NCBI RefSeq assembly: GCF_000741705.1 | Contig: NZ_JGZI01000009.1 | Span: 310,001 to 374,000 of the forward strand | DNA length: 64,000 bases | Reading direction: 5' to 3' | From: Bifidobacterium psychraerophilum | Lineage (GTDB): Bacteria; Actinomycetota; Actinomycetes; Actinomycetales; Bifidobacteriaceae | Translations under genes and position numbers: made by a program | Shown: positions 1-64,000 of the stretch, in pieces | Layout of the letters: each line of letters opens with the position of its first letter | Position numbering within the stretch: position 1 is the stretch's first letter | Notes under the pieces: generated by a model | The model's database searches: none | What the model was told of the DNA's origin: nothing | The model's input: only the letters and a program-made list of their open reading frames with translations

Positions 1-2139
1 GAGCGCATGCTGAGCGGTAGCGCCCCAACACCCGATGCGGCCGGACTGATCATGGGCACGGACCCCTTGCAATGGGCCGCCGAGCAATGGCAGTATCCGG
101 TCACCGAAAGCGATACCGATCCCTGGTTGAATACGAACACGCAGACAACGGGTCCCTTCAGGATTCTGGCCGACTGGCTCGAAGATGAGCTGGGTGCCTC
201 GGAGAGCAATGATTGCGTGCCGGGAATGGACCCGTCCTGCTTCGGTCTCTTTTATGATCAGGAGACAGGCATCGAGTATGCCGATGGCAAGTCGAGAGCC
301 GTCTTCGACCTTGACGATGCCACCGATGACGAAATAGGATTTGTGCTCCCCACCAATCCTGATGCCTTTGGCGCCGGGCTGTATATTCTGATGCATCCGC
401 ATCCGCAAAGCCAGTTCGGCACGCCTCTGGATGGGACGCATCCTCCTGCGATGGTTCTTGGCACAAGGATCCCGATATCTACCGGGAGCATCTCATATTA
501 TGACTTGTACAATCCCTCCGGAACCGAAGTGCTCCATCGGCTCGGTGTACTCAACGTCAAAGGGGATGCCGTAACCGTCACCCTGGATATCAACGATGCG
601 TGGAAGCGGAATCATCCCTCCTACGCCATGAACAACGAAGTGCCCTATATCATCAGAACCAATATTCCGCATTTCGACAATTTCCTACGTGACTCAGGAC
701 ACGGCGCGTACGAAGGAGGGCGAGCCTCCGGCGCCGCGCTCGCGGATGGCACGCCCATCCAGAACGGATTCGGCCACCAGGCTGCGGGTGCGCAGCATTG
801 GACTTCCGCCAGCAGTACGAAGCCCGCCAATCCCGCCGCAGCGCGTCGGGCAGCCGCCCTTGCCGAGCAAGGAGTGGTCGATTCGGCTCTGATGCGTGGT
901 GCCGCTTCTTCGTCGGTGCGAGGGGTGGCGGATACGACAAGGAATCCGGTCCGCTTCGATATCTCCCTGGACTATTCCGGCAGGGGTCTATCGGATGTCG
1001 ACGCCCGGACGATGAAGGTGACGGTGGGCTCAACGGTGCTGAACTACCAGAACAGCTGCGTCCTCGATACAGCGAACACGTCAACGCCCTGCTTCGGCTT
1101 CGTGCAGTCCGCATCGAATGCCCAAGGTGAGCGGTACTTCGTCGTCCAGATACCCAACTGGGTGCTGCGCGGGAATGGCGGCAAAGCCGTGACCGTCGAA
1201 TACACGCAGCGCATTCTTTTCGACGCCGCTTCGGATAATGCCAGCATCGCCACCAAGGAGCAGACCGTGGCTACGGTGGAATTCTCCAACAACTCGTATA
1301 TGCACGATTACACGGAGTTCCTCGATGCGGATATGTTTACAAGAATCATTTCTTTGCGGACAGCGGTCTTTACCTTTCCACTGATCATCACGAAAATCGA
1401 TTCGCGGAGCAACACGAGCTTGCGGGGCGCACAATTCAGCATTCTCACTGGCGGGGTTGCCCAGTGTTTCGCACTGCGTGCCGGTGTCTATCATCGCAGC
1501 GGTAATGCGCCCTGCGCGCAGGGTGAAGGACAGTTGCTCACCAGCGATGCTTCCGGCAGGGTGCGGGTGAAGGGCTTGGAGGCGCAGATCGAGTATCGGG
1601 TCAAGGAGATCAGACAGCCGAATGGCTATGATTCGGGAAACATCGGGATGATCAACTTCCCCATGCGTATCGTCCCCCGGTACAGCAGCGACACGAGGCC
1701 GACGGAAGTATTGGCGACGGAATACCTCTATGCCAACGCCAGTTACCTGCAACCCGCTTCGCTCCCCGCCTATCTGCGCCCGGCCACCAACGAATGGGTG
1801 AATGACGTGGATCATGTGAGGCACACCTTCTACGCCCACGAGATCGACGTATTGAATGGCAAAACATCGCAGGATGTCGACGCCATCGCTCCTTTCCCAT
1901 GGGGCGTGCTGGCCAGAACAGGTGCGGGCATGCTGCTTCTCGCGTTGCTGGCTGCTTTGGCCTTGCTGATCGGTGTGCTCCTGAAACGCCGCAGGTCGCG
2001 TGAAGAGGGAGATCGGCAGGGTGGCCAGGCGGACGACCTGATGGGCACGGCGATGGGCGCGTGCCGCTTGCTCAAGCATGACGGCGATCCCGGGGCGACC
2101 GCGCCGGCGGATCCAATGCCGTCGAATGACGGCAAGTGA
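1..2139 (+). CDS. Sortase-anchored pilin/surface protein, 5' end cut by window edge
   Basis: The reading frame is open to the first base, so the true start and signal peptide lie outside the window. A prealbumin-like (SpaA/Cna-B) domain lies at about visible residues 455-545. It begins ITKIDSRSNTSLRGAQFSI and holds an E-box, YRVKEIRQPNGY, which in pilins supplies the Glu that catalyses an intramolecular isopeptide bond. The C-terminus has an LPXTG-like signal, LARTG (residues 635-639), a hydrophobic helix, then KRRR. The cytoplasmic tail after the helix is unusually long, about 50 residues. A class C sortase gene follows directly, so this is probably a pilus subunit polymerised by it. Many residues before the Cna-B domain match no family I recognise. 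Assignment as a sortase substrate is strong; backbone versus tip pilin cannot be told. Confidence 0.8.
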   Translation, partial: ERMLSGSAPTPDAAGLIMGTDPLQWAAEQWQYPVTESDTDPWLNTNTQTTGPFRILADWLEDELGASESNDCVPGMDPSCFGLFYDQETGIEYADGKSRAVFDLDDATDDEIGFVLPTNPDAFGAGLYILMHPHPQSQFGTPLDGTHPPAMVLGTRIPISTGSISYYDLYNPSGTEVLHRLGVLNVKGDAVTVTLDINDAWKRNHPSYAMNNEVPYIIRTNIPHFDNFLRDSGHGAYEGGRASGAALADGTPIQNGFGHQAAGAQHWTSASSTKPANPAAARRAAALAEQGVVDSALMRGAASSSVRGVADTTRNPVRFDISLDYSGRGLSDVDARTMKVTVGSTVLNYQNSCVLDTANTSTPCFGFVQSASNAQGERYFVVQIPNWVLRGNGGKAVTVEYTQRILFDAASDNASIATKEQTVATVEFSNNSYMHDYTEFLDADMFTRIISLRTAVFTFPLIITKIDSRSNTSLRGAQFSILTGGVAQCFALRAGVYHRSGNAPCAQGEGQLLTSDASGRVRVKGLEAQIEYRVKEIRQPNGYDSGNIGMINFPMRIVPRYSSDTRPTEVLATEYLYANASYLQPASLPAYLRPATNEWVNDVDHVRHTFYAHEIDVLNGKTSQDVDAIAPFPWGVLARTGAGMLLLALLAALALLIGVLLKRRRSREEGDRQGGQADDLMGTAMGACRLLKHDGDPGATAPADPMPSNDGK

Positions 2140-2219
2140 ATATATCGGCTGCGGTGGCGTCCGGGGAAGCCGCCGCAGCCGGTCGTGAACGAGGATGGCA
2201 AGGCGCTGAGGGGGGAGAC

Positions 2220-3458
2220 ATGTCGATATCGATCAGCACAGCGGGAAGCGGTAATGCCGAACTCGGCGCAAGCGACATCGAGGCGGGAAGCGGTGTCGGC
2301 GATGCCGACAGAGTGACTACGCCCGATGATGGCCAAGACTCTCAGAGGTCCGCCGCAGTGGTGGAAGGGGTCAGTGAGGAGACGGCCGTAGAGGATCCCC
2401 ATCGGCGTGGTTCGGGGGATGCTGAATCCCTGGCATTCGATGCCTTGATGGCCGATTCCTTGGCTCAGGCCTCCCGTGTGGCACAATTGCAATTCAAACT
2501 GCGGCGGAAGGCCTCCATATACCGTTTCGTGGCCTTTTTCGCGGTGATGTGCGGCTTGGCCATCGTGCTGTACCCGATGCTGTTCCAAACCTACAGCGCA
2601 TACAAATTCGCGACGATCGCGGAGGAATCCAACCGAAAGGTCGCACAGTGGCCGTATCCCGAAGGGGAGGAGGCGCTGCAGCGGGCACGCGAATACAATA
2701 TGAGGCTTGCCCAATCCGGTTCCCGCAATATTGGCGAATTGAATGATCCCTTTTCGGGCGCCGAGCACAGCAATGATGTCAGGCAGGCCCTGGGGCAGCT
2801 TGTCGGAGTCGCCGAAGCTCAGCATTCAAACGAAGGGAGCACATCCGAACAGGATGAGGAATACATGAAAACCCTGGATCAGGGCGGGGGCATCATCGGT
2901 TCCATCGAAGTACCCCAGATTTCCGTGAAACTTCCCGTGTATCACGGCACATCATCACAGACGCTGAACTCCGGTGCCGGTCATTTGTATGGCACGAGCT
3001 TCCCTGTTGACCAGCCGGGCTCACATACGGTTATCACCGCGCACCGAGGGCTGCCGACCGCCATGTTCTTCACCCGCCTTGGCGAGTTGAAGAAAGGCGA
3101 CGAGATGTACGTGACCACCATGGGCAGAACCTTCGGATATATCGTGGATCGCATCCAGGTGATCGAGCCGACCGATTTCTCCGCAATGGACATCGTCGAG
3201 GGCGAGGAACGGTTGACGCTGATGACGTGCACACCATACGGCATCAATACGCATCGTCTGTTGGTATCTGGTCTGCGCGGAGACATTCCCCAGCCTGTTT
3301 CGCCCATTCCTGATGCCCGTCGCGACCTGCTGTGGATCCCTGTGTGCGGTGTCATCCTGCTGCTGGCCTCATTGCTGTGTGCCTTCATAGCACGTCGCCG
3401 GCGGCGGGCCATGCGCTTCATGCGTGCCCGCCATGCCTACTGGCTTCCCTGGTGGTAA
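2220..3458 (+). CDS. Class C (pilus-type) sortase
   Basis: This transpeptidase cleaves the sorting signal of pilins and joins subunits covalently at the membrane surface. An N-terminal acidic, disordered stretch of about 90 residues is followed by a transmembrane segment, the sortase barrel and a second C-terminal membrane helix, the usual class C layout. The catalytic His is in VITAHRG (H275) and the Cys in TLMTCTPYG (C337), with the Arg in the following HRLLVSGLRG. I chose the ATG at 2220 because GAGGGGG lies just before it. A GTG at 2136 overlapping the pilin stop would add 28 residues and cannot be excluded. Close coupling to the upstream pilin gene marks a pilus operon. Confidence 0.9.
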   Translation: MSISISTAGSGNAELGASDIEAGSGVGDADRVTTPDDGQDSQRSAAVVEGVSEETAVEDPHRRGSGDAESLAFDALMADSLAQASRVAQLQFKLRRKASIYRFVAFFAVMCGLAIVLYPMLFQTYSAYKFATIAEESNRKVAQWPYPEGEEALQRAREYNMRLAQSGSRNIGELNDPFSGAEHSNDVRQALGQLVGVAEAQHSNEGSTSEQDEEYMKTLDQGGGIIGSIEVPQISVKLPVYHGTSSQTLNSGAGHLYGTSFPVDQPGSHTVITAHRGLPTAMFFTRLGELKKGDEMYVTTMGRTFGYIVDRIQVIEPTDFSAMDIVEGEERLTLMTCTPYGINTHRLLVSGLRGDIPQPVSPIPDARRDLLWIPVCGVILLLASLLCAFIARRRRRAMRFMRARHAYWLPWW

Positions 3459-3480
3459 AGGCTTTCGATCACGCTTCAAA

Positions 3481-3501
3481 CTTGAGTCCAATGCACTCAA
3501 G
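3481..3501. promoter_or_regulatory. HAIR operator (HspR binding site) upstream of hsp20
   Basis: The sequence is CTTGAGT, seven bases, ACTCAAG, an exact match to the HspR-associated inverted repeat known from Streptomyces and other actinobacteria, where HspR with DnaK represses heat shock genes. It lies about 210 bases before the small heat shock start and just after the sortase stop. HspR control of the next gene is inferred from this perfect match. Confidence 0.88.
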
Positions 3502-3713
3502 TTTTCGCCACTGGTAAAAGTGGGGAAGCTGTGGCGACCATTGCTTATTGTGAGAAGTGAAAGGTACGGCAGGGACCCGAAAGAAGGGTCCCGGAAGCAG
3601 TCACGAAGCGGATCGGCGCGCCGAAAGGTGCAAGGTCCGGGACAGGATCCTGGATCTGGATTCGACCTGCAGCCAAGCTGCTTCTCCTCCTTGACGATGA
3701 AGGAGTATCGATT

Positions 3714-4268
3714 ATGGCAATGTTTCCGGCTTTGATGAACGATTCTATTTTCAGTGATCTCTTTGATGATCCCTTCTTTGCGGGATGGCGTGGGTCACGC
3801 GGCAACAATGCCGCGAAAGCCGAAGGCTCGTCGTTGATGCCGATCATGGGATCGGAACTGATGAGCACCGATGTCAAGGATAACGGTGATTCCTACGATG
3901 TGGATATTGATATGCCCGGCTTCGACAAGGACAACATCAAGATCCAACTCGACAATGGCTATCTGACCGTTTCCGCGCATCGCGAGGAGAATCACAGTGA
4001 GGGCGATCAGAGCACGACGGATCGGAGCGGCGACGGGGCGTCGGCAGGCAACACCGAGAATGCCCGGACGGACACGGGTGACGACTCAGGCAGGTGGCTG
4101 CGTCGCGAGCGTTATATCGGCAGCTGCTCGCGCAGCTTCTACGTGGGCTCAGATGTCAAGGAGTCCGATATCCACGCGAAGTACCAGAATGGCACACTCT
4201 GCCTGCAGATTCCGAAGAACACTGCTCCGCAGGTCGAGCAGGCCCACACGATAGCCATCGAAAGCTGA
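3714..4268 (+). CDS. Small heat shock protein, Hsp20/alpha-crystallin family
   Basis: This is an ATP-independent holdase chaperone in the cytoplasm. It has a short N-terminal arm rich in Phe (FSDLFDDPFF), then an alpha-crystallin domain from about residue 45 (DSYDVDIDMPGFDKDNIKI), with the typical strand YLTVSAHREE and a late strand ESDIHAKYQNGTLCLQIPK. Between these is an acidic low-complexity insert (about residues 98-125) not usual in the family. The start is fixed by AAGGAG eight bases before ATG. The gene stands alone between a HAIR box and a strong terminator, so it is a monocistronic, heat-inducible unit. The 184-residue length is typical for bifidobacterial Hsp20. Confidence 0.93.
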   Translation: MAMFPALMNDSIFSDLFDDPFFAGWRGSRGNNAAKAEGSSLMPIMGSELMSTDVKDNGDSYDVDIDMPGFDKDNIKIQLDNGYLTVSAHREENHSEGDQSTTDRSGDGASAGNTENARTDTGDDSGRWLRRERYIGSCSRSFYVGSDVKESDIHAKYQNGTLCLQIPKNTAPQVEQAHTIAIES

Positions 4269-4301
4269 GTGGCACAGCGTTCCAAGGCACTGAAGCTGGA
4301 T

Positions 4302-4365
4302 AACTGCTCCAGCGGGACGGTTCTGCTTGCATGGTGCATACCGCCGTCCCGCCGGGGCAGTTTTC
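4302..4365 (+). terminator. Intrinsic terminator after hsp20
   Basis: Arms at 4302-4320 and 4344-4362 pair over 19 positions with two G-U wobbles and are followed by TTTT. The 23-base loop contains a small self-complementary TGCAT segment. The position 34 bases after the hsp20 stop fits a terminator for that gene. Confidence 0.85.
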
Positions 4366-4492
4366 ATGTCCGCAAGGCCTCCAACAGCGCGTGGACGAAA
4401 GCCTTGCTTGACATGCCGGTACCTATGGCCGTGCCACCCCCGCCTCTGACCTTTTCCGCGTCGGTGACGATATTCACGTAAGAGGAATACAC
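4364..4492 (-). other. Possible small ORF or gene remnant, 42 codons
   Basis: On the minus strand a GTG-started frame runs 42 residues and stops beside the hsp20 terminator. Its middle reads VNIVTDAEKVRG followed by a glycine run, and the end reads SSKAFVHALLEALRT. About three quarters of third codon positions are G or C, as in real genes here. No Shine-Dalgarno sequence precedes the GTG, and the frame stays open back into the start of the MFS gene, so a decayed 3' end of a lost gene is as likely as a functional small protein. I do not recognise the family. Confidence 0.25.
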
Positions 4493-4533
4493 TGTCTGAG
4501 AAGCGCGGATGGGCTTCGGGGGAGAGGTATAGC

Positions 4534-5892
4534 GTGAGCGGAACGAGCGAACTGTGGCGTTCTCAGGGGTATCTGGCTTGGTTCACAGCCGACACCGCTG
4601 TCGCGGTAGGCACGGCATTACGGGGTTTCGCCATTCCGCTGATCGCATTCTCCGTCTCCCATTCGCTCGCCACAGCCGGGTGGCTGGCCACACTGTCCGC
4701 GGCCTTGCAACAGGGATGCACGCTGCTGGGAGGTGCAATCGTCGACCGGCATGAGCGAAAACCACTGATCATCGCCAATGCGATCATCCAGACACTGCTG
4801 TGGACGGTGGTTTCGGTACTGATGATCGGTGGACGTCTGAACATCGTCATGTTGTTCGCAGTCGTCGGCATAGCCGCATGCACCACGGGTCTTATCGGAG
4901 AGGCGACGGACGCCGCCCTCCGTTCGATAATCAGCATGCGGGAGTACTCCAAGGCACGCAGCATCAATGAAGGTCGCGATGCGACCATCAATATGGCAGG
5001 CAGCCCGATAGGCGGCATCCTCTACGGCATCCAGCCCTGGCTGCCCTTCGTCTGCTCGGCTGTGGTGTATGCGATCGCAGGAGGCAGCGCGACTCGGCTT
5101 CATCTGCACAGGCATGGTGATTCCGGGGAACATGACGCCGGCACCGATGCCCCTGTTGATACCTCCGTCGATACCGCGGTCGACGCTGGTCCGACCCGAA
5201 CGGCGGGCGCCGGAGGCGATGCGACGGAGCACATGCCAGCTGATGGTCATACCGCGCAACGGCCCTCGTTCATCAGTGATGTCGTGCTGGGGTGGAAATG
5301 GACATTCCACACCTACCGCTTACCGATCATCATCGTTGTGGCCAGTCTGATCAACTTCGGCCTCAATGGCATCCAGTACACGATCCAGCTGCATCTGATC
5401 AATGTCGGCACCCAGCCTTTCCGCATCGGCCTGATGGATACCGGGGTTTGCGTCGGTATGCTGATCGGTTCGATACTGGCGAACCGCCTCAGTGAGAAGG
5501 CGCATGTCGGCAACGCGATGCGGGGAGCCTTCATCATGGCTTTCGTATGCGCCATACCGATGCTCTTCGATAGCAACTATTGGCTTATCCTCATCTGCTA
5601 CGCCTTCGTGGCGGTACCCTTCCCCCTGGTCAATTCTATGCTGTTCGGTTTTGTGTTCTCCAAAACCGATGAGCAGCTTCAAGGCAGGGTGGCGACGGTT
5701 ATCTCCGTCCCTGCACAGGCCTTGTCGATGTTCTGCGGAGGCATTGCGGGAAGCATGCTTCCCCTGTTGGGTTTCACGGTGTCGATCGGCGTATTCCTGG
5801 TGGTGATAGGAATCAGTATGCTGATCGCGAATCTGAGCCGGGCCATCACGACCATCCCGGAACCCTCGGCATGGGCGCTCGCGAAACTCTGA
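4534..5892 (+). CDS. MFS transporter (MFS_3-like exporter)
   Basis: A 452-residue polytopic membrane protein with about twelve predicted helices in two halves, split by a hydrophilic loop (about residues 195-240) rich in Asp, Thr and Ala. The cytoplasmic loop between helices 2 and 3 carries DRHERKPL, the MFS signature region. The family resembles enterobactin/macrolide-type exporters, so drug or metabolite efflux by proton antiport is likely; the substrate is unknown. GTG is the start, preceded by GGGGGAGAGG six bases upstream. It has its own transcription unit between the hsp20 terminator and infA. Confidence 0.82.
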   Translation: MSGTSELWRSQGYLAWFTADTAVAVGTALRGFAIPLIAFSVSHSLATAGWLATLSAALQQGCTLLGGAIVDRHERKPLIIANAIIQTLLWTVVSVLMIGGRLNIVMLFAVVGIAACTTGLIGEATDAALRSIISMREYSKARSINEGRDATINMAGSPIGGILYGIQPWLPFVCSAVVYAIAGGSATRLHLHRHGDSGEHDAGTDAPVDTSVDTAVDAGPTRTAGAGGDATEHMPADGHTAQRPSFISDVVLGWKWTFHTYRLPIIIVVASLINFGLNGIQYTIQLHLINVGTQPFRIGLMDTGVCVGMLIGSILANRLSEKAHVGNAMRGAFIMAFVCAIPMLFDSNYWLILICYAFVAVPFPLVNSMLFGFVFSKTDEQLQGRVATVISVPAQALSMFCGGIAGSMLPLLGFTVSIGVFLVVIGISMLIANLSRAITTIPEPSAWALAKL

Positions 5893-5993
5893 CGACACAC
5901 CCATAGCACATATCCGAGATTGCTGCTATATTTGCAATTTGGTGTGTCTTCGGACATAACAGTGTAATACGTCCAAAGAACGGAATGAGGCTC

Positions 5994-6212
5994 ATGGCAA
6001 AAGACGGTGTGATTGAAGTTGAAGGTCGAGTAGCCGAGGCATTGCCGAACGCAATGTTTCGCGTCGAACTGGAAAACAAACACATTGTGCTCGCTACGAT
6101 TTCTGGCAAGATGCGGAAGAACTACATCCGTATCCTCCCCCAGGACCGTGTCGTGCTCGAAATGAGTCCATACGATCTGAACCGTGGTCGTATTACGTAC
6201 CGTTACAAGTAA
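5994..6212 (+). CDS. infA: Translation initiation factor IF-1
   Basis: The 72-residue S1-like OB-fold protein binds the ribosomal A site during initiation. The sequence [13 protein letters not shown] and the end [13 protein letters not shown] are canonical. An ATG nine bases upstream in frame would add MRL, but the family starts with MAKDG and GAGG lies just before this ATG. It opens the ribosomal-protein/RNA polymerase alpha operon; rpmJ follows by 22 bases. Confidence 0.98.
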
Positions 6213-6234
6213 AAGGTACAAGTAAAGGAAAACC

Positions 6235-6348
6235 ATGAAGGTCAGCCCAAGTGTGAAGAGGATCTGCGAGAACTGCCGTGTGATCCGTCGTCACGGCCGC
6301 GTCATGGTGATCTGCAGCAACCCGCGCCATAAACAGCGTCAGGGCTGA
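6235..6348 (+). CDS. rpmJ: Ribosomal protein bL36
   Basis: A 37-residue large-subunit protein, [19 protein letters not shown] at the start. The zinc ribbon ligands are C11, C14, C27 and H32, so this is the zinc-binding (C+) form. AAAGGAA precedes the ATG. It sits in the standard infA-rpmJ-rpsM order. Confidence 0.98.
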
Positions 6349-6479
6349 GCAGACCAGCCAGCGGCAATAGAAAAAAGGCGCTAAGTCACAGCTATACGCT
6401 GAACCCCGGGCACGCAGGCCTGGGCCGGGAAACCGGACGACTTGGTGCATAACCTGCGTAGGAACAAGAAGGAATCGCA

Positions 6480-6857
6480 ATGGCACGTCTTGCCGGAGTC
6501 GACATCCCTAATGAGAAGCGCATTGAAATCGCCCTCACCTACATTTTTGGTGTTGGACGTACTCGCGCCGAGAAAACTCTTGCCGAGACCGGAATCAATC
6601 CGGACACCCGCGTCAAGGATCTCACGGATGAGCAGCTTATCACGCTGCGAGATTACCTCGAAGGCAACTACAAGATCGAGGGTGATCTGCGTCGCGAGAT
6701 CGATGCGGATATTCGCCGTAAGATCCAAATTAACTCCTATCAGGGCCAGCGCCACCGTAGGGGTCTTCCTGTGCACGGACAGCGTACAAAGACCAATGCC
6801 CGTACCCGCAAGGGCCCGAAGCGCACGGTTGCAGGAAAGAAGAAGGCCACCAAGTAA
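6480..6857 (+). CDS. rpsM: Ribosomal protein uS13
   Basis: A 125-residue small-subunit head protein that contacts tRNA and the B1 intersubunit bridge. It starts [20 protein letters not shown] and carries the helix-two-turn-helix region VGRTRAEK. The C-terminal tail [20 protein letters not shown] is the conserved rRNA- and tRNA-contacting part. AAGGAAT precedes the ATG. It is part of the alpha operon with rpsK and rpoA. Confidence 0.98.
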
Positions 6858-6935
6858 GGCCTTGCTCCAGACCACGGAATGAACGCTCCATCGTCTGGAC
6901 ACCAGAAATAGTTCGTTATTAGGAAACGAGGGTCA

Positions 6936-7334
6936 ATGGCAGCTGCGAAGCAAGCCGCGCGCAAGCCCCGTCGTCGGGATCGTAAGTCGGTTCCGGTCGG
7001 GCAGGCGCACATCAAGTCAACATTTAATAACACGATCATCTCGATCACCGATCCGTCCGGCGCTGTTGTGGCATGGGCTTCAGGTGGCGATGTCGGTTTC
7101 AAGGGTTCACGTAAGTCGACACCATACGCAGCGGGTATGGCTGCGGAGTCGGCCGCGCGCAAGGCTATGGAGCATGGCGTCAAGAAAGTCGACGTCTTCG
7201 TCAAGGGGCCGGGTTCAGGCCGCGAGACCGCTATTCGTTCCCTGCAGTCAGCAGGACTCGAAGTCGGTTCAATCTCCGATGTCACTCCACAAGCGCATAA
7301 CGGCGTTCGTCCACCCAAGCGCCGTCGCGTCTGA
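6936..7334 (+). CDS. rpsK: Ribosomal protein uS11
   Basis: A 132-residue platform protein of the small subunit. The core [18 protein letters not shown] and the end THDVTPQ-like [18 protein letters not shown] are diagnostic, with a basic N-terminal extension [15 protein letters not shown]. Many bacteria place rpsD between rpsK and rpoA; here rpoA follows after 76 bases, as in bifidobacteria. Confidence 0.98.
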
Positions 7335-7410
7335 GCACTAAAGAAACCCATCCATCCACCCGCGAAGGCCGATGAGTGCACCATCGACCAGAGCTGAAAG
7401 GATAACAACA

Positions 7411-8406
7411 GTGCTTATCGCACAGCGTCCAACACTTACTGAGGAAGTCGTTAATTCTCAACGTTCTCGTTTCACCATCGAGCCACTTGAGCCCGGTTTC
7501 GGCTATACGCTCGGTAATTCGCTGCGTCGCACGCTCCTGAGCTCCATTCCCGGGGCTGCTGTGACTTCGGTTCGCATCTCCGGCGCATTGCATGAGTTCA
7601 CCACGCTGCCAGGTGTTGAAGAGGATGTCACTGAGATCCTGCTCAATGTCAAGGGCATCGTGCTGACCAGCGAATATGATGAGCCGGTCGTCATGTATCT
7701 GCGCAAGAGCGGAAACGGCGAAGCAACCGCAGGGGACATCACGCCTCCCGCCGGTGTGGTAATCGCCAATCCTGATTTGCATATCGCGAATCTCGCGGAG
7801 GATGGGGAGCTTGAAATCGAGTTCACCGTTGAGCGTGGCAGGGGCTATGTCTCTGCGCAGCTCAACAAGCTCGACACCGATGAAATCGGTCGCATCCCTG
7901 TGGATTCGATCTACTCTCCTGTACTCAAGGTGAGCTACAAAGTCGAGGCCACGCGCGTTGAACAGCGCACGGATTTCGATAAGCTCATCCTCGATGTGGA
8001 GACCAAGGCAGCGATTTCGCCTCGTGACGCGGTTGCATCCGCGGGCTCAACGCTCGTTGAACTCTTCGGACTGTGCCGCGAACTCAACACGCAGGCCGAA
8101 GGCGTGGAAGTCGGACCGGCTCCGGTCGTCGAAGAGACGAATCCGGAGATGGCGGTGCCGATCGAGGATCTCAACCTGACGCAGCGTTCGTATAACTGCC
8201 TCAAGCGTGAGGGTATCCACACCATCGGTGAGCTCGTCGCCCATACCGAGCAGGACCTGCTCGATATCCGCAATTTCGGTATGAAGTCAATCGATGAAGT
8301 GAAGGAAAAGCTGCAGACCATGGGTCTGTCGCTCAAGGCCTCACCTCTGGGATTTGATACCACCAACCTCGAAGGCGGTACCTTCTTCTCGCCTGAAGAC
8401 GAGTAA
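7411..8406 (+). CDS. rpoA: RNA polymerase alpha subunit
   Basis: A 331-residue subunit that dimerises to seed core polymerase assembly. The N-terminal domain holds [20 protein letters not shown]. The C-terminal domain (about 255-315) has the helix-hairpin-helix [20 protein letters not shown] that binds UP elements and activators. I chose GTG at 7411, with GAAAGGA nine bases upstream, because [13 protein letters not shown] is the normal family start. An in-frame ATG at 7372 would add 13 unrelated residues. A hairpin follows the stop. Confidence 0.97.
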
Positions 8407-8411
8407 GCAGC

Positions 8412-8447
8412 TGCGGCATTGACGCTGTGAAAGCCGTCGATGCCGCA
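8412..8447 (+). terminator. Hairpin between rpoA and rplQ
   Basis: Arms 8412-8424 and 8435-8447 pair over 13 positions with one G-U wobble, but only a weak T-rich stretch follows. It may attenuate transcription or protect mRNA between rpoA and rplQ instead of terminating fully, since rplQ has no clear promoter of its own that I can see. Confidence 0.5.
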
Positions 8448-8552
8448 CGTTTGCCGTCTCTTGGGTGGGGAGACCCGCCATCGTTTAACAGTCTGCCTTC
8501 GGATGATCGGGCATATGCCCACCTGGAGAGCGCAGACATATAAGGAGAAACA

Positions 8553-9194
8553 ATGCCAAGACCAAAGAAGGGCCCACGTCTGGCCTCAAGCCCAGCCCAT
8601 GAGAGGCTGATGCTCGCCAACATGGCAACAAGCCTGTTCCAGCATGGTCAGATCACGACCACGCTGCCGAAGGCGAAGCGCCTGCGCCCTCTGGCTGAGC
8701 GCCTGATCACCTTCGCGAAGCGTGGGGATCTGCATTCACGTCGTCGCGTGATGCGCGTCATCCGCAACAAAACCGTTGTGCACATCCTGTTCACCCAGAT
8801 TGCCGAGCAGATGGAGCAGCGTGAGGGCGGTTACACCCGTATCACCCGTATCCCCGCACGTCACGGAGACAATGCGCCACAGGCAGTTATCGAGCTCGTC
8901 ACCGAGCCGCTTTCGGCCAAGCAGTCAACCGTCAAGGAAGCCGAAGCAGCGGCCAAGGTCGCAGCACAGGACAACGCCACCGAGATGGATACCGCTGTTG
9001 ATGCGGCAATCGTCGAGGGTGCAGGCGCGGATGCCGTCGATCAGGCGGTTGAAGCCAACGAGAACGGTGTGGATGTAGAAAGCGCCAACGAAACGGCTAT
9101 CGATCTGGAGAAGGATGCCGAGGCAGCCGATGCCAAGGAAGCCGACGCCGAGGAGAACGCCGATGTCGCCGAGGATGCCGAAAAGGCAGAGTAG
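8553..9194 (+). CDS. rplQ: Ribosomal protein bL17 with long acidic tail
   Basis: Residues 1-120 are bL17 ([20 protein letters not shown], then the basic [11 protein letters not shown]), a large-subunit protein near the exit tunnel. Beyond about residue 125 is a tail of roughly 88 residues made mostly of Ala, Glu, Asp and Val, with no fold I recognise; bL17 in E. coli ends near residue 127. Actinobacterial bL17 proteins often have such tails, but this one is long and strongly acidic. The start is supported by AAGGAGAAAC before the ATG. Last gene of the alpha operon. Confidence 0.97.
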
Positions 9195-9209
9195 TAGCCC
9201 TCTCTGACG

Positions 9210-9303
9210 TGTGCATAGCGCTCACCTTGAGCGCTGCACATGGTCGGGGATCGATGCACGGTATTGTTGAGGCCGGACAGTCACAAGATTGTCCGGCCTC
9301 AAC
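9210..9303 (+). terminator. Tandem hairpins ending the rplQ transcript
   Basis: The first hairpin pairs 9210-9224 with 9228-9240, with a two-base bulge. The second pairs 9266-9278 with 9291-9303 perfectly over 13 bases with a 12-base loop. Neither has a strong T-tract. Two stacked hairpins in a row after a ribosomal operon fit a terminator or RNA-end protection region. Confidence 0.6.
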
Positions 9304-9377
9304 TGTGTCGTGACACCATGGCGTTGCCGTCGCCTCTTCGCGCCGGGCGCGCGTCCGTGTGGAAACGGTATGAAAGA

Positions 9378-10301
9378 ATGGTCGCTGTGACTCGTTTACG
9401 AATAGATTGCGCCTACGACGGCTCCGATTTCCACGGGTGGGCCCGTCAGCCAGGGTTGCGTACGGTGCAGGGCGTGATGGAGGATTGCCTCAACAGGATC
9501 CTGCATGTGATTCAGTCTCCAGGGCTCCATCTGGTTGTGGCTGGGCGTACCGATACCGGAGTGCATGCCAGTAATCAGACCTGCCATCTGGACATCGATG
9601 ACGATGTGCTGGCCCGAGCGATAGGGCATCTGGACATGCAGGCCATACCCGCCCTGGAACTGAGGATGCGCCATGCCCTTCCTGACGATATAGCGATACG
9701 CCGCATCAGCCTGGCACCAGATGGCTTCGATGCCAGATTCTCCGCATTGGAACGACTGTATGTGTACCGGGTGAGTGACGGCTCGACCACCCCAGATCCG
9801 AGGCTGCGGCATTGCGTGACCGCGGTGAGAGGAACGCTCGACATCGATGCGATGAACGAGATGATGGCGATGTGCGTAGGCCTGCACGATTTCGGCTCCT
9901 TCGCGACGCCAAGCCCCGGTGGGACGACCATACGTGAGGTCAAATTCGCCCGGTGGTCCAGAACCCCCGCTTCCCCGAGCCCTTACGACGGCAGCGGCAG
10001 CATCTCGCTCGAGGATGGCGGGTTGATATCGCTGACCATCATCGCGGATGCATTCGCGCGCAGTATGGTGCGTTCATTGGTGAATGTGGCGATACAAATC
10101 GGTCTGGGGAAACGCGAACTGTCCTGGTTCGTTGAAAAACTGAGGCATCCGCGACGCGAAGGCCTCACCGGGCCAGCCGCAGCCGCAGGCCTGACTTTGG
10201 AACATATCGAGTATCCCTCCGACGACCAGCTCGCTGAACGGGCCGAACTCATTCGAGCCAAGCGTCAGCTGCCTGAGAAGGGTGCTCAGCCGCGGACGTA
10301 A
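9378..10301 (+). CDS. truA: tRNA pseudouridine(38-40) synthase
   Basis: TruA converts uridines 38-40 in the tRNA anticodon arm to pseudouridine. The catalytic Asp lies in AGRTDTGVHA, the family signature. Start RLRIDCAYDGSDFHGWARQPG-like is standard; the region DGFDARFSALERLYVYRV is also conserved. I place the start at ATG 9378, giving 307 residues. GTG at 9387 is an alternative with better spacing from GAAAG. An inserted Ser/Pro/Gly-rich segment (TPASPSPYDGSGS) is a local lineage feature. It follows rplQ, the common actinobacterial neighbour. Confidence 0.96.
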   Translation: MVAVTRLRIDCAYDGSDFHGWARQPGLRTVQGVMEDCLNRILHVIQSPGLHLVVAGRTDTGVHASNQTCHLDIDDDVLARAIGHLDMQAIPALELRMRHALPDDIAIRRISLAPDGFDARFSALERLYVYRVSDGSTTPDPRLRHCVTAVRGTLDIDAMNEMMAMCVGLHDFGSFATPSPGGTTIREVKFARWSRTPASPSPYDGSGSISLEDGGLISLTIIADAFARSMVRSLVNVAIQIGLGKRELSWFVEKLRHPRREGLTGPAAAAGLTLEHIEYPSDDQLAERAELIRAKRQLPEKGAQPRT

Positions 10302-10463
10302 CACATCCAGGTGGCACTGGAAACGAAACACGCCTACCCTTGGGGCTAGTCGAGCCATTCGGTTCGGTGCGGCGGCGCGTTGCTCCGCTTCGTATCCGGC
10401 TGCAGCCCAGTCGGATACGCGGGGGTGCCATGCTTCGCCTTCGGCGAGGGAATGGGGCAGGTC

Positions 10464-12644
10464 ATGCTGGAATCCAGTGCACGTGAACTTGCAGGCGAAT
10501 TGGTCGGACGACGGCGGTCCATCAACCGTGAACTCAGTCGTAACGGCGTTCGTTTCGGCATATATGCCGATGGCCATTACGAGGATCGGCTTTTCCCCTA
10601 TGATCCGATTCCACGCATCATCGAATCAGCAGAGTTCACCGATCTGGAACATGGATTGAAGCAGCGCGTCGATGCGCTGAACGCATGCCTGAGGGATATC
10701 TACTCCGATAAGAACATCATCAAGGATGGTGTGATTCCCGAGGAATACGTGTACACCTCGGTGGGGTATTTTCCCCAGGTCAACGGTGTGACGCCCCCGG
10801 GCGGGGTGTTCGCGCATATCGCGGGAGAGGACCTCGTCCAGGGTGAGGACGGGCAGTGGTGGGTGCTCGAAGACAACCTGCGCATCCCTTCCGGCGCCAG
10901 CTATCCGCTGTTCGTCCGGGACATCGAACGTCGCATCTATCCGACCTTGTTCCGGGACATCCATATACGCGACAATCGCGCCTATCCTCGTTTGCTGCGC
11001 AAATCCATGGATTTTGTTTCGACCGAGGGCATCGCGGTGATCCTCACCCCGGGTCGTCAGAACTCGGCTTTCTTCGAGCATTCCTACCTGGCGGAGAAAA
11101 CCGGTGCGGCGCTCGCCTTTCCCGAGGATCTCGAAGTCGTCCAGAACCGTGTGTACTTCGTGGATTATGCGGGTAACAGACACAGGGTCGGCGTGATCTA
11201 TCGAAGGCTCGCGGATGAGTACCTGGATCCCTTCAGCTTCAATCCGGATTCGGTGATCGGCATACCCGGACTGCTTGCGGCGTACAGATCAGGCAATGTG
11301 GCGATTATGAATGCACCGGGCAACGGTGTGGTCGATGACAAGGCCATGTATTACTTCGTGCCTGCCATGATCGAGTATTACCTCGGAGAGAAGCCGATTC
11401 TGCAGAATGCCCCGACATACATGCCGATGTTCGATCGGGATCGCAAAACCGTGCTGGATCGTCTGGGCGAACTGGTCATCAAGGATGTCGCCGAGGCCGG
11501 AGGATACGGTGTGGTGTTCGGATCGAGCCTCAGTGCGGCTGAGCGGGGGGAGATGGCCGATCGCATCCGCCGTGAGCCCCGCCGCTTCATCGCCCAGGAG
11601 GTCATCCCCTTCAGGGACATCGATATCGTCGATCCGAAAAGCGGTGAGCAGACCCCGCGCAAAGCGGATTTGCGAGCCTTTGTGGTCACGGGTCAGAAAA
11701 CCCATGTGTGGTATTCGGGTTTGACCCGATATTCGGCGGTACAAGGCGAGATGATCGTGAATTCCTCACAAGGGGGAGGATTCAAGGACACCTGGGTGCT
11801 GTCGCCCGCGCAATCCGAGGAGCTGTCCAAACAGACCCAACGTGATGTGGTCAATCTGCTCGGCAATCGCGCAAGGCGCACGCCCGCCCTCGTGACGGCG
11901 GCCAAGGCGGATAACCTGTATTGGCTCGGCAGATACTCCGAGCGGACCTTCACCACGATCGGACAGTTCTTCCCCTTCTACGACCTGGTGATGGACACCC
12001 AGGTCGAGGCGTTCCGTCCCTTCGCCCACGCCCTTGATCTGCCGGAGGACTTCCACGACTTCGATACCTTCATCCATTCCTTCCTGTATGACGCCGATAA
12101 CCCCGATTCGGTGCGCAGCGCTGTGCTCGGAGCCTTCAACAACGCCGTGGTGCTCCGTCCTGAACTGGGCTCGAACCTGCTGCAGTACGTTGAGCTGGCG
12201 GTGAAGACGATCGGTGACGCGGCGCATGGCGATCTCGCTTCCGAGAACATCTACCGTCAGCGTGACATCACCGATTACATGCTGTCCTTGTGGGGAGGCA
12301 TCGAGGACTCCGCGCTGGATCCGGTACTCAAGGCCTTCCTCTTCATCGGCAAATACCTGGAGCGCGTGGATCTGTACACTCGTTTCAAGCTGCCTGAGGA
12401 TGATCTGATCGCTCCGCTCAACAAACTTTCGGCCTATGCGGCGATGCTTGACGAGATGCCACTGCCACAGTGCTTCGCCTCCGGTGCCAGGTGGTTGATG
12501 GAGCAGCTGCCGCTGAGGGGCTACGAGGATCTCACCGTTCGCATCAATGAGTTCCTGAACGACTTCCAGGGCCGGGTGCTTGATCTGGACAGCGGCAAGC
12601 GCAGCGTGCTCAACGCGATGAATATGGATGCCCGCAGGCCGTGA
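10464..12644 (+). CDS. Circularly permuted ATP-grasp fused to alpha-E domain
   Basis: About 726 residues. The N-terminal two thirds (about 20-475) is a circularly permuted type-2 ATP-grasp (DUF404/DUF407): FPYDPIPRII, the ATP-grasp segment VLEDNLRIPSGASYP, and the later PIQNAP/GGYGVVFG-like run EAGGYGVVFGSS. The last third (from about 480, TAAKADNLYWLGRYSERTF) is an alpha-E helical domain (DUF403). In mycobacteria these are separate adjacent genes; here they are one polypeptide. A transglutaminase-like gene follows. Comparative genomics predicts that this set makes or processes a peptide or peptide tag through ATP-dependent amide bond formation, but to my knowledge no product has been shown. 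Start is uncertain: ATG 10464 or 10452, both with weak ribosome sites. Confidence 0.87.
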   Translation: MLESSARELAGELVGRRRSINRELSRNGVRFGIYADGHYEDRLFPYDPIPRIIESAEFTDLEHGLKQRVDALNACLRDIYSDKNIIKDGVIPEEYVYTSVGYFPQVNGVTPPGGVFAHIAGEDLVQGEDGQWWVLEDNLRIPSGASYPLFVRDIERRIYPTLFRDIHIRDNRAYPRLLRKSMDFVSTEGIAVILTPGRQNSAFFEHSYLAEKTGAALAFPEDLEVVQNRVYFVDYAGNRHRVGVIYRRLADEYLDPFSFNPDSVIGIPGLLAAYRSGNVAIMNAPGNGVVDDKAMYYFVPAMIEYYLGEKPILQNAPTYMPMFDRDRKTVLDRLGELVIKDVAEAGGYGVVFGSSLSAAERGEMADRIRREPRRFIAQEVIPFRDIDIVDPKSGEQTPRKADLRAFVVTGQKTHVWYSGLTRYSAVQGEMIVNSSQGGGFKDTWVLSPAQSEELSKQTQRDVVNLLGNRARRTPALVTAAKADNLYWLGRYSERTFTTIGQFFPFYDLVMDTQVEAFRPFAHALDLPEDFHDFDTFIHSFLYDADNPDSVRSAVLGAFNNAVVLRPELGSNLLQYVELAVKTIGDAAHGDLASENIYRQRDITDYMLSLWGGIEDSALDPVLKAFLFIGKYLERVDLYTRFKLPEDDLIAPLNKLSAYAAMLDEMPLPQCFASGARWLMEQLPLRGYEDLTVRINEFLNDFQGRVLDLDSGKRSVLNAMNMDARRP

Positions 12645-12798
12645 AAGGTACCCGATCGGGGCCGACTTGCCGCGTGCGGGAGCGGGGGATAGGCTAATCG
12701 GGTGTGGATAAGCTCCGATGCGCATGAAGGGCAGTCGGGCTTCGTGCCATGTGCTGCGTATTGCGGATGCCGAGTGGTGATCGGGAAACAGAGGAACA

Positions 12799-13599
12799 TT
12801 GAAGAAACTGGTTTTTGACTATGCGATGAAGCTGAGCTTCAGCTCCCCGGTGACGGATCATCGTTTCCAGCTGCGTTGCGTGCCCGCCTCGGGTCCTCGC
12901 CAGCAGGTCGTCGATGTGAAGGTGAAGGTCACGCCAGACACTGCTTTGGAGACACAGAACGATGCCTTCGATTCCGTGGTGATGACAGGATACGTGCCAC
13001 AGCCGCATGACTCCTTCGAATATTCGGTTACCGGCATCGCCTTCGTCGACAACGATCATACGAAGCCGGAAGACTACAAACCCCTGTATCGCTTCGATTC
13101 CGGGCTGACGATCCCGGGAGCGGCGATCACCGCCCTGATCGAACGGTGCACGGCGATGATGGATGACGGCGGGCGTTCATTGGATAGGCGCGAACAGGCG
13201 GCTTTGGTGATGCAGGAGGTGTACGAGGCCTTCACCTACACCCCGGGTGCCACCACCATCCGCACCACTGCGGAGGAGGCGCTGGAACAAGGCGCCGGCG
13301 TATGCCAGGACTATGCGCATGTGATGCTTGCCGTCTGCAGGCATATCGGTTTGCCCTCACGTTATATCGCCGGTCTGCTCGGCGGCGAAGGGGCCACGCA
13401 CGCCTGGGTTGAAATCTACGACCAGGATCGTTGGGTGGGTTTTGATCCCACCCATAATCGTCCGGTCAATGACGAATACATCACCATCGCCCACGGTCGT
13501 GATTATCGCGATTGCATGCTCGACATCGGTATCTTCTCCGGTGCGAATGTGACGCAGCAGCAGTGGGTGAACGCTTCGGTGCATGAACAGCGCTCCTGA
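12799..13599 (+). CDS. Transglutaminase-like cysteine protease
   Basis: 266 residues. An N-terminal beta domain (Transglut_N, residues 1-90) precedes a papain-like transglutaminase core. The triad is C169 in GAGVCQDYAHVML, H201 in THAWVEIY and D216 in WVGFDPTHN. Bacterial members are usually peptidases or amide hydrolases, not cross-linkers. The start is TTG, with GAGG five bases upstream. It lies 154 bases after the ATP-grasp/alpha-E fusion, the partner it has in many genomes, so the two probably act on the same peptide or amide. No signal peptide is visible, so action is cytoplasmic. Confidence 0.87.
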   Translation: MKKLVFDYAMKLSFSSPVTDHRFQLRCVPASGPRQQVVDVKVKVTPDTALETQNDAFDSVVMTGYVPQPHDSFEYSVTGIAFVDNDHTKPEDYKPLYRFDSGLTIPGAAITALIERCTAMMDDGGRSLDRREQAALVMQEVYEAFTYTPGATTIRTTAEEALEQGAGVCQDYAHVMLAVCRHIGLPSRYIAGLLGGEGATHAWVEIYDQDRWVGFDPTHNRPVNDEYITIAHGRDYRDCMLDIGIFSGANVTQQQWVNASVHEQRS

Positions 13600-13843
13600 T
13601 CGCCGCACACCCGTTTCGACGCGCCGTCATCCTGGACGAACGGGGGTGGTTCTCTGTGCCTGCCCGGCCTCTGCGTGTCGTGCGCCGCTTCGCGGGCTTT
13701 CACTGGAGGAACCCGGGTTGTGGATGCGGTGTCTGAGTTCTGTGGCATAATAGACAAGTTGCTTTGCTGAAGGTGTTGCTTTCGCACGCGGGGATGGTTT
13801 TGCCGTTGTGGTCAGGAAGGGATGCCTGAGGTCGGGTGATGTT

Positions 13844-13932
13844 GGTTGAGTGTCCGAGCGGTCTAAGGAGCACGCCTCGAAAGCGTGTGAGGGCAACCCC
13901 CTCCGAGAGTTCGAATCTCTCCTCAACCGCCA
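13844..13932 (+). tRNA. tRNA-Ser (anticodon CGA), CCA encoded
   Basis: The acceptor stem GGTTGAG at 13844 pairs with CTCAACC at 13922-13928, followed by G and encoded CCA. The anticodon loop reads CTCGAAA between CACGC and GCGTG, giving CGA for UCG codons. A long variable arm typical of tRNA-Ser and the T-loop GTTCGAATC are present. Confidence 0.97.
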
Positions 13933-13934
13933 CC

Positions 13935-13971
13935 AAGGGTTCCGGATTTGTGTCCGGAGCCCTTTTTCTTT
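13935..13971 (+). terminator. Intrinsic terminator of tRNA-Ser
   Basis: Arms 13935-13946 and 13953-13964 pair over 12 bases with one G-U, loop of six, then TTT, C and TTTT. It begins three bases after the tRNA CCA end. Confidence 0.9.
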
Positions 13972-14102
13972 TCGCACCTTCGTGTGCTTCCCCTTCACCC
14001 GTGCCACCCGTTGCCGGCCGCTCCCGGTCCTGTCGCCCTCCTGCTCCGCTTCGCGGATTGTCCTGCATGCTGGCAGGCCATGAGGAGGATACCTGACGCT
14101 CC

Positions 14103-14146
14103 ATAAGTTAAACCATTTGACATAAATGCCGCAGTTGTCTTATGAT
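14103..14146 (+). promoter_or_regulatory. xylA promoter with XylR-like operator
   Basis: TTGACA at 14117-14122 and TATGAT at 14141-14146 are separated by 18 bases, a near-consensus sigma-70 promoter. Immediately upstream and touching the -35 box is GTTAAACCATT (14107-14117), which matches the right half of the AATGGT-AAA-ACCATT palindrome found before xylR. Another partial copy, GCCAAAACCAAT, is at 14172-14183 in the leader. Repression of xylA by the ROK regulator is inferred. Confidence 0.75.
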
Positions 14147-14210
14147 GTGTGCAATGGCAGGCGAGGACGCGTGCCAAAACCAATCGTTTGCATGCAACAA
14201 GGAGCAACAC

Positions 14211-15557
14211 ATGAGTCTGTGGGATGTCGACAAGATCGAATACGTAGGTCGTGAACAGGGTCCGCAGGAATCGCTTGCGTTCCATTACTATGACGCCGAG
14301 CGGGTCGTGGCAGGAAAGAAGATGAAGGACTGGCTGCGTTTCGGCGTCGCATGGTGGCACACCTTCAACCAGGAACTCGTCGATCCCTTCGGGGTCGGCA
14401 CGGCTCAGCGGGGCTATTACCGATACTCGGATCCGATGGATCAGGCGCTCGCCAAGGTCGATTACGCATTCGAGCTCTTCACCAAGCTGGGGGTCGAATA
14501 CTTCTGCTTCCACGATCGTGACATCGCACCCGAGGGGGATACCCTGCGCGAGACGAATGCGAATCTTGACAAGGTCGTGGACCGGATCGAGGGGCATATG
14601 AAATCCACGGGCGTCAAACTGCTGTGGAACACCTCCTCGCTGTTCACCAACCCACGTTTCGTATCAGGAGCCGCGACCTCGCCCTTCGCCGATATCTTCG
14701 CCTATGCCGGTGGCCAGCTCAAGAAGAGCCTGGAGATCGGCAAGCGTCTGGGTGCCGAGAATTATGTGTTCTGGGGAGGGCGTGAAGGCTACGAGAACCT
14801 GTGGAACACCCAGATGAAGCGAGAGACGGATCATATCGCCCGTTTCTTCCACCTGTGCGCGGATTACGCTGATGAGATCGGTTTCGATGCCCAGTTCCTG
14901 ATCGAGCCGAAGCCGAAGGAGCCCACGCTGCACCAATATGATTTCGATGCGGCCACGGCGATCGAGTTCCTCCGTGCCAACGACCTCACCGATGTGTTCA
15001 AGCTCAATCTCGAAGGCAACCATGCCAATCTGGCCGGTCACACCTACCAGCATGAGATTCGTGTGGCCCGTGAATCCGGTTTCCTCGGTTCCCTGGACGC
15101 CAATCAGGGCGACAAGCTCATCGGATGGGATATGGATGAATTCCCGACCGATCTGTACGAAACCGTTGCGGTGATGTGGGAGGTGCTGGCGGCTGGCGGC
15201 ATCGGTCCCCACGGCGGTCTGAACTTCGATGCCAAGCCACGACGTACGTCCTTCTATGCCGAGGATCTGTTCCGCACCCACGTTGCGGGTATGGACGCCT
15301 ACGCCGCCGGTCTGCTGGTCGCGGCGAAGATGCATGAGGACAAGTACATCGAGAATCTGCAGGATGAACGCTACAGCTCCTACGATTCCGGCATCGGCAA
15401 GCAGATCGAGGACGGTACGGTGACATCCCTTGCACAGCTCGAAGACTATGCGATCGACAAGCCCCAGTCCGAGCTGATCGAAGCCACCAAATCCGATCAT
15501 CTTGAGTCCGTCAAGGCCACGGTGAACAACTACATGGTGGATGCCCTCTCCGAGTGA
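14211..15557 (+). CDS. xylA: Xylose isomerase
   Basis: Converts D-xylose to D-xylulose, the first step of bifidobacterial xylose use. The 448-residue class II TIM-barrel has the metal and catalytic regions [10 protein letters not shown] (catalytic His), [20 protein letters not shown] and [11 protein letters not shown], and [11 protein letters not shown] near the end. AAGGAG six bases before ATG 14211 sets the start; [13 protein letters not shown] is the expected N-terminus. Its own promoter and partial XylR sites lie upstream, and a large hairpin follows. xylB sits about 8 kb away in the same locus. Confidence 0.98.
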
Positions 15558-15569
15558 CTTTGTTCCGGT

Positions 15570-15665
15570 GACCCCGGCCGGGGTCTTATACAGGCCTGCG
15601 TGCACCGCACCTTGAGATGGAGGCGACTTCTGTCGCGCATGATCTCAAGGTGCGGTGCACGCAGG
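15570..15665. terminator. Palindrome plus 24-bp perfect inverted repeat between xylA and the lacI-type gene
   Basis: A 16-base GC palindrome (15570-15585) is followed by a perfect 24-base inverted repeat, arms 15595-15618 and 15642-15665. The 23-base loop holds a small GCGAC/GTCGC stem. It fills the gap between two convergent genes, so it most likely terminates both transcripts, although neither side has a clear T-tract. Confidence 0.75.
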
Positions 15666-15678
15666 TTATCTGACGCCT

Positions 15679-16716
15679 TTATTCGCCGCGTAGGGCACAG
15701 GTGCTGTCGCGCACCATCAAGGTCGTAGGCATGATGATGTGTTTATCCACCGTGTCTCCATGTTCGGCACCCATGATCATCCGCGTCGCGGCTGCGGCCA
15801 TATCCTGGAGGGGTTGGCGCACCGTCGTCAGTGAAGGCCCCAGGTACGAAGCGGTCTGCACATCATCGAAACCCACGACGGAGAGATCCTCAGGGATGCG
15901 AATACCCAATTGTCTCGCCGCTTCATACACTCCCATGGACTGAAGATCGCTGCCTGCGAAGATCGCGCTGGGTCTGATCTCCGGATTCTCCAGAAGCGCC
16001 ATGGCCTGGGCGTATCCGCCCGCAGTGGTGAAATCGCCTTCCGTGATGAGGCTTGGATCGCTGTTCAGGCCTTTCTCCGATAGCGCCGCCGCATAGCCGT
16101 CGAGGCGCGCCCGTGAGCACATCATGTCGTCGGGCCCCGTGATGATGCCGATGCGTGTATGCCCCAGGGAGAGCAGATGCCTGGTGGCGCTCAGCCCGCC
16201 GGTCCAGTTGTCCGCCTGGACGGACATGTCGTCAGGTGCGGGATCGCCGGAAGGATCGAATACGACATAGGCGATGTGGCGTGACTGTAATCTCTCGCGT
16301 TCCTGGGCGGTGAGGTTGGAGAAGATCAGGATGGCCCCGAGTGGCTGTCGCTGAACGATGTCATCCGCCCATGAGCTGTCCGGGTGGATTCTGTCCCCGC
16401 TTTCCGTGACCGTGATGGTGACATCGTATGATTTAGCCGCTCTGAGCGCACCTCTCAGCACTTCAAGTGACCAGAGGTTCTCGAATGTCTGGAATACGAC
16501 TTCGATGTTTCGGTTCACGGGCCTTCGTCTTGTCGGCTGGGAGTACCCGCTGCGTTGCAGAGCCTCCGCTATGACCTTTTTGGTGAGCGGGGAGACATCG
16601 GATCTGCCGTTGAGCGCCTTGGAGACCGTTGCCAGCGAGTATCCGGTCTGCTCGGCGATATCGATCAGGCGCACGGTATGGTGCGCTGGGGGTGTGGTCT
16701 GCGGCAAAGATCCCAT
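15679..16716 (-). CDS. LacI-family transcriptional regulator of the xyloside locus
   Basis: 345 residues. The DNA-binding helix-turn-helix with hinge is at the N-terminus (VRLIDIAEQTGYSLATVSKA LNG region, about 15-65), followed by a periplasmic-binding-protein-like sugar domain ending GIRIPEDLSVVGFDD, typical of LacI. Start ATG has GGAG seven bases upstream. The gene lies between xylA and a sugar ABC transporter. TTTCGAAA palindromes occur in its own promoter spacer and after the transporter promoter, so it probably represses both until a xylo-oligosaccharide or xylose binds. The effector is not known. Confidence 0.92.
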   Translation of the reverse strand: MGSLPQTTPPAHHTVRLIDIAEQTGYSLATVSKALNGRSDVSPLTKKVIAEALQRSGYSQPTRRRPVNRNIEVVFQTFENLWSLEVLRGALRAAKSYDVTITVTESGDRIHPDSSWADDIVQRQPLGAILIFSNLTAQERERLQSRHIAYVVFDPSGDPAPDDMSVQADNWTGGLSATRHLLSLGHTRIGIITGPDDMMCSRARLDGYAAALSEKGLNSDPSLITEGDFTTAGGYAQAMALLENPEIRPSAIFAGSDLQSMGVYEAARQLGIRIPEDLSVVGFDDVQTASYLGPSLTTVRQPLQDMAAAATRMIMGAEHGDTVDKHIIMPTTLMVRDSTCALRGE

Positions 16717-16743
16717 ATGTCATCTCCAACTATCGTTTTTCTC

Positions 16744-16772
16744 ATCGTATTTCGAAACTTTCGAGCTGTCAA
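16744..16772 (-). promoter_or_regulatory. Promoter of the lacI-type gene with operator filling the spacer
   Basis: On the minus strand TTGACA (16772-16767) and TACGAT (16749-16744) are exactly 17 bases apart. The spacer (16750-16766) is made of the two linked palindromes TTTCGAAA and CTTTCGAG. A repressor bound here would sit between the -35 and -10 boxes, so autoregulation is likely. Confidence 0.82.
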
Positions 16773-16807
16773 AAAAGTAGTATGTTGAGTCAGGCTGCTG
16801 TCGTAGA

Positions 16808-16822
16808 TATGCCAAAACCATT
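16808..16822. promoter_or_regulatory. Partial XylR-like site in the lacI/transporter divergent region
   Basis: TATGCCAAAACCATT matches 12 of 15 positions of the palindrome before xylR (AATGGT-AAA-ACCATT). It lies upstream of both divergent promoters. This suggests the ROK regulator also influences the transporter, but it is a weaker match. Confidence 0.5.
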
Positions 16823-16867
16823 GGAATAAAGCCATTTCATGAGGAAACTGCATCAGAATTATATAAT

Positions 16868-16941
16868 TTGACGAATTTACTTAACGGGAATTATACTGAG
16901 ATATGTCGAAACAACTACAGGTTTTCGAAAAAGTTTCGAAA
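16868..16941 (+). promoter_or_regulatory. Transporter promoter with tandem LacI-type operators
   Basis: TTGACG (16868-16873) and TATACT (16892-16897) have an 18-base spacer. About 25-45 bases downstream of the -10 are two palindromes, TTTTCGAAAA (16922-16931) and TTTCGAAA (16934-16941), with centres 11 bases apart, one helical turn. A related TGTCGAAACA overlaps the expected start of transcription. The rest of the 424-base gap (to 17140) is an untranslated leader in which I see no gene; the binding-protein start has GGAAAGAGC before it. Confidence 0.8.
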
Positions 16942-17140
16942 ATCAGTTCAAAGGAGAGCTGGTTCCGACTGCAAGGCAATCCGCATCACACCCAAGGCGA
17001 ATTGGGAATGACGGCGTAATCAACGGGGTTCACGTCGGATTCGCCCCACCAAGGTTCCTCGACAAACAACAGGTTCCTGACACATAAGCAGATGATCCGG
17101 TGAAGGCGCATATCGAGCGCATGTTGGAAAAGGAAAGAGC

Positions 17141-18430
17141 ATGAAGGTGAAGAAGGCACAGACGATTGCGGCGGCCGCACTCGCGGTCATGAGCTGCGTA
17201 GGGCTGTCGGCCTGCGGCGGCAGCGATAGCAATGCCGATGGCAAGGTCGAGGTGACCGTATGGCACAACTCGACGGCGGGCGATGGCAAGAAGTATTGGG
17301 AGGATGCGGCCGCCGCCTATGAGAAACAGAATCCCAATGTCGACATCAAAATCGAGGCGATCCAGAACGAGGACATGGATGGCAAGCTCCAGACGGCTTT
17401 GCAGGATCCGAACTCGGCACCTGACATCTTCCTCGCCCGTGGTGGCCAGAAACTCGCTGATGTGGTCGAAGCCGGGCAGGCGATGGATCTGAGCGACAAG
17501 GTTTCGGACACGGTGAAGACGCAGATGGCGAGCTCGCTCTCGGCCTACACCATCGATGGGAAACTCTACGCCGTGCCCCAGGCGGTGCAGCCAGGAGGTA
17601 TGTGGTATTCCAAGGATCTCTTCGCCAAGGCGGGCATTACGCAGACGCCCAAAACCTGGGATGAGTTCAAGGCGGCCATTGCCAAACTCAAGGCCGCGGG
17701 CATCACGCCGATAGCGGTCGGTGGCAAGGACGCGTGGCCCGCCGCCCACTGGTGGTACTGGTTCGCCTTGAGGGAATGCTCGGCGGACGTATTCGCCAAA
17801 GCGCAGAAGAGCAAGGACTTCAGCGATGACTGCTGGAGCAGAACCGGGAAGGATGTGGAGGATCTGCTGGGTCTGGACGCTTTCAATGAAGGTTTCCTCA
17901 CCACCCCCGCCCAACAGGGTGCGAATTCTTCCGCCGGTCTGCTGGCCAATCACATGGCTGCCATGGAGCTTATGGGGGGTTGGGAGGCCGGTGTGGTCCG
18001 CGACCTGACACCGGATAAGAAGGATCTGCCGGATCTGGGCTTCTTCGCGTTCCCCACCGTCGAAGGCGGCGAAGGTGATCCGAGCGCGGTCATGGGTGGC
18101 GTCGATGCGATGGCGGTTGGCAGCTGGGCGCCGAGCGAAGCGGTCGACTTCCTCAACTTCATCGCCGAGAAAGGGCAGCAGGAACAGTACGCCAACGCAT
18201 TCTCGACCATACCCGCATCCAAGGAGGCCCAATCGGTCGTCACCAATGATGCGCTGAAGCAGGAACTTGCGGTCTACGACCAGGCATCCTCGGTCTCATT
18301 GTGGCTTGACACCGTCTTCGGTCAGAACATCGGCAACGCACTGAACGAAGGCGTCGTGAATCTGATGGCCGGCAAAGGAAGCTCCGCGGACATCATCAAA
18401 GGCGTCGAAAGCGCCGCCGCCAAAGGCTGA
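17141..18430 (+). CDS. Sugar ABC transporter substrate-binding lipoprotein
   Basis: 429 residues. The signal peptide ends in a lipobox, LSACGG, so Cys is lipidated and the protein is tethered outside the membrane. The mature part is a family 1 extracellular solute-binding protein: VEVTVWHNSTAGDGKKYWED, the core segment SAPDIFLARGG, and the later AVGGKDAWPA and MGGWEAGVV blocks. Position between a xylose-type regulator and a GH43 beta-xylosidase points to xylo-oligosaccharides or xylosides as ligand. No ATPase gene is nearby, so a shared MsiK-type ATPase elsewhere probably powers the system. Confidence 0.92.
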   Translation: MKVKKAQTIAAAALAVMSCVGLSACGGSDSNADGKVEVTVWHNSTAGDGKKYWEDAAAAYEKQNPNVDIKIEAIQNEDMDGKLQTALQDPNSAPDIFLARGGQKLADVVEAGQAMDLSDKVSDTVKTQMASSLSAYTIDGKLYAVPQAVQPGGMWYSKDLFAKAGITQTPKTWDEFKAAIAKLKAAGITPIAVGGKDAWPAAHWWYWFALRECSADVFAKAQKSKDFSDDCWSRTGKDVEDLLGLDAFNEGFLTTPAQQGANSSAGLLANHMAAMELMGGWEAGVVRDLTPDKKDLPDLGFFAFPTVEGGEGDPSAVMGGVDAMAVGSWAPSEAVDFLNFIAEKGQQEQYANAFSTIPASKEAQSVVTNDALKQELAVYDQASSVSLWLDTVFGQNIGNALNEGVVNLMAGKGSSADIIKGVESAAAKG

Positions 18431-18457
18431 ATCCCCGGATCGGATTGAAGGCTTCGT

Positions 18458-18492
18458 CCGTGCCCGCCACCTTCCGGACGGGCACGGTCTTT
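18458..18492 (+). terminator. Hairpin with T-tract between binding protein and permease genes
   Basis: Arms 18458-18466 and 18479-18487 pair over nine GC-rich bases, followed by TCTTTTC. In sugar ABC operons such a partial terminator keeps binding protein in excess over permeases; that role is inferred here. Confidence 0.7.
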
Positions 18493-18511
18493 TCAGAAGA
18501 AAGGCATACTG

Positions 18512-19585
18512 ATGTCGATACAAGAACGCAGCCCTGGGCGAGGTCTCGACAGGGTCGTATCCGTGCACAGGGGCGTCATGAACGACCGCATGCGTAAGCG
18601 CCTCGAAATAACGGCCCTCTCGCTTCCGGCCCTGATCATGTTCGTGGGTTTCGTCATCGTGCCGGTGATCATGGCGGCGTATTACGGCTTCTACCGCTGG
18701 AAAGGTTTCGGACAGCCAAGTGTGAACGGTCAGTTCATCGGCTTGCAGAACTACGGAATGATACTCACCGACCCGAATTTTCATGACGCGTTGAAGCACA
18801 CCCTGCTGGTGATGATCGCGTCCTTGATCATCCAGGGGCCTCTCGCCATTCTGTTCGCTCTGCTGCTGAACCAGAAGTTCAAGGGGCGGGCCATCATTCG
18901 AACGCTGATCTTCGTTCCCTATGTGGTGTCCGAAGTCATCGTGGGCACCGCGTGGAGTTTGATGCTGCAATCCACAGGTGCGGTCAACGCGCTGCTGAAC
19001 AGTATCGGCCTGCCGGGTGCGGATTGGATCGCCGACCCGAATATCGCCTTCTGGACCCTGATGTTCATCATCTCCTGGAAATACATCGGATTCGCGGTGA
19101 TCCTGATGATCGCGGGCATGCAGTCGATACCGGAGGAGCTGTATGAGGCCGCCATGGTGGACGGAGCCGGCTTCTGGAGACGGCAGTGGAGCATCACACT
19201 GCCGCTGCTGGGGCCGACCATTCGCATCTGGGCATTCATGTCGATCATCGGATCCTTGCAGCTCTTCGACCTGGTCTACATCGTTTGGGGCCAGTATGTG
19301 GCAGGCACGGCAGGCACCTCGACGATGGCGACATACATGGTGCGCGAAGGCAGGCTGGCCAATAACTACGGTTACGGTTCGGCCGTGGCCGTGGTGATAT
19401 TCATCATCTCCCTGGCCATAGCACTGACCTATCAACGTCTGGTGCTCAACCGGGATCTCGACGGTGCCATCACCACCGCACGCGGCGAGAAGGAACGCAG
19501 ACGCAAAGAACGCGATCGGGCGTTGAAACACGGTGGCGGGGACGGCGGCGATGCCGAGATCGCAAGCGAGGTGGCAGGACTATGA
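18512..19585 (+). CDS. Sugar ABC transporter permease, MalF type
   Basis: 357 residues with about six membrane helices. The cytoplasmic EAA loop that contacts the ATPase reads EELYEAAMVDGAGFWRR, followed by ITLPLLGPT. A charged tail of about 40 residues rich in Arg and Glu follows the last helix. It pairs with the next permease, overlapping it by four bases (ATGA), so the two are translationally coupled. An ATG at 18578 is a possible later start; I kept 18512, which has GAAAGG upstream. Confidence 0.92.
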   Translation: MSIQERSPGRGLDRVVSVHRGVMNDRMRKRLEITALSLPALIMFVGFVIVPVIMAAYYGFYRWKGFGQPSVNGQFIGLQNYGMILTDPNFHDALKHTLLVMIASLIIQGPLAILFALLLNQKFKGRAIIRTLIFVPYVVSEVIVGTAWSLMLQSTGAVNALLNSIGLPGADWIADPNIAFWTLMFIISWKYIGFAVILMIAGMQSIPEELYEAAMVDGAGFWRRQWSITLPLLGPTIRIWAFMSIIGSLQLFDLVYIVWGQYVAGTAGTSTMATYMVREGRLANNYGYGSAVAVVIFIISLAIALTYQRLVLNRDLDGAITTARGEKERRRKERDRALKHGGGDGGDAEIASEVAGL

Positions 19586-20478
19586 GAAGCGCAGATCACA
19601 ACAGGGCGGACGCTCGCGGCAACGCCAGGGAGCAGACATACGGACTGAGGAAGTCCGCGAAGACCCCCTGGGGGAATCCGATCGTATACTTCTTCTCGCT
19701 GGTGCTTGTGGCGATCTGCATCGTGCCGGTGCTGTACATCATCATCGGCGCTTTCAGAAGCAACTCACAGATCACCAGATCGCCGGCCGGGATGCCGAAT
19801 CCCTGGGTATTCGACAATTACATCACGGTGTTCACCTCAACGGTGTTCTGGTCCGAGCTGCTCAACTCACTGGTCGTTTCGTTGGGCACGATGATCGGCG
19901 TGGTGGCTCTGGCCTTGATGGTGAGCTTCGTCATCGCCCGATATCGCTTCAAGTTCAGCGGTGTGCTGTATTCGCTCTTCGCGGCGGGCATGATGTTTCC
20001 GATCACAGTGGCGATCACGCCGCTGTACCTGCTGCTACGCAACCTGTCGCTGGTCAATACCCATCTGGGCATCATACTGCCTCAGATAGCATTCGGGCTG
20101 CCTCAGGCGATCATCATTCTCGTCCCCTTCCTCAAATCCATCCCGGTGGAACTGGAGGAGGCCGCGGAACTTGACGGTTGTTCACGTCTGGGCTTCTTCG
20201 CGCGGATGGTGCTTCCTTTGAGCTGGCCGGGCGTCGCGACCGTGGGCATCCTCTCCTTCGTGGCCAGCTGGAACGCCTATATGCTTCCTCTTTTCCTGCT
20301 CAACGATTCGAGCAAGTTCACCCTGCCGCTTGGCGTGCAGATGTTCAGTTCGCAGCATTCCGTAGACACCGCACAGGTGCTTGCGTTCACGTCCTTGTCG
20401 ATGATCCCGGCACTGATATGCTTCACCATTTTCCAGAAGAAGATCGTCGGCGGACTCGCCGGGGCGGTCAAAGGCTAG
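19582..20478 (+). CDS. Sugar ABC transporter permease, MalG type
   Basis: 298 residues, six predicted membrane helices. The EAA loop is PVELEEAAELDGCSRLGFF, followed by MVLPLSWPG, standard for the MalG side of CUT1 sugar importers. The start overlaps the preceding permease stop (ATGA). The GH43 gene starts 43 bases after the stop, so import and hydrolysis are in one operon. Confidence 0.93.
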   Translation: MRSADHNRADARGNAREQTYGLRKSAKTPWGNPIVYFFSLVLVAICIVPVLYIIIGAFRSNSQITRSPAGMPNPWVFDNYITVFTSTVFWSELLNSLVVSLGTMIGVVALALMVSFVIARYRFKFSGVLYSLFAAGMMFPITVAITPLYLLLRNLSLVNTHLGIILPQIAFGLPQAIIILVPFLKSIPVELEEAAELDGCSRLGFFARMVLPLSWPGVATVGILSFVASWNAYMLPLFLLNDSSKFTLPLGVQMFSSQHSVDTAQVLAFTSLSMIPALICFTIFQKKIVGGLAGAVKG

Positions 20479-20521
20479 TACCGAAGCCGTGGCTGCGGCC
20501 GTGGATGAAAGGCAGGAATCC

Positions 20522-22153
20522 ATGCGGATATCCAATCCGGTCCTCAGAGGTTTCAACGCGGATCCCTCGATGATTCGCGTAGGGGACACCTACTACATCG
20601 CCAACTCCACCTTCGAATGGTGGCCTGGTGTCAGACTCCATGAATCGCAGGACCTGGTCCATTGGAGGCCGCTGCCGGCCCCGTTGAATAGGGTCTCCCA
20701 GCTCGATATGCGGGGGGTCCCCTCGTCAGGAGGTGTGTGGGCTCCGGATCTTTCCTATGCGGATGGCAGGTTCTGGCTCGTGTATGGGGATGTGAAGGTG
20801 GTCAACGGCGCGTTCAAGGACTGTACCAATTACCTGGTCACTGCGGATGATATCCACGGCCCCTGGTCGGAGCCGATCCGTGTGAACGGTGTGGGCTTCG
20901 ATGCGAGCCTGTTCCATGATGATGACGGCAGGAAGTATCTGATTCAGCAGACCTGGGACTTTCGCGAGTATCATCATCCCTTCGATGGCATCACCCTCAC
21001 CGAGTTCGATACGCAGGGGATGCGTCTGATGCCCGAGACCGCACGGACCATTTGGCGCGGCACGGATGTCAAAACCGTCGAGGGGCCGCATCTGTACAAA
21101 CTCAATGGCTACTACTACCTCTTCGCGGCCGAGGGCGGCACGATGTTCGAGCACCAGGAGTCGGTGGCCCGTTCCAGGACCCTTGACGCACTGTCCTTCG
21201 AGGTCATGCCGGGTAATCCATTGCTCGGCAACTATGACACCCCTGACTCCTATCTGCAGAAACAGGGACATGGTGCGCTGGTGGACACCCCCTCCGGGGA
21301 ATGGTATTACGCCTCCCTTTGCGCGCGGCCGTGGCGGCATGACACCGAGCCATCGCGTGGTGTGCGAGGCTGGTGCCCTCTGGGTCGGGAGACCTCGATC
21401 CAGAAGATCGAATGGGATGATGCACTGTGGCCCCGCGTTGTGGGTGGCCGGGGTGGGAGCCGGTATGTTCAGGCCCCGCGGGATGCCATCGAGACGATCG
21501 TACCGGCCGACGCCTCCCAACATGATGAGTTCGATGACCATGAACTGGGAAGGGACTGGAACACCCTGCGAGTGCCCTTCGGTGATGCGATGGGCACGGT
21601 TGGGGAGGGAAGCCTGGAGCTCCGGGGCCAGGGATCACTCGGCAATCTTTTCGATCTGTCGCTGGTGGCCCGGCGCTGGCAGACTTACACATTCGATGCC
21701 ACGGTGGAACTTTCGTTCAAGCCTGATTGCTATATGCAGATGGCGGGCTTGACGAATTACTACAACGATCTGTGCTGGTCATGGATCTTCGTGACCTGGG
21801 ATGAGCGCAGGTCGAAACGGGTCATCGAAGTGGCGCAGAATGATTTCAATGCATACACCTCCTTCCTTCGGGATCGGGCCATCGAGATTCCCGACGAGGT
21901 CGGATCCGTATGGTTCAGGACCAGCATTCGAAAGCGCAGCTATGCTTACGCATATTCCTTTGATGGCACATCCTGGAAGGACATACCGCTTGTGTTCGAT
22001 GCGAAGAAGCTTTCGGACGATTACGTCTCGCAGCGGTATGGAGGTTTTTTCACGGGCGCCTTCGTCGGGCTTGCCGCAGTGGATCTGGCGGGCTTCGGCA
22101 AAACCGCCAGCTTCCGTCACTTCGATTACAGGGAGATACCCGATCCGGCATGA
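20522..22153 (+). CDS. GH43 beta-xylosidase (possibly with arabinofuranosidase activity)
   Basis: 543 residues with no signal peptide, so it acts in the cytoplasm on imported oligosaccharides. The five-bladed propeller has the general base D14 in FNADPSMI, the pKa-tuning D127 in GFDASLFHDD, and the acid E187 in TVEGPHLYK. After about residue 325 a C-terminal beta-sandwich follows, as in GH43 xylosidases that act on xylobiose and longer xylosides. ATG 20522, preceded by AGGAA, fits the family start ISNPVLRGFNADPS. A GTG 33 bases upstream is less likely. It removes xylose from the non-reducing end, feeding XylA and XylB. Confidence 0.92.
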   Translation: MRISNPVLRGFNADPSMIRVGDTYYIANSTFEWWPGVRLHESQDLVHWRPLPAPLNRVSQLDMRGVPSSGGVWAPDLSYADGRFWLVYGDVKVVNGAFKDCTNYLVTADDIHGPWSEPIRVNGVGFDASLFHDDDGRKYLIQQTWDFREYHHPFDGITLTEFDTQGMRLMPETARTIWRGTDVKTVEGPHLYKLNGYYYLFAAEGGTMFEHQESVARSRTLDALSFEVMPGNPLLGNYDTPDSYLQKQGHGALVDTPSGEWYYASLCARPWRHDTEPSRGVRGWCPLGRETSIQKIEWDDALWPRVVGGRGGSRYVQAPRDAIETIVPADASQHDEFDDHELGRDWNTLRVPFGDAMGTVGEGSLELRGQGSLGNLFDLSLVARRWQTYTFDATVELSFKPDCYMQMAGLTNYYNDLCWSWIFVTWDERRSKRVIEVAQNDFNAYTSFLRDRAIEIPDEVGSVWFRTSIRKRSYAYAYSFDGTSWKDIPLVFDAKKLSDDYVSQRYGGFFTGAFVGLAAVDLAGFGKTASFRHFDYREIPDPA

Positions 22154-22193
22154 GGCCGCGGCGCGTCGGTATTCGCTCCGGCGCGCCCTTGGA

Positions 22194-22265
22194 GGCCGGG
22201 TGCACCGGAGCCCGGGATCGATGCGATGCTCGTCGCGCACATCCCGGGATATGGTGCACCCGGCC
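22194..22265. terminator. Large hairpin between convergent GH43 and xylB genes
   Basis: Outer arms 22194-22206 and 22253-22265 pair perfectly over 13 bases; inner arms 22211-22218 and 22241-22248 add eight more. The architecture mirrors the hairpin between xylA and the lacI-type gene, and both contain GTGCACC in the left arm. Probable bidirectional terminator. Confidence 0.7.
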
Positions 22266-22279
22266 GATTGCCGTCCTGC

Positions 22280-23770
22280 CTAGCCGCGGTAGCGGGCGTA
22301 CTGCTCGTACACCTGCTCGGTGGCCGGTGCTGAAAGCGTCTCTTCGATGTCCAGCGGCCAGATCGGGGCTTCGGGGCTTTGGGCAAGCGCCCATGCCGCC
22401 TGTCGCGCCGCTCCGATGGCAACGTACTCGTCCGCCGCGGGCAGACTGACATCCGAACCCAGGATAGCCGGAGCCAGTGCGCGCACGGCCCTGGATCTGG
22501 CCCCTCCGCCTATAAGCAGCATGCGGTTGACGCTCACACCCAGTCCCTTGATCAGTTCCAGACAGTCACGCTGGGAGCAGAGCAGGCCTTCGACGAAGGA
22601 TCGGGCGATATTCTCACGGCTGACATTGCGCAGCGTCATCCCATGCAGATCGGCGGTGGCGTCGGGACGGTTCGGTGTACGTTCGCCGTCGAAATAAGGG
22701 ATGAGCGTCAGCCCTCCGGCTCCCGCTTCGGCGTTGAGGGCCAGATCGGTCAATTCCTCGTAATCGGCACCGAGGGCGGCCCGCCCTGCGTCGATGATGC
22801 GTGAACCGTTGATCGTGCAGGCCAATGGCAGCCAGTGGCCGGTGCTATCGGCGAAGCCCGTCACCGCTGCGGTCATGTCGTATGCGGGAACCGGCGAAAT
22901 CGCGGCGGCGACACCCGATGTGCCCAATGAGATGGATACATCACCGACGGTCATGTTCAGACCGAGCGATGCCATCGCATTGTCCCCGCCGCCCGCGGCT
23001 ATGATGCAGCCTCCCGGAACATTCCGTCCCGCTATGGAGGGGTCGGCCGTTGCTGCGGCTTCGGCGGGGGCGGCGACACGTGGCAATATCACGTCATCAC
23101 GGTTGAAGGCCATCCTGAACAGATCCATGCGGTAGTCGTTGCCCGCCGAATCGAAGTAGCCCGTTCCCGAGGCATCCGATCTATCGGTGAAGAGCTCGTC
23201 AAGATGCGCATCGCCCTCGCCGTTGGGTCCGAATCCGGCGATGCGCCAGCTCAACCAGTCGTGGGGGAGGCATACGGCGGCCACCTTCGCCGCGTTTTCG
23301 GGTTCATTGGCGGCGACCCACGCGATCTTCGTTATGGTCAGCGAAGCCACCGGCGAGGATCCTACCGCCTTGACCCAGCGTTGCCGTCCGCGCATCTGCG
23401 GGTCATCGTCGAGTTCCTCCTCGTCCGCGTTGCGGTCCGCCGCACCCAGTCGTGCGATGAGATCCTCCGCATTGGAGGCCGAGCGGGTGTCGTTCCATAG
23501 GAGCGCATCCCGTACGACCTCGCCATGGGCATCCAACAGCACCATGCCATGCTGTTGCCCGCCAACGGACAACGCGCTGACATCATCCAATCCGCCTGCC
23601 TGCTCCGATGCCTCCAGAAATGCCTTCCACCAGCATTCCGGATCCACGCTGGTCCCATCGGGGTGCTTCGCCTGGCCGAAACGCACCATTGTTCCCGTAG
23701 CCGCGTCGGTGACGCGGACTTTGGTCGATTGTGTGGATGTGTCTATGCCGGCTACCAATACCTGAGCCAT
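22280..23770 (-). CDS. xylB: Xylulokinase
   Basis: Phosphorylates D-xylulose to xylulose 5-phosphate, the substrate of phosphoketolase in bifidobacteria. The 496-residue FGGY-family kinase begins AGIDTSTQSTKVRV (phosphate-1 motif), has VGGQQHGMVLLD and WNDTRS near the sugar site, and GGGARSRAVRALAPAILG in the C-terminal ATP domain. AAGGAGG precedes the ATG. It is transcribed divergently from xylR from a shared regulatory region, with a leader of about 200 bases. Confidence 0.96.
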   Translation of the reverse strand: MAQVLVAGIDTSTQSTKVRVTDAATGTMVRFGQAKHPDGTSVDPECWWKAFLEASEQAGGLDDVSALSVGGQQHGMVLLDAHGEVVRDALLWNDTRSASNAEDLIARLGAADRNADEEELDDDPQMRGRQRWVKAVGSSPVASLTITKIAWVAANEPENAAKVAAVCLPHDWLSWRIAGFGPNGEGDAHLDELFTDRSDASGTGYFDSAGNDYRMDLFRMAFNRDDVILPRVAAPAEAAATADPSIAGRNVPGGCIIAAGGGDNAMASLGLNMTVGDVSISLGTSGVAAAISPVPAYDMTAAVTGFADSTGHWLPLACTINGSRIIDAGRAALGADYEELTDLALNAEAGAGGLTLIPYFDGERTPNRPDATADLHGMTLRNVSRENIARSFVEGLLCSQRDCLELIKGLGVSVNRMLLIGGGARSRAVRALAPAILGSDVSLPAADEYVAIGAARQAAWALAQSPEAPIWPLDIEETLSAPATEQVYEQYARYRG

Positions 23771-23986
23771 TGCTTCCTCCTTGTGCGGTCATTGAACAAG
23801 AATCCTGCGCCGTGAAGCGCCCTGCCCCCCGACATCTGACGCGCCTGACATGCCATGTGCCGCATGCCGTCGGCGATGTCGTATCCATGACTCCGGCATG
23901 GACCCGTCATGCAGGGATGCGATGCCGATTCACGTGTGGCCTCTCGGACCGGGTGCGCGTTCGGTGGTCGGAGCCTTCATCATCCC

Positions 23987-24033
23987 ATTCTACCGGGTAG
24001 GCTTTTAATGGTAAAACCATTGTACTATATAAT
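23987..24033. promoter_or_regulatory. Divergent xylB/xylR promoters sharing a perfect palindromic operator
   Basis: AATGGT-AAA-ACCATT (24007-24021) is a perfect 15-base palindrome. To its right is the xylR -10 box TATAAT (24028-24033). To its left, on the minus strand, TTTACC (24015-24010) and TAGAAT (23992-23987) with a 17-base spacer can serve xylB. One bound repressor would block both. The remaining 361-base gap (23771-24131) is leader for both genes; I see no gene in it. Confidence 0.82.
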
Positions 24034-24131
24034 TGCCTTGCCGCCCTTGCACCCGATCCCGGCGGGTGGACTCGTCTGCCCAGGCATATGAATGGTTAGA
24101 GTTGAGGGAAACGGATGAAAGGTGTCGCCTG

Positions 24132-25361
24132 ATGTCATTGAAAAGCATCAATCAGGATGATCTGCGCAATCACAACCTCTCGGTGGTTCTGGACACCATG
24201 CTGCGCTCGGTGGAACCATTGAGCCGCGCCGAACTGGCCAAGGCCACCGGATTGACCAAAGCAACCATGTCCCTGCTCATACCGATGCTCATAGCGGGCA
24301 AGGCGGTCCGTGAGGGTTCGCCGGCATCGCTGCCAGCGCAGGGCAGACCGAGCACGCCGTTGAGCATCAGCGGAGGCCGCTTCTGCGGCATCGGGCTGCA
24401 GATCAACACGGACGGCTTCGGTTTCACGGCTGTGGACATCAGCGGCGAGATCGTTGCCGAAGAGTGGATCAGCGAAACGATGACGCAACGCGATCCGGAA
24501 GATATATTCGGCAGACTCGATGAGCTGGTCAGACAGGGGGAGGCGGTGATCGCCGAACGTGGGATGGCCATCGTCGGCAGCGGTCTGGCTCTTCCCGGAC
24601 TGGTCACCGAGGATCTGCGTCTGCTGACGGCCCACAATCTCGGTTGGCAGCAGCTGGATCTTCGCCGATTCGATGTGATCTCACGACTCGATCCCCATCC
24701 GGACAACGAGGCGAATATGGCCGCGCTCGCGCAGATACCGGGCTACGCCACCCAACGCAGGCAGCAGGGCATCGTCGGTCCGGCTGATTCCTTCATCTAT
24801 ATATCGACCGATATCGGCATCGGCGGGGCTGTGGTCCACGAAGGGCGCGTCGAGCATGGCGATCACGGTTTCGCGGGGGAGTTGGGCCATATTTCGGTGG
24901 CGCTCGACGGTCCGGTGTGCCGGTGCGGACGCCGTGGATGCCTTGAATCGTATGCCGGTCGTCGTGCGCTTGTGGAGTCGGCGGGTGTGTCCGACGAAGG
25001 TGCCTCAAAGCAGGGCGGGGATATTGAGGAGCTGCTCGATCGCTGGAATGCCGGTGAGGAGCAAGCCCTTCGTGCGGTGGATACCGCTGTGGAGGCGATG
25101 TCCTCGGGCATGGCATCGGTGATCAATATCCTGGATGTGAGCACCGTCATACTGGGTGGCATCTGGGGGCGTTTCGGGCAGGCTCTGGCGCAGCGGATCG
25201 AGAAGCGCATCAATCCGCAGATACTCGGCTATCCCGAGGTCAGCGCCCATGTGCAGATCTCGGACATCAACACGCGCCCGGCGTTGTTGGGTGCGGCAGA
25301 GGTGGGATTGAGACGCTTCCACGATGATCCGTTGAGTTTCCTGGCTGAGGTTGACGCCTAG
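24132..25361 (+). CDS. xylR: ROK-family xylose regulator (XylR type)
   Basis: 409 residues. A winged helix-turn-helix is at the N-terminus (LDTMLRSVEPLSRAELAKAT, then GLTKATMSLLI), followed by the ROK sugar-kinase-like fold with ISTDIGIGGAVV and the zinc-binding Cys cluster CRCGRRGCLE. The kinase Asp region is regulatory, not catalytic, in such repressors. ATG 24132 starts MSLKSINQDDL; the frame is open further upstream without a usable start site. The perfect palindrome before it and similar sites at xylA support an autoregulated repressor of xylose genes. Confidence 0.9.
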   Translation: MSLKSINQDDLRNHNLSVVLDTMLRSVEPLSRAELAKATGLTKATMSLLIPMLIAGKAVREGSPASLPAQGRPSTPLSISGGRFCGIGLQINTDGFGFTAVDISGEIVAEEWISETMTQRDPEDIFGRLDELVRQGEAVIAERGMAIVGSGLALPGLVTEDLRLLTAHNLGWQQLDLRRFDVISRLDPHPDNEANMAALAQIPGYATQRRQQGIVGPADSFIYISTDIGIGGAVVHEGRVEHGDHGFAGELGHISVALDGPVCRCGRRGCLESYAGRRALVESAGVSDEGASKQGGDIEELLDRWNAGEEQALRAVDTAVEAMSSGMASVINILDVSTVILGGIWGRFGQALAQRIEKRINPQILGYPEVSAHVQISDINTRPALLGAAEVGLRRFHDDPLSFLAEVDA

Positions 25362-25415
25362 CAGGGATCACCGCCGATATGCCTCAGCCAAGAGGTGCGG
25401 AACCGGACTGGTCCT

Positions 25416-26312
25416 TCATGATTCCGTGCGCAGCACGGCGGCGTTGAACGCCGGATAGCCCAACGCGAAAGCGGAGAAGGCCCTGGAAGCCGCAAGTTGC
25501 GAAGCGATCTGCAGCGCCTGTCGTTGCTGCGCGGCGCTGCGGGCATTATCCGTCACCTGCTGCGTCGAGGAGACGGCTTCGATGATCGCCCGTGCATTAT
25601 CCATCTCCAGCTGTGCCGAGCTCGTCATTTCCAGTCCGGTGCTGGGGTCGGTGATCGTTTGCGGGTGCGACAGGAGATTCTGTACCGAATAGACCCTCTC
25701 GCGCGGATCGCTCGCCTTGGGATGCAGGGCGACCAGGGATTGGGCCAGACTCTTGTGGTTGTCGCTGAGAGCGAGCAGATTCGCGGATCCGCCATTCCGT
25801 GCAGCCAGGACCTCCATGCCGAAGGCGGTGCGGTCCTCGGAAAGTGCGATCGCCGCGGCCTCGCTCTCGGTGAATCCGGAGGATGCTATGGCATCACTCG
25901 GCAATGCGGCGAGTGAGACCTGGAAGGCCGAGCTCGACTCGATCTGGTTGAGTCTGAAGGACGCCAGAGCGCTGTTCATGCTTCCCTCGGCAAAGCGTCC
26001 TGTGCAGTTTGCGGCCACATCCAGCCAATGCTGTCGGGCCGAGCGGTTCGACATGGCGCGCTGCGCGCTGCTGATGGCCGTGCGCAGCGTGGCGTCATCG
26101 AGCTGCGCACCTTGGTAGGCGGTCTCGCAGTCGCTGAGTTCGGTTTCCTGCTCGGCGCGTCCCTCAACCCGGGTTGCGAAGAAATCCGTAGGGCTGCATG
26201 ACGAAGCGAAGAGCACCAATACCCCGACAGCCCCTGCCACGCAACTCCTCGCGACACCAAGGCCACGACGGTGGACAGCCACGAGCTGAATACGGTCTGG
26301 TACTGTCTGCAT
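25416..26312 (-). CDS. Predicted lipoprotein of unknown function
   Basis: 298 residues. A basic N-terminus and hydrophobic stretch end in LFASSCS, a lipobox, so the protein is probably anchored outside the membrane. The rest is Ala/Ser-rich and mostly helical, without a motif I recognise. The proposed ATG lacks a Shine-Dalgarno sequence; a GTG nearer the lipobox would leave too short a signal peptide. It faces nusA head to head with 78 bases between starts, so promoters overlap. A conserved place next to nusA in relatives would support it, but function is unknown. Confidence 0.7.
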   Translation of the reverse strand: MQTVPDRIQLVAVHRRGLGVARSCVAGAVGVLVLFASSCSPTDFFATRVEGRAEQETELSDCETAYQGAQLDDATLRTAISSAQRAMSNRSARQHWLDVAANCTGRFAEGSMNSALASFRLNQIESSSAFQVSLAALPSDAIASSGFTESEAAAIALSEDRTAFGMEVLAARNGGSANLLALSDNHKSLAQSLVALHPKASDPRERVYSVQNLLSHPQTITDPSTGLEMTSSAQLEMDNARAIIEAVSSTQQVTDNARSAAQQRQALQIASQLAASRAFSAFALGYPAFNAAVLRTES

Positions 26313-26390
26313 GAATCGTTAGAGTAGTATGCGACGCAGACCATGCCGGCACGGTATTCGGCAATCAATAACTTCATAGGAGGTCTTGAA

Positions 26391-27515
26391 ATGGAACTAG
26401 ACCTGGCGGGTATGCACCAGCTGGTGGCAGAGCAAGGAATCGACGCGGAGACCTTGGATGGCGCGCTGGCCGAGGCGCTGCGTATGGCTTATCTGAAAAC
26501 CCCGCATGCGGCAAAGCACGCACGAGTCGTGATCGACAACAGGGCCGGAAGCTTCACGGTGTGGGCGCGTGATGAAATCAAGCAGGAACCCACGGAAGAC
26601 GATCCACATCCAGCTCCTCAGCTCGGTGAGGAATATGACGACACCCCCAAGGACTTCGGTCGTCTGGCTGCGGCAACGGCCAGGCAGGTCATCGCGCAGC
26701 TCTTCCGCAGTGCCGAGGACGAGAAGATCTTCGGTGCTTTTTCAGGTCAGAAGGGACGTCTGATCACCGGTGTCGTACAGCAGGATGCCAACGACACCAG
26801 CAACGTGCACATCGCCGTTGGGGATGTGGAGGCCTTGCTGCCAAGGCGTGAGCAGGTGCCTTCGGAGCGCTACAGGCACGGTGAGCGTCTGCGGGTGTAT
26901 GTGGTCAATGTGGCACGAGGGCTGAAAGGCCCGGAGATCATCGTGTCCAGATCGCATCCGGAACTGGTGCGGCGCCTGTTCGAGCGAGAGGTTCCCGAAC
27001 TGGTTTCCGGCGCGGTGTCCATCATGGCCATCGCCCGTGAGGCGGGGGCCCGGAGCAAGATCGCGGTACGTGCCAATGCTGAGGGCGTGAACCCCAAAGG
27101 CGCGCTGATAGGACCGGGAGGTGCCCGGGTTCGGGCCGTCATGGAAAACCTGGGGCCTGAGAAGATCGACATCGTCGACTGGTCGGCGGATCCCGCGAAA
27201 TTCGTCGCGGCGGCACTTTCACCCGCTGTGGCCACCGGTGTGCAGGTGGTTAGCGAGAAGAACAGGACGGCCATCGCGTTCATCCATGATGACCAGCTTT
27301 CGCTCGCCATCGGCAAGGAAGGGCAGAATGCCCGCCTCTCCGCCAAGCTGACCGGTTGGAAGATCGGGATTGAATCTTCGGAGGCGAGGGCGAAGGCTCA
27401 GGCCGCCAAGGAACAAAGCGGCGAGCATGTCTCAGCGGCGCAGGACGAGACCCGGGCAGCGGGGAATGACGCCCCCGCGAAGGACCCTTCATCTGAGAAC
27501 GAAGCACGCAGCTAA
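26391..27515 (+). CDS. nusA: Transcription termination/antitermination protein NusA
   Basis: 374 residues. Domain order is the N-terminal RNA polymerase-binding part (1-105), S1 domain (about 125-200, FGAFSGQKGRLITGVVQQ), KH1 (KGPEIIVSRSHPELVRRLF, then GARSKIAVRA) and KH2 (GALIGPGGARVRAVMENL, then LSLAIGKEGQNARLSAKLTG). The C-terminal acidic repeats of the E. coli protein are absent; instead a short Ala/Glu tail. TAGGAGG seven bases before ATG sets the start. It opens the nusA-infB-rbfA-truB-ribF cluster; the ylxR gene usually found next is missing. Confidence 0.97.
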   Translation: MELDLAGMHQLVAEQGIDAETLDGALAEALRMAYLKTPHAAKHARVVIDNRAGSFTVWARDEIKQEPTEDDPHPAPQLGEEYDDTPKDFGRLAAATARQVIAQLFRSAEDEKIFGAFSGQKGRLITGVVQQDANDTSNVHIAVGDVEALLPRREQVPSERYRHGERLRVYVVNVARGLKGPEIIVSRSHPELVRRLFEREVPELVSGAVSIMAIAREAGARSKIAVRANAEGVNPKGALIGPGGARVRAVMENLGPEKIDIVDWSADPAKFVAAALSPAVATGVQVVSEKNRTAIAFIHDDQLSLAIGKEGQNARLSAKLTGWKIGIESSEARAKAQAAKEQSGEHVSAAQDETRAAGNDAPAKDPSSENEARS

Positions 27516-27681
27516 CACACATCCATACGAACGAGTATGCTTGAAACTCGGAATCCAAGCTTTGGTGCACTATGCCTGGAGTAACCCAACAGAGCAGTAT
27601 GCCCAAAGCAAGGCAAAGAGACGAGGTAACACGACCATGGTCGCACGATGAGACAGGATATGTTCGCCGTCACCGAAGAAT

Positions 27682-27706
27682 GACCACGCCAATCATGCGC
27701 GTGGTC
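27682..27706 (+). promoter_or_regulatory. Hairpin just before the infB ribosome binding site
   Basis: GACCACGC (27682-27689) pairs with GCGTGGTC (27699-27706), loop of nine, ending six bases before AGGAG of infB. No T-tract follows, so a role in infB translation or mRNA stability is more likely than termination. The surrounding 207-base gap after nusA shows no credible gene. Confidence 0.45.
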
Positions 27707-27722
27707 TGGATAGGAGAAATTG

Positions 27723-30566
27723 GTGCCCAAAGCACGCGTATACGAATTGGCCAAGGAACTTGGCATAGACAGTAAGACCGTCCTTGAAAAGCTCAAGGAC
27801 ATGGGTGAGTTCGTGAAGTCGGCCTCATCCACAGTTGAAGCTCCTGTGGTTCGCAAATTGAAGAACGCCTTCCCACAGTCGAAGCAGGCCGGGCAGGATG
27901 CACCCAAGCAGGATGCTCCCCGAGGCCCACGCCCATCCGCTCACCGTCCTCAGAGCGGGAGCAGGCCCATGCCTTCCGAGGCAAAGGGCCAATCACCACG
28001 TCCGGCCGCAAAGCCGCAAAGCCAAGCCCAGCCGGCAAGACCCGCGCAGTCTTCCACCGCAGAGACGTCGCAAGCGTCCCCGGCGACGCCGCATGCGCCG
28101 AGGCCTCAGCAGCAACGCCGCGATCAGGGCAATTCGGGCGATCAGCAGCGACACAACACGCATAACCAGCAGTCACGTGGCCCACGTCCGGGAGGTTCGT
28201 CCAAACCCGCGCCACACAACCCACGTCAGCAGCAGGGCGGTAGCGGCAGCGGTACGCCATCACCACGTTCGCATGCAGCAGGCGCTCCGCGTCCCGGCAA
28301 CAATCCTTTCAGCCGACGTCAGGGCATGAGCACACCGACACCAGGCGACATCCCAAGACCACATCCGATGGCACGTCCGACGGTCAACGATGGTCGCGGC
28401 GGCCGTGGAGGCAGGCCGGGAGCAAACGGTCGTCCAGGTCAGCGCGGCGGACGTCCGGGTCAGGGCACCGGGTCCAAGCCAGGGCAGTGGGGGCACTCAC
28501 GTCCGGGTCAGGGCACCGGCAATCAGGGACATTCGGGCAATCGCTTTGGAGCGGGTGCCGGTTCGGGGGCTGCAGGCGCACCTTCGGGCAATGGACCGAC
28601 TTCAGGGCGTCCGGGCCGCGGTCGTGGCGGTGCGGCAGGCGCCTTCGGCCGTCAGGGTGGCAAGTCTTCAAAGGCGCGTAAGAACCGTCTGGCGAAGCGT
28701 CATGATTTCGAGGAGATCAAAGCACCGGTCATCGGCGGAGTGCGTATTCCCGCAGGTAACGGGCAGACGGTCAAACTCCGTCAGGGTGCGACGCTGTCCG
28801 ATTTGGCCGAGAAGATCAATGTCAATCCGGCAGCCCTGGTGACCGTGCTCTTCCATCTGGGGGAGATGGCAACGGCCACACAGTCCCTGGACGAGGCCAC
28901 CTTCCAGATCCTCGGCGAGGAGATCAACTGGAACATCAAGATCGTATCGGCCGAGGAAGAGGATAAGGAGCTCCTGCAGGAGTTCGACATCAATCTTCAG
29001 GACGAGGAGGACGGTCAGGAGGACGAGAACCTCAAGCCACGTCCACCCGTCGTCACGGTTATGGGACATGTCGACCACGGCAAGACCCGACTCCTGGACA
29101 CGATCCGCAAGACGAACACTTCGGCGCATGAGGCCGGTGGCATCACCCAGCGTATCGGTGCATACCAGGTGAGCGTGGAGCATGAGGGTTCCGAACGCAG
29201 GCTCACATTCCTCGATACCCCTGGTCACGAGGCATTCACGGCCATGCGTGCCCGCGGTGCCGAGCTTACCGATATCGCGATTCTGGTGGTTGCGGCGGAT
29301 GACGGCGTGATGCCGCAGACCGTTGAGGCCATCAACCACTCGCAGGCTGCGGGTGTGCCGATCGTGGTCGCGGTCAACAAGATCGATGTTCCCGGCGCCA
29401 ACCCGGAGAAGGTACGTGGACAGCTCACGGAGTTCGGTCTGGTCCCCGAGGAGTACGGCGGGGACACGATGTTCGTGGATATCTCCGCGAAACAGGGAAC
29501 GAATGTGGACAAGCTCCTCGAAGCGGTGCTCCTGACCGCCGATGCCGCGCTTGATCTGCGCGCCAACCCGGATATGGATGCCCGTGGGGCCACCGTCGAG
29601 GCGAGACTGGACAAGGGACGCGGTGCCGTGGCTACCGTGCTTGTGCAACAGGGAACCCTGCACGTCGGCGATGCGATTGTGGCTGGAACGTCATACGGTC
29701 GCGTTCGAGCGATGCTCGACGAGAACAGCAAAGCGATGAGCGAGGCAACACCCTCCACACCGGTTGCCGTGCTGGGCCTGACTTCGGTGCCGACCGCGGG
29801 AGATCTCTTCCTGGTGGCGCCGGACGACCGCACCGCACGTCAGATCGCCGAGAAGCGTCAGGCGACCGAGCGCGCCGCATTGCTGGCCAAGCGCCGCAAG
29901 GTGGTCTCCTTGGAGAGCCTGAAGGAGCAGTTCGCGAAGTCCGAGATCGACATGCTCAACATCGTCATCAAGGGCGAGTCCTCGGGTTCAGTGGAGGCGT
30001 TGGAAGATTCCCTGATGAAGATCGAGGTTTCCGACGAGGTCGGCATCCAGGTCATTCATCGCGGTGTCGGTGCCATCACCCAGAACGACGTCAACCTCGC
30101 GACGGTCGACAAGGCCGTCATCATCGGCTTCAATGTGCGACCGAACCGTCAGGTTCAGGAGCTTGCGGACCGTGAGGGCGTGGAGATCAAGTACTACTCG
30201 GTCATCTACAATGCCATCGAGGACGTCGAGGCCGCGCTCAAGGGCATGCTCAAGCCGGAATTCGAAGAGGTCACCACCTCGCACTCCGAGATCCGCGAGA
30301 TATTCCGTTCCTCCAAGTTCGGCAACATCGCAGGTGTCAAGGTGCAGGACGGCACGGTCAAGCGCGGTACCAAGGCACGCATCATGCGTGATGGCGTGGT
30401 CACCGTCAACGACCTTGAGATCTCCTCGCTGCGTCGCTTCAAGGACGACGTCAACGAAATCAAGGAAGGCTACGAGGCCGGTATCAATCTGGGGTCCTTC
30501 AACGACATCCAGATCGGCGATATCATCGAGACCTTCGCCATGCAGGAAGTCGAACGCAAGCAGTAA
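27723..30566 (+). CDS. infB: Translation initiation factor IF-2
   Basis: 947-residue GTPase that brings fMet-tRNA to the 30S subunit. The N-terminus ([23 protein letters not shown]) is the IF2_N domain. Residues about 60-320 are low complexity, rich in Pro, Gln, Gly and Arg. A second IF2_N follows near 370. The G domain starts about 440 with [17 protein letters not shown], then DTPGHEAF and NKIDVPG. GTG 27723 has AGGAG six bases upstream; the TTG directly before it is too close. A terminator follows the stop. Confidence 0.97.
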
Positions 30567-30589
30567 CCCGAAACGGTGAACCGCTTTCC

Positions 30590-30624
30590 AATGCCCTCCG
30601 TGAACGCTTAGCGGAGGGCATTTT
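30590..30624 (+). terminator. Intrinsic terminator after infB
   Basis: Arms 30590-30600 and 30612-30622 pair perfectly over 11 bases with an 11-base loop and TTTT overlapping and following the right arm. It separates infB from rbfA, suggesting rbfA has its own promoter or depends on readthrough. Confidence 0.88.
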
Positions 30625-30755
30625 CACGTCCGATGTCCACGGAGCCCGAGCCCACGGCGAGGATCATCACCCACAGGCGATGCCGATGGCGTGGAACGCG
30701 GCGATGACGGTCATCTATGGATACAATGGCGGACAGCTACAGAAGGATGGAACCT

Positions 30756-31271
30756 ATGGCAGGAACAAACCCCCGCGCGGTACGCATTGCCGCGCTTGTG
30801 CAACGTGTGATCGCATCGGCGGTGGAGACGCAGCTGCACGACACGCGACTGAACAATGTGACGATAACGGAGGTCCGTGTCACCAATGACATGCAGATCG
30901 CCAATGTGTATTGGACGCAGCTCGGGCGTGAAGGCCACGAGGAGGGCGAACGCAAACGTGCCCAGCAGGCCCTCAACCAGGCCAAAGGGCGTCTGAGAAG
31001 CCTGGTGGGGTCCAAGGCCGGACTGCGACTGACCCCGCAACTGCGCTTCATCTATGACGAGGTTCCCGGTGAGGCGACCGAGATCGAGGATGTGCTCACC
31101 GTCTCCCGCAGACGCGACGAAGAGCTGGCGAAGCTGCGTGAGCATGCGACATACGCAGGCGATGCCGATCCGTATAAGCATGACGATGAGGTCGATGAGA
31201 CTGACGAGACCCAGGAGGACGTGCGGCAGGACGATGCGCCGCAGCAGACGTCGGCGGATGATGGTGAGTAA
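30756..31271 (+). CDS. rbfA: Ribosome-binding factor A
   Basis: 171 residues; a KH-like protein that matures the 16S rRNA 5' end. The core is AGTNPRAVRIAALVQRVIAS, then DPRL-type region HDTRLNNVTITEV and the basic end LRLTPQLRFIYDE. The last 40 residues are acidic and disordered. I chose ATG 30756 with AGAAGGAT before it; ATGs at 30717 and 30747 give nonstandard N-termini. The stop overlaps the truB start. Confidence 0.95.
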   Translation: MAGTNPRAVRIAALVQRVIASAVETQLHDTRLNNVTITEVRVTNDMQIANVYWTQLGREGHEEGERKRAQQALNQAKGRLRSLVGSKAGLRLTPQLRFIYDEVPGEATEIEDVLTVSRRRDEELAKLREHATYAGDADPYKHDDEVDETDETQEDVRQDDAPQQTSADDGE

Positions 31272-32343
31272 GGACTCCCGGGACGGTGCACCCGATTCGG
31301 GCGTGCTGCTTGTCGATAAACCCCAGGGCGTCACCAGCCATGACGTGGTTGCGGCTGTGCGTGGCGCGTTGCACATGCGTCGTGTCGGTCATGCCGGAAC
31401 CCTCGATCCGATGGCGACGGGTGTGCTGATCATCGCCTTCGGGCATGCCACGAGGCTGCTCAACTATGTCAGCGGCCACGATAAAAGCTATTCGGCCACG
31501 ATCCGTCTTGGATTGGGTACCGATACCGATGACGCCGAAGGGCGGTACCTCGATCCCGACGCCTGCACGTACTCGGATCCGCTGCCTCCTGTGGAGCCCC
31601 TGCCCGATCTTGACACCCTGACGTTGGAGGAGCTTGATGGAATCGTCCAAAGAGACTTCACGGGGGAGATCCGTCAGATCCCGAGTTCGTATTCCGCCGT
31701 CAAGGTGCACGGCGTCAAAGCCTATGATCTGGCCCGCGCGGGCAAGGATGTGGAGCTGAAGGCCAGAACGGTCACCATCGCGTCATGCACACTGAGCAGG
31801 CTCAGAAGGAGCATCGTCACCCTGCCGGACGGCACATCCAGGAAGGTCGTGGATGTGGATGCGGATATCAGCTGCTCGAGTGGCACGTACATCCGCGCCT
31901 TGGCCAGGGACATCGGCTTTCGCCTGCGGGTGGGAGGGCACCTGACGAGACTGCGACGCAGCAGAATCGGCACCTTCGATCTTGCGGATGCACGGATGGC
32001 GGAGCATCTGGTGCTGGCCGAACGCGGCGAACGTGAATTCACCAATAGGGAGGGTGAACGGGTCACCAGGGCGCGGGCCGTGTTGCGCAACCCCGATCGG
32101 GTGCCGGAACTGGCCTTCGATGAGGTGCAGGCCGCGCGTCTCGCCATGCCCTATATATCGGTCAGTGCCGATCAGGCGAGGGAACTGCGTTTCGGACGCA
32201 CCCTTCCCATCGCGCTGAAGGGCACGGCCGCGGCGATTGAAAGCACCGATCAGGGCAGGGAGCGCCTATGCGCGATACTCGCACCAGCGAAGGACGGCAA
32301 TGCGCATCCCGAGGCGGTATTCCCCCTCGATACCCGGTCCTAG
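31261..32343 (+). CDS. truB: tRNA pseudouridine(55) synthase
   Basis: 360 residues. TruB makes the universal pseudouridine 55 in the T-loop. The catalytic Asp is in HAGTLDPMATGVL; GVLLVDKPQGVTSHDVV is the usual start of the fold. The C-terminal region (after about 280) is a PUA-like extension typical of actinobacteria. It overlaps rbfA by 11 bases. ATG 31258 one codon earlier is equally possible. Confidence 0.96.
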   Translation: MVSKDSRDGAPDSGVLLVDKPQGVTSHDVVAAVRGALHMRRVGHAGTLDPMATGVLIIAFGHATRLLNYVSGHDKSYSATIRLGLGTDTDDAEGRYLDPDACTYSDPLPPVEPLPDLDTLTLEELDGIVQRDFTGEIRQIPSSYSAVKVHGVKAYDLARAGKDVELKARTVTIASCTLSRLRRSIVTLPDGTSRKVVDVDADISCSSGTYIRALARDIGFRLRVGGHLTRLRRSRIGTFDLADARMAEHLVLAERGEREFTNREGERVTRARAVLRNPDRVPELAFDEVQAARLAMPYISVSADQARELRFGRTLPIALKGTAAAIESTDQGRERLCAILAPAKDGNAHPEAVFPLDTRS

Positions 32344-32500
32344 AAGAGGCTGATGGAAAACGCATGGTGCGCGTTCGGCAATGTCTTTGCCCAGACGCAT
32401 GAAATGCGATTACAGTAGTCGGGGTGGCAACGCCCAGAGCGTTCACACAGTCCGCTGGGGAGGGCCCGAGCGGTGAACTTATGGTTACGGATGGTAATGG

Positions 32501-33715
32501 ATGAAGATCAGCAGACTTGTTCCTGACGAGAGCGGCATCATTGCATGGCCCACCTTAAGCGTCTCCAAGAAATCGGTGGTCACCGTGGGGGTGTTCGACG
32601 GCATGCACCGGGGGCATCAGGCCTTGTTGCGGAGAGTCAAGGATCTCGCCACACAGCACGAATCATTCTCCGTGGTCGTGATGTTCGATCCGCGTCCCGG
32701 TGTGATACACCAATACGCGGCGGCACATGGCGGGGCGGAGGCGGGGGACGCCGATCAGCTTGATGATTCACTGGAATTGATGGGGATCGATGATCGTCTC
32801 CGCTTCATGCGGCAGATTGGTATCGATCAGGTGTTCATCATCCGCTACACACTCGCCTTCTCGGCGAAGTCATATCGCTTCTTCCTCGGTCAGCTGGTGG
32901 GGAAGCTGGGTATGCGCACACTCGTGTTAGGCAAGGACGCCGCCATGGGTGCCGGCCGTGCAGGTGATGTGAAAGCCATCGACACCCTGGCACAGGCGAC
33001 AGGGGTCTTCGAACTGGATGTGATGGATGATTTGGGCCCAGGATACACCCGCGTGCCATCCAGAATCATTCCTGATCCGCCGGCGCAGGCGGGTGAACCG
33101 GAGGATCCCACCGCCGGCATGACCAAGGCCGAGTACCGGGCCTGGAGCAAGAAACACGACGCCAAACAGGTCCGTGTGTGGAGCTCCACGAATGCCCGCT
33201 ATCTGCTGTCACAGGGCAGGATCACCGCGGCCAATGAGGTTCTGGGCCATTGCCATTGCATCGACGGACTCGTCGTTCGGGGTGAACAGCGTGGACGTAC
33301 ACTTGGTTTCCCGACGGCCAACCTGGATGTGAACATCACCGGGTACGTCCCGGCGGATGGTGTGTATGCCGGCTGGCTGGTGGATCTGGGTGAATCATCC
33401 GGATCCGAGAGTGAGGATGCGACAAGGATCTCCGCGGCACCGAGCATGGACGCCCGGGTGGCGAAGGGGTCTCCTTGGCGCTGGGCCGCCGCCATCTCGA
33501 TCGGCACCAAACAGACCTATGTGGAGCAGACCGGTCTGACCGAACGCGTGGTCGAATCATATGCGATCAGCGATGACTGGCTCGACCTGTACGGGCATAC
33601 GGTCCGTGTGGAATTTGCGGCCTTCCTGCGGCCACAGGTGCGTTTCGACGGTTCGGAGGATCTCAGCGAGCAACTCAAACGCGATGTGGAGCAGACTCGA
33701 TCCCTGACCGACTGA
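32501..33715 (+). CDS. ribF: Bifunctional riboflavin kinase/FAD synthetase
   Basis: Makes FMN from riboflavin, then FAD. The N-terminal adenylyltransferase domain has VTVGVFDGMHRGHQALL; the C-terminal flavokinase domain starts with GRITAANEVLGH and has RGRTLGFPTANLDVN. At 404 residues it is longer than the usual 310 or so. Part of the excess is an insert of about 45 residues before the kinase domain (PDPPAQAGEPEDPTAGMTKA and on), and part is in the kinase loop (SSGSESEDATRIS). It closes the nusA-infB cluster and converges on radA. Confidence 0.95.
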   Translation: MKISRLVPDESGIIAWPTLSVSKKSVVTVGVFDGMHRGHQALLRRVKDLATQHESFSVVVMFDPRPGVIHQYAAAHGGAEAGDADQLDDSLELMGIDDRLRFMRQIGIDQVFIIRYTLAFSAKSYRFFLGQLVGKLGMRTLVLGKDAAMGAGRAGDVKAIDTLAQATGVFELDVMDDLGPGYTRVPSRIIPDPPAQAGEPEDPTAGMTKAEYRAWSKKHDAKQVRVWSSTNARYLLSQGRITAANEVLGHCHCIDGLVVRGEQRGRTLGFPTANLDVNITGYVPADGVYAGWLVDLGESSGSESEDATRISAAPSMDARVAKGSPWRWAAAISIGTKQTYVEQTGLTERVVESYAISDDWLDLYGHTVRVEFAAFLRPQVRFDGSEDLSEQLKRDVEQTRSLTD

Positions 33716-33771
33716 GCCGCACCTATCCGTCACGCCTTGGATGATCGCCGCGCCAGTGAGATGGATGCGGT

Positions 33772-35175
33772 TCAGACCTTGATATCGAGGGCCTGCAGGG
33801 CCTGACGCAGGGAATCCACCTGGATGATGTTCATATGGGGGATCCGTGGCGTTTGGGATCCCCGTCTGGGTGCGGGGACGATGGCGTTGGTGAAGCCGAG
33901 ACGCGCAGCCTCACGCAAACGATGCTCGAGCCTCGGTGCAGGCCGCACCTGCCCGGTGAGGGATATCTCTCCGATGGCGCAGGTATCCCGAGGAATGGCA
34001 CTGTTCCGCGCCGCGCTGGCCAAAGCCGCGGCTACGGCCAGATCGCAGGCCGGCTCCTTGGCAAGTCCCCCCGCGATGGTTGAGACATAGAGATCGTTGG
34101 CGAGCAAGGGAATGTGCCCATGACGGTAGAGCACGGCCACAAGCATCGCCAGACGGTTGGAATCTATGCCGTTCGCCGCACGCCTGGGTGCAGGAAGCAC
34201 GGAATTGGTGACCAGGGCCTGAACCTCGATGGGCAGGCTCCTATGGCCGTCCAGGGTGAAGGTCACACAGGTGCCCTCAACCGGTGCATCGTCGGCGGAG
34301 AGGAACAATCCTGCGGGGTCGGTGACCTCTTCGATACCTTCTCCGCCCATATCGAAGCATCCGACCTCGTCGGTGGGACCGAAGCGGTTTTTCGCTGCGC
34401 GCAGCATCCTCAGCGCCGTCTGAGGATCGCCATCGAATTGGCATACGACATCCACCAGATGTTCGAGTGTACGCGGGCCCGCTATCGAGCCGTCCTTGGT
34501 CACATGCCCGACGAGCAGGATCGGGATGTCACGGGTCTTCGCCATATCGATCAGCGCCGAAGCGACTTCACGGACCTGCGTCGAGCCCCCCGGGATGCCA
34601 TCCACATCCTGCGAGGAGATGGTCTGCGCCGAATCCACGATGACCAGTCTGGGGTGTTCCTGATCGATCAGCCCCAGCACCGTTCCCAGATCGGTTGTTG
34701 ATGCCAGCAGCAGCTCGTCCTCGACGGCGTCGACCCGACTCGCGCGCATGCGGACCTGCGATTGGGACTCTTCGCCGGAGATGTACAGCACCGATCCCTG
34801 ATGCTCCTTCGCCACCCGTCCGGCAGTCTCCAGCAGCAAGGTCGATTTGCCCACACCCGGTTCGCCGGCGATGAGCACCACCGATCCGGGAATGATGCCA
34901 CCGCCCAATACGCGATCGAACTCTTCGAAGCCGGTGGATATGCGCGACACATGCTCCGAACCGACCTTGGTGATGGGAAGCGCTTTCCCACTGCCGGACG
35001 CCACGGTCCTCGTCCTGCCGCCTTTACCGCCCGAACTCGCGGCGTAGGCATTCGGACGCGCCTCATGGAATTCCTCTATGGTGCCCCACTCGCCGCATTG
35101 CGGGCAGCGTCCGAACCATTTCACACCGGTCCAGCCACATTCGGTGCATACATATTGTGTAGCGCTTTTTGCCAT
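33772..35175 (-). CDS. radA: DNA repair protein RadA/Sms
   Basis: 467 residues. It aids branch migration in recombination. Domains: N-terminal zinc finger CTECGWTGVKWFGRCPQCGEW (C4), RecA-like ATPase with Walker A GEPGVGKS and Walker B LVIVDS, the RadA motif KNRFG, and a Lon-protease-like C-terminal domain from about residue 300 lacking protease function in the family. The start has only a weak ribosome site. It converges with ribF and diverges from the next gene. Confidence 0.97.
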   Translation of the reverse strand: MAKSATQYVCTECGWTGVKWFGRCPQCGEWGTIEEFHEARPNAYAASSGGKGGRTRTVASGSGKALPITKVGSEHVSRISTGFEEFDRVLGGGIIPGSVVLIAGEPGVGKSTLLLETAGRVAKEHQGSVLYISGEESQSQVRMRASRVDAVEDELLLASTTDLGTVLGLIDQEHPRLVIVDSAQTISSQDVDGIPGGSTQVREVASALIDMAKTRDIPILLVGHVTKDGSIAGPRTLEHLVDVVCQFDGDPQTALRMLRAAKNRFGPTDEVGCFDMGGEGIEEVTDPAGLFLSADDAPVEGTCVTFTLDGHRSLPIEVQALVTNSVLPAPRRAANGIDSNRLAMLVAVLYRHGHIPLLANDLYVSTIAGGLAKEPACDLAVAAALASAARNSAIPRDTCAIGEISLTGQVRPAPRLEHRLREAARLGFTNAIVPAPRRGSQTPRIPHMNIIQVDSLRQALQALDIKV

Positions 35176-35274
35176 ACCAGCACGCTATAGCCGTTAAGGG
35201 ACAAAGACGGCATCGCATCGGCACCTACCCTGACGCCGGGAACAAGCGTCTGATGGATGTGAGACAATCGCAGC

Positions 35275-35886
35275 ATGGCACAAACTCAATCCACAAGCTC
35301 TCATCGCAGGCTTGCCGTCGTAGTCGGGGCAATAGCCGCGGTGATCATTCTGGTGTTACTCAGTGCATTCGTATGGCCCCGGTGGGCGGTGAAATCCTCT
35401 GATGGGGCGAGTTCCTCCCCATCGCAGAGCCAGACCTCGGCAGCAGCGACGCCCACGATCTCGGCTACCGCCCTGCCGACCGATGCGACGACATTGCTGA
35501 AGACCATGCCTGATTCCGTGCTCAGCTTCGCGCGTGTGAAGGCGTCCGCCGCCACCGATTGGAGCAGCGCGACACCGATTGAGGAATACACGGTCGTTTA
35601 CTCCACAGGCGACACAGCCAAGGACGTCACGCTCAAGGTCGCGCAGTGGTCCACCGCCGACAGCGCGAAGAAGCAGTATGATGCGCTCGCGGCCACACTC
35701 ACCGGCCAGGAGCTCGGTTCGGGTAACGTCAAGGTATCCGGCAGCACCACGGGCACATACGTGGTCAAAAGCGATGCGGCGGATGCGAAAAAGGCCGTCG
35801 CGCTATGGCAGAACGGTACCGTGGTGCTTCAGGCTTCAGGCGAGAAGGCAGCCGTCCAGGAGTTCTATAAGCAGTTCCCTCTCTAG
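35275..35886 (+). CDS. Membrane-anchored secreted protein, function unknown
   Basis: 203 residues. A short basic N-terminus is followed by one helix (RLAVVVGAIAAVIILVLLSA, residues 12-32), then a Ser/Thr/Ala-rich linker (45-70) and a small globular domain. That suggests a single-pass anchor with the domain outside. The domain ends in alternating polar strands (VVKSDAADAKKAVALWQNGT) but I do not recognise the fold. It diverges from radA and lies just upstream of bS22. Confidence 0.75.
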   Translation: MAQTQSTSSHRRLAVVVGAIAAVIILVLLSAFVWPRWAVKSSDGASSSPSQSQTSAAATPTISATALPTDATTLLKTMPDSVLSFARVKASAATDWSSATPIEEYTVVYSTGDTAKDVTLKVAQWSTADSAKKQYDALAATLTGQELGSGNVKVSGSTTGTYVVKSDAADAKKAVALWQNGTVVLQASGEKAAVQEFYKQFPL

Positions 35887-35950
35887 TCGTCGCCTCAGCG
35901 GTGTACTATTGGGCGAGTTGCAATCTTTCAAGTAAGGAACGGAGGCTCGG

Positions 35951-36040
35951 ATGGGTTCGGTCATCAAGAAGCGCCGCAAGCGGATGAGTAAGAAGAAGCA
36001 TCGCAAAATGCTGCGTAAGACTCGTCACCAGCGCAAGTAG
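35951..36040 (+). CDS. Ribosomal protein bS22 (AURKAIP1/COX24 domain)
   Basis: A 29-residue, very basic peptide beginning MGSVIKKRRKRMSKKKHRK. It closely matches the small subunit protein bS22 seen in mycobacterial ribosome structures near the decoding centre. GGAGG five bases upstream of ATG gives strong support. It is short enough to be missed by gene finders. A very strong hairpin follows within 11 bases of the stop. Confidence 0.95.
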   Translation: MGSVIKKRRKRMSKKKHRKMLRKTRHQRK

Positions 36041-36050
36041 AGTTATTACT

Positions 36051-36108
36051 CGTATACGCATGAATCCCGGTCACATGTTCATATGTGACCGGGATTCATG
36101 CGTATACG
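36051..36108. terminator. Perfect 26-bp hairpin between bS22 and rpiA
   Basis: Arms 36051-36076 and 36083-36108 are perfectly complementary over 26 bases with a six-base loop. It lies between convergent bS22 and rpiA. No T-run follows on either strand, but its length suggests bidirectional termination or RNA-end protection of a highly expressed ribosomal mRNA. Confidence 0.85.
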
Positions 36109-36154
36109 GCTCCCGACGATGTCCTGCTCGCCGGGAGCCGGCTTGGAGCCGCTT

Positions 36155-36853
36155 CTACTTATTGGAGTTGGTGAGAATACGTGGTCCGTTGGGGTCGCCG
36201 ACTATCACCGTGTTCACCATATTGAGGAACAAGCCGTGCTCGACCACACCGACGGTGGTGATGAGGTCCTGCGCCAGCTCCTCAGGATGCTCGATACGCT
36301 CCAGATGCAGGTCGACCACATAGTTCTTCTCATCGGTGCGGACCGCTTGGCCGTCGGCATCGAGGCGCAGCACGGGTTTGTATCCCTTGGATTCAAAGAG
36401 CTTCACCACATGCCCCGCACCGAATGGGATGACTTCCACAGGCAGGGGGAAGGCCCCGATGGTGTCGACGACCTTGGATTCATCGACGATCCAAACGATC
36501 TTCGATGAATTGGTCGCCACGATCTTCTCCCACAGCAGTGCGGCGCCGCCGCCCTTGATGCCGTTGAAATCCTTATCCACCTCATCGGCCCCATCGACCG
36601 TGACGTCGATGTGGTCCACGTCATCGACGTCCACGATGGTGATCCCGTAGCCTTCGGCCTGTTCCTTGGTACGCACCGAAGTGGTCACCCCAGTGAAGGT
36701 CAAGCCTTCCTCCTGGACTCTGCGACCGAGTTCATCCACGAAGAAACGAACCGTTGAACCGGTGCCCAGGCCGGCGATCATGCCCGGCTCGATGAGTTTG
36801 GCCGCTTCGATTCCGGCAGCTTTCTTCAAAGCGTCCTGTTGTGCCTTGTCCAT
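36155..36853 (-). CDS. rpiA: Ribose-5-phosphate isomerase A
   Basis: 232 residues. Interconverts ribose 5-phosphate and ribulose 5-phosphate, part of the pentose-phosphate steps of the bifid shunt. [25 protein letters not shown] and [12 protein letters not shown] are the substrate-binding signatures; the catalytic Glu follows GGG. An earlier ATG two codons upstream leaves only one base after AAGGAGA, so the ATG at 36853 is the better start. Confidence 0.96.
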
Positions 36854-36974
36854 AATCATTCTCCTTGACCGTGATGATTACCGTTGTTCTGTGACATCAA
36901 CAATAGTCACCATCGTTGTGTTGCACGCCCGCCGCGCATATGACCGAGGTCTCGTACCGGGCGCGCGGTGAAAT

Positions 36975-38105
36975 CTATTCCGTCTGCGCTTCGGTAGCGC
37001 TGAACCAGTCCATGATGAAAACCGCGTCATGCAGATCAATATAGCCATCCGCGTCAATGGGGGCGTCGATCTGCAGATTCCCCGAAACATGCAACGAGGC
37101 TTGGGCGTATCGGCCACCGGAGGATGGGGGAGGTGATAAACGCAATCTCCCCGACGCTTTCAGATGGGGTTTGCGTTGCGCATCCCGCCGGATCGAGGGC
37201 TGTGTGCCATGCGAGGGTGCTGACTGTGCAGCCTCCCGCACCTGTGGGCGTTCGGAGGTATCGGAGGATGACGGAATCGGCGTCACCGGGTCTGTGACCT
37301 CGCCCGGCTCACGTGGCTGGGCGGAAGGGGTTTCGGATGTTCTTTCCGCATGGTGTTCGGCGCTTGCGCTCGTGGGGGCACCCACGGAAGACCTCTGCGT
37401 CATCTGTGACGCCGTGCCTCCACTTGCGCCCGACAGCTCCTGCCTGATCTCGTCCGGCAGGTCAAGACCCTCGGCATACGGTGATTCAAGCAAGGACTGC
37501 CACCCCTCGAGTGGAAGATAGCCGGATTCCTTGCCCTCACCGACGCGCGAGGCGTAGCCGTGGGCGAGATCATCCACCTTCTCGTTGAACTCGTTGCCCG
37601 CATGTCCCTTGACCCATTTGAACTTCACCGATCCGGATCGGCCCGATATCTCCGCATCGATGGCTTTGATCAGTGGCGCGTTCTTCACGCTCTGCTTCTT
37701 CGAGTTCTTCCAGCCGTTCCGTTTCCAGCCATGCACCCATTTGGTGGAGCAGTTGATCGCGTATTGCGAGTCGCTTTCGATGATCAGATCCTGGGATCCC
37801 GGATGGGCGCGGAGCGCCTGGAGCACGGCGCAGAGTTCACCGATCTGGTTGGTGCCGTTACTCGCACCGCCGGCATCGCTGCCGCCACCCTGATGATCGG
37901 CCCATCCCCAGCCCATCGGTCCGTTCGGATTCCCCAGCGCACTGCCATCCGTGGATACCGTCAGAGGTGAATCCGAACGGACCGTTCGCGACCCGTCGGG
38001 GCCGCTCACCTCTGCTCGGGAAAGACCGCCGGTCTTTCCCGTTGACGCTTCGGCATTCGGATTCCCCAATGCGCTGCCATCCGTCGATACGGTGAGTTCC
38101 CCCAT
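36975..38105 (-). CDS. rnhA: Ribonuclease HI with duplicated first strand and long C-terminal extension
   Basis: 376 residues. Cleaves RNA in RNA-DNA hybrids. The catalytic acidic residues are D in LTVSTDGSALGNPN, E in GELCAVLQAL, D in IIESDSQYA and the later KGHAGNEFNEKVDDLA. The 14-residue strand LTVSTDGSALGNPN occurs twice (residues 4-17 and 48-61), only the second followed by the normal GPMGWGW. After residue 200 is a Ser/Pro/Thr-rich disordered tail, then a short C-terminal block (ASLHVSGNLQIDAPIDADGY) of unknown role. ATG 38105 has AGGAG upstream. E. coli RNase HI is about 155 residues. Confidence 0.92.
   Translation of the reverse strand: MGELTVSTDGSALGNPNAEASTGKTGGLSRAEVSGPDGSRTVRSDSPLTVSTDGSALGNPNGPMGWGWADHQGGGSDAGGASNGTNQIGELCAVLQALRAHPGSQDLIIESDSQYAINCSTKWVHGWKRNGWKNSKKQSVKNAPLIKAIDAEISGRSGSVKFKWVKGHAGNEFNEKVDDLAHGYASRVGEGKESGYLPLEGWQSLLESPYAEGLDLPDEIRQELSGASGGTASQMTQRSSVGAPTSASAEHHAERTSETPSAQPREPGEVTDPVTPIPSSSDTSERPQVREAAQSAPSHGTQPSIRRDAQRKPHLKASGRLRLSPPPSSGGRYAQASLHVSGNLQIDAPIDADGYIDLHDAVFIMDWFSATEAQTE
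37923..38096 (-). repeat. Intragenic duplication in rnhA
   Basis: Two 42-base copies, 38055-38096 and 37923-37964, encode the same 14 residues. They differ at seven positions, all synonymous. A perfect 10-base hairpin (38018-38027 with 38031-38040) lies in the 90-base spacer between them. Confidence 0.9.
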
Positions 38106-38309
38106 GCGTCCAAATCTCCTCGTCTGCTTGCCTGCGGCGACGTCTGCCCGGTGCGGCCCACTGCACTGCTGCGCTGTAGCGCGAGCAGGTGTACCGCCCC
38201 AGGTTCTGACGGTAGCTATATAAAAGGGCCTGCCGTGCGTCTCGGCCTGGTGATGGTACCAGCTTCGAACACGCACACGACAAGCCCTCGGAATCGCTTG
38301 AGGCGCGAA

Positions 38310-39986
38310 TCAGCCTTCCAACGCGGTATCGACGACCTGCGTCGCCTCATCCAGCACGGTGTCCAAGGCCTCGGGGGAGACGAAGGATTCGGCGTATACC
38401 TTGTAGATGTTCTCGGTGCCGGAAGGACGTGCGGCGAACCAGTTGTCCTTCGTGGTGACCTTCAGACCCCCGATCTTGGCGTGATTGCCCGGGGCTTCGG
38501 TCAGCTTTGCGGTGATGTCCTCACCGGCGAGCGTCGAGGCCGTCACCGCGTCACCTGAAAGACCGGCGAATTTCTGCTTCTGTTCGAGTGTGGTCGGTGT
38601 ATCGACCCGCTTGTACCAGCTCTCGCCGAAACGCTGCACCTGCTCCTCATGGAGCTGGGATGGGTTCTTGCCGGTTTTTGCGGTGATTTCGGCGGCCAAC
38701 AGATCCGGGATCAGACCATCCTTATCGGTGGTCCAGACACGACCGTTCTTGCGCAGGAAACTCATGCCGGAGCTTTCCTCGCCACCGAAGGCCACTTCGC
38801 CGCTGAAGAGCGGATCGACGAACCATTTGAATCCGACGGGGACCTCGACGAGTTTGGCGCCGATGGATGCGGCGACACGGTCGATCAGTGAGCTGGAAAC
38901 CAGGGTCTTGCCGATGCCTGCACCCTCGGGCCATCCGGGGCGGTTGCCCGAGAAGAGGTATTCCACGCACACCGCGATGTAGTGGTTCGGGTTCATCACA
39001 CCCGTGCCCGGGCACACGATGCCGTGCCTGTCCGCGTCGGGATCGGTGCCGCCGACGAGGTCGTACTTATCCCATGCGCCGGCGTTGAGCCTGTCGACCA
39101 AACCCTTCATCGCATAGGGGGAGCTGGGATCGATGCGGATCTTCCCATCATGGTCGATGGTCATGAAGCGCCAGGTGGGATCGGTCTCGGGGTTGATGAC
39201 ACCGATGTCCAAACCGTATTTTTCGTTCATCAGCGGCCAGTAGTGGACGCTTGCACCGCCGAGGGGATCGATACCGAGACGGACGCCCGAGGAACGGATC
39301 AGATCGAAATCGATGACGTTCGCCAGATCGGAAACATAGTGCTCGCGGTAATCGAAAGACTCCACGAGTTCGGATTTCACGGCCTGCTCAAAAGGTATGC
39401 GCTTGACCGAACGGTAACCGTCAAGCAGCTCGTTCGCACGGGTGGCGATGGCGTTCGTCGTCTCTTCCGGTGCGGGGCCGCCCGTCGGCGGATCGTATTT
39501 GAACCCGCCATCGGTTGGGGGGTTGTGCGATGGGGTCACCACGATGCCGTCCGCGATATCGGCACCATTGAAACGCTGCGTTCCGTCCGCCGCGCGGTTA
39601 TGCGTCAGAATGGCCTGCGAGATCGTGGGGGTGGGGGTGAAGTCGTCATTGGCGTCGATGCGCACGCGCACGCCGTTGGCGACCAGCACTTCAACCGCGG
39701 TCTTCCATGCGGGAAGGCTCAGCGCATGCGTGTCGCGACCGATGTACAGCGGTCCGCTGATGCCTGCCGCTTTGCGATGCTCGGCAATCGCCTGGGTGAT
39801 GGCTACGATGTGGGCCTCATTGAACGACGTTTTGAGGCTCGAACCTCGGTGACCGGACGTGCCGAAAATCACACGTTGGGCGGCAACCGCGGAGTCGGGG
39901 ACGGCATCGTAGTATTTCCCGATGACGTCGTCGACGTTGATCAGATCTTCCGGGGTGGCGGGTAGTCCCGCATTGTTAGCAACCAT
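38310..39986 (-). CDS. pgm: Phosphoglucomutase (alpha-D-glucose)
   Basis: 558 residues. Interconverts glucose 1- and 6-phosphate, linking glycogen and sugar-nucleotide pathways with central metabolism. The phosphoserine loop is VVTPSHNPP, the metal-binding loop [11 protein letters not shown], the sugar-binding loop [10 protein letters not shown] and the phosphate-binding loop RPSGTEN. All four are intact. I use ATG 39986 ([16 protein letters not shown]), the family start; a longer frame adds 17 hydrophobic residues that do not fit. It is a single gene between rnhA and the lipid kinase, all on the minus strand. Confidence 0.97.
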
Positions 39987-40160
39987 GACACTTATGATGC
40001 CACAATTAAAAGACAACAAAAAAACACGCAAATGCACGAAATCTCACATTGCGGCACAGTATTGCTCAGCTTGGCTTCGTCGATTCGGAAACCATAGCGG
40101 ACAGGCGCCTTACTATGCACCGTTCGTGATGTGCGTGCCCGTATGGATGCGGGCAGGGTA

Positions 40161-41264
40161 TCAGCGGGAGTCGGCCTCGGGGACGCGGACGCAGAGTGCA
40201 CGTGCCTCGATGGTGATGGCGATGTGGCGCGTCTCGCCAAGGACATCGCCATCGACCTGTGCCAAGGCGGGTTTCTCAAGTCGCAGCTCGGCCTTGGGCC
40301 CTTGCATCTGCTCGATGGTCGAATTCGTGGACAGGGGACTCTGCTTCGCTTTGCCGGTGATCGTCTGGTGAACCACATCCCCGAAAAGATTCGCCCAGCC
40401 GATCAGCCCGCCGGAGGTGTCGATGATTTCGAAATCCAACAGACCGTCGTCGAATGAGGCTTCCGGCATCAGCGAGAATCCCGGGATCTCACCGCAGTTG
40501 CCCGCCATGAAGGTTCTGAACGACAGGTCGGAGACCGAATGATCGTTGCCCTCGCTGTCAGTGAGGCTCAGGGAGGCTTTGAACTTGGGTGCGAAAAGAT
40601 GCTTGACCCCACTGACGAAATATGCCAGCCAACTGATGTTCTTCTTCAATGTGGGATCGGTGTCGTCGATCATCAAGGCATCAAAGCCGATGCCGGCAAT
40701 AATAAGGAAACCGTGCTTGTGGTCGGGCTCATCGGCATCGAGGAGGGCCACCCTGCCCATGTCTATCTGACGTGAACCGTGGGAGGTCGCCACGGCCAGG
40801 GCCGCGTCGACATCGTCCACGGGAATGCCCACATTGCGCGCGAATAGATTGCCGGTACCGATGGGGATGATGCCCATCGCATGATCGGTGGCGGCCAGCG
40901 CGCTGGCGACGGTGCGCACCGTGCCGTCACCTCCGACCGCGACCACCACTTCCGCACCCGCATCCAACGCCTCCCTCGCACACTCGGAACCGTCCTTTTC
41001 AAGTGTGGTCTCACTGAAATGGACGTCGTCGATGCCTTTGGCCGAGCAGTATTCGATGATGTGCTGCCTGAGTTCCTCGGCACGCGGTTTCGAAGGATTG
41101 ATCACAAAGGCATACTGGACCTGATCATCGTTCCGTTGGGCTTCGTACCGCGTCCGTTTGCGGCGTTTGGCATCGCGGAGGAGGAATACGATCACGACGA
41201 GAATGATGATAAGCGCGACACAGGCACTCAGGGCTATGATCGCAGAAGTCGGCATGCCATCCAT
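40161..41264 (-). CDS. Diacylglycerol kinase-like lipid kinase, membrane anchored
   Basis: About 367 residues. An N-terminal helix (SAIIALSACVALIIILVVIV) anchors a cytoplasmic DAGK catalytic domain with the nucleotide loop VGGDGTVRTVASALA, GTGNLFARN and the downstream FEIIDTSG segment. Members phosphorylate diacylglycerol or related lipids, recycling lipid in the membrane; YegS/BmrU relatives have other lipid substrates, so the exact one is open. The start is ATG 41264 or GTG 41276. Confidence 0.88.
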   Translation of the reverse strand: MDGMPTSAIIALSACVALIIILVVIVFLLRDAKRRKRTRYEAQRNDDQVQYAFVINPSKPRAEELRQHIIEYCSAKGIDDVHFSETTLEKDGSECAREALDAGAEVVVAVGGDGTVRTVASALAATDHAMGIIPIGTGNLFARNVGIPVDDVDAALAVATSHGSRQIDMGRVALLDADEPDHKHGFLIIAGIGFDALMIDDTDPTLKKNISWLAYFVSGVKHLFAPKFKASLSLTDSEGNDHSVSDLSFRTFMAGNCGEIPGFSLMPEASFDDGLLDFEIIDTSGGLIGWANLFGDVVHQTITGKAKQSPLSTNSTIEQMQGPKAELRLEKPALAQVDGDVLGETRHIAITIEARALCVRVPEADSR

Positions 41265-41430
41265 TGTGATATCCACCGCCCCGGTAGTGGCGGCACTCAG
41301 CCAAACATGAACGAATCCTGCACGATTTGTGGGAAGACCTCATCTCCGTGGACCGATGCACGCTCGGCAAAGCGCGCTGCCGCCACCAGGACGCGGCTTG
41401 GTGTCTCCTTGGAGCATTAGGCTTGGGGGC

Positions 41431-42717
41431 ATGCTTGATATCCAATTTATTCGTGAACATACCGATGTCGTCAAGGAATCGCAGCGTAAACGCGGCGAAT
41501 CCGTAGAGCTGGTCGACGAGGTGCTGAATTCCGACGCGGCACGCCGTGACGCGCTCAAGGATTTCGAAAGCACCCGCGCCCAGCAGAAGACCATCGGCAA
41601 GAAGGTCGCCGCGGCGCCCGCCGATCAGAAGGCAGCGTTGATCGCAGAGACGAAGGAACTCGCCGCAAAGGTCGGCGAATACAAATCCGCCGCGGATTCG
41701 GCCTCCGAGACCTTCACCACGGCGATGTGGAAACTCAGCAATATCGTCGAGGACGCCGCTCCCGAAGGTGGCGAGGACGATTACGTCGTGGTCAAGAAGG
41801 TCGGTACGCCGCGCGATTTCGCCGCTGAGGGTTTTGAGCCGAAGAACCATCTTGACCTGGGCGTCGGGGTCGCGGGCATTGATATGCGCCGTGGTGTGAA
41901 GGTATCGGGCTCGCGCTTCTACTTCCTGCGCGGCGCTATCGCCCGTATGGAAATCGCCATGTTGACGATGGCCGTCGACCATGCGGAGACCAAGGGCTTC
42001 GTAACGACGATCACACCCACGCTCGTCAGGCCTGAAGTCATGGCGGGAACAGGATTCCTGAATTCGCACGCAGATGAGATCTATCGTCTTCGCGAGCCAG
42101 ATGAGCAGTATCTGGTCGGGACTTCGGAGGTCGCGCTCGCAGGCATGCATGAGAACGAGATTCTCGATCTGGGCAATGGTCCTCTGCGTTACTGCGGATG
42201 GTCAAGCTGCTACAGGCGTGAGGCGGGAGCCGCTGGGAAAGACACCGTGGGCATCATCCGCGTGCATCAGTTCAACAAGGTTGAGATGTTCGTGTACTGC
42301 CGTCAGGAGGATTCCCTCGATCAGCATCAGCAGTTGCTGGGGATGGAACAGGAGATGCTGGCGAAGGTCGAGGTGCCGTACCGCATCATCGACACCGCCG
42401 CAGGTGATCTGGGTTCTTCGGCCGCACGCAAATTCGACTGCGAGGCTTGGGTGCCGACCCAGGAACGCTACCGCGAGCTGACCTCCACTTCCAATTGCAC
42501 GGAATACCAGGCGAGACGCCTCAATATCCGCGAGCGTCAGGAAGAGGGAGGCACCAGGCCTGTTGCGACGCTGAACGGCACACTCGCCACCACCCGCTGG
42601 CTGGTCTCGATTATGGAGAACCATCAGCAGAAGGATGGCTCGATCACTATTCCCAAGGCGATGCAGCCCTATATGGGCGGCCGTGAGGTCATCGAGCCAA
42701 CCGCCTGGGAGGCCTGA
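41431..42717 (+). CDS. serS: Seryl-tRNA synthetase
   Basis: 428-residue class II synthetase charging tRNA-Ser. The N-terminal coiled-coil arm (about 30-105, MLDIQFIREHTDVVKESQ then KDFESTRAQQKTIGKKV) grips the long variable arm of tRNA-Ser. Motif 2 is SSCYRREAGAAGKDT and motif 3 PAGGMG-type region GTLATTRW. GGGGG lies before ATG 41431. A tRNA-Ser gene lies 114 bases downstream, a suggestive but possibly chance pairing. Confidence 0.97.
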   Translation: MLDIQFIREHTDVVKESQRKRGESVELVDEVLNSDAARRDALKDFESTRAQQKTIGKKVAAAPADQKAALIAETKELAAKVGEYKSAADSASETFTTAMWKLSNIVEDAAPEGGEDDYVVVKKVGTPRDFAAEGFEPKNHLDLGVGVAGIDMRRGVKVSGSRFYFLRGAIARMEIAMLTMAVDHAETKGFVTTITPTLVRPEVMAGTGFLNSHADEIYRLREPDEQYLVGTSEVALAGMHENEILDLGNGPLRYCGWSSCYRREAGAAGKDTVGIIRVHQFNKVEMFVYCRQEDSLDQHQQLLGMEQEMLAKVEVPYRIIDTAAGDLGSSAARKFDCEAWVPTQERYRELTSTSNCTEYQARRLNIRERQEEGGTRPVATLNGTLATTRWLVSIMENHQQKDGSITIPKAMQPYMGGREVIEPTAWEA

Positions 42718-42830
42718 GCCGCCGGAGCCGGACGCACCACGTTTCACGACGTGCGGCGTTTGGCAAAATCGCGTAGGCGGGTTTATGATGAAACTCGTGC
42801 CTGAGGGCTGTGTTGCCCGGCAGGCGCCAT

Positions 42831-42913
42831 GGACGGGTGTCTGAGCGGTCTAAAGAGACGGTCTTGAAAACCGTTGAGCGAAAGCTCCGCGAGTTCGAAT
42901 CTCGCCCCGTCCG
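42831..42913 (+). tRNA. tRNA-Ser (anticodon TGA)
   Basis: GGACGGG (42831-42837) pairs with CCCGTCC (42906-42912), discriminator G at 42913; CCA is not encoded. The anticodon loop CTTGAAA gives TGA (reads UCA codons). The long variable arm is present. A strong terminator starts six bases on. Confidence 0.96.
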
Positions 42914-42918
42914 CATTC

Positions 42919-42951
42919 AAGGGTTTTGGACTTCGGTCCAAAACCCTTTTC
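42919..42951 (+). terminator. Intrinsic terminator of tRNA-Ser
   Basis: Arms 42919-42931 and 42936-42948 pair perfectly over 13 bases with a TTCG tetraloop, followed by TT and C. Confidence 0.95.
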
Positions 42952-43316
42952 TCATTTCCGGGTCCATATGATTGCCCATCGATGAGCCGAGCCCTCTCTG
43001 AAATAAACCATTAATAAAGCACCGTCGCTTCGTAACTACTCCGTAACAGTGTGACCGCGATTCAAGCCCCGCCCTCTGCAAGAATTCAAATCACAGACGG
43101 CAATAGGGTGTGTGCACCGTTCTCAACAGGGGGTTCACGGGCGATGCGGGGTGATGGGCAGTATGCGTTCACCGTCGCTCCCAAAGGGCTTGATACCGAG
43201 GTACGGAGCGCAGCCCGGAGGGCTGGGGCCGGGTGGAACCCCGCATGAGCCGTCTGCATGGAATGGTCCGCACGAGACCGTCTGCACAGAATCGTCCATA
43301 CAGAATCGGGGTCACG
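42952..43316 (+). promoter_or_regulatory. Long intergenic leader before the kinase-permease-phospho-lyase operon
   Basis: 365 bases hold no credible gene. It contains direct repeats such as CGTAAC (twice near 43030-43047) and ACAGAATCG (twice near 43285-43308), and a GC-rich segment near 43200-43246 with complementary blocks (GCAGCCC, GGGCTG) that could fold. A promoter and GntR operator are expected here, but I cannot name either with confidence. Confidence 0.4.
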
Positions 43317-44384
43317 ATGTCAGAAGTTATGCGTGTGCTTGATGAACCGGAGCAATCCGTCAGTCTCAATGCATTCAGCGATCTGAAGAAGGGGAACCCT
43401 GCGCCATACTGGCTCTTCCGAGGGGTGTGCGCATGCTGGGGGCTTGACACCGCGACTACCACACTGGATCTGATCACGGTTTCGGAAAACGCCACCTTCC
43501 TATTGCGCATAGACGGGGCCGACGAAGGCGTTGTCAGGGTATCCCAGCCGGGATATGTCGGCGGGCCGGAAGCGGTGGCGTCGGAGATCCTATGGCTGAA
43601 CGCCCTGCACGACGTCGATGGGGTGAATCTGATCAACCCGGTGCCGACCATCCGTGGCACCTTCGTCGGTACGGTGCGCGACGGCAACGGTGTGGGCTGG
43701 ACGGTCATCTCCACGAAATTCGTCAAGGGGACCGTGCTGGAGGACATGGACAACCCGGCACCGTATTACACCACCATCGGCGCTTGGGCCGCCAAATTCC
43801 ACGAGCATTCCCGCCACTGGAAGCAGCCCAGGGGATTCAAACGCTTCAACTGGGACATCTCCGATATGGTGGGGCCTTCGCCTCGCTGGGGCAGGTGGGA
43901 GAACGCCGATCTCAACGATGATGAGCGCGCGTTATGCGAACAGGCATTGTGGAAGGCGATGGATGTGGTGATGAAGACGCCACGCACGCAGCAGACCTGG
44001 GGTCTGATTCACGCCGATCTGCGTCCCTCCAACATCATCAAAGGGGAGGATGGCACGCTGACCATCATCGATTTCGACGATGCCGGATACAGCTGGTACC
44101 TCTATGACTACGCCTCCTCCCTGAGTTTCATTGAACACATGCCCTACGCACCTGAACTCGCGAAATCCTGGGTCAAGGGATACACGGAGGTATCCGGGGC
44201 TTTCAGTGGTGCACAGCTTGAGGTGATGTCCGCCCTGTCGATGATCCGTCGTCTGCAGATGCTCGGATGGACGACCAATCACCGTGAGGATGCACTTCCC
44301 GAGGAGCTGGCCACCACACAGGCCAGCGGATCCGTGCAATGCGCCCGCAACTATCTCGGAAATTCCCTGTGGTTGCTTCAGTGA
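43317..44384 (+). CDS. APH-family small-molecule kinase (predicted amino-alcohol kinase)
   Basis: 355 residues of the APH/choline-kinase fold. The catalytic loop is LIHADLRPSNII (H232, D234, N239) and the metal Asp is D252 in IIDFDDAGY. The ATP-binding N-lobe has FLLRIDGADEGVVRVSQP. The nearest recognisable relatives are hydroxylysine kinase and homoserine or ethanolamine kinase-like proteins, not antibiotic resistance enzymes. The next genes are an amine permease and a phospho-lyase-type PLP enzyme, so the job is probably phosphorylating an amino alcohol before phosphate elimination. ATG 43317 has GGGG upstream; a frame extension to 43233 is not supported. Confidence 0.82.
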   Translation: MSEVMRVLDEPEQSVSLNAFSDLKKGNPAPYWLFRGVCACWGLDTATTTLDLITVSENATFLLRIDGADEGVVRVSQPGYVGGPEAVASEILWLNALHDVDGVNLINPVPTIRGTFVGTVRDGNGVGWTVISTKFVKGTVLEDMDNPAPYYTTIGAWAAKFHEHSRHWKQPRGFKRFNWDISDMVGPSPRWGRWENADLNDDERALCEQALWKAMDVVMKTPRTQQTWGLIHADLRPSNIIKGEDGTLTIIDFDDAGYSWYLYDYASSLSFIEHMPYAPELAKSWVKGYTEVSGAFSGAQLEVMSALSMIRRLQMLGWTTNHREDALPEELATTQASGSVQCARNYLGNSLWLLQ

Positions 44385-44531
44385 GGGGATTGCCGGCTCT
44401 CCCGGGCGGCATCCCTCATGACGGCGGCGGGCAATCCTCGGCGTCCTCCAACGGTCCGGCATCAATGAGCGTCGATGCGCGGCTACTCCAACACAACAGC
44501 AGTGACTACAAGAGCAGGGGAAGGTGAAGGC

Positions 44532-46031
44532 ATGTCGACAACAGTGAGCGAAGACACGTCAAAAGGCCTCGGTGGCGTCACATACGTGACCACCGATAAG
44601 GATTACTTCAAGAAACGGCAACTGAAGCGGACCACAGGTGCATTCGGACTGTGGGCAATAGGTATCTCGGCCGTGATCTCCGGTGATTTCTCCGGTTGGA
44701 ACGGAGGCATCGCCCAGGCGGGCTGGGGCGGTATGCTGATCGCCGCGCTGGTGGTCTACACGATGTATGTGCTGATGCTCAATGCGATCAGTGAGATGGC
44801 CTCGGCCATGCCCCACACGGGTGGGGCGTATTCCTTCGCCAGGGCCGCCATGGGTCCTTGGGGAGGGTTCTTCACCGGATTGGCCGAAACGATTGAATAT
44901 GTGATGACGGCTGCCGTCGTCGTCTATTTCTCATCCGCCTACGCCGACGCGATCCTCTCCGACCTGGTCGGATACTCTCTTGACGCCCACGGTCTGATGT
45001 GGGTCTGGTGGCTTGCGCTCTATGTGATATTCGTGGCGATCAACTGGGCTGGTGCCGAGACCTCATTCCGTTTCGCGCAGATCGTGTCGATAGCCGCCTT
45101 GGCGATCGTGGCCATTTTCGGCATCGGTGCCTTTATCGCGGGCAAAGTCGATTTCGGCAGCCTGCTGAATATCGCACCCACTGCTGGTGGCTCGGCATTC
45201 CTTCCCTTCGGAGTGGGTGCCATCTTCTACGCGATGCCTTTCGCGATGTGGCTGTTCCTTGGCATAGAGCAGCTTCCTTTGGCGGCTGAGGAAGTCAGGG
45301 AACCTGAGCGCAACATTCCGAAGTCCTCGCGTCTGTGCATCTTCACGCTTGGCCTTTCCGCCCTGATCATCGTCTTCCTCAATCCTGCCGTTGTGGGCTC
45401 CAAAGCGCTCGCCGCTTCCGACGAACCGCTTCTGGATGGGTACCGTGCCATTCTGCCGGGCAATCTTGCGGCTGTGCTGTCAGCCTTCGCGCTGATCGGT
45501 CTGCTCGCCTCGGTGCAGGGCATCATGTTCGCCTATGGACGCAATCTCTACTCGCTGTCCCGTGCCGGTTACTATCCGGCCTTCCTCTCGCTCACCGGCA
45601 AGAAGAAGACGCCGTATTGGGGTCTGATCGTTGGCGCCGTCTTTGGGTTCGCAGCCCTGTTCATCGTCGCGTATGGTGGTCAAGGAGCAGGTTCCGTGGT
45701 GTTGAACATCGCGGTGTGGGGTGCGGTGCTCGCGTACCTGTTGCAGATGATCTCCTATGTGATACTGCGTAAGCGCATGCCGAACATCAAGAGACCATTC
45801 GTCAGCAGATTCGGCGTCCCCGGCGCGGTGATAGCGGGACTTGTCTCTTTGGTGATCTTCATAGCCGTGCTGCTCAACCCTGATTATCGTCTGGCCGTGT
45901 ATGTGATGGTCGTGATCTATGCGATCGCTCTGGTGTTCTTCGCGGCGTATGGACGCAAGCATCTTGTACTCTCACCGGAGGAGGAGTTCGCGGCATCAGG
46001 AGGGGAAGCGGTGTATAAAACCGAAGAGTAG
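44532..46031 (+). CDS. APC-family amine permease, ethanolamine-permease-like
   Basis: 499 residues with twelve predicted helices. Helix 1 reads AIGISAVISGDFSGWNGGIA, and the segment following is MPHTGGAYSFARAAMGPWGG; both blocks strongly resemble the ethanolamine permease (Eat/TIGR00908) subfamily from memory. Residues AEEVREPERNIPKSSRLC in the cytoplasmic loop are also typical. AAGGTGAAGG precedes ATG 44532, 147 bases after the kinase stop. Amino acid or hydroxylysine uptake cannot be excluded. Confidence 0.85.
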   Translation: MSTTVSEDTSKGLGGVTYVTTDKDYFKKRQLKRTTGAFGLWAIGISAVISGDFSGWNGGIAQAGWGGMLIAALVVYTMYVLMLNAISEMASAMPHTGGAYSFARAAMGPWGGFFTGLAETIEYVMTAAVVVYFSSAYADAILSDLVGYSLDAHGLMWVWWLALYVIFVAINWAGAETSFRFAQIVSIAALAIVAIFGIGAFIAGKVDFGSLLNIAPTAGGSAFLPFGVGAIFYAMPFAMWLFLGIEQLPLAAEEVREPERNIPKSSRLCIFTLGLSALIIVFLNPAVVGSKALAASDEPLLDGYRAILPGNLAAVLSAFALIGLLASVQGIMFAYGRNLYSLSRAGYYPAFLSLTGKKKTPYWGLIVGAVFGFAALFIVAYGGQGAGSVVLNIAVWGAVLAYLLQMISYVILRKRMPNIKRPFVSRFGVPGAVIAGLVSLVIFIAVLLNPDYRLAVYVMVVIYAIALVFFAAYGRKHLVLSPEEEFAASGGEAVYKTEE

Positions 46032-46121
46032 ACATCATCCGATGTGTGAGCGGTGCATGAGATGCGTCTGCCGCGCAACGATGATCATGATTTGCAATAC
46101 CAACGAGACAGAGAAGGCAAC

Positions 46122-47486
46122 ATGGCAGTTCGTTCGACGATTATGGATACGAATAGCTTCAGACCGGGGATGGAAGAGGGACTCGATCCGGAAACACGGG
46201 CAATGGCCCACGAGCGGGAGGTTCTGGGACCGGCTTACCGCTTGTTCTACCGTAAGCCGGTGCATCTGGTGAAGGGTAGGGGAAGCAGACTCTGGGACGC
46301 GGACGGCGTCGAATACCTTGATGTGTACAACAACGTCGCTTCGGTCGGGCATTGCCACCCGAGGGTTGTGGAGGCCATCACCCGCCAGGCCTCGATGTTG
46401 AACACCCACACCCGCTACCTGCATGAGAACGTGCTGGGTTATGCCGAGGACATCCTTTCGACGATGCCCGATGAGGTCAATCGCATCATGTTCCAGTGCA
46501 CGGGCTCCGAGGCCAATGACCTCGCGATCCGGGTCGCACAGACCTATACCGGCGGTGAAGGCGTGATCGTGACACACGAGGCTTACCACGGCAATTCGGC
46601 GTTGACGTCGAAGCTCTCACCGGCTTTGGGGACCGCCCAGACCTTGGGTCTGACAATGCGGATGATTCCGACTCCGGACACCTATCGCGTCGATATCGAT
46701 GGCACGACGGGCGGAGACTGCACTCCTGAGGCCTTCGGTGCGTGGATGGCCGGTGAGCTCAAGAAGCAGGTGGAGGATATGCAGCGTCACGGCATACCCT
46801 TCGCCGCCTTCCTCGCCGATTCCATCTTCTCTTCGGACGGCGTGTATCCCGGTCCTGTGGGTTATCTGAAGCCGGTCATCGATATGGTCCACGAACTCGG
46901 GGGCGTCTTCATCGCCGATGAGGTGCAGCCCGGATTCACCCGCACCGGGGATGCCTTCTGGGGATTCCAGCGCCATGGTGTGGTGCCCGATCTGGTCACG
47001 TCGGGCAAGCCGATGGCCAATGGTCTGCCGACATCGCTGATGGCCGCGAGGTCCGAGGTCCTCGAACCTTTTGCGGGCTCGATTCCGTACTTCAACACCT
47101 TCGGCGGCAATCCGGTCTGTATGGCGGCCTCGCAGGCGACCCTGGACGTCATGCGTGATGAGGATACGATGGGCAACGCCAAAAGGGTCGGCGGCATATT
47201 CATGCAGGCCCTTCGAGCCTTCCAGGCCGAACATCCATGCATAGGCGATCTGCGCGGTACCGGTCTGTACATCGCATGCGAAATCGTGAAACCCGGCACC
47301 AAGGAGGCCGATCAGCAGACGGCCCTGGATATCCTCGAAGCGCTCAGGGACAATCACGTGCTGACCTCGGTGTGCGGCCGTTACGGCAACATCCTCAAAC
47401 TGCGGCCTCCGCTGGTGTTCAGCGAGGATGATGTGGACTGGTTCTCCGATGCATTCACCACGACATTGCGCCAACTCGGCATCTGA
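46122..47486 (+). CDS. Class III PLP enzyme of the phospho-lyase (AGXT2L/PHYKPL) type
   Basis: 454 residues, fold-type I. PLP Lys is K296 in VTSGKPMANGLP; D of FIADEVQPGF holds the pyridine. Many blocks match human ethanolamine-phosphate phospho-lyase and phosphohydroxylysine phospho-lyase: VGHCHPRVV, LNTHTRYLHEN, TPDTYR, YFNTFGGNPVC, GNAKRVG and LKLRPPLVF. Those enzymes eliminate phosphate and ammonia from an O-phospho amino alcohol, giving an aldehyde. The upstream kinase and permease make that role far more likely here than transamination. GAGAAGG lies before ATG 46122. The exact substrate is unproven. Confidence 0.86.
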   Translation: MAVRSTIMDTNSFRPGMEEGLDPETRAMAHEREVLGPAYRLFYRKPVHLVKGRGSRLWDADGVEYLDVYNNVASVGHCHPRVVEAITRQASMLNTHTRYLHENVLGYAEDILSTMPDEVNRIMFQCTGSEANDLAIRVAQTYTGGEGVIVTHEAYHGNSALTSKLSPALGTAQTLGLTMRMIPTPDTYRVDIDGTTGGDCTPEAFGAWMAGELKKQVEDMQRHGIPFAAFLADSIFSSDGVYPGPVGYLKPVIDMVHELGGVFIADEVQPGFTRTGDAFWGFQRHGVVPDLVTSGKPMANGLPTSLMAARSEVLEPFAGSIPYFNTFGGNPVCMAASQATLDVMRDEDTMGNAKRVGGIFMQALRAFQAEHPCIGDLRGTGLYIACEIVKPGTKEADQQTALDILEALRDNHVLTSVCGRYGNILKLRPPLVFSEDDVDWFSDAFTTTLRQLGI

Positions 47487-47757
47487 GGTGACGCAAGGGC
47501 CGGTCTGGTCAGGCAGGCTGGACCGACATCGATTCGGGCGATACAGATGGCATGGCGGCGTAAGGCCCTCAACCGTCCGCACCGCCTGGTGCCATATACA
47601 AGCCGTCACCGTCCGCCGTCATGAAGGATGCCGCCGTGTCGTCTGATGGTAATGCGGTCGTATTACCGTCAGAGGGAACGGGAATCGCATGCGGCGCGTC
47701 GGCTCGGTGCACCGGGCTTGTTCGCTTCGAGCTCGGAAGGGGGCGGTGGCTGCGATT

Positions 47758-48597
47758 ATGACGGCATCATCACGTATGGAACCGGGCGGCGTCCCGCAGG
47801 GCAAACGCGGTCGGGCGAAGCGCTCGGACAATATCCGTCTGCTCAGGAATCTCATTCAGGAGAGGGAGCTGCTGCCCGGTGAGCGTCTGGGCTCCGAACG
47901 TGAGATCGCATCACTGCTGGGAACGACCCGCGCCGATCTGCGGCTTGCCTTGGCGGCGTTGGAATCCACCCATGAGGTGATTCGTCGCATCGGACGGGGT
48001 GGCGGCATCATCGTGTCGGACAGCCGGCTTGAACGCAATATCAATACCGTTGAGTCCCTGCCGATCATCGCCAGAAGGCAGGGGCTCGTACTGCAATCGG
48101 AGGTTCATTCGGCTGTTATCGCGCCGGCCTCCCAGTCCGATGTGCGCTTACTGGAACTCGACCGTTATGTGCAGGGCGGTATGCAGAACATCTACGACAT
48201 CACCCGCGTGAGGTATGTGGACGGGCGCCCATTGTCTCTTGAGACCAGCCATCTGCCATCGGATATCTTCCCCTCCTTTCTGACGAAGGATCTCACCACC
48301 TCCTTCTACGCACGTTTCGCCTCCGATTATGGGATCCACCCTTCGGTCGTCGATGAAACCCTGGAATCCATCGAAGCGTCCGAGCAGCAGGCACGGCTGC
48401 TGCAAGTCGATGGGGGCACGCCGCTGATACGCATCCGTCGCATCGCACGCACCAGTGACGGCCGACCCTTTGAGCGGGCCACCGATGTCTATATCGCCTC
48501 GCGCATGCGCTTCACCATGCATCACTCGGGGTATGTGCGGCTATCGGCCACATCGGGATCGGATGCATCCGCCGAGCAGATGCGTAGACAGCAATGA
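47758..48597 (+). CDS. GntR-family regulator with UTRA domain
   Basis: About 279 residues. The N-terminal winged helix (LIQERELLPGERLGSEREIA, then TRADLRLALAALES) is GntR type. The C-terminal UTRA fold ends in LIRIRRIARTSDGRPFERAT, typical of HutC-subfamily sensors that bind a small molecule. It follows the phospho-lyase in the same orientation, 271 bases away, so it likely controls that operon, with the amine or its phosphate as possible effector. The start is uncertain: ATG 47758 or GTG 47746. Confidence 0.83.
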   Translation: MTASSRMEPGGVPQGKRGRAKRSDNIRLLRNLIQERELLPGERLGSEREIASLLGTTRADLRLALAALESTHEVIRRIGRGGGIIVSDSRLERNINTVESLPIIARRQGLVLQSEVHSAVIAPASQSDVRLLELDRYVQGGMQNIYDITRVRYVDGRPLSLETSHLPSDIFPSFLTKDLTTSFYARFASDYGIHPSVVDETLESIEASEQQARLLQVDGGTPLIRIRRIARTSDGRPFERATDVYIASRMRFTMHHSGYVRLSATSGSDASAEQMRRQQ

Positions 48598-48667
48598 AGC
48601 AAGATTCCCTCATCGGGTCGCTCCCGCCAACGGAGTTTTCCGGCGGTGCGGTTTGCGGGGTCTGGCT

Positions 48668-49282
48668 ATGATGGGCGGCATGCGTGATGTGATCTTCGAC
48701 TTTTGCGGGGTGCTGCTGGATTGGCGGCCGCGACTGACGCTGGAAGGCCAGTACCCCCAAGGCGTCATCGATATGTTCTTCGACGACAATGATCCAAGGG
48801 GTTTTGACTATTACGACCGCAAGTCGGATGAAGGGTGGACGCAGGAGCGCATCCTGGAGGAATACGAACAGTCGCACGGGCCTGCCGTGGCCTGGGTGTT
48901 CCGCACCTATTTCGAGCATTTCCGGAAGTCCCTGTACGGCATGATCCCCGGCATGCCGGAGCTGCTCACGGAACTCGACGCGCGGCACATACGGCTTTGG
49001 GGCCTGACGAATTTCACCACCGAGTATGTGGACGAGGTATATGGACGATTCCCCGAGTTCTCACTGTTACGGGATGTCGTGGTCTCCTCGCAGGAGCATC
49101 TGGTGAAGCCCGACCCGAGGATCTTCGAGCTGGCGGCCGAACGCTTCGGCGTGGCGGTCGAGTCATGTGTCTTCGTCGATGACACCCTCGCCAATGCCGA
49201 GGCCGCGGACGAGGTCGGCATGCAGGGCATCCACTTCACCGGTGCCGATGATCTGCGTGCACGTCTGCTGGGCGCCGGGTGA
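48668..49282 (+). CDS. HAD-family hydrolase (phosphatase-like)
   Basis: 204 residues. Motif I is MRDVIFDFCGVLLDW, where the nucleophile is D in FDFCG; the usual second Asp of DxD is replaced by Cys, as in some YihX/epoxide-hydrolase-type HADs. Motif II is WGLTNF, motif III Lys in HLVKPDP, motif IV FVDDTLAN. It resembles alpha-D-glucose-1-phosphate phosphatase-type HADs. It stands alone, 70 bases after the GntR gene. ATGs at 48668, 48671 and 48680 compete. Confidence 0.88.
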   Translation: MMGGMRDVIFDFCGVLLDWRPRLTLEGQYPQGVIDMFFDDNDPRGFDYYDRKSDEGWTQERILEEYEQSHGPAVAWVFRTYFEHFRKSLYGMIPGMPELLTELDARHIRLWGLTNFTTEYVDEVYGRFPEFSLLRDVVVSSQEHLVKPDPRIFELAAERFGVAVESCVFVDDTLANAEAADEVGMQGIHFTGADDLRARLLGAG

Positions 49283-49413
49283 TTCCGCACGCCTGGTGGA
49301 TGGGCGCACCAGGCCGGTGCTGAAAGGACCATCGGACCCGACGGCTGCTTCGCTGCGTCCATGCGGGTCCATGGGTATCTATGCGGGTCTATACGGCCAG
49401 GACACGAGCGGGT

Positions 49414-50106
49414 TCATACGAGGCGGCGATCGGCGGCCCAACGGGTGAGTTCATTGCGGTTGGACAGCTGGAGTTTGCGCAGCACCTTGGATACGTGGGT
49501 CTCCACCGTCTTGATCGATATGAAGAGTTCGGCAGCGGTCTCCTTGTAGGTGTAGCCGCGTGCGATCAGGCGCATGACGTCCTGCTCCCGGGCGGAGAGG
49601 CTGTCCAGCTCGTCGTCACCGGCATCGCCGTAGCCTGGCGTCGTGCCTTGGAAGGTGGATAGGACGAAACCGGCCAGTTTCGGTGAGAACACGGCATATC
49701 CCTCATGCACCTGCCTGATTGACGACACCAGATCATCACCCGAAATCGTCTTGGTCACATAGCCACGGGCGCCTGCGCGGATGACGGATCCGACATCCTG
49801 CGGGGAATCGGAAACCGATAACGCCAGAAAGACGGAATCGGGGGAGAGGGGCTGGGATTTGAGCAGAATCTCCGTGCCGCCGCCGCCCGAACCGCCCGGC
49901 ACATGCACATCCAGCAGTACCACGTCGGGCTTGCTGTCCGCGATCATCTGCTGGGCGCCTTCAACGTCCGCGGCCTGGGCGACCACATCGAAATAGGGTT
50001 GGAGGGTCGAGATGACACCGGTGCGAAACATCTCATGGTCATCGATGACAGCCACCCGGATGGAGGCGTCATCACTGTGCTCCATCGTGGTGTCCTTTGC
50101 GTTCAT
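49414..50106 (-). CDS. LuxR/NarL-type response regulator
   Basis: 230 residues. Receiver domain (about 15-125) with acidic pocket VAVIDDHEMFRTG, phosphoacceptor D in VVLLDVHVPGG, and the switch Lys in ARGYVTKTIS. C-terminal HTH (165-225): LSAREQDVMRLIARGYTYKE and LFISIKTVETHVSKVL. The receiver has a glycine-rich insert GGSGGGGTE. Its start overlaps the kinase stop (ATGA), so the pair is coupled. Probable target is the divergent PspC operon. Confidence 0.94.
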   Translation of the reverse strand: MNAKDTTMEHSDDASIRVAVIDDHEMFRTGVISTLQPYFDVVAQAADVEGAQQMIADSKPDVVLLDVHVPGGSGGGGTEILLKSQPLSPDSVFLALSVSDSPQDVGSVIRAGARGYVTKTISGDDLVSSIRQVHEGYAVFSPKLAGFVLSTFQGTTPGYGDAGDDELDSLSAREQDVMRLIARGYTYKETAAELFISIKTVETHVSKVLRKLQLSNRNELTRWAADRRLV

Positions 50107-51554
50107 GATCCGTCCTTCCGGCTGGTGTTCTTCCGCATGCGCTGTTGCATATCGGTCTGTGCGGTCTTCGTCTGTTGGGCACCGTCCCGTTCCGACGGCT
50201 GCTGACGCTCATGGTCCGGCGCCAAGGGCATACGCATACGCACCTCAGTGCCCCAACGCGGTCGCGACACGATTTCAACAGTACCGCCTTTGCGCTGCAC
50301 CCTGCCGATAATCGATTCGCGTATGCCAAGCCTGCCTTCGGGTATGTTCCTGACGTCGAAACCCACGCCATGATCGCGCACAAATATCTCCACCGCATCA
50401 TGCTGAGCCTCGCAGTAAACGGATATGGGCTCTCCGCCGTGCGTGACGGCATTGAGCAGGGCCTGCCTGGTCGCATCCAACAAGGCCTCGGTCCGTTCTG
50501 ATGGCTGGGCATCGGCAACCGTCACCACCTCGATGGCCTTTCCGCGCTCCACCTCGATGCCTGCGGCGATATCGCGCACACCCGAACTGACCGAGCGATC
50601 CGCCGGCGGTCGATCCTGGTACAGCCAATCGCGCAACGACCTCTCCTGCGAACGCGCGAGTGTGGAAACGGTCTGGGCATCGTCGCTATGAAGCTGGATC
50701 AGAGCCAGTGTCTGCAATACCCCGTCGTGCAGGTGGGCGGCCATATCGGCTCGCTCCTCCTCGCGTTCCTTCATTGCGCGTTCGGTGCTCAGGCGGCGTA
50801 TCAGCGAATTGGCCCAGGGGATCAGAGCCACCGCGATGCCTGCAAGCAGCAAGGCCGCGACGAGTATGACCTGACCCGCCTGTGCGAATGGATAGGTGGT
50901 GAAGGCGTAGAGCGCCAGCGAGGCGACCATCAGCGCGATCCCGACGATCAGGACAGTCAGATCATTGCGTTCGGAATCGAATCTCAGCCAGGAGACCGCC
51001 ATGCCGCATGCGGTAAGCAGCAGAGGCAGAATGATGTTGGCGGGAAGACCCGCCGCGGCAAGCAGCGTACCGAAGGACAGCAGTGCGAGCCCTGCGCCGA
51101 GGAGCAGCAAGGGTACCGGTGTCCGCCGTAATATTTCCGACAGTCCATTGTCGGAAGCTTCGTCATCGTCGTTGGGCAGGTTGCCTTTTGACAGCGGCTT
51201 CTCGCGCTGGGGCCGTCGATCCGATGCCTGCGTTCCCCGGCTTCCCCGAGCGTCGTCATACGGCTGTGGGTCTCCCGCCGGAAGCGCGATCACGAGGATG
51301 ATGTATGCCACCGGGCCCGCACCGAAAAACGGTGTCAACGCCATTGCAAGCAGTCGTACCAGCCAGACCGGGATCCCTATATGCAGTGCTATGCCCCGGC
51401 ACACGCCACAGAGCACCCGGCCGTGTCTGGGCCTCATCAACGGCAGTTTGGCGGGCATGATCGGCTGTGGATCGTAAGAAGGCACTGATGACTCCCACCC
51501 ATTGCGGTTCGGTGGCGAAGCCTGATCGGTATCTCGGTGGAGAGGTGTCTGCAT
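50103..51554 (-). CDS. Sensor histidine kinase with N-terminal PspC domain
   Basis: About 483 residues. A PspC domain (about 30-90, GRVLCGVCRGIALHIGIPVW) is followed by a hydrophilic linker and about five helices, then a HisKA_3 dimerisation domain with phospho-acceptor His in AAHLHDGVLQTLALI and an HATPase domain (DHGVGFDVRN, EGRLGIRESI). The Pro/Gln-rich tail is dispensable. This resembles LiaS/DesK-like envelope stress sensors where PspC senses membrane state. Start is ATG 51554 or 51563. Confidence 0.9.
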   Translation of the reverse strand: MQTPLHRDTDQASPPNRNGWESSVPSYDPQPIMPAKLPLMRPRHGRVLCGVCRGIALHIGIPVWLVRLLAMALTPFFGAGPVAYIILVIALPAGDPQPYDDARGSRGTQASDRRPQREKPLSKGNLPNDDDEASDNGLSEILRRTPVPLLLLGAGLALLSFGTLLAAAGLPANIILPLLLTACGMAVSWLRFDSERNDLTVLIVGIALMVASLALYAFTTYPFAQAGQVILVAALLLAGIAVALIPWANSLIRRLSTERAMKEREEERADMAAHLHDGVLQTLALIQLHSDDAQTVSTLARSQERSLRDWLYQDRPPADRSVSSGVRDIAAGIEVERGKAIEVVTVADAQPSERTEALLDATRQALLNAVTHGGEPISVYCEAQHDAVEIFVRDHGVGFDVRNIPEGRLGIRESIIGRVQRKGGTVEIVSRPRWGTEVRMRMPLAPDHERQQPSERDGAQQTKTAQTDMQQRMRKNTSRKDGS

Positions 51555-51678
51555 GAATGTCATTATCCGCCGAAGAACGATGGGATGAGGCTCTTCGACT
51601 GTTTTTCTGAGAGTTTTCAGGGAAGAATCAGGGTGTTCCCGGATGCTCCACGCGAAGCGGGTTTGCTGTAATTGAACT

Positions 51679-53316
51679 ATGAACAATATGCATAATCCTC
51701 AGGATCATCCTCGCGACGGTCAACAGGGCAATCCACAGACACCTCCCAGCGCTGATGCCCGCTTTTTCGCATGGGTACGGGCATCGGGCATCAGACGATC
51801 CGATCCACGCTGGATCTCTGGCGTATGCGCCGGCTTGGCCCGGCGTCTGGGTTGGAATGAAGTGCTGGTCAGGGCCTTGATGCTGGCTTCGATACTCTGT
51901 TTCGGCATCGGAGCCGCCTTGTACGGTTTCGCCTGGTTCGTACTCCCGGACGACCGTAGTGATTCGATTCTCTTGGAGGACCTCATTGCGGGGCGTTGGG
52001 ACTGGAGCTGTGTAGGTGTGTTCCTCTGCTTCGGAACGGCTCTGGTCTTTCCCGGTGTCGGTCTTTTCGTGCTTGCGCTCGCGGCCTTCGCGCTGTTCCT
52101 GCTCATGCAGTGGGGCAGACAGTCCGATCAGCGGAGGCAGCGGTCATCCGGACAATCAGGACCGGAACCGTATGGAAACCAGGGTTACGCTACATACGCC
52201 AACAATCCGGCCCGGAACGGCGGCGTGCCAGGCAATGGTACCGCACCTTCCACGGACGATGGCTATGATCCCTCCGGATACACCGGGGCGGATCGGAGCT
52301 CCTCGCCAGCGCAGCCCGCTGCGGACGGGGCTTCAGGATACAGGCCGTCTGAGCAGCGGGGATTTGTCGGACCGGATACGAATAGGCCTGGCCCCTCGTA
52401 TGCTTCGCCATATTCCTCGGCGACACCTTCCTCCCAGCCTCCGATGGCAGCCGCGCAACCATATCCAAGCTATCGTTACCAATACCAGCCCAGGACGGTG
52501 TACGCACGCCGCCGCCCGGCGGGGCCGGTCATCGTGAGCGCGGTCGTCGGCGTGCTGCTCGTGTCGGCGGCAGCTATGTTGGTGGTGGCTTCCCGAGGGT
52601 CCTACAGTGTGGATCAGACCTTGGCGGTAGCCACGATGTGGTCATGCGCGGGCACCATCCTTCTGGGAGTCGTGCTGGTGCTTCTGGGGTGTGCGGGCCG
52701 ACGTTCGGGTGGGCTCATCCCCTTCGCGCTGATCTCCGCACTGGTATCGATAACGCTGATGGGCATCTCAGGGGCATACGGGTACACGAACCTGGTCGCC
52801 CAACGCAACACCAGCGGGTACGAGCGCGTGCAACTCAGCTCGAACACCACGCTGGGATCCACTTCGGCCGACATGCGGCGCTACGCACGCGGGATCCTCA
52901 TCGACGCAAGCGCCACAGGCGATGCGAAGGGGGATGTGGCCACCATCGATCTGAGTGGGTACCGGAACAACAACGGAACGCACGAAGTCACATCCGCTGA
53001 TGGGAAAAGCATCCAGTCAGCCTGCCCGACAGGGAATGTGCGCCTGGCGGTCGTCCATGCGCAGGCCGTCGTCGTGATGCCCAGGAACTGCACATACAGC
53101 GTCAACGGGAACAGGGGGACGTCATATGCCGAGACCCATCTGAGTGGGACCTTCGTGCGGATCGGAGACTCCGGCTCGCTGTCGCTGAACGAGTCCTTCA
53201 GCATGAGCGATAACGGGGAGTCACAATCCCTCCCAGGGGATCTCGATACGGCCGAACTGAACATCGATGCCACAGCGCTCCTCGACGGGGAGGTGTCCGT
53301 TGTCTATACACGGTAA
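51679..53316 (+). CDS. PspC-domain envelope protein
   Basis: 545 residues. PspC domain at 40-100 (RWISGVCAGLARRLGWNEVL), two helices, then a Gly/Pro/Tyr/Ser-rich linker (about 155-280), three further helices and a C-terminal extracytoplasmic beta domain. The gene starts 125 bases from the histidine kinase start in the opposite direction. No Shine-Dalgarno sequence precedes ATG 51679 and a TGTAAT box is seven bases before, so a leaderless transcript is possible. It likely senses or buffers envelope stress together with the kinase pair. Confidence 0.82.
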   Translation: MNNMHNPQDHPRDGQQGNPQTPPSADARFFAWVRASGIRRSDPRWISGVCAGLARRLGWNEVLVRALMLASILCFGIGAALYGFAWFVLPDDRSDSILLEDLIAGRWDWSCVGVFLCFGTALVFPGVGLFVLALAAFALFLLMQWGRQSDQRRQRSSGQSGPEPYGNQGYATYANNPARNGGVPGNGTAPSTDDGYDPSGYTGADRSSSPAQPAADGASGYRPSEQRGFVGPDTNRPGPSYASPYSSATPSSQPPMAAAQPYPSYRYQYQPRTVYARRRPAGPVIVSAVVGVLLVSAAAMLVVASRGSYSVDQTLAVATMWSCAGTILLGVVLVLLGCAGRRSGGLIPFALISALVSITLMGISGAYGYTNLVAQRNTSGYERVQLSSNTTLGSTSADMRRYARGILIDASATGDAKGDVATIDLSGYRNNNGTHEVTSADGKSIQSACPTGNVRLAVVHAQAVVVMPRNCTYSVNGNRGTSYAETHLSGTFVRIGDSGSLSLNESFSMSDNGESQSLPGDLDTAELNIDATALLDGEVSVVYTR

Positions 53317-53433
53317 CGAGCACATCGATGCGCGTAAGCACGGATGCCGGCGCGGCTGCGACGCAACAGCGCCAGGGATACGAATGACATGTGAATTGCA
53401 GAATCTGCGGGAACCAGACAACGGAGGACGGTC

Positions 53434-53994
53434 ATGATGAACGACAAACGCGACGAGGACACCATCAGGCTTGGTACGGTGGCCGATGAAGACATCGAGG
53501 ACACGGTCAGCATGGAAAGCACCTCCCAGACGGACGACGGGCAGGAGGGGCAGGGATCTTCATATGCCCAGTCCGCCGATACCGATGCCTCCCGCAATCA
53601 CGCGGGAGCCGGGGGAGAGGCATCGCAGGATGCCCCCACGGCGCAACATGCATCTGCATCGCAGCAGGGAGTGCCCCTGTACGCCAAACCGGCCCCGGAT
53701 GGGAGTGGGGAATTCGATGCCCACGGCAATCGCATCGTGCGAAAGCGAGGCGCCAGCATGGCGACCATCGTATTCGGATCGATGCTGATCGTCTGCGGGG
53801 TCATCGGCTTCGGCAGCGCGTGGTACGGACCGGGGACCCTATGGTCATCATTCGGTCTTGACTGGAGGATGGCTTTGGCACTCGCGCTCGCCGCAATCGG
53901 TGCCGTCCTGCTGGTCTCATCCATGATGTGGGCATTGAGCTCCGTGATCAGGGCATTCGCCCGGCACGATGACGAAGGGCGACCTCAAGGCTGA
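53434..53994 (+). CDS. Small membrane protein, function unknown
   Basis: 186 residues. The first 105 are acidic, Ser/Gln/Ala-rich and disordered. Two helices follow (ATIVFGSMLIVCGVIGFGSA and MALALALAAIGAVLLVSSMM), ending in a short basic/acidic tail. It follows the PspC gene by 117 bases in the same orientation and is probably part of that envelope unit. GGAGGACGG precedes the ATG. No family recognised. Confidence 0.75.
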   Translation: MMNDKRDEDTIRLGTVADEDIEDTVSMESTSQTDDGQEGQGSSYAQSADTDASRNHAGAGGEASQDAPTAQHASASQQGVPLYAKPAPDGSGEFDAHGNRIVRKRGASMATIVFGSMLIVCGVIGFGSAWYGPGTLWSSFGLDWRMALALALAAIGAVLLVSSMMWALSSVIRAFARHDDEGRPQG

Positions 53995-54002
53995 ACGGAC
54001 CC

Positions 54003-54039
54003 GAACGATGCCCCGGGTCGTTGGTCTGGAGCATCGTTC
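54003..54039. terminator. Hairpin between convergent membrane protein and hydrolase genes
   Basis: GAACGATGC (54003-54011) pairs with GCATCGTTC (54031-54039), overlapping the stop of the minus-strand hydrolase. Without a T-tract it is only a probable shared terminator. Confidence 0.5.
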
Positions 54040-55642
54040 AGAAGGTATAGAGTCCCCAGAATGCCAGTGACACCATAACGAGCAGCGAGCCGAGAATACC
54101 GCACAGCATCACCCCGATATGGCCGGCTCCATGGAGCACGCGGATGGTTTGATGCCGCTCGGTGGCAGACGGCACGCGCTCATCATCATGCCTGCGCAGT
54201 GCGCTCCAGATGCCGGAGCACAGCCACCCGAACACCAGCACAAGGGCGATGGCGGCGATTCGCAGCATGATCCATCCATGCAGGAAGAGCGAGGCGTCTC
54301 GTTGCAGGCTCAAGGCCTTGATCGCGGTATTGCCCACATAGAGCAATGCGGCGGTAAGGCTGAGGCTCGCCAGCAGCACGGTCACGGTCAACGGCGCCTT
54401 GATGCCTCTGCCGAATCCGCCGAGCGACCGCTGTCTGTTCGCTGCCGACCTTGCCGCAGAGCCGACACCGATACCCAGTGCCAGGATTCCGGAAAGCAGA
54501 CAGAATCCCAGGGCGGATACCATCAGCGCGATCAGCACACCCAGGGAGGCGACCAGCCCCGGGGGTGTCGTCAGGGGTGCCGCATAGCGCTGCGAAGGAC
54601 GGGCACCCGCAATCTGCGGTGTGGTCCAACTGTCCGCGGTGGCGCCTGAGGTCACCGAGTTGATCCAGTCCTCAAGATTCCGCGTGTACGAGGTGTCGAG
54701 GGGCAGTCCGGGTTCCGAGAGATGGCTTCCTGTTCGCATCTGGTGGTTTGCCTGGTAGTACCGAACGGTCACGTTATCGTTTCCGGCCGAGGAAGCCTGT
54801 TTGAGTATCGTCTGCGTACCTTGCTCAATAGGCATGGAGAGGTCTTCGACGCCGTAATTCACCAGAACCGGTTGGGTCAGCTTACGTAGGTATGGTGTGG
54901 AGTCGAAATTCGCATAGTCGAGGCCGATCGCCGAAAAATCCATCGAGGTGAGTTTCGGCACATCCCTGATGAGGCTTTCCGGAGCCCCACTATCGGCGAA
55001 GTAGGCGCTCGCGGCCATTGACATCTGCTGGCGTCCGGAGACCACGGGAGCCGATGTCAGTATGCTGTACGCCACGTCCTTGCGTTCGGCCGTGATCAGG
55101 CTGGATATCCATGTGCCTTCGGATTCGGCGTACAATCCGACCTTTCCGGCATCCACACTCGGCCACTGTTTGAGCACATCGAATGAGGTGCCGTAGTCCT
55201 TGGCCATCTGTGGATAATCGCGATGCAGCATCGAATAGTTATCCAGACGCTTATCCGGCACGAGCGTCACGATTCCCGCCGAGGACATGGCCGAGGCGAC
55301 ATCTCCATAGACTTCCGAGGAGTCTCCGGTCCCGGCCCCGTGCAGGAAGAGGCAGGCGGGACGTTTGCCTGACGCCCCGATGGGTTCCCGGACAATCGCG
55401 TTGATGCTCACCGAATCGTTGAGCTTGATGGTGATACGACTTTCCTTCGTCCGGTAGCTGCCTTCGTGGGGGACGCTGATTCCCTTGGCGGCTATGGCGG
55501 TATTCGAGGATTGCACGCTCACATGATCCGTATACGGCGCGACGCTCCATTGCGGCGTCATCAACGACCCCAGCAGCATCAGTATCAGGAACATCACGAG
55601 CGATGAGCAGACGGCAGGTAGGAGTCGTTTTACAGCAAGCAC
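54038..55642 (-). CDS. Membrane-tethered alpha/beta hydrolase
   Basis: 534 residues. An N-terminal signal anchor (SSLVMFLILMLLGSLM) precedes an external alpha/beta hydrolase domain (about 65-340). The nucleophile S174 is in GLYAESEGTW, a variant of the GxSxG elbow with Ala in place of the first Gly. Asp in NYGVEDLSMPI and His in YQANHQM complete the triad. The C-terminal part has four helices. Fusion of a hydrolase to a four-helix membrane domain is unusual. Lipid, ester or peptide substrates are possible. The gene converges on the PspC operon. Confidence 0.8.
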   Translation of the reverse strand: MLAVKRLLPAVCSSLVMFLILMLLGSLMTPQWSVAPYTDHVSVQSSNTAIAAKGISVPHEGSYRTKESRITIKLNDSVSINAIVREPIGASGKRPACLFLHGAGTGDSSEVYGDVASAMSSAGIVTLVPDKRLDNYSMLHRDYPQMAKDYGTSFDVLKQWPSVDAGKVGLYAESEGTWISSLITAERKDVAYSILTSAPVVSGRQQMSMAASAYFADSGAPESLIRDVPKLTSMDFSAIGLDYANFDSTPYLRKLTQPVLVNYGVEDLSMPIEQGTQTILKQASSAGNDNVTVRYYQANHQMRTGSHLSEPGLPLDTSYTRNLEDWINSVTSGATADSWTTPQIAGARPSQRYAAPLTTPPGLVASLGVLIALMVSALGFCLLSGILALGIGVGSAARSAANRQRSLGGFGRGIKAPLTVTVLLASLSLTAALLYVGNTAIKALSLQRDASLFLHGWIMLRIAAIALVLVFGWLCSGIWSALRRHDDERVPSATERHQTIRVLHGAGHIGVMLCGILGSLLVMVSLAFWGLYTF

Positions 55643-55753
55643 CCGTTCACTCTACTCCACCCCATGATGCCCTTCGCGATGAATCGTGAACGCCTGCAAG
55701 CATCCGATGATGGGGATCCCACGCCTTGCGGGCGGTGGATCGGAAGGCATGGC

Positions 55754-56419
55754 CTAGGAGCGATCCCCCTGTTCGAGCGCCTGCTCCGCCTCCTGGAGTG
55801 TGCTGTATCCGGCCATGCGCATCGTATTGAGCACGATGGATTCCGTCAGATTGGAGCCACGTTCGATAAGCCTTTGCATCATGCTCTCATAGAGTGCCAG
55901 TGTGGCTTCGCTGTATGTTCCGAGCTCGCCCCGCAGATAGCTTTCGAATGAGGTCGTCTCAGCTGTGTCGTCAGCCGAACGAAGTGTGCGCATCGATGCT
56001 CCGAGAGCCCGGTACCGTTGCATGAAATCCTGGGCCCAGCCCAGCTGCATCACGATGATCCGCTCCTGCCTTGCCTGGCGAGCCGCGGAGATCTTCGGGA
56101 TATAGGGCTCTATCGACCTGTGGAATTCATCGGGCACGGTGGATTCCATCATGCGTGCGTATTTCTCGGTGAGCAGGTTGCGCCCGGACCGCTCCGCCGC
56201 TTCCAGATCATGTGCGTAGCTCGTGAGCAGATCACGCGGCCATGCGAGGAACTGACTGAGTCTCATCTGGTGGAAGACCGGCCAGTTGCTTTGGCAGCTC
56301 GCCGGTCCGCCTTCGTTGTTGACCCGTTGGAATTGTGACCATTCATGCGCAACGATGCTTTCGGCCAGTTCCGCATTGCTGCCGGGTGCCACGCTGCTCG
56401 TCGTCGTTCCAGGAATCAT
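55754..56419 (-). CDS. DUF4125 family protein
   Basis: About 221 residues, no signal or membrane segment. The blocks HEWSQFQRVNNEGGPASCQ and FHQMRLSQFLAW are typical of DUF4125 by recall; conserved Asn, Glu, Cys and Gln suggest an enzyme-like site, but no reaction is known to me. ATG 56419 follows GGAAGGA. It starts 13 bases after the DUF4037 gene, a pairing that suggests a shared function. Confidence 0.82.
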   Translation of the reverse strand: MIPGTTTSSVAPGSNAELAESIVAHEWSQFQRVNNEGGPASCQSNWPVFHQMRLSQFLAWPRDLLTSYAHDLEAAERSGRNLLTEKYARMMESTVPDEFHRSIEPYIPKISAARQARQERIIVMQLGWAQDFMQRYRALGASMRTLRSADDTAETTSFESYLRGELGTYSEATLALYESMMQRLIERGSNLTESIVLNTMRMAGYSTLQEAEQALEQGDRS

Positions 56420-56432
56420 AATCGTCCTTCCC

Positions 56433-58448
56433 TCATATGCTGTGCAGACATGGATCCGCACTGTGGATATGCGCTTCGATATATGGTCGCTGCCATTCGA
56501 GGAAGGTCTCATCGCTGTCGCTCAGCCCCTCCTGCCGCAGGGCCGTGACGATCTCGGAACAGACGGCTTCGATGGTGGCAATCGCCTGGCGTGCGGCCGG
56601 CTCCGAGCCCGCTTCCCCTTCGGCGGTACCGTGCCCACCGAAACACGCGGCCGAAGCGATGCGCATCAGCGATTCCAAGGGCCCAAACAGATGGGGTAGA
56701 CGCGTGCCCATCCTTGAACCCAATCGGCGCAAGGCGGCGAAAGACCACTTGTAATAGGGAAGGTATCCTGCACGGATCGGCGTGTTCAGCAGGAACACCA
56801 GAGATGAGACGGCGCTGGTGAACTGTTCGATGCACAGCCAGGCCGCGGCTCCATCGCCCCTCGTCAGCATGCGTGGAAGATTGTATTGTCCCGACTGCGA
56901 GATCATGCCCAGGCGTTTCGAAATCAGGGCAAGCCTCACATCCTCCGGCATCAGCTTGAAGGCCTGCCGTGTGCGGGAGAGCCTTCCGAATGGATCGGCG
57001 AAGATCTCCCCATTCGTCGCCGCGGCCAGTGTGGCCTCGTCGAGCATCAGCCATTCGGCGTGGTGATCCTGGGGAGGGGCCTGTTCATAGCCCGTGATCG
57101 AGCGGAAGAAATCACCGATCTCGAACACCCCGACCCTGCGGCCGCTTCCTCGTGCCCGAACGCTTGTTTCGCGCGGACCGAAGCCCAGAAACTCCTGTGG
57201 CAGGGCCTCGTAGTCCTGCTGCAGCCTGGTGCCGATCCGACTGAAATCCTCATGGCTGAGCCACAGACAGAATCCGGGACCGAAATCATGATCCCGGGAG
57301 TGCGCATCATCGAAACCATAACATTCCGATCCGTGGCCGATCAGGCCTGCCGCGATGCGTCCCTGATAATCCGGGTAGCCTTCGGCCAACAGGCTTTTGC
57401 CATATCGTTCCCAGTACGCCCTGGAGAGTTCCATGCCGGTGATGCTGCGGGATCCTTCGCGTCCCCCACCGTCGGATCCCTTCCCTCCGTGTTGGATCGG
57501 GCGGGCACCATCGTGCGGGATGCGCCTCCTGGGACCATCCTTCGCATCGGGATGTGCCGGAACGTCCTGTGCCGCTTCGTGTGCCTGATCAGGTGAAGGA
57601 ATGAGTGCGCGAACGGACTCCAGGTTCGCTTCGGTTGTTCTGTAGTACTCGCTGTTTGGGCCGTAATGCAGGGCGATCGTCTCCAGGGCCCGCTCATAGT
57701 AGGGAAGCGAATCGGCAGGACGGCCGGCATGGGCGAGCACCTGCGCATAAGCGGCCAGGGCCGCGGCGAAGTGGGCACGTGTTTCAAGCCCTCCCTGATG
57801 ATAGATTTCCAGGGCTTTGGCGGCATGGTCGAGCGACTCCTGTGTGCGGGACGGCGTATTGAGCAGCAGCAAGGCGAGATTGCTGTGACTTGAAGCCACA
57901 TCGATGTCTTCCGCAGGGTTCACACTCGCCTGTTCAAGGATGTTCAGGGCCTGATCGAGCTGGTGTTCCGCTTCCGAGTAGCGGCCCATCGAGGAATAGA
58001 GCATGGAGAGGTTGTTGTGCAACGCCGCCAGACGCCGGTCATTTCCTTCGAATATGCGGTCGGAGGATTTCAATGCAAGCAGATACAGGCGCTCCGAGTC
58101 ATCCACGTTGCCCGCAGCCCGTTGGCTGGTGGCTGCGTTGATCAGCGTGCTCAGCCATGCCTCGCTGCCTTCGAGGTGCATCCGCTCGGTGAGCATGAGT
58201 GCCCGCTCAATGACCGGAGCGTTGTCGTCATGCCTGCCCTGTGAACGGTAGAATCCCATCAGTTCATTCAGGATGCTGAGTTCGGCGGCGTCATCGTCGG
58301 CATGACGGGCGATCCGCAGGGCGTTGAGCAAATAGGGTTCGGCCTTCGAGGGCGCTTCATTCGCCGCGAAGATGTCATCGAGCCCTTGGAGGAGGGCATC
58401 GATGTCAATGGCATCATCCGGCTGTCCACCTGTGCTGTGGTGATTCAT
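56433..58448 (-). CDS. TPR protein with DUF4037 nucleotidyltransferase-like domain
   Basis: 671 residues. The first 290 or so form tetratricopeptide repeats (NALRIARHADDDAAELSILN, YLLALKSSDRIFEGNDRRLA, LQHNNLS-like LHNNLSMLYSSMGRYSEAEH). After a disordered linker the DUF4037 part begins about 345. It contains IGHGSECYGFDDAHSRDHDF, which fits the nucleotidyltransferase superfamily pattern GS followed by Dx(D/E). AAGGGGG precedes the ATG. The TPR part may bind a partner, and the C-terminal part may transfer a nucleotide to it or to a small molecule. Confidence 0.85.
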   Translation of the reverse strand: MNHHSTGGQPDDAIDIDALLQGLDDIFAANEAPSKAEPYLLNALRIARHADDDAAELSILNELMGFYRSQGRHDDNAPVIERALMLTERMHLEGSEAWLSTLINAATSQRAAGNVDDSERLYLLALKSSDRIFEGNDRRLAALHNNLSMLYSSMGRYSEAEHQLDQALNILEQASVNPAEDIDVASSHSNLALLLLNTPSRTQESLDHAAKALEIYHQGGLETRAHFAAALAAYAQVLAHAGRPADSLPYYERALETIALHYGPNSEYYRTTEANLESVRALIPSPDQAHEAAQDVPAHPDAKDGPRRRIPHDGARPIQHGGKGSDGGGREGSRSITGMELSRAYWERYGKSLLAEGYPDYQGRIAAGLIGHGSECYGFDDAHSRDHDFGPGFCLWLSHEDFSRIGTRLQQDYEALPQEFLGFGPRETSVRARGSGRRVGVFEIGDFFRSITGYEQAPPQDHHAEWLMLDEATLAAATNGEIFADPFGRLSRTRQAFKLMPEDVRLALISKRLGMISQSGQYNLPRMLTRGDGAAAWLCIEQFTSAVSSLVFLLNTPIRAGYLPYYKWSFAALRRLGSRMGTRLPHLFGPLESLMRIASAACFGGHGTAEGEAGSEPAARQAIATIEAVCSEIVTALRQEGLSDSDETFLEWQRPYIEAHIHSADPCLHSI

Positions 58449-58544
58449 TCAGGCCCCCTTGCCTGCGAATCCGGCATCGTGAGGACTCGCTGCATCTCCA
58501 AGTGTAGGCGAGGGTGCCCGGAAAGCCCGAATATGATCGCTGGT

Positions 58545-59759
58545 CTAGGCCTGTTCCGGCGTGGATCCGATCTCCGCACTGTGGATCTGACGCATGCGTT
58601 GCAGCGCGTCGGTATGTGTCTCGTGGCGCCACGAATAGACGATGAGCAGGACGACGGCAGCCACCGCGAAAGGCACTCCTGCCAGCGCAGGAAGATGATA
58701 ATCGTTCCTCGCCGCCAAAGTGGCCCCTCCGACAATGGACCCCACCGCATTACCCAGGTTGAATGCCACCTGAACCGCGGCCCCGCCGATGAGCTCCCCA
58801 CCGTCCTTGCCCGCTTCCACCATGAGTATCTGCTGCGGTGAGGAGATGAAGAAGAGCCCGAAGGCGACCCAGAAGGTGAACAGACCCGTGCTCAGCATGG
58901 ATCCGGGAACGAGGAACACCAGAAGGAGACCGATGCCGGAAATGGCCTGCCCCAGAGCTGCCGTTCCGGCATGCCGCCACTTGTCGGTGAGTGTGCCGCC
59001 TGCCAGACCGCCGACGACCATGCCGAAACCTGCCAGCATCATCAGCAGAGGGACGATCTCAGCCGGATACCCTCCGACGGTGACCAGCCAGGGCGATACA
59101 TAACTCCACCAGCAGAACACACCCGCATTGCCCAGGAACACGGCTCCGAGGATGAGCCAAGGCCCTCTGCGTCGGAGGAATCTGAATTGACCGGCGATCC
59201 CGGCGTCTTTGATGGCGGCGATGTCCGGAACCCATATCATCACCAGAAACAGGGTGAGCACCGCCCACGCCGACAATGCGGCGAAGGTCATGCGCCAACT
59301 GAGATATTGGGCCAGCAGGGTTCCTGCAGGAACACCCAGCATATTCGCTACGGTCTGGCCGGTGATCATCAGGGAGACGGCTTTGGCCTCCTTGCCTGGA
59401 TCGGCCACGGATTTTGCGATCAGGGTCGCCGTGCCGAAGAAGGCACCATGGGGCAGCCCCGCAACGAAGCGCGCGAGGATCAGCATGGGTGCGTTCACTG
59501 ATGCGGCTGACAGGAGATTGCCGATGATGATCAGGATCATGAAGATCACGATCAAGCGTTTCGGCGGGACCCTTCTGCCGAAGACGAGAATCAAGGTGCC
59601 GACGCACACGCCTATCGCGTATGCGGAAATGAAATGACCCGCCTCGGGTATGCTCACCTGCATGGCGTGAGCCGACTGGGGCAGTATGCCCATCATCACG
59701 AATTCCGCGGCACCGAGCGCGAATGCGCCGGAAGCCAGCGCAATAAGACTTTTCTTCAT
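58545..59759 (-). CDS. MFS transporter, DHA1/AraJ-like
   Basis: 404 residues, twelve predicted helices. Start MKKSLIALASGAFALGAAEF and segment FGRRVPPKRLIV (motif A) fit DHA1 efflux pumps; LPHGAFFGTATLI is also typical of AraJ-type proteins. Substrate unknown; sugar or drug efflux possible. ATG 59759 is preceded by AGAGAG. A terminator-like hairpin in its leader (59800-59831) may attenuate it. Confidence 0.85.
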   Translation of the reverse strand: MKKSLIALASGAFALGAAEFVMMGILPQSAHAMQVSIPEAGHFISAYAIGVCVGTLILVFGRRVPPKRLIVIFMILIIIGNLLSAASVNAPMLILARFVAGLPHGAFFGTATLIAKSVADPGKEAKAVSLMITGQTVANMLGVPAGTLLAQYLSWRMTFAALSAWAVLTLFLVMIWVPDIAAIKDAGIAGQFRFLRRRGPWLILGAVFLGNAGVFCWWSYVSPWLVTVGGYPAEIVPLLMMLAGFGMVVGGLAGGTLTDKWRHAGTAALGQAISGIGLLLVFLVPGSMLSTGLFTFWVAFGLFFISSPQQILMVEAGKDGGELIGGAAVQVAFNLGNAVGSIVGGATLAARNDYHLPALAGVPFAVAAVVLLIVYSWRHETHTDALQRMRQIHSAEIGSTPEQA

Positions 59760-59799
59760 GGCTGCTCTCTTATGATTCATTTCCCCACGCTGGACCAAG

Positions 59800-59831
59800 A
59801 AAAAACGGCCCCACACCGTGGTGCGGAACCG
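59800..59831 (-). terminator. Terminator on the minus strand just before the MFS gene
   Basis: Minus-strand arms 59831-59822 and 59815-59806 pair over ten positions, three of them G-U, followed by six T (59805-59800). It lies about 40 bases before the MFS start and about 200 after tRNA-Pro. It could end the tRNA-Pro transcript or act as an attenuator for the transporter. Confidence 0.72.
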
Positions 59832-60029
59832 TCGTTCTCATCACAGACATCATCCTGCGATGCGCTGATTGCGACGCGCACTCACATAGTATCGCGTGAG
59901 GGGGTGCCCGACACAGCCATATCGGGCATTCGATGGTGCATTGCGCTTCGCCCGTTCCGGGCATATACGGATGAAGCTTGGCGCGGATATAAAGTATCGC
60001 GTGATGACACATATGATCCATCGGATCAC

Positions 60030-60106
<77 letters not shown>

Positions 60107-60308
60107 ATACAACGTGTCAGATGTTACACCGACCCCGGACCAAACGCCAAACACCGTGATTTGCGCGCGTGACGACGCCAAATAAAGCCATGTGGAGGGC
60201 GTCCCCGCATTCAGACGGTCTGGTGCGCACATCGTCGCCAGCGGAGCGCGGCTGTCCGTGAAGCCGTCGTCGCCGTGGTGTATCGCCTTCTGCGTACACT
60301 GTGGGCTT

Positions 60309-62003
60309 ATGACCGAGTCGAATCAGAAGGCATTAGATGCCCAGGCAGCAGACCAGCAGAATGAGGGATCCGAAGCGGAGTCGACGGCTCCATCACCGAT
60401 GACAACCGTTGAGCGCGCCCAACTGCTCCTTGATCAGGACGCAGCCATAGGCAAGCGCGTGGAGCAGGGTGCCGCGCTTGATGACGCCATCGACCCGAGC
60501 AATGCCGAATTCGGCGCGAACGCACACCCCGAGCAGGTGCAGATGCGTGTGGCCAAGCGTGCGATGATGCTCAAGGAGGGTCTGGAACCCTATCCGGTGC
60601 ATCTCGATGTGACCACGACCATCGAGGCACTGCGTTCCCAGTATGATGGCACGCTTGAGGCGGGCGAGGAGACCCAGGACGTTGTGGGGATTGCGGGCCG
60701 GGTGCTGTTCCTCCGCAATGGGGGCGGTCTGTGCTTCGCGCAGCTGGCATCGGGTGATGGCACGAGAATTCAGGCGATGATCTCCAAGCGTGAGATCGGT
60801 GCGGATTCGCTCAAGCAGTTCAAGCAGCTTGTCGATCTGGGCGATCACCTCTTTGTGCGCGGACGTGTCATCGCATCCAAAACCGGTGAGCTTTCGGTAT
60901 TCGCCACGGATTGGTCGATCGCAGCCAAATCCTTGCAGCCACTTCCAGCATTGCACAAGGAACTGAACGAGGAACAGCGTACGCGGAAGCCTTATATCGC
61001 GATGATCGCCGACGAGCATATTCGCAATATGGTGCGTAGGCGCTCGGCCACGGTGGCTTCCTTGCGCCGTACCTTCGGCGGGCATGATTTCCTGGAGGTC
61101 GAGACTCCGATGCTGCAGACGGTGCATGGTGGGGCGGCGGCACGTCCTTTCACCACACATATGAACGCTTTCGATATCGATCTCTTCCTGCGTATCGCCC
61201 CCGAACTCTTCCTCAAGCGGTGCCTGGTGGGTGGCATCGACCGCGTCTTCGAGATCAACCGCAATTTCCGCAATGAAGGCGTGGATGCCACCCATGCCCC
61301 TGAATTCACGATGCTCGAGGCGTACCAGGCCTATGGCACCTACGACACCATCGCCGATCTGGTGAAGGAGCTCATCCAGCAGTCAGCCAAGGACGCCTTC
61401 GGTTCCACCACGGTGACCCTTACGGATGGCAGCGAATACGACTTCGGTGGCGAATGGAAGACCATGACGATGTACGGCTCGCTTTCCGAGGCTCTCGGTG
61501 AAGAGATCACACCTGAGACGAGCGTCCAGCATCTGCGCGCGATTGCGGACAAACTTGGACTTGAGCGAGAAACGGCGGAGAACCACGGCAAACTGGTCGA
61601 GCATCTGTGGGAGCACTTCTGGGAGGACAAGCTCTATGAACCCACATTCGTGCGTGATTTCCCGGTGGAGACATCACCCTTGGTGAAGTCGCACCGCAGC
61701 ATTCCGGGAGTCGTGGAGAAATGGGATCTGTATGTCCGCGGATTCGAGCTGGCTACCGGCTATTCGGAGCTGAACGATCCCGTGGTGCAGCGACAGCGCT
61801 TCGTCGAACAGGCGAAACTCGCCATGGCCGGCGATGTGGAGGCGATGGACATCGACGAGGACTTCCTTGAGGCTCTCGGAGTGGGGATGCCCCCGGCCGG
61901 TGGTATGGGCATGGGAATCGACCGTCTGCTCATCGCGCTGACGGGAGCGACGATTCGTGAGACGATAACATTCCCGTTGGTGAAGCCCAGGAACCAGATC
62001 TGA
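60309..62003 (+). CDS. lysS: Lysyl-tRNA synthetase, class II
   Basis: 564 residues, longer than E. coli LysS (about 505) by an N-terminal disordered extension (1-60). The anticodon-binding OB domain follows, then the class II core: motif 1 FLEVETPMLQ, motif 2 EINRNFRNEGVDATHAPEFT and motif 3 GMGMGIDRLLIAL. Lysine pocket residues lie in FELATGYSELNDP. ATG 60309 has only weak ribosome-site signals. A start farther in would cut a disordered part only. Confidence 0.96.
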   Translation: MTESNQKALDAQAADQQNEGSEAESTAPSPMTTVERAQLLLDQDAAIGKRVEQGAALDDAIDPSNAEFGANAHPEQVQMRVAKRAMMLKEGLEPYPVHLDVTTTIEALRSQYDGTLEAGEETQDVVGIAGRVLFLRNGGGLCFAQLASGDGTRIQAMISKREIGADSLKQFKQLVDLGDHLFVRGRVIASKTGELSVFATDWSIAAKSLQPLPALHKELNEEQRTRKPYIAMIADEHIRNMVRRRSATVASLRRTFGGHDFLEVETPMLQTVHGGAAARPFTTHMNAFDIDLFLRIAPELFLKRCLVGGIDRVFEINRNFRNEGVDATHAPEFTMLEAYQAYGTYDTIADLVKELIQQSAKDAFGSTTVTLTDGSEYDFGGEWKTMTMYGSLSEALGEEITPETSVQHLRAIADKLGLERETAENHGKLVEHLWEHFWEDKLYEPTFVRDFPVETSPLVKSHRSIPGVVEKWDLYVRGFELATGYSELNDPVVQRQRFVEQAKLAMAGDVEAMDIDEDFLEALGVGMPPAGGMGMGIDRLLIALTGATIRETITFPLVKPRNQI

Positions 62004-62068
62004 GGCGCTCCGCACAGCGCTCGTTGTGCCGGCTTCGCGGGCGATGGCCGTTGGGTAGACTGTGAAGC

Positions 62069-63067
62069 ATGGATTGGAAGCTGTGGATCAGGGGAATTCG
62101 GCCCAGGACATTGCCTGCCAGCGTGGCCCCTGTGCTTGTCGGGGCTGCGTCGGCGTCAGGGGTTCTGAAACAGTCCACGATATGCCCGGCGATATATCCG
62201 GTGCCGGAGTTCTGCCGGGTCGCGGCCGAGCGTTACGAAGCGGCCTCGGTGATGTTCATGCCGGTGCTCACGGCCTGTATCCTGCTCGCCCTGTTCATGC
62301 AGATAGCCGTCAACTTCGCCAATGACTACTCGGATGGTGTGCGCGGCGTCGACGCTTCCAGGAATGATGCCGAAGTCGTCGTCGGGAAGCCCCAACGTCT
62401 GGTGGCCTCCGGCGTGAAACCCGGTGCCGTGCTCCTCGCCGCCGCGATCAGCGCCGGGATGGCCTGCATCGCCGGCGTGGTCGTCGTGGTGCTCTCGGGG
62501 CGCTTCTGGCTGCTGCCGGTAGGTGTCGCGTGCCTGATTGCCGGATGGTTCTACACGGGTGGCAAACATCCTTACGGCTATCTTGGTTTCGGCGAGGTGC
62601 TGGTCTTCATATGCTTCGGCGGCGTGGCCACTCTGGGAACCGAATATGCCCTGGCGGGTGAAGTCGAAATCTTCGGCATCATCGGTGCATGCTGCACCGG
62701 TCTGCTCTCCTGTGTGATGCTGATGGTGAATAATCTGCGTGACATCGAGGAGGATGAGGGGAGTGGCAAATATACGGTGGCCGTCCGTCTGGGGCGCCGG
62801 AATGCCGTGAAGCTCCTTTTCGCTGTGCTGATCGTTCCGACGCTCGCCGTGGCATACATCACCGGATATGCCCTGTATCTGGCCGTGGCATCGGGCGTAT
62901 ACGGGCTTTGGCCCGTGCCCGTGTTCGGATTCCTGTTCCTGGCCTTGGTCTGGGCGGTGATCCGTGCCATTCGCGCGGAACGCTATCAAAGCGCCCTGGG
63001 CAGGAGCGGGGCGCTGCTGCTGGCGTACGCGGCGACGCATATCACCTTGCTCCTCCTGATGGCCTGA
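62069..63067 (+). CDS. UbiA prenyltransferase, MenA type
   Basis: 332 residues with about eight helices. The two prenyl-diphosphate motifs are NFANDYSDGVRGVD and NNLRDIEEDEGSGK, as in 1,4-dihydroxy-2-naphthoate prenyltransferase (MenA). Start MDWKLWIRGIRPRTLPASVA is the usual MenA N-terminus. Bifidobacteria mostly lack the rest of the menaquinone pathway, and none of it is in this window, so the natural substrate is unclear. It follows lysS and precedes gpmA. Confidence 0.87.
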   Translation: MDWKLWIRGIRPRTLPASVAPVLVGAASASGVLKQSTICPAIYPVPEFCRVAAERYEAASVMFMPVLTACILLALFMQIAVNFANDYSDGVRGVDASRNDAEVVVGKPQRLVASGVKPGAVLLAAAISAGMACIAGVVVVVLSGRFWLLPVGVACLIAGWFYTGGKHPYGYLGFGEVLVFICFGGVATLGTEYALAGEVEIFGIIGACCTGLLSCVMLMVNNLRDIEEDEGSGKYTVAVRLGRRNAVKLLFAVLIVPTLAVAYITGYALYLAVASGVYGLWPVPVFGFLFLALVWAVIRAIRAERYQSALGRSGALLLAYAATHITLLLLMA

Positions 63068-63169
63068 CGCATAAGGCCAATGGGATGCCCCGCGCATGTA
63101 CCGTCGGGATGCCTGGTCCTGCCGCAGGAGACTGCCCTCATGGTCAAAGTGTCCGCATAGAATGCATGT

Positions 63170-63913
63170 ATGACATACAAACTCATATTGCTCCGGCATG
63201 GCCAGAGCGCATGGAACAAAACCAATCAGTTCACCGGCTGGGTTGACGTCCCGCTGACCGAGCAAGGTGTCGAGGAGGCCAAGCACGGCGGCGACCTGCT
63301 CAAAGAGAAGAACATCCTGCCGGATATCGTCTTCACGTCGCTGCTGCGCCGCGCCATCAACACGGCGAATCTGGCACTTGACGAAGCGGATCGTCTGTGG
63401 ATTCCCGTCAAGCGCAGCTGGCATCTCAACGAACGTCATTATGGAGCGCTGCAGGGCAAGAACAAGGCAGAGATCCGCGAGAAGTACGGCGATGAGAAGT
63501 TCATGATCTGGCGTCGCTCCTACGGCACTCCACCGCCGGAAATCGATCCTCAGGACGAGTTCTCCCAGAACGGCGATCCTCGTTATGCAGGCGAGCCCGT
63601 TCCCGAGACCGAGGCCCTTGCCAATGTGGTCGAGCGCGTCACACCATACTGGGAGAACGAGATCATTCCCGAGCTCAAGTCGGGCAAGACCGTGCTGATC
63701 GCAGCACACGGCAACTCCCTGCGTGCCATCGTCAAGATGCTGGATGGTCTGAGCGAGGAGGAAATCTCCAAGGTCAATATCCCGACGGCCATCCCGCTGC
63801 TGTATGAACTTGATGAGAACTTCAAGCCGATCAAGCCGCGTGGCGAGTACCTCGACCCAGAGGCCGCCGCAGCAGGTGCCGCTGCCGTCGCGGCCCAGGG
63901 CCAGAAGAAGTAG
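63170..63913 (+). CDS. gpmA: 2,3-bisphosphoglycerate-dependent phosphoglycerate mutase
   Basis: 247 residues. Interconverts 3- and 2-phosphoglycerate in lower glycolysis. The phospho-His is in [10 protein letters not shown] (RHG motif, H near residue 9); [11 protein letters not shown] and the second catalytic His in [11 protein letters not shown] are intact. The last 20 residues are Ala-rich and disordered. A terminator follows at 63935. Confidence 0.97.
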
Positions 63914-63934
63914 TAGTTTCACCCTGTGATACCG

Positions 63935-63978
63935 GATGCCGTGTTGCTTGGGGAGGGATCCCCGACCAACACGGCATC
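63935..63978 (+). terminator. Hairpin terminator after gpmA
   Basis: Arms 63935-63946 and 63967-63978 pair perfectly over 12 bases, with a GGGG/CCCC inner stem in the loop, followed by TTGTGTT. Confidence 0.75.
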
Positions 63979-64000
63979 TTGTGTTATCAGGACGACCATA

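What the first reader, a model, noticed from the sequence alone, without database searches (positions are those of the whole stretch)
43317..48597. Kinase, amine permease, phospho-lyase and GntR regulator: a predicted compact amino-alcohol catabolic operon
Seen: APH-family kinase with intact HADLRPSN and DFD, then a permease with the ISGDFSGWNGG and PHTGGAYSFARAAMGPWGG blocks of ethanolamine permeases, then a class III PLP enzyme whose blocks match ethanolamine-phosphate and phosphohydroxylysine phospho-lyases, then a UTRA-type GntR gene. Known: such phospho-lyases remove phosphate and ammonia from O-phospho amino alcohols; similar kinase plus phospho-lyase routes were described biochemically in Erwinia and Pseudomonas. 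Inference: import of ethanolamine (or hydroxylysine or aminopropanol), phosphorylation, elimination to an aldehyde, ammonia and phosphate, without the B12-dependent Eut microcompartment. I am not aware of this being described in a bifidobacterium.
Basis: partly seen in the sequence, partly recalled or inferred. Interest (0 to 1): 0.8.

Follow-up and report, generated by a model that had tools for sequence, protein, structure and literature searches.

The report
Bifidobacterial amino-alcohol breakdown operon
Four neighbouring genes in a Bifidobacterium probably let it take up a small amino alcohol, most likely ethanolamine, add a phosphate and split the product into ammonia and an aldehyde, without the vitamin B12 enzyme or protein shell that other bacteria use for ethanolamine.

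Summary
Kinase (43317-44384), permease (44532-46031), class III PLP enzyme (46122-47486) and GntR-UTRA regulator (47689-48597) lie in one direction. The PLP enzyme groups with phospholyases (human ETNPPL 6tor, Arthrobacter A1RDF1 5g4i), not with aminotransferases. The kinase's nearest solved structure, by sequence and fold, is 6ef6, 'microcompartment-associated aminopropanol kinase'. The permease fits the ethanolamine-permease model best but misses its cut-off. New here: of 189 Bifidobacteriaceae genomes, 37 hold this enzyme at 66% identity or more; 33 of them hold this kinase, 3 a different, choline-kinase-type kinase instead, and the last has a broken enzyme. A GTTAC-N6-GTAAC site lies upstream of the kinase in 19 of 22 loci (9 of the 11 not looked at when I chose the motif), and upstream of the enzyme in 3 loci with the other kinase. 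The lyase also occurs beside ABC-importer/metallophosphoesterase and amidase genes, suggesting interchangeable supply routes. No shell protein or EutB was found in the genome. Substrate is inferred: ethanolamine most likely, (S)-1-amino-2-propanol the main rival.

The parts
43032..43047 (.). putative operator GTAAC-TACTCC-GTAAC (consensus GTTAC-N6-GTAAC) upstream of the kinase
   Evidence: Only match in the 64-kb window at <=1 mismatch; within about 330 bp upstream of the kinase in 19 of 22 loci; 0 of 22 upstream of the permease, 0 of 26 upstream of the regulator, 6 of 26 upstream of the PLP gene
43317..44384 (+). APH-family kinase, predicted small amino-alcohol kinase (P0001 from its third residue)
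   Evidence: PF01636 73.4 bits; nearest solved structure 6ef6 aminopropanol kinase by sequence (5.7e-50) and by fold (Foldseek rank 1, 3.7e-23)
44532..46031 (+). APC-family permease, ethanolamine-permease-like
   Evidence: TIGR00908 322.1 bits (cut-off 381.75), next NCBIfam model 136.3
46122..47486 (+). class III PLP enzyme, predicted O-phospho-amino-alcohol phospholyase
   Evidence: 6tor 338 bits, 5g4i 292 bits, next 187.6; phospholyase group; group-specific residues
47689..48597 (+). GntR/UTRA transcriptional regulator, presumed regulator of the operon
   Evidence: PF07702 107.6, PF00392 34.6 bits; a homologue stands next to the lyase in loci of both kinase types

Best explanation
A B12-free, shell-free catabolic operon for a small 2-amino alcohol, most probably ethanolamine. 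The APC permease imports the amine; the APH-type kinase phosphorylates its hydroxyl with ATP; the PLP enzyme eliminates phosphate and then ammonia, leaving an aldehyde (acetaldehyde from ethanolamine); the chromosomal AdhE can reduce it to ethanol or oxidise it to acetyl-CoA. The GntR-UTRA protein controls the unit through a GTTAC-N6-GTAAC site upstream of the kinase. By ATP accounting (one ATP spent per amine, at most half an ATP per amine regained by dismutation through AdhE and acetate kinase) it would serve as a nitrogen source or electron sink, not an energy source. Shown by computation: gene content, enzyme groups, no shell or EutB match, presence of AdhE, kinase-lyase co-occurrence, conserved site. 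Inferred: substrate, direction of transport, the regulator-site pairing, single-transcript structure, physiological role. The confidence is for the kinase-plus-phospholyase mechanism on a small amino alcohol; for ethanolamine itself I put about 0.55.
For: PLP enzyme nearest to 6tor and 5g4i, on one side of a branch with both (49 rows, SH-aLRT 99) with 9 aminotransferase-type rows on the other, and with residues N70, N71, R98, F324, K426 shared by all 49 and P297, N300 by 94-96%. Kinase nearest to 6ef6, 32% identity, TM 0.80/0.87. Permease best model is ethanolamine permease; a Chimaeribacter plasmid has a kinase, a full TIGR00908 permease (609.5 bits) and a 60%-identical lyase together. Co-occurrence: of 37 family genomes with the lyase at >=66% identity, 33 have this kinase and 3 others only the choline/ethanolamine-kinase-family one; among the other 152, one has a kinase match (partial, G373, which has a 56% lyase) and none the choline-type. 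Kinase and lyase domains are fused in 5 of 5 long proteins scanned, from actinomycetes, planctomycetes and a Bacteroidota MAG. No BMC, no EutB; AdhE 1218.9 bits over its 951 cut-off. Operator.
Against: The permease is below the ethanolamine-permease cut-off. The kinase's nearest solved relative is a 1-amino-2-propanol kinase, not an ethanolamine kinase. The group may also hold 5-phosphohydroxylysine lyases (recalled; none was in my set). Public annotation calls most listed relatives 'aspartate aminotransferase family protein'. No aldehyde dehydrogenase sits in the operon. Co-occurrence partly reflects that the genes are neighbours and that the genomes are related; G386's kinase match has a TGA inside. 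The operator form was chosen after viewing an alignment of 11 loci; it is missing upstream of K in L009, L019 and L028, is not found in the Kc-type loci L030 and L128, and one-mismatch matches upstream of P also occur in three K-type loci (L011, L013, L027). The one other exact site in the genome (C5:9974) lies by no obviously related gene, and the reversed control pattern is commoner genome-wide.
Confidence: 0.8

Rival explanations
1. Same mechanism, but the substrate is (S)-1-amino-2-propanol and the product propionaldehyde, as proposed for the RMM/Aaum microcompartment.
For: Kinase nearest to 6ef6; seven loci that I take as RMM-type by gene content (L127, L129-L134) carry a homologous kinase (183-210 bits, six with the L105 kinase as best query, one with P0001) and a homologous GntR (115-143 bits); the RMM compartment is proposed to take aminoacetone to propionyl-CoA (PMC8156839, passage).
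Against: The class III enzyme of three of these loci scores only 82-105 bits with P0003, none was listed in the other four, and the two put in the tree fall outside the phospholyase group; no SDR in the operon; permease and alternative kinase point to ethanolamine/choline families; the two solved lyases of the group are named ethanolamine-phosphate phospho-lyase and phospholyase.
Confidence: 0.2
2. Hydroxylysine catabolism: a hydroxylysine kinase and a 5-phosphohydroxylysine phospholyase with an amino-acid permease.
For: The permease matches the amino-acid permease families of Pfam; the vertebrate pair is an APH kinase plus a class III lyase (recalled).
Against: No hydroxylysine-specific relative appeared; the permease fits amino-acid transporter models far worse than ethanolamine permease (136.3 bits and less); the alternative kinase partner is of the choline/ethanolamine-kinase family.
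Confidence: 0.05
3. Another short amino alcohol (alaninol, serinol or similar), for example released from amides.
For: Amidase-family genes stand beside the lyase in choline-kinase-type loci and beside the paralogous pair on contig C11; the A. aurescens lyase lies on a plasmid next to an aldehyde dehydrogenase gene.
Against: The window's own operon has no amidase; nothing points to one such compound.
Confidence: 0.1
4. The PLP enzyme is an ordinary class III aminotransferase and the kinase neighbour is incidental.
For: The annotation of its plasmid relatives is mostly 'aspartate aminotransferase family protein'.
Against: co-occurrence with a kinase and fusion to a kinase domain elsewhere.
Confidence: 0.03

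Closest known systems
O-phosphoethanolamine phospholyases (EC 4.2.3.2): human ETNPPL (6tor), Arthrobacter/Paenarthrobacter aurescens TC1 A1RDF1 (5g4i, 5g4j)
   Same: Same side of the tree, same group-specific residues; the A. aurescens gene also lies near a kinase ('putative homoserine kinase', 120 bits to P0001), a permease and a regulator. That A1RDF1 acts on phosphoethanolamine is recalled; its paper is not held
   Different: A. aurescens has TetR and AraC regulators nearby, a less similar permease (no TIGR00908 hit at 1e-12) and an aldehyde dehydrogenase next door; the human enzyme is not in an operon
RMM/Aaum microcompartment of Mycobacterium and Rhodococcus (1-amino-2-propanol / aminoacetone)
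   Same: APH kinase and GntR regulator are homologous; a permease and a class III PLP enzyme are also reported for these loci (PMC4207490, PMC6620236, passages)
   Different: No shell protein in this genome, no aldehyde dehydrogenase or SDR in the operon; the RMM class III enzymes tested are outside this group
Kinase-lyase fusion proteins (NCBIfam PRK06148 / PRK06149)
   Same: C-terminal part of PRK06148 is the best NCBIfam match of P0003 (415.9 bits, under the whole-protein cut-off 1128); such fusions hold an APH domain
   Different: Here two separate genes with a permease gene between them
Amino-alcohol kinase / phospho-lyase routes of Erwinia and Pseudomonas (1970s biochemistry, recalled)
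   Same: Predicted chemistry
   Different: Genes there not compared; no paper on them seen here

Membership tests
PLP phospholyase group (ETNPPL / A1RDF1) | closer to characterised phospholyases than to class III aminotransferases | tested here: met
   338 and 292 bits vs 187.6 or less
PLP phospholyase group (ETNPPL / A1RDF1) | shares a supported group with both, aminotransferases outside | tested here: met
   SH-aLRT 99, 49 of 58 rows inside; quick tree without bootstrap, root at midpoint, most of the 9 outside rows are long branches and the program warns of joins among them
PLP phospholyase group (ETNPPL / A1RDF1) | group-specific residues | tested here: met
   N70, N71, R98, F324, K426 identical in all 49 inside rows; P297 and N300 in 94-96%
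PLP phospholyase group (ETNPPL / A1RDF1) | releases phosphate and ammonia from O-phosphoethanolamine | not testable with these tools
   needs an assay
TIGR00908 ethanolamine permease | score over the curated cut-off 381.75 bits | tested here: not met
   322.1 bits, best of 22 models, next 136.3
APH-family aminopropanol kinase (6ef6) | APH fold, catalytic HxDxxxxN and DFD, nearest solved structure 6ef6 | tested here: met
   (model pLDDT 90.5)
APH-family aminopropanol kinase (6ef6) | activity on (S)-1-amino-2-propanol | not testable with these tools
   needs an assay
RMM/Aaum microcompartment | BMC shell proteins | tested here: not met
   0 PF00936 matches in the genome; E. coli and S. elongatus ring among the 14 controls
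RMM/Aaum microcompartment | orthologous class III enzyme | tested here: not met
   RMM-type enzymes score 82-105 bits with P0003 in three loci; the two put in the tree fall outside its group
Eut pathway | EutB ethanolamine ammonia-lyase | tested here: not met
   0 PF06751 matches in the genome; E. coli rings among the controls
PhnR phosphonate regulator (TIGR03337) | score over the cut-off 296.75 bits | tested here: not met
   96.2 bits, best of 14 models

The most novel reading that the evidence does not exclude
In bifidobacteria one phospholyase with its GntR regulator is a hub into which different supply modules are plugged: (i) APC permease plus APH kinase for the free amine, (ii) amidase plus Na+ symporter plus choline-kinase-type kinase for amides such as N-acylethanolamines, (iii) an aminoethylphosphonate-type ABC importer plus a metallophosphoesterase for phosphoesters such as glycerophosphoethanolamine or phosphoethanolamine. 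The same operator can be kept when the module is swapped. A related actinobacterial microcompartment locus encloses the module (ii) version. Ethanolamine from host lipids would thus be a nitrogen source or electron sink for animal-associated bifidobacteria, without B12.
Probability: 0.4. Interest if true: 0.65.

Novelty: new variant of a known kind. Interest (0 to 1): 0.5.

Why it matters
Ethanolamine from host membranes is a contested nutrient in animal guts, and its use is usually equated with the B12-dependent Eut pathway (recalled). A compact B12-free route present in about a fifth of the 189 Bifidobacteriaceae genomes searched (37) would mean that surveys scoring only eut genes miss users of amino alcohols. 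It also gives a testable function to genes now named 'aspartate aminotransferase family protein' and 'phosphotransferase', and an operator that can be tested with a gel shift.

Tried and rejected
Ordinary aminotransferase: rejected. Membership of the RMM microcompartment: rejected, no shell gene and a different class III enzyme. Palindrome GGTAAT-N8-ATTACC upstream of the regulator (47648-47667): with perfect arms only the window has it among 26 regulator upstream regions, so not taken as an operator. HAD gene 48680-49282: not counted as part of the set; it neighbours the slot, but in several relatives it is absent or apart from the module. A genome-wide regulon of the site: not supported; two distinct exact sites in 2.6 Mb, reversed control commoner, and the second lies by no related gene. 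Structure of the third gene X of the alternative module: model too poor (pLDDT 34.8), not searched; its APH and choline-kinase scores are just under the Pfam cut-offs. Papers on A1RDF1, hydroxylysine kinase and aminopropanol kinase themselves are not held; their content is recalled or taken from citing papers. Literature: of my ten searches, three named bifidobacteria: one search found 0 papers, one search found 65 (20 listed, seen as titles and abstract starts, none opened), one search found 3 (same, none opened). No title or abstract start describes this route in bifidobacteria; this covers the held open-licence library only.
Full report
What is there. The window lies on contig C9 of a 2.6-Mb genome. 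Four same-strand genes follow serS (named from recall) and a tRNA-Ser: kinase K 43317-44384, permease T 44532-46031, PLP enzyme P 46122-47486, GntR-UTRA regulator R 47689-48597. No terminator-like site is listed in the gaps, though the scan's counts do not exceed shuffles.

The PLP enzyme. Among solved structures the best matches are 6tor (ethanolamine-phosphate phospho-lyase, 338 bits) and 5g4i (phospholyase A1RDF1, 292 bits); the next are a racemase (187.6) and a GABA transaminase (186.4). A tree of 58 sequences puts P with both among 49 rows on one side of a branch (SH-aLRT 99); the 9 rows on the other side are five other class III enzymes of the same genome, two from other phyla and two from RMM-type loci (quick method, with long branches outside and a midpoint root). 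N70, N71, R98, F324 and K426 are identical in all 49 and rare outside; at the K426 column 5 of 9 outside rows have arginine. P differs from both solved lyases at S74 (His in both) and C126-T127 (Asn-Ser in both), changes shared with many other inside rows. So it is a phospholyase by descent; the substrate is not thereby fixed.

The kinase. PF01636 73.4 bits. Sequence and fold searches both put 6ef6, 'Structure of the microcompartment-associated aminopropanol kinase', first (5.7e-50; E 3.7e-23, TM 0.80/0.87, next 2.9e-16). A characterisation paper on the M. smegmatis (S)-1-amino-2-propanol kinase was not available; its title is seen in the reference list of PMC8007038 (passages). That it describes 6ef6 is recalled.

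The permease is best described by TIGR00908 ethanolamine permease but misses the cut-off, 322.1 against 381.75; the regulator resembles PhnR most, far below cut-off.

Context elsewhere. On a Chimaeribacter arupi plasmid a phosphotransferase, an annotated ethanolamine permease (609.5 bits to TIGR00908) and a 60%-identical lyase lie together. On Paenarthrobacter aurescens plasmid pTC2 the A1RDF1 gene lies near a kinase, a permease and an aldehyde dehydrogenase. Of 88 fetched loci of at least 9 kb with a P of at least 275 bits, 73 have a kinase similar to one of four query kinases within 7 kb (41 within 500 bp), 8 have P within an open frame over 700 aa, 80 have one or the other, and 8 have neither: L020, L024 (kinase 7.4 kb away), L074, L097, L098, L099, L128 (its kinase is on the adjoining stretch L149), L142. 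These loci were chosen by P and overlap in species, so they are not independent. Five of the eight long frames were scanned and all five hold APH plus Aminotran_3; one of the others (L100) is annotated as two genes.

Co-occurrence in the family. In 189 Bifidobacteriaceae genomes, 47 have a P match at 1e-85 or better. My reading of that list: 37 have a best match of at least 66% identity. Of these, 33 have K at 1e-60 or better (in G386 with a TGA inside the match); the other four are G435, G467 and G468, which have the choline-kinase-type kinase Kc, and G414, whose P match is partial (residues 2-216) with a stop inside. G017 and G466 have both kinases. Of the other 152, one (G373, whose P is 56% identical) has a partial K, and none has Kc. 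So Kc, a different branch of the same kinase superfamily (PF01633 70.6 bits, PF01636 47.9), stands in where K is missing. Physical linkage and shared ancestry account for part of this.

Supply modules. With the same P (76-95% identity) three settings recur: K plus T; amidase, X, Kc and a Na+-symporter-family protein, divergent from P-R (B. thermophilum L010, Pseudoscardovia suis L022, L054; also L037, which has K and T too, and, without X or R recognised, L030); and an ABC importer with a metallophosphoesterase (B. subtile L024, B. minimum L029, L020, and L143, whose P is 95% identical to the window's). The L024 ABC parts score best with or among 2-aminoethylphosphonate transporter models, all below cut-off (ATPase 388.3 vs 457.7, permease 57.9 vs 247, binding protein 55.2 vs 310). 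Lachnospira eligens has ABC genes, P and another metallophosphoesterase in a row. The window has no ABC set beside its operon; a 41%-identical metallophosphoesterase sits on contig C2 with no ABC gene recognised next to it. That these modules deliver ethanolamine from free, amide and phosphoester forms is inference.

Operator. An alignment of kinase upstream regions from 11 loci suggested GTTAC-N6-GTAAC, in the form seen in L143 and L144. With at most one mismatch it occurs once in the 64-kb window (43032-43047) and upstream of K in 17 of the 20 loci other than those two (misses L009, L019, L028). Nine of the 20 were in the alignment that I had looked at; among the 11 that were not, 9 have it (recount). 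The best of 659 other palindromes of the same letters with spacers 2-12 reaches 6 of 20. It is absent upstream of T (0 of 22) and R (0 of 26). In L010, L022 and L054, Kc-type loci, it lies upstream of P (two sites in L022), but L030 and L128 have none, and P upstream regions of three K-type loci (L011, L013, L027) also hold one-mismatch matches (6 of 26 in all). Species are related, so counts are not independent. The likeliest reader of the site is R, not shown.

Aldehyde handling. AdhE is present (NF010378 1218.9 bits, cut-off 951); no shell gene and no EutB. The ATP balance is my own reasoning from established biochemistry.

Known versus new. The chemistry and both enzyme families are known. 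RMM loci were described with a phosphotransferase, permease and GntR, their class III enzyme being read as an aminotransferase (PMC4207490 and PMC6620236, passages). I found no report of this route in bifidobacteria in the held library, with the limits given under Tried and rejected. Hence: new variant of a known kind.

Noticed in passing
L103 (G000:C11) 8298-17436: The same genome has a second kinase-lyase pair: amidase, amidohydrolase, MFS transporter, Zn alcohol dehydrogenase, APH kinase and a 45%-identical lyase in one row; the set recurs in whole or part in other bifidobacteria (L063, L067, L079, L106, L141).
   Followed up: partly
L149 11259-12500 and L128 1135-12298 (G155, same class): A microcompartment locus with a close lyase (422 bits), an AdhE/EutE-like aldehyde dehydrogenase, an amidase-like gene, an SSF symporter, GntR and a choline-kinase-type kinase: it looks like the enclosed version of the alternative bifidobacterial module, and unlike RMM-type loci with their distant class III enzyme.
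   Followed up: partly
L010 6334-7383 (-): 350-aa protein X beside the choline-kinase-type kinase: APH/choline-kinase matches just under cut-off, with HGDGAASN where kinases have HxDxxxxN; perhaps a second or inactive kinase.
   Followed up: partly
L074 6819-9621: In one Bifidobacterium MAG the lyase is truncated and the kinase match is a short, weak remnant (40 bits) while the metallophosphoesterase is long and strong (927 bits): the pair seems to decay together.
   Followed up: no
L030: A contig labelled Atopobiaceae carries a 76%-identical, bifidobacterial-type lyase with the choline-kinase module: transfer or binning error.
   Followed up: no
window 36975-38276 (-): RNase H-like protein (named from recall) in which TVSTDGSALGNPN appears twice, 44 residues apart: a partial internal duplication.
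   Followed up: no
L109 (G000:C7) 1-1602: A second AdhE-like sequence, in two frames (316 and at least 216 aa) near the start of a contig: possibly a broken or misassembled second copy.
   Followed up: no
G000:C5:9974-9989: The only other exact GTWAC-N6-GTAAC site in the genome, a perfect match near an MFS-like transporter gene; role unknown.
   Followed up: partly
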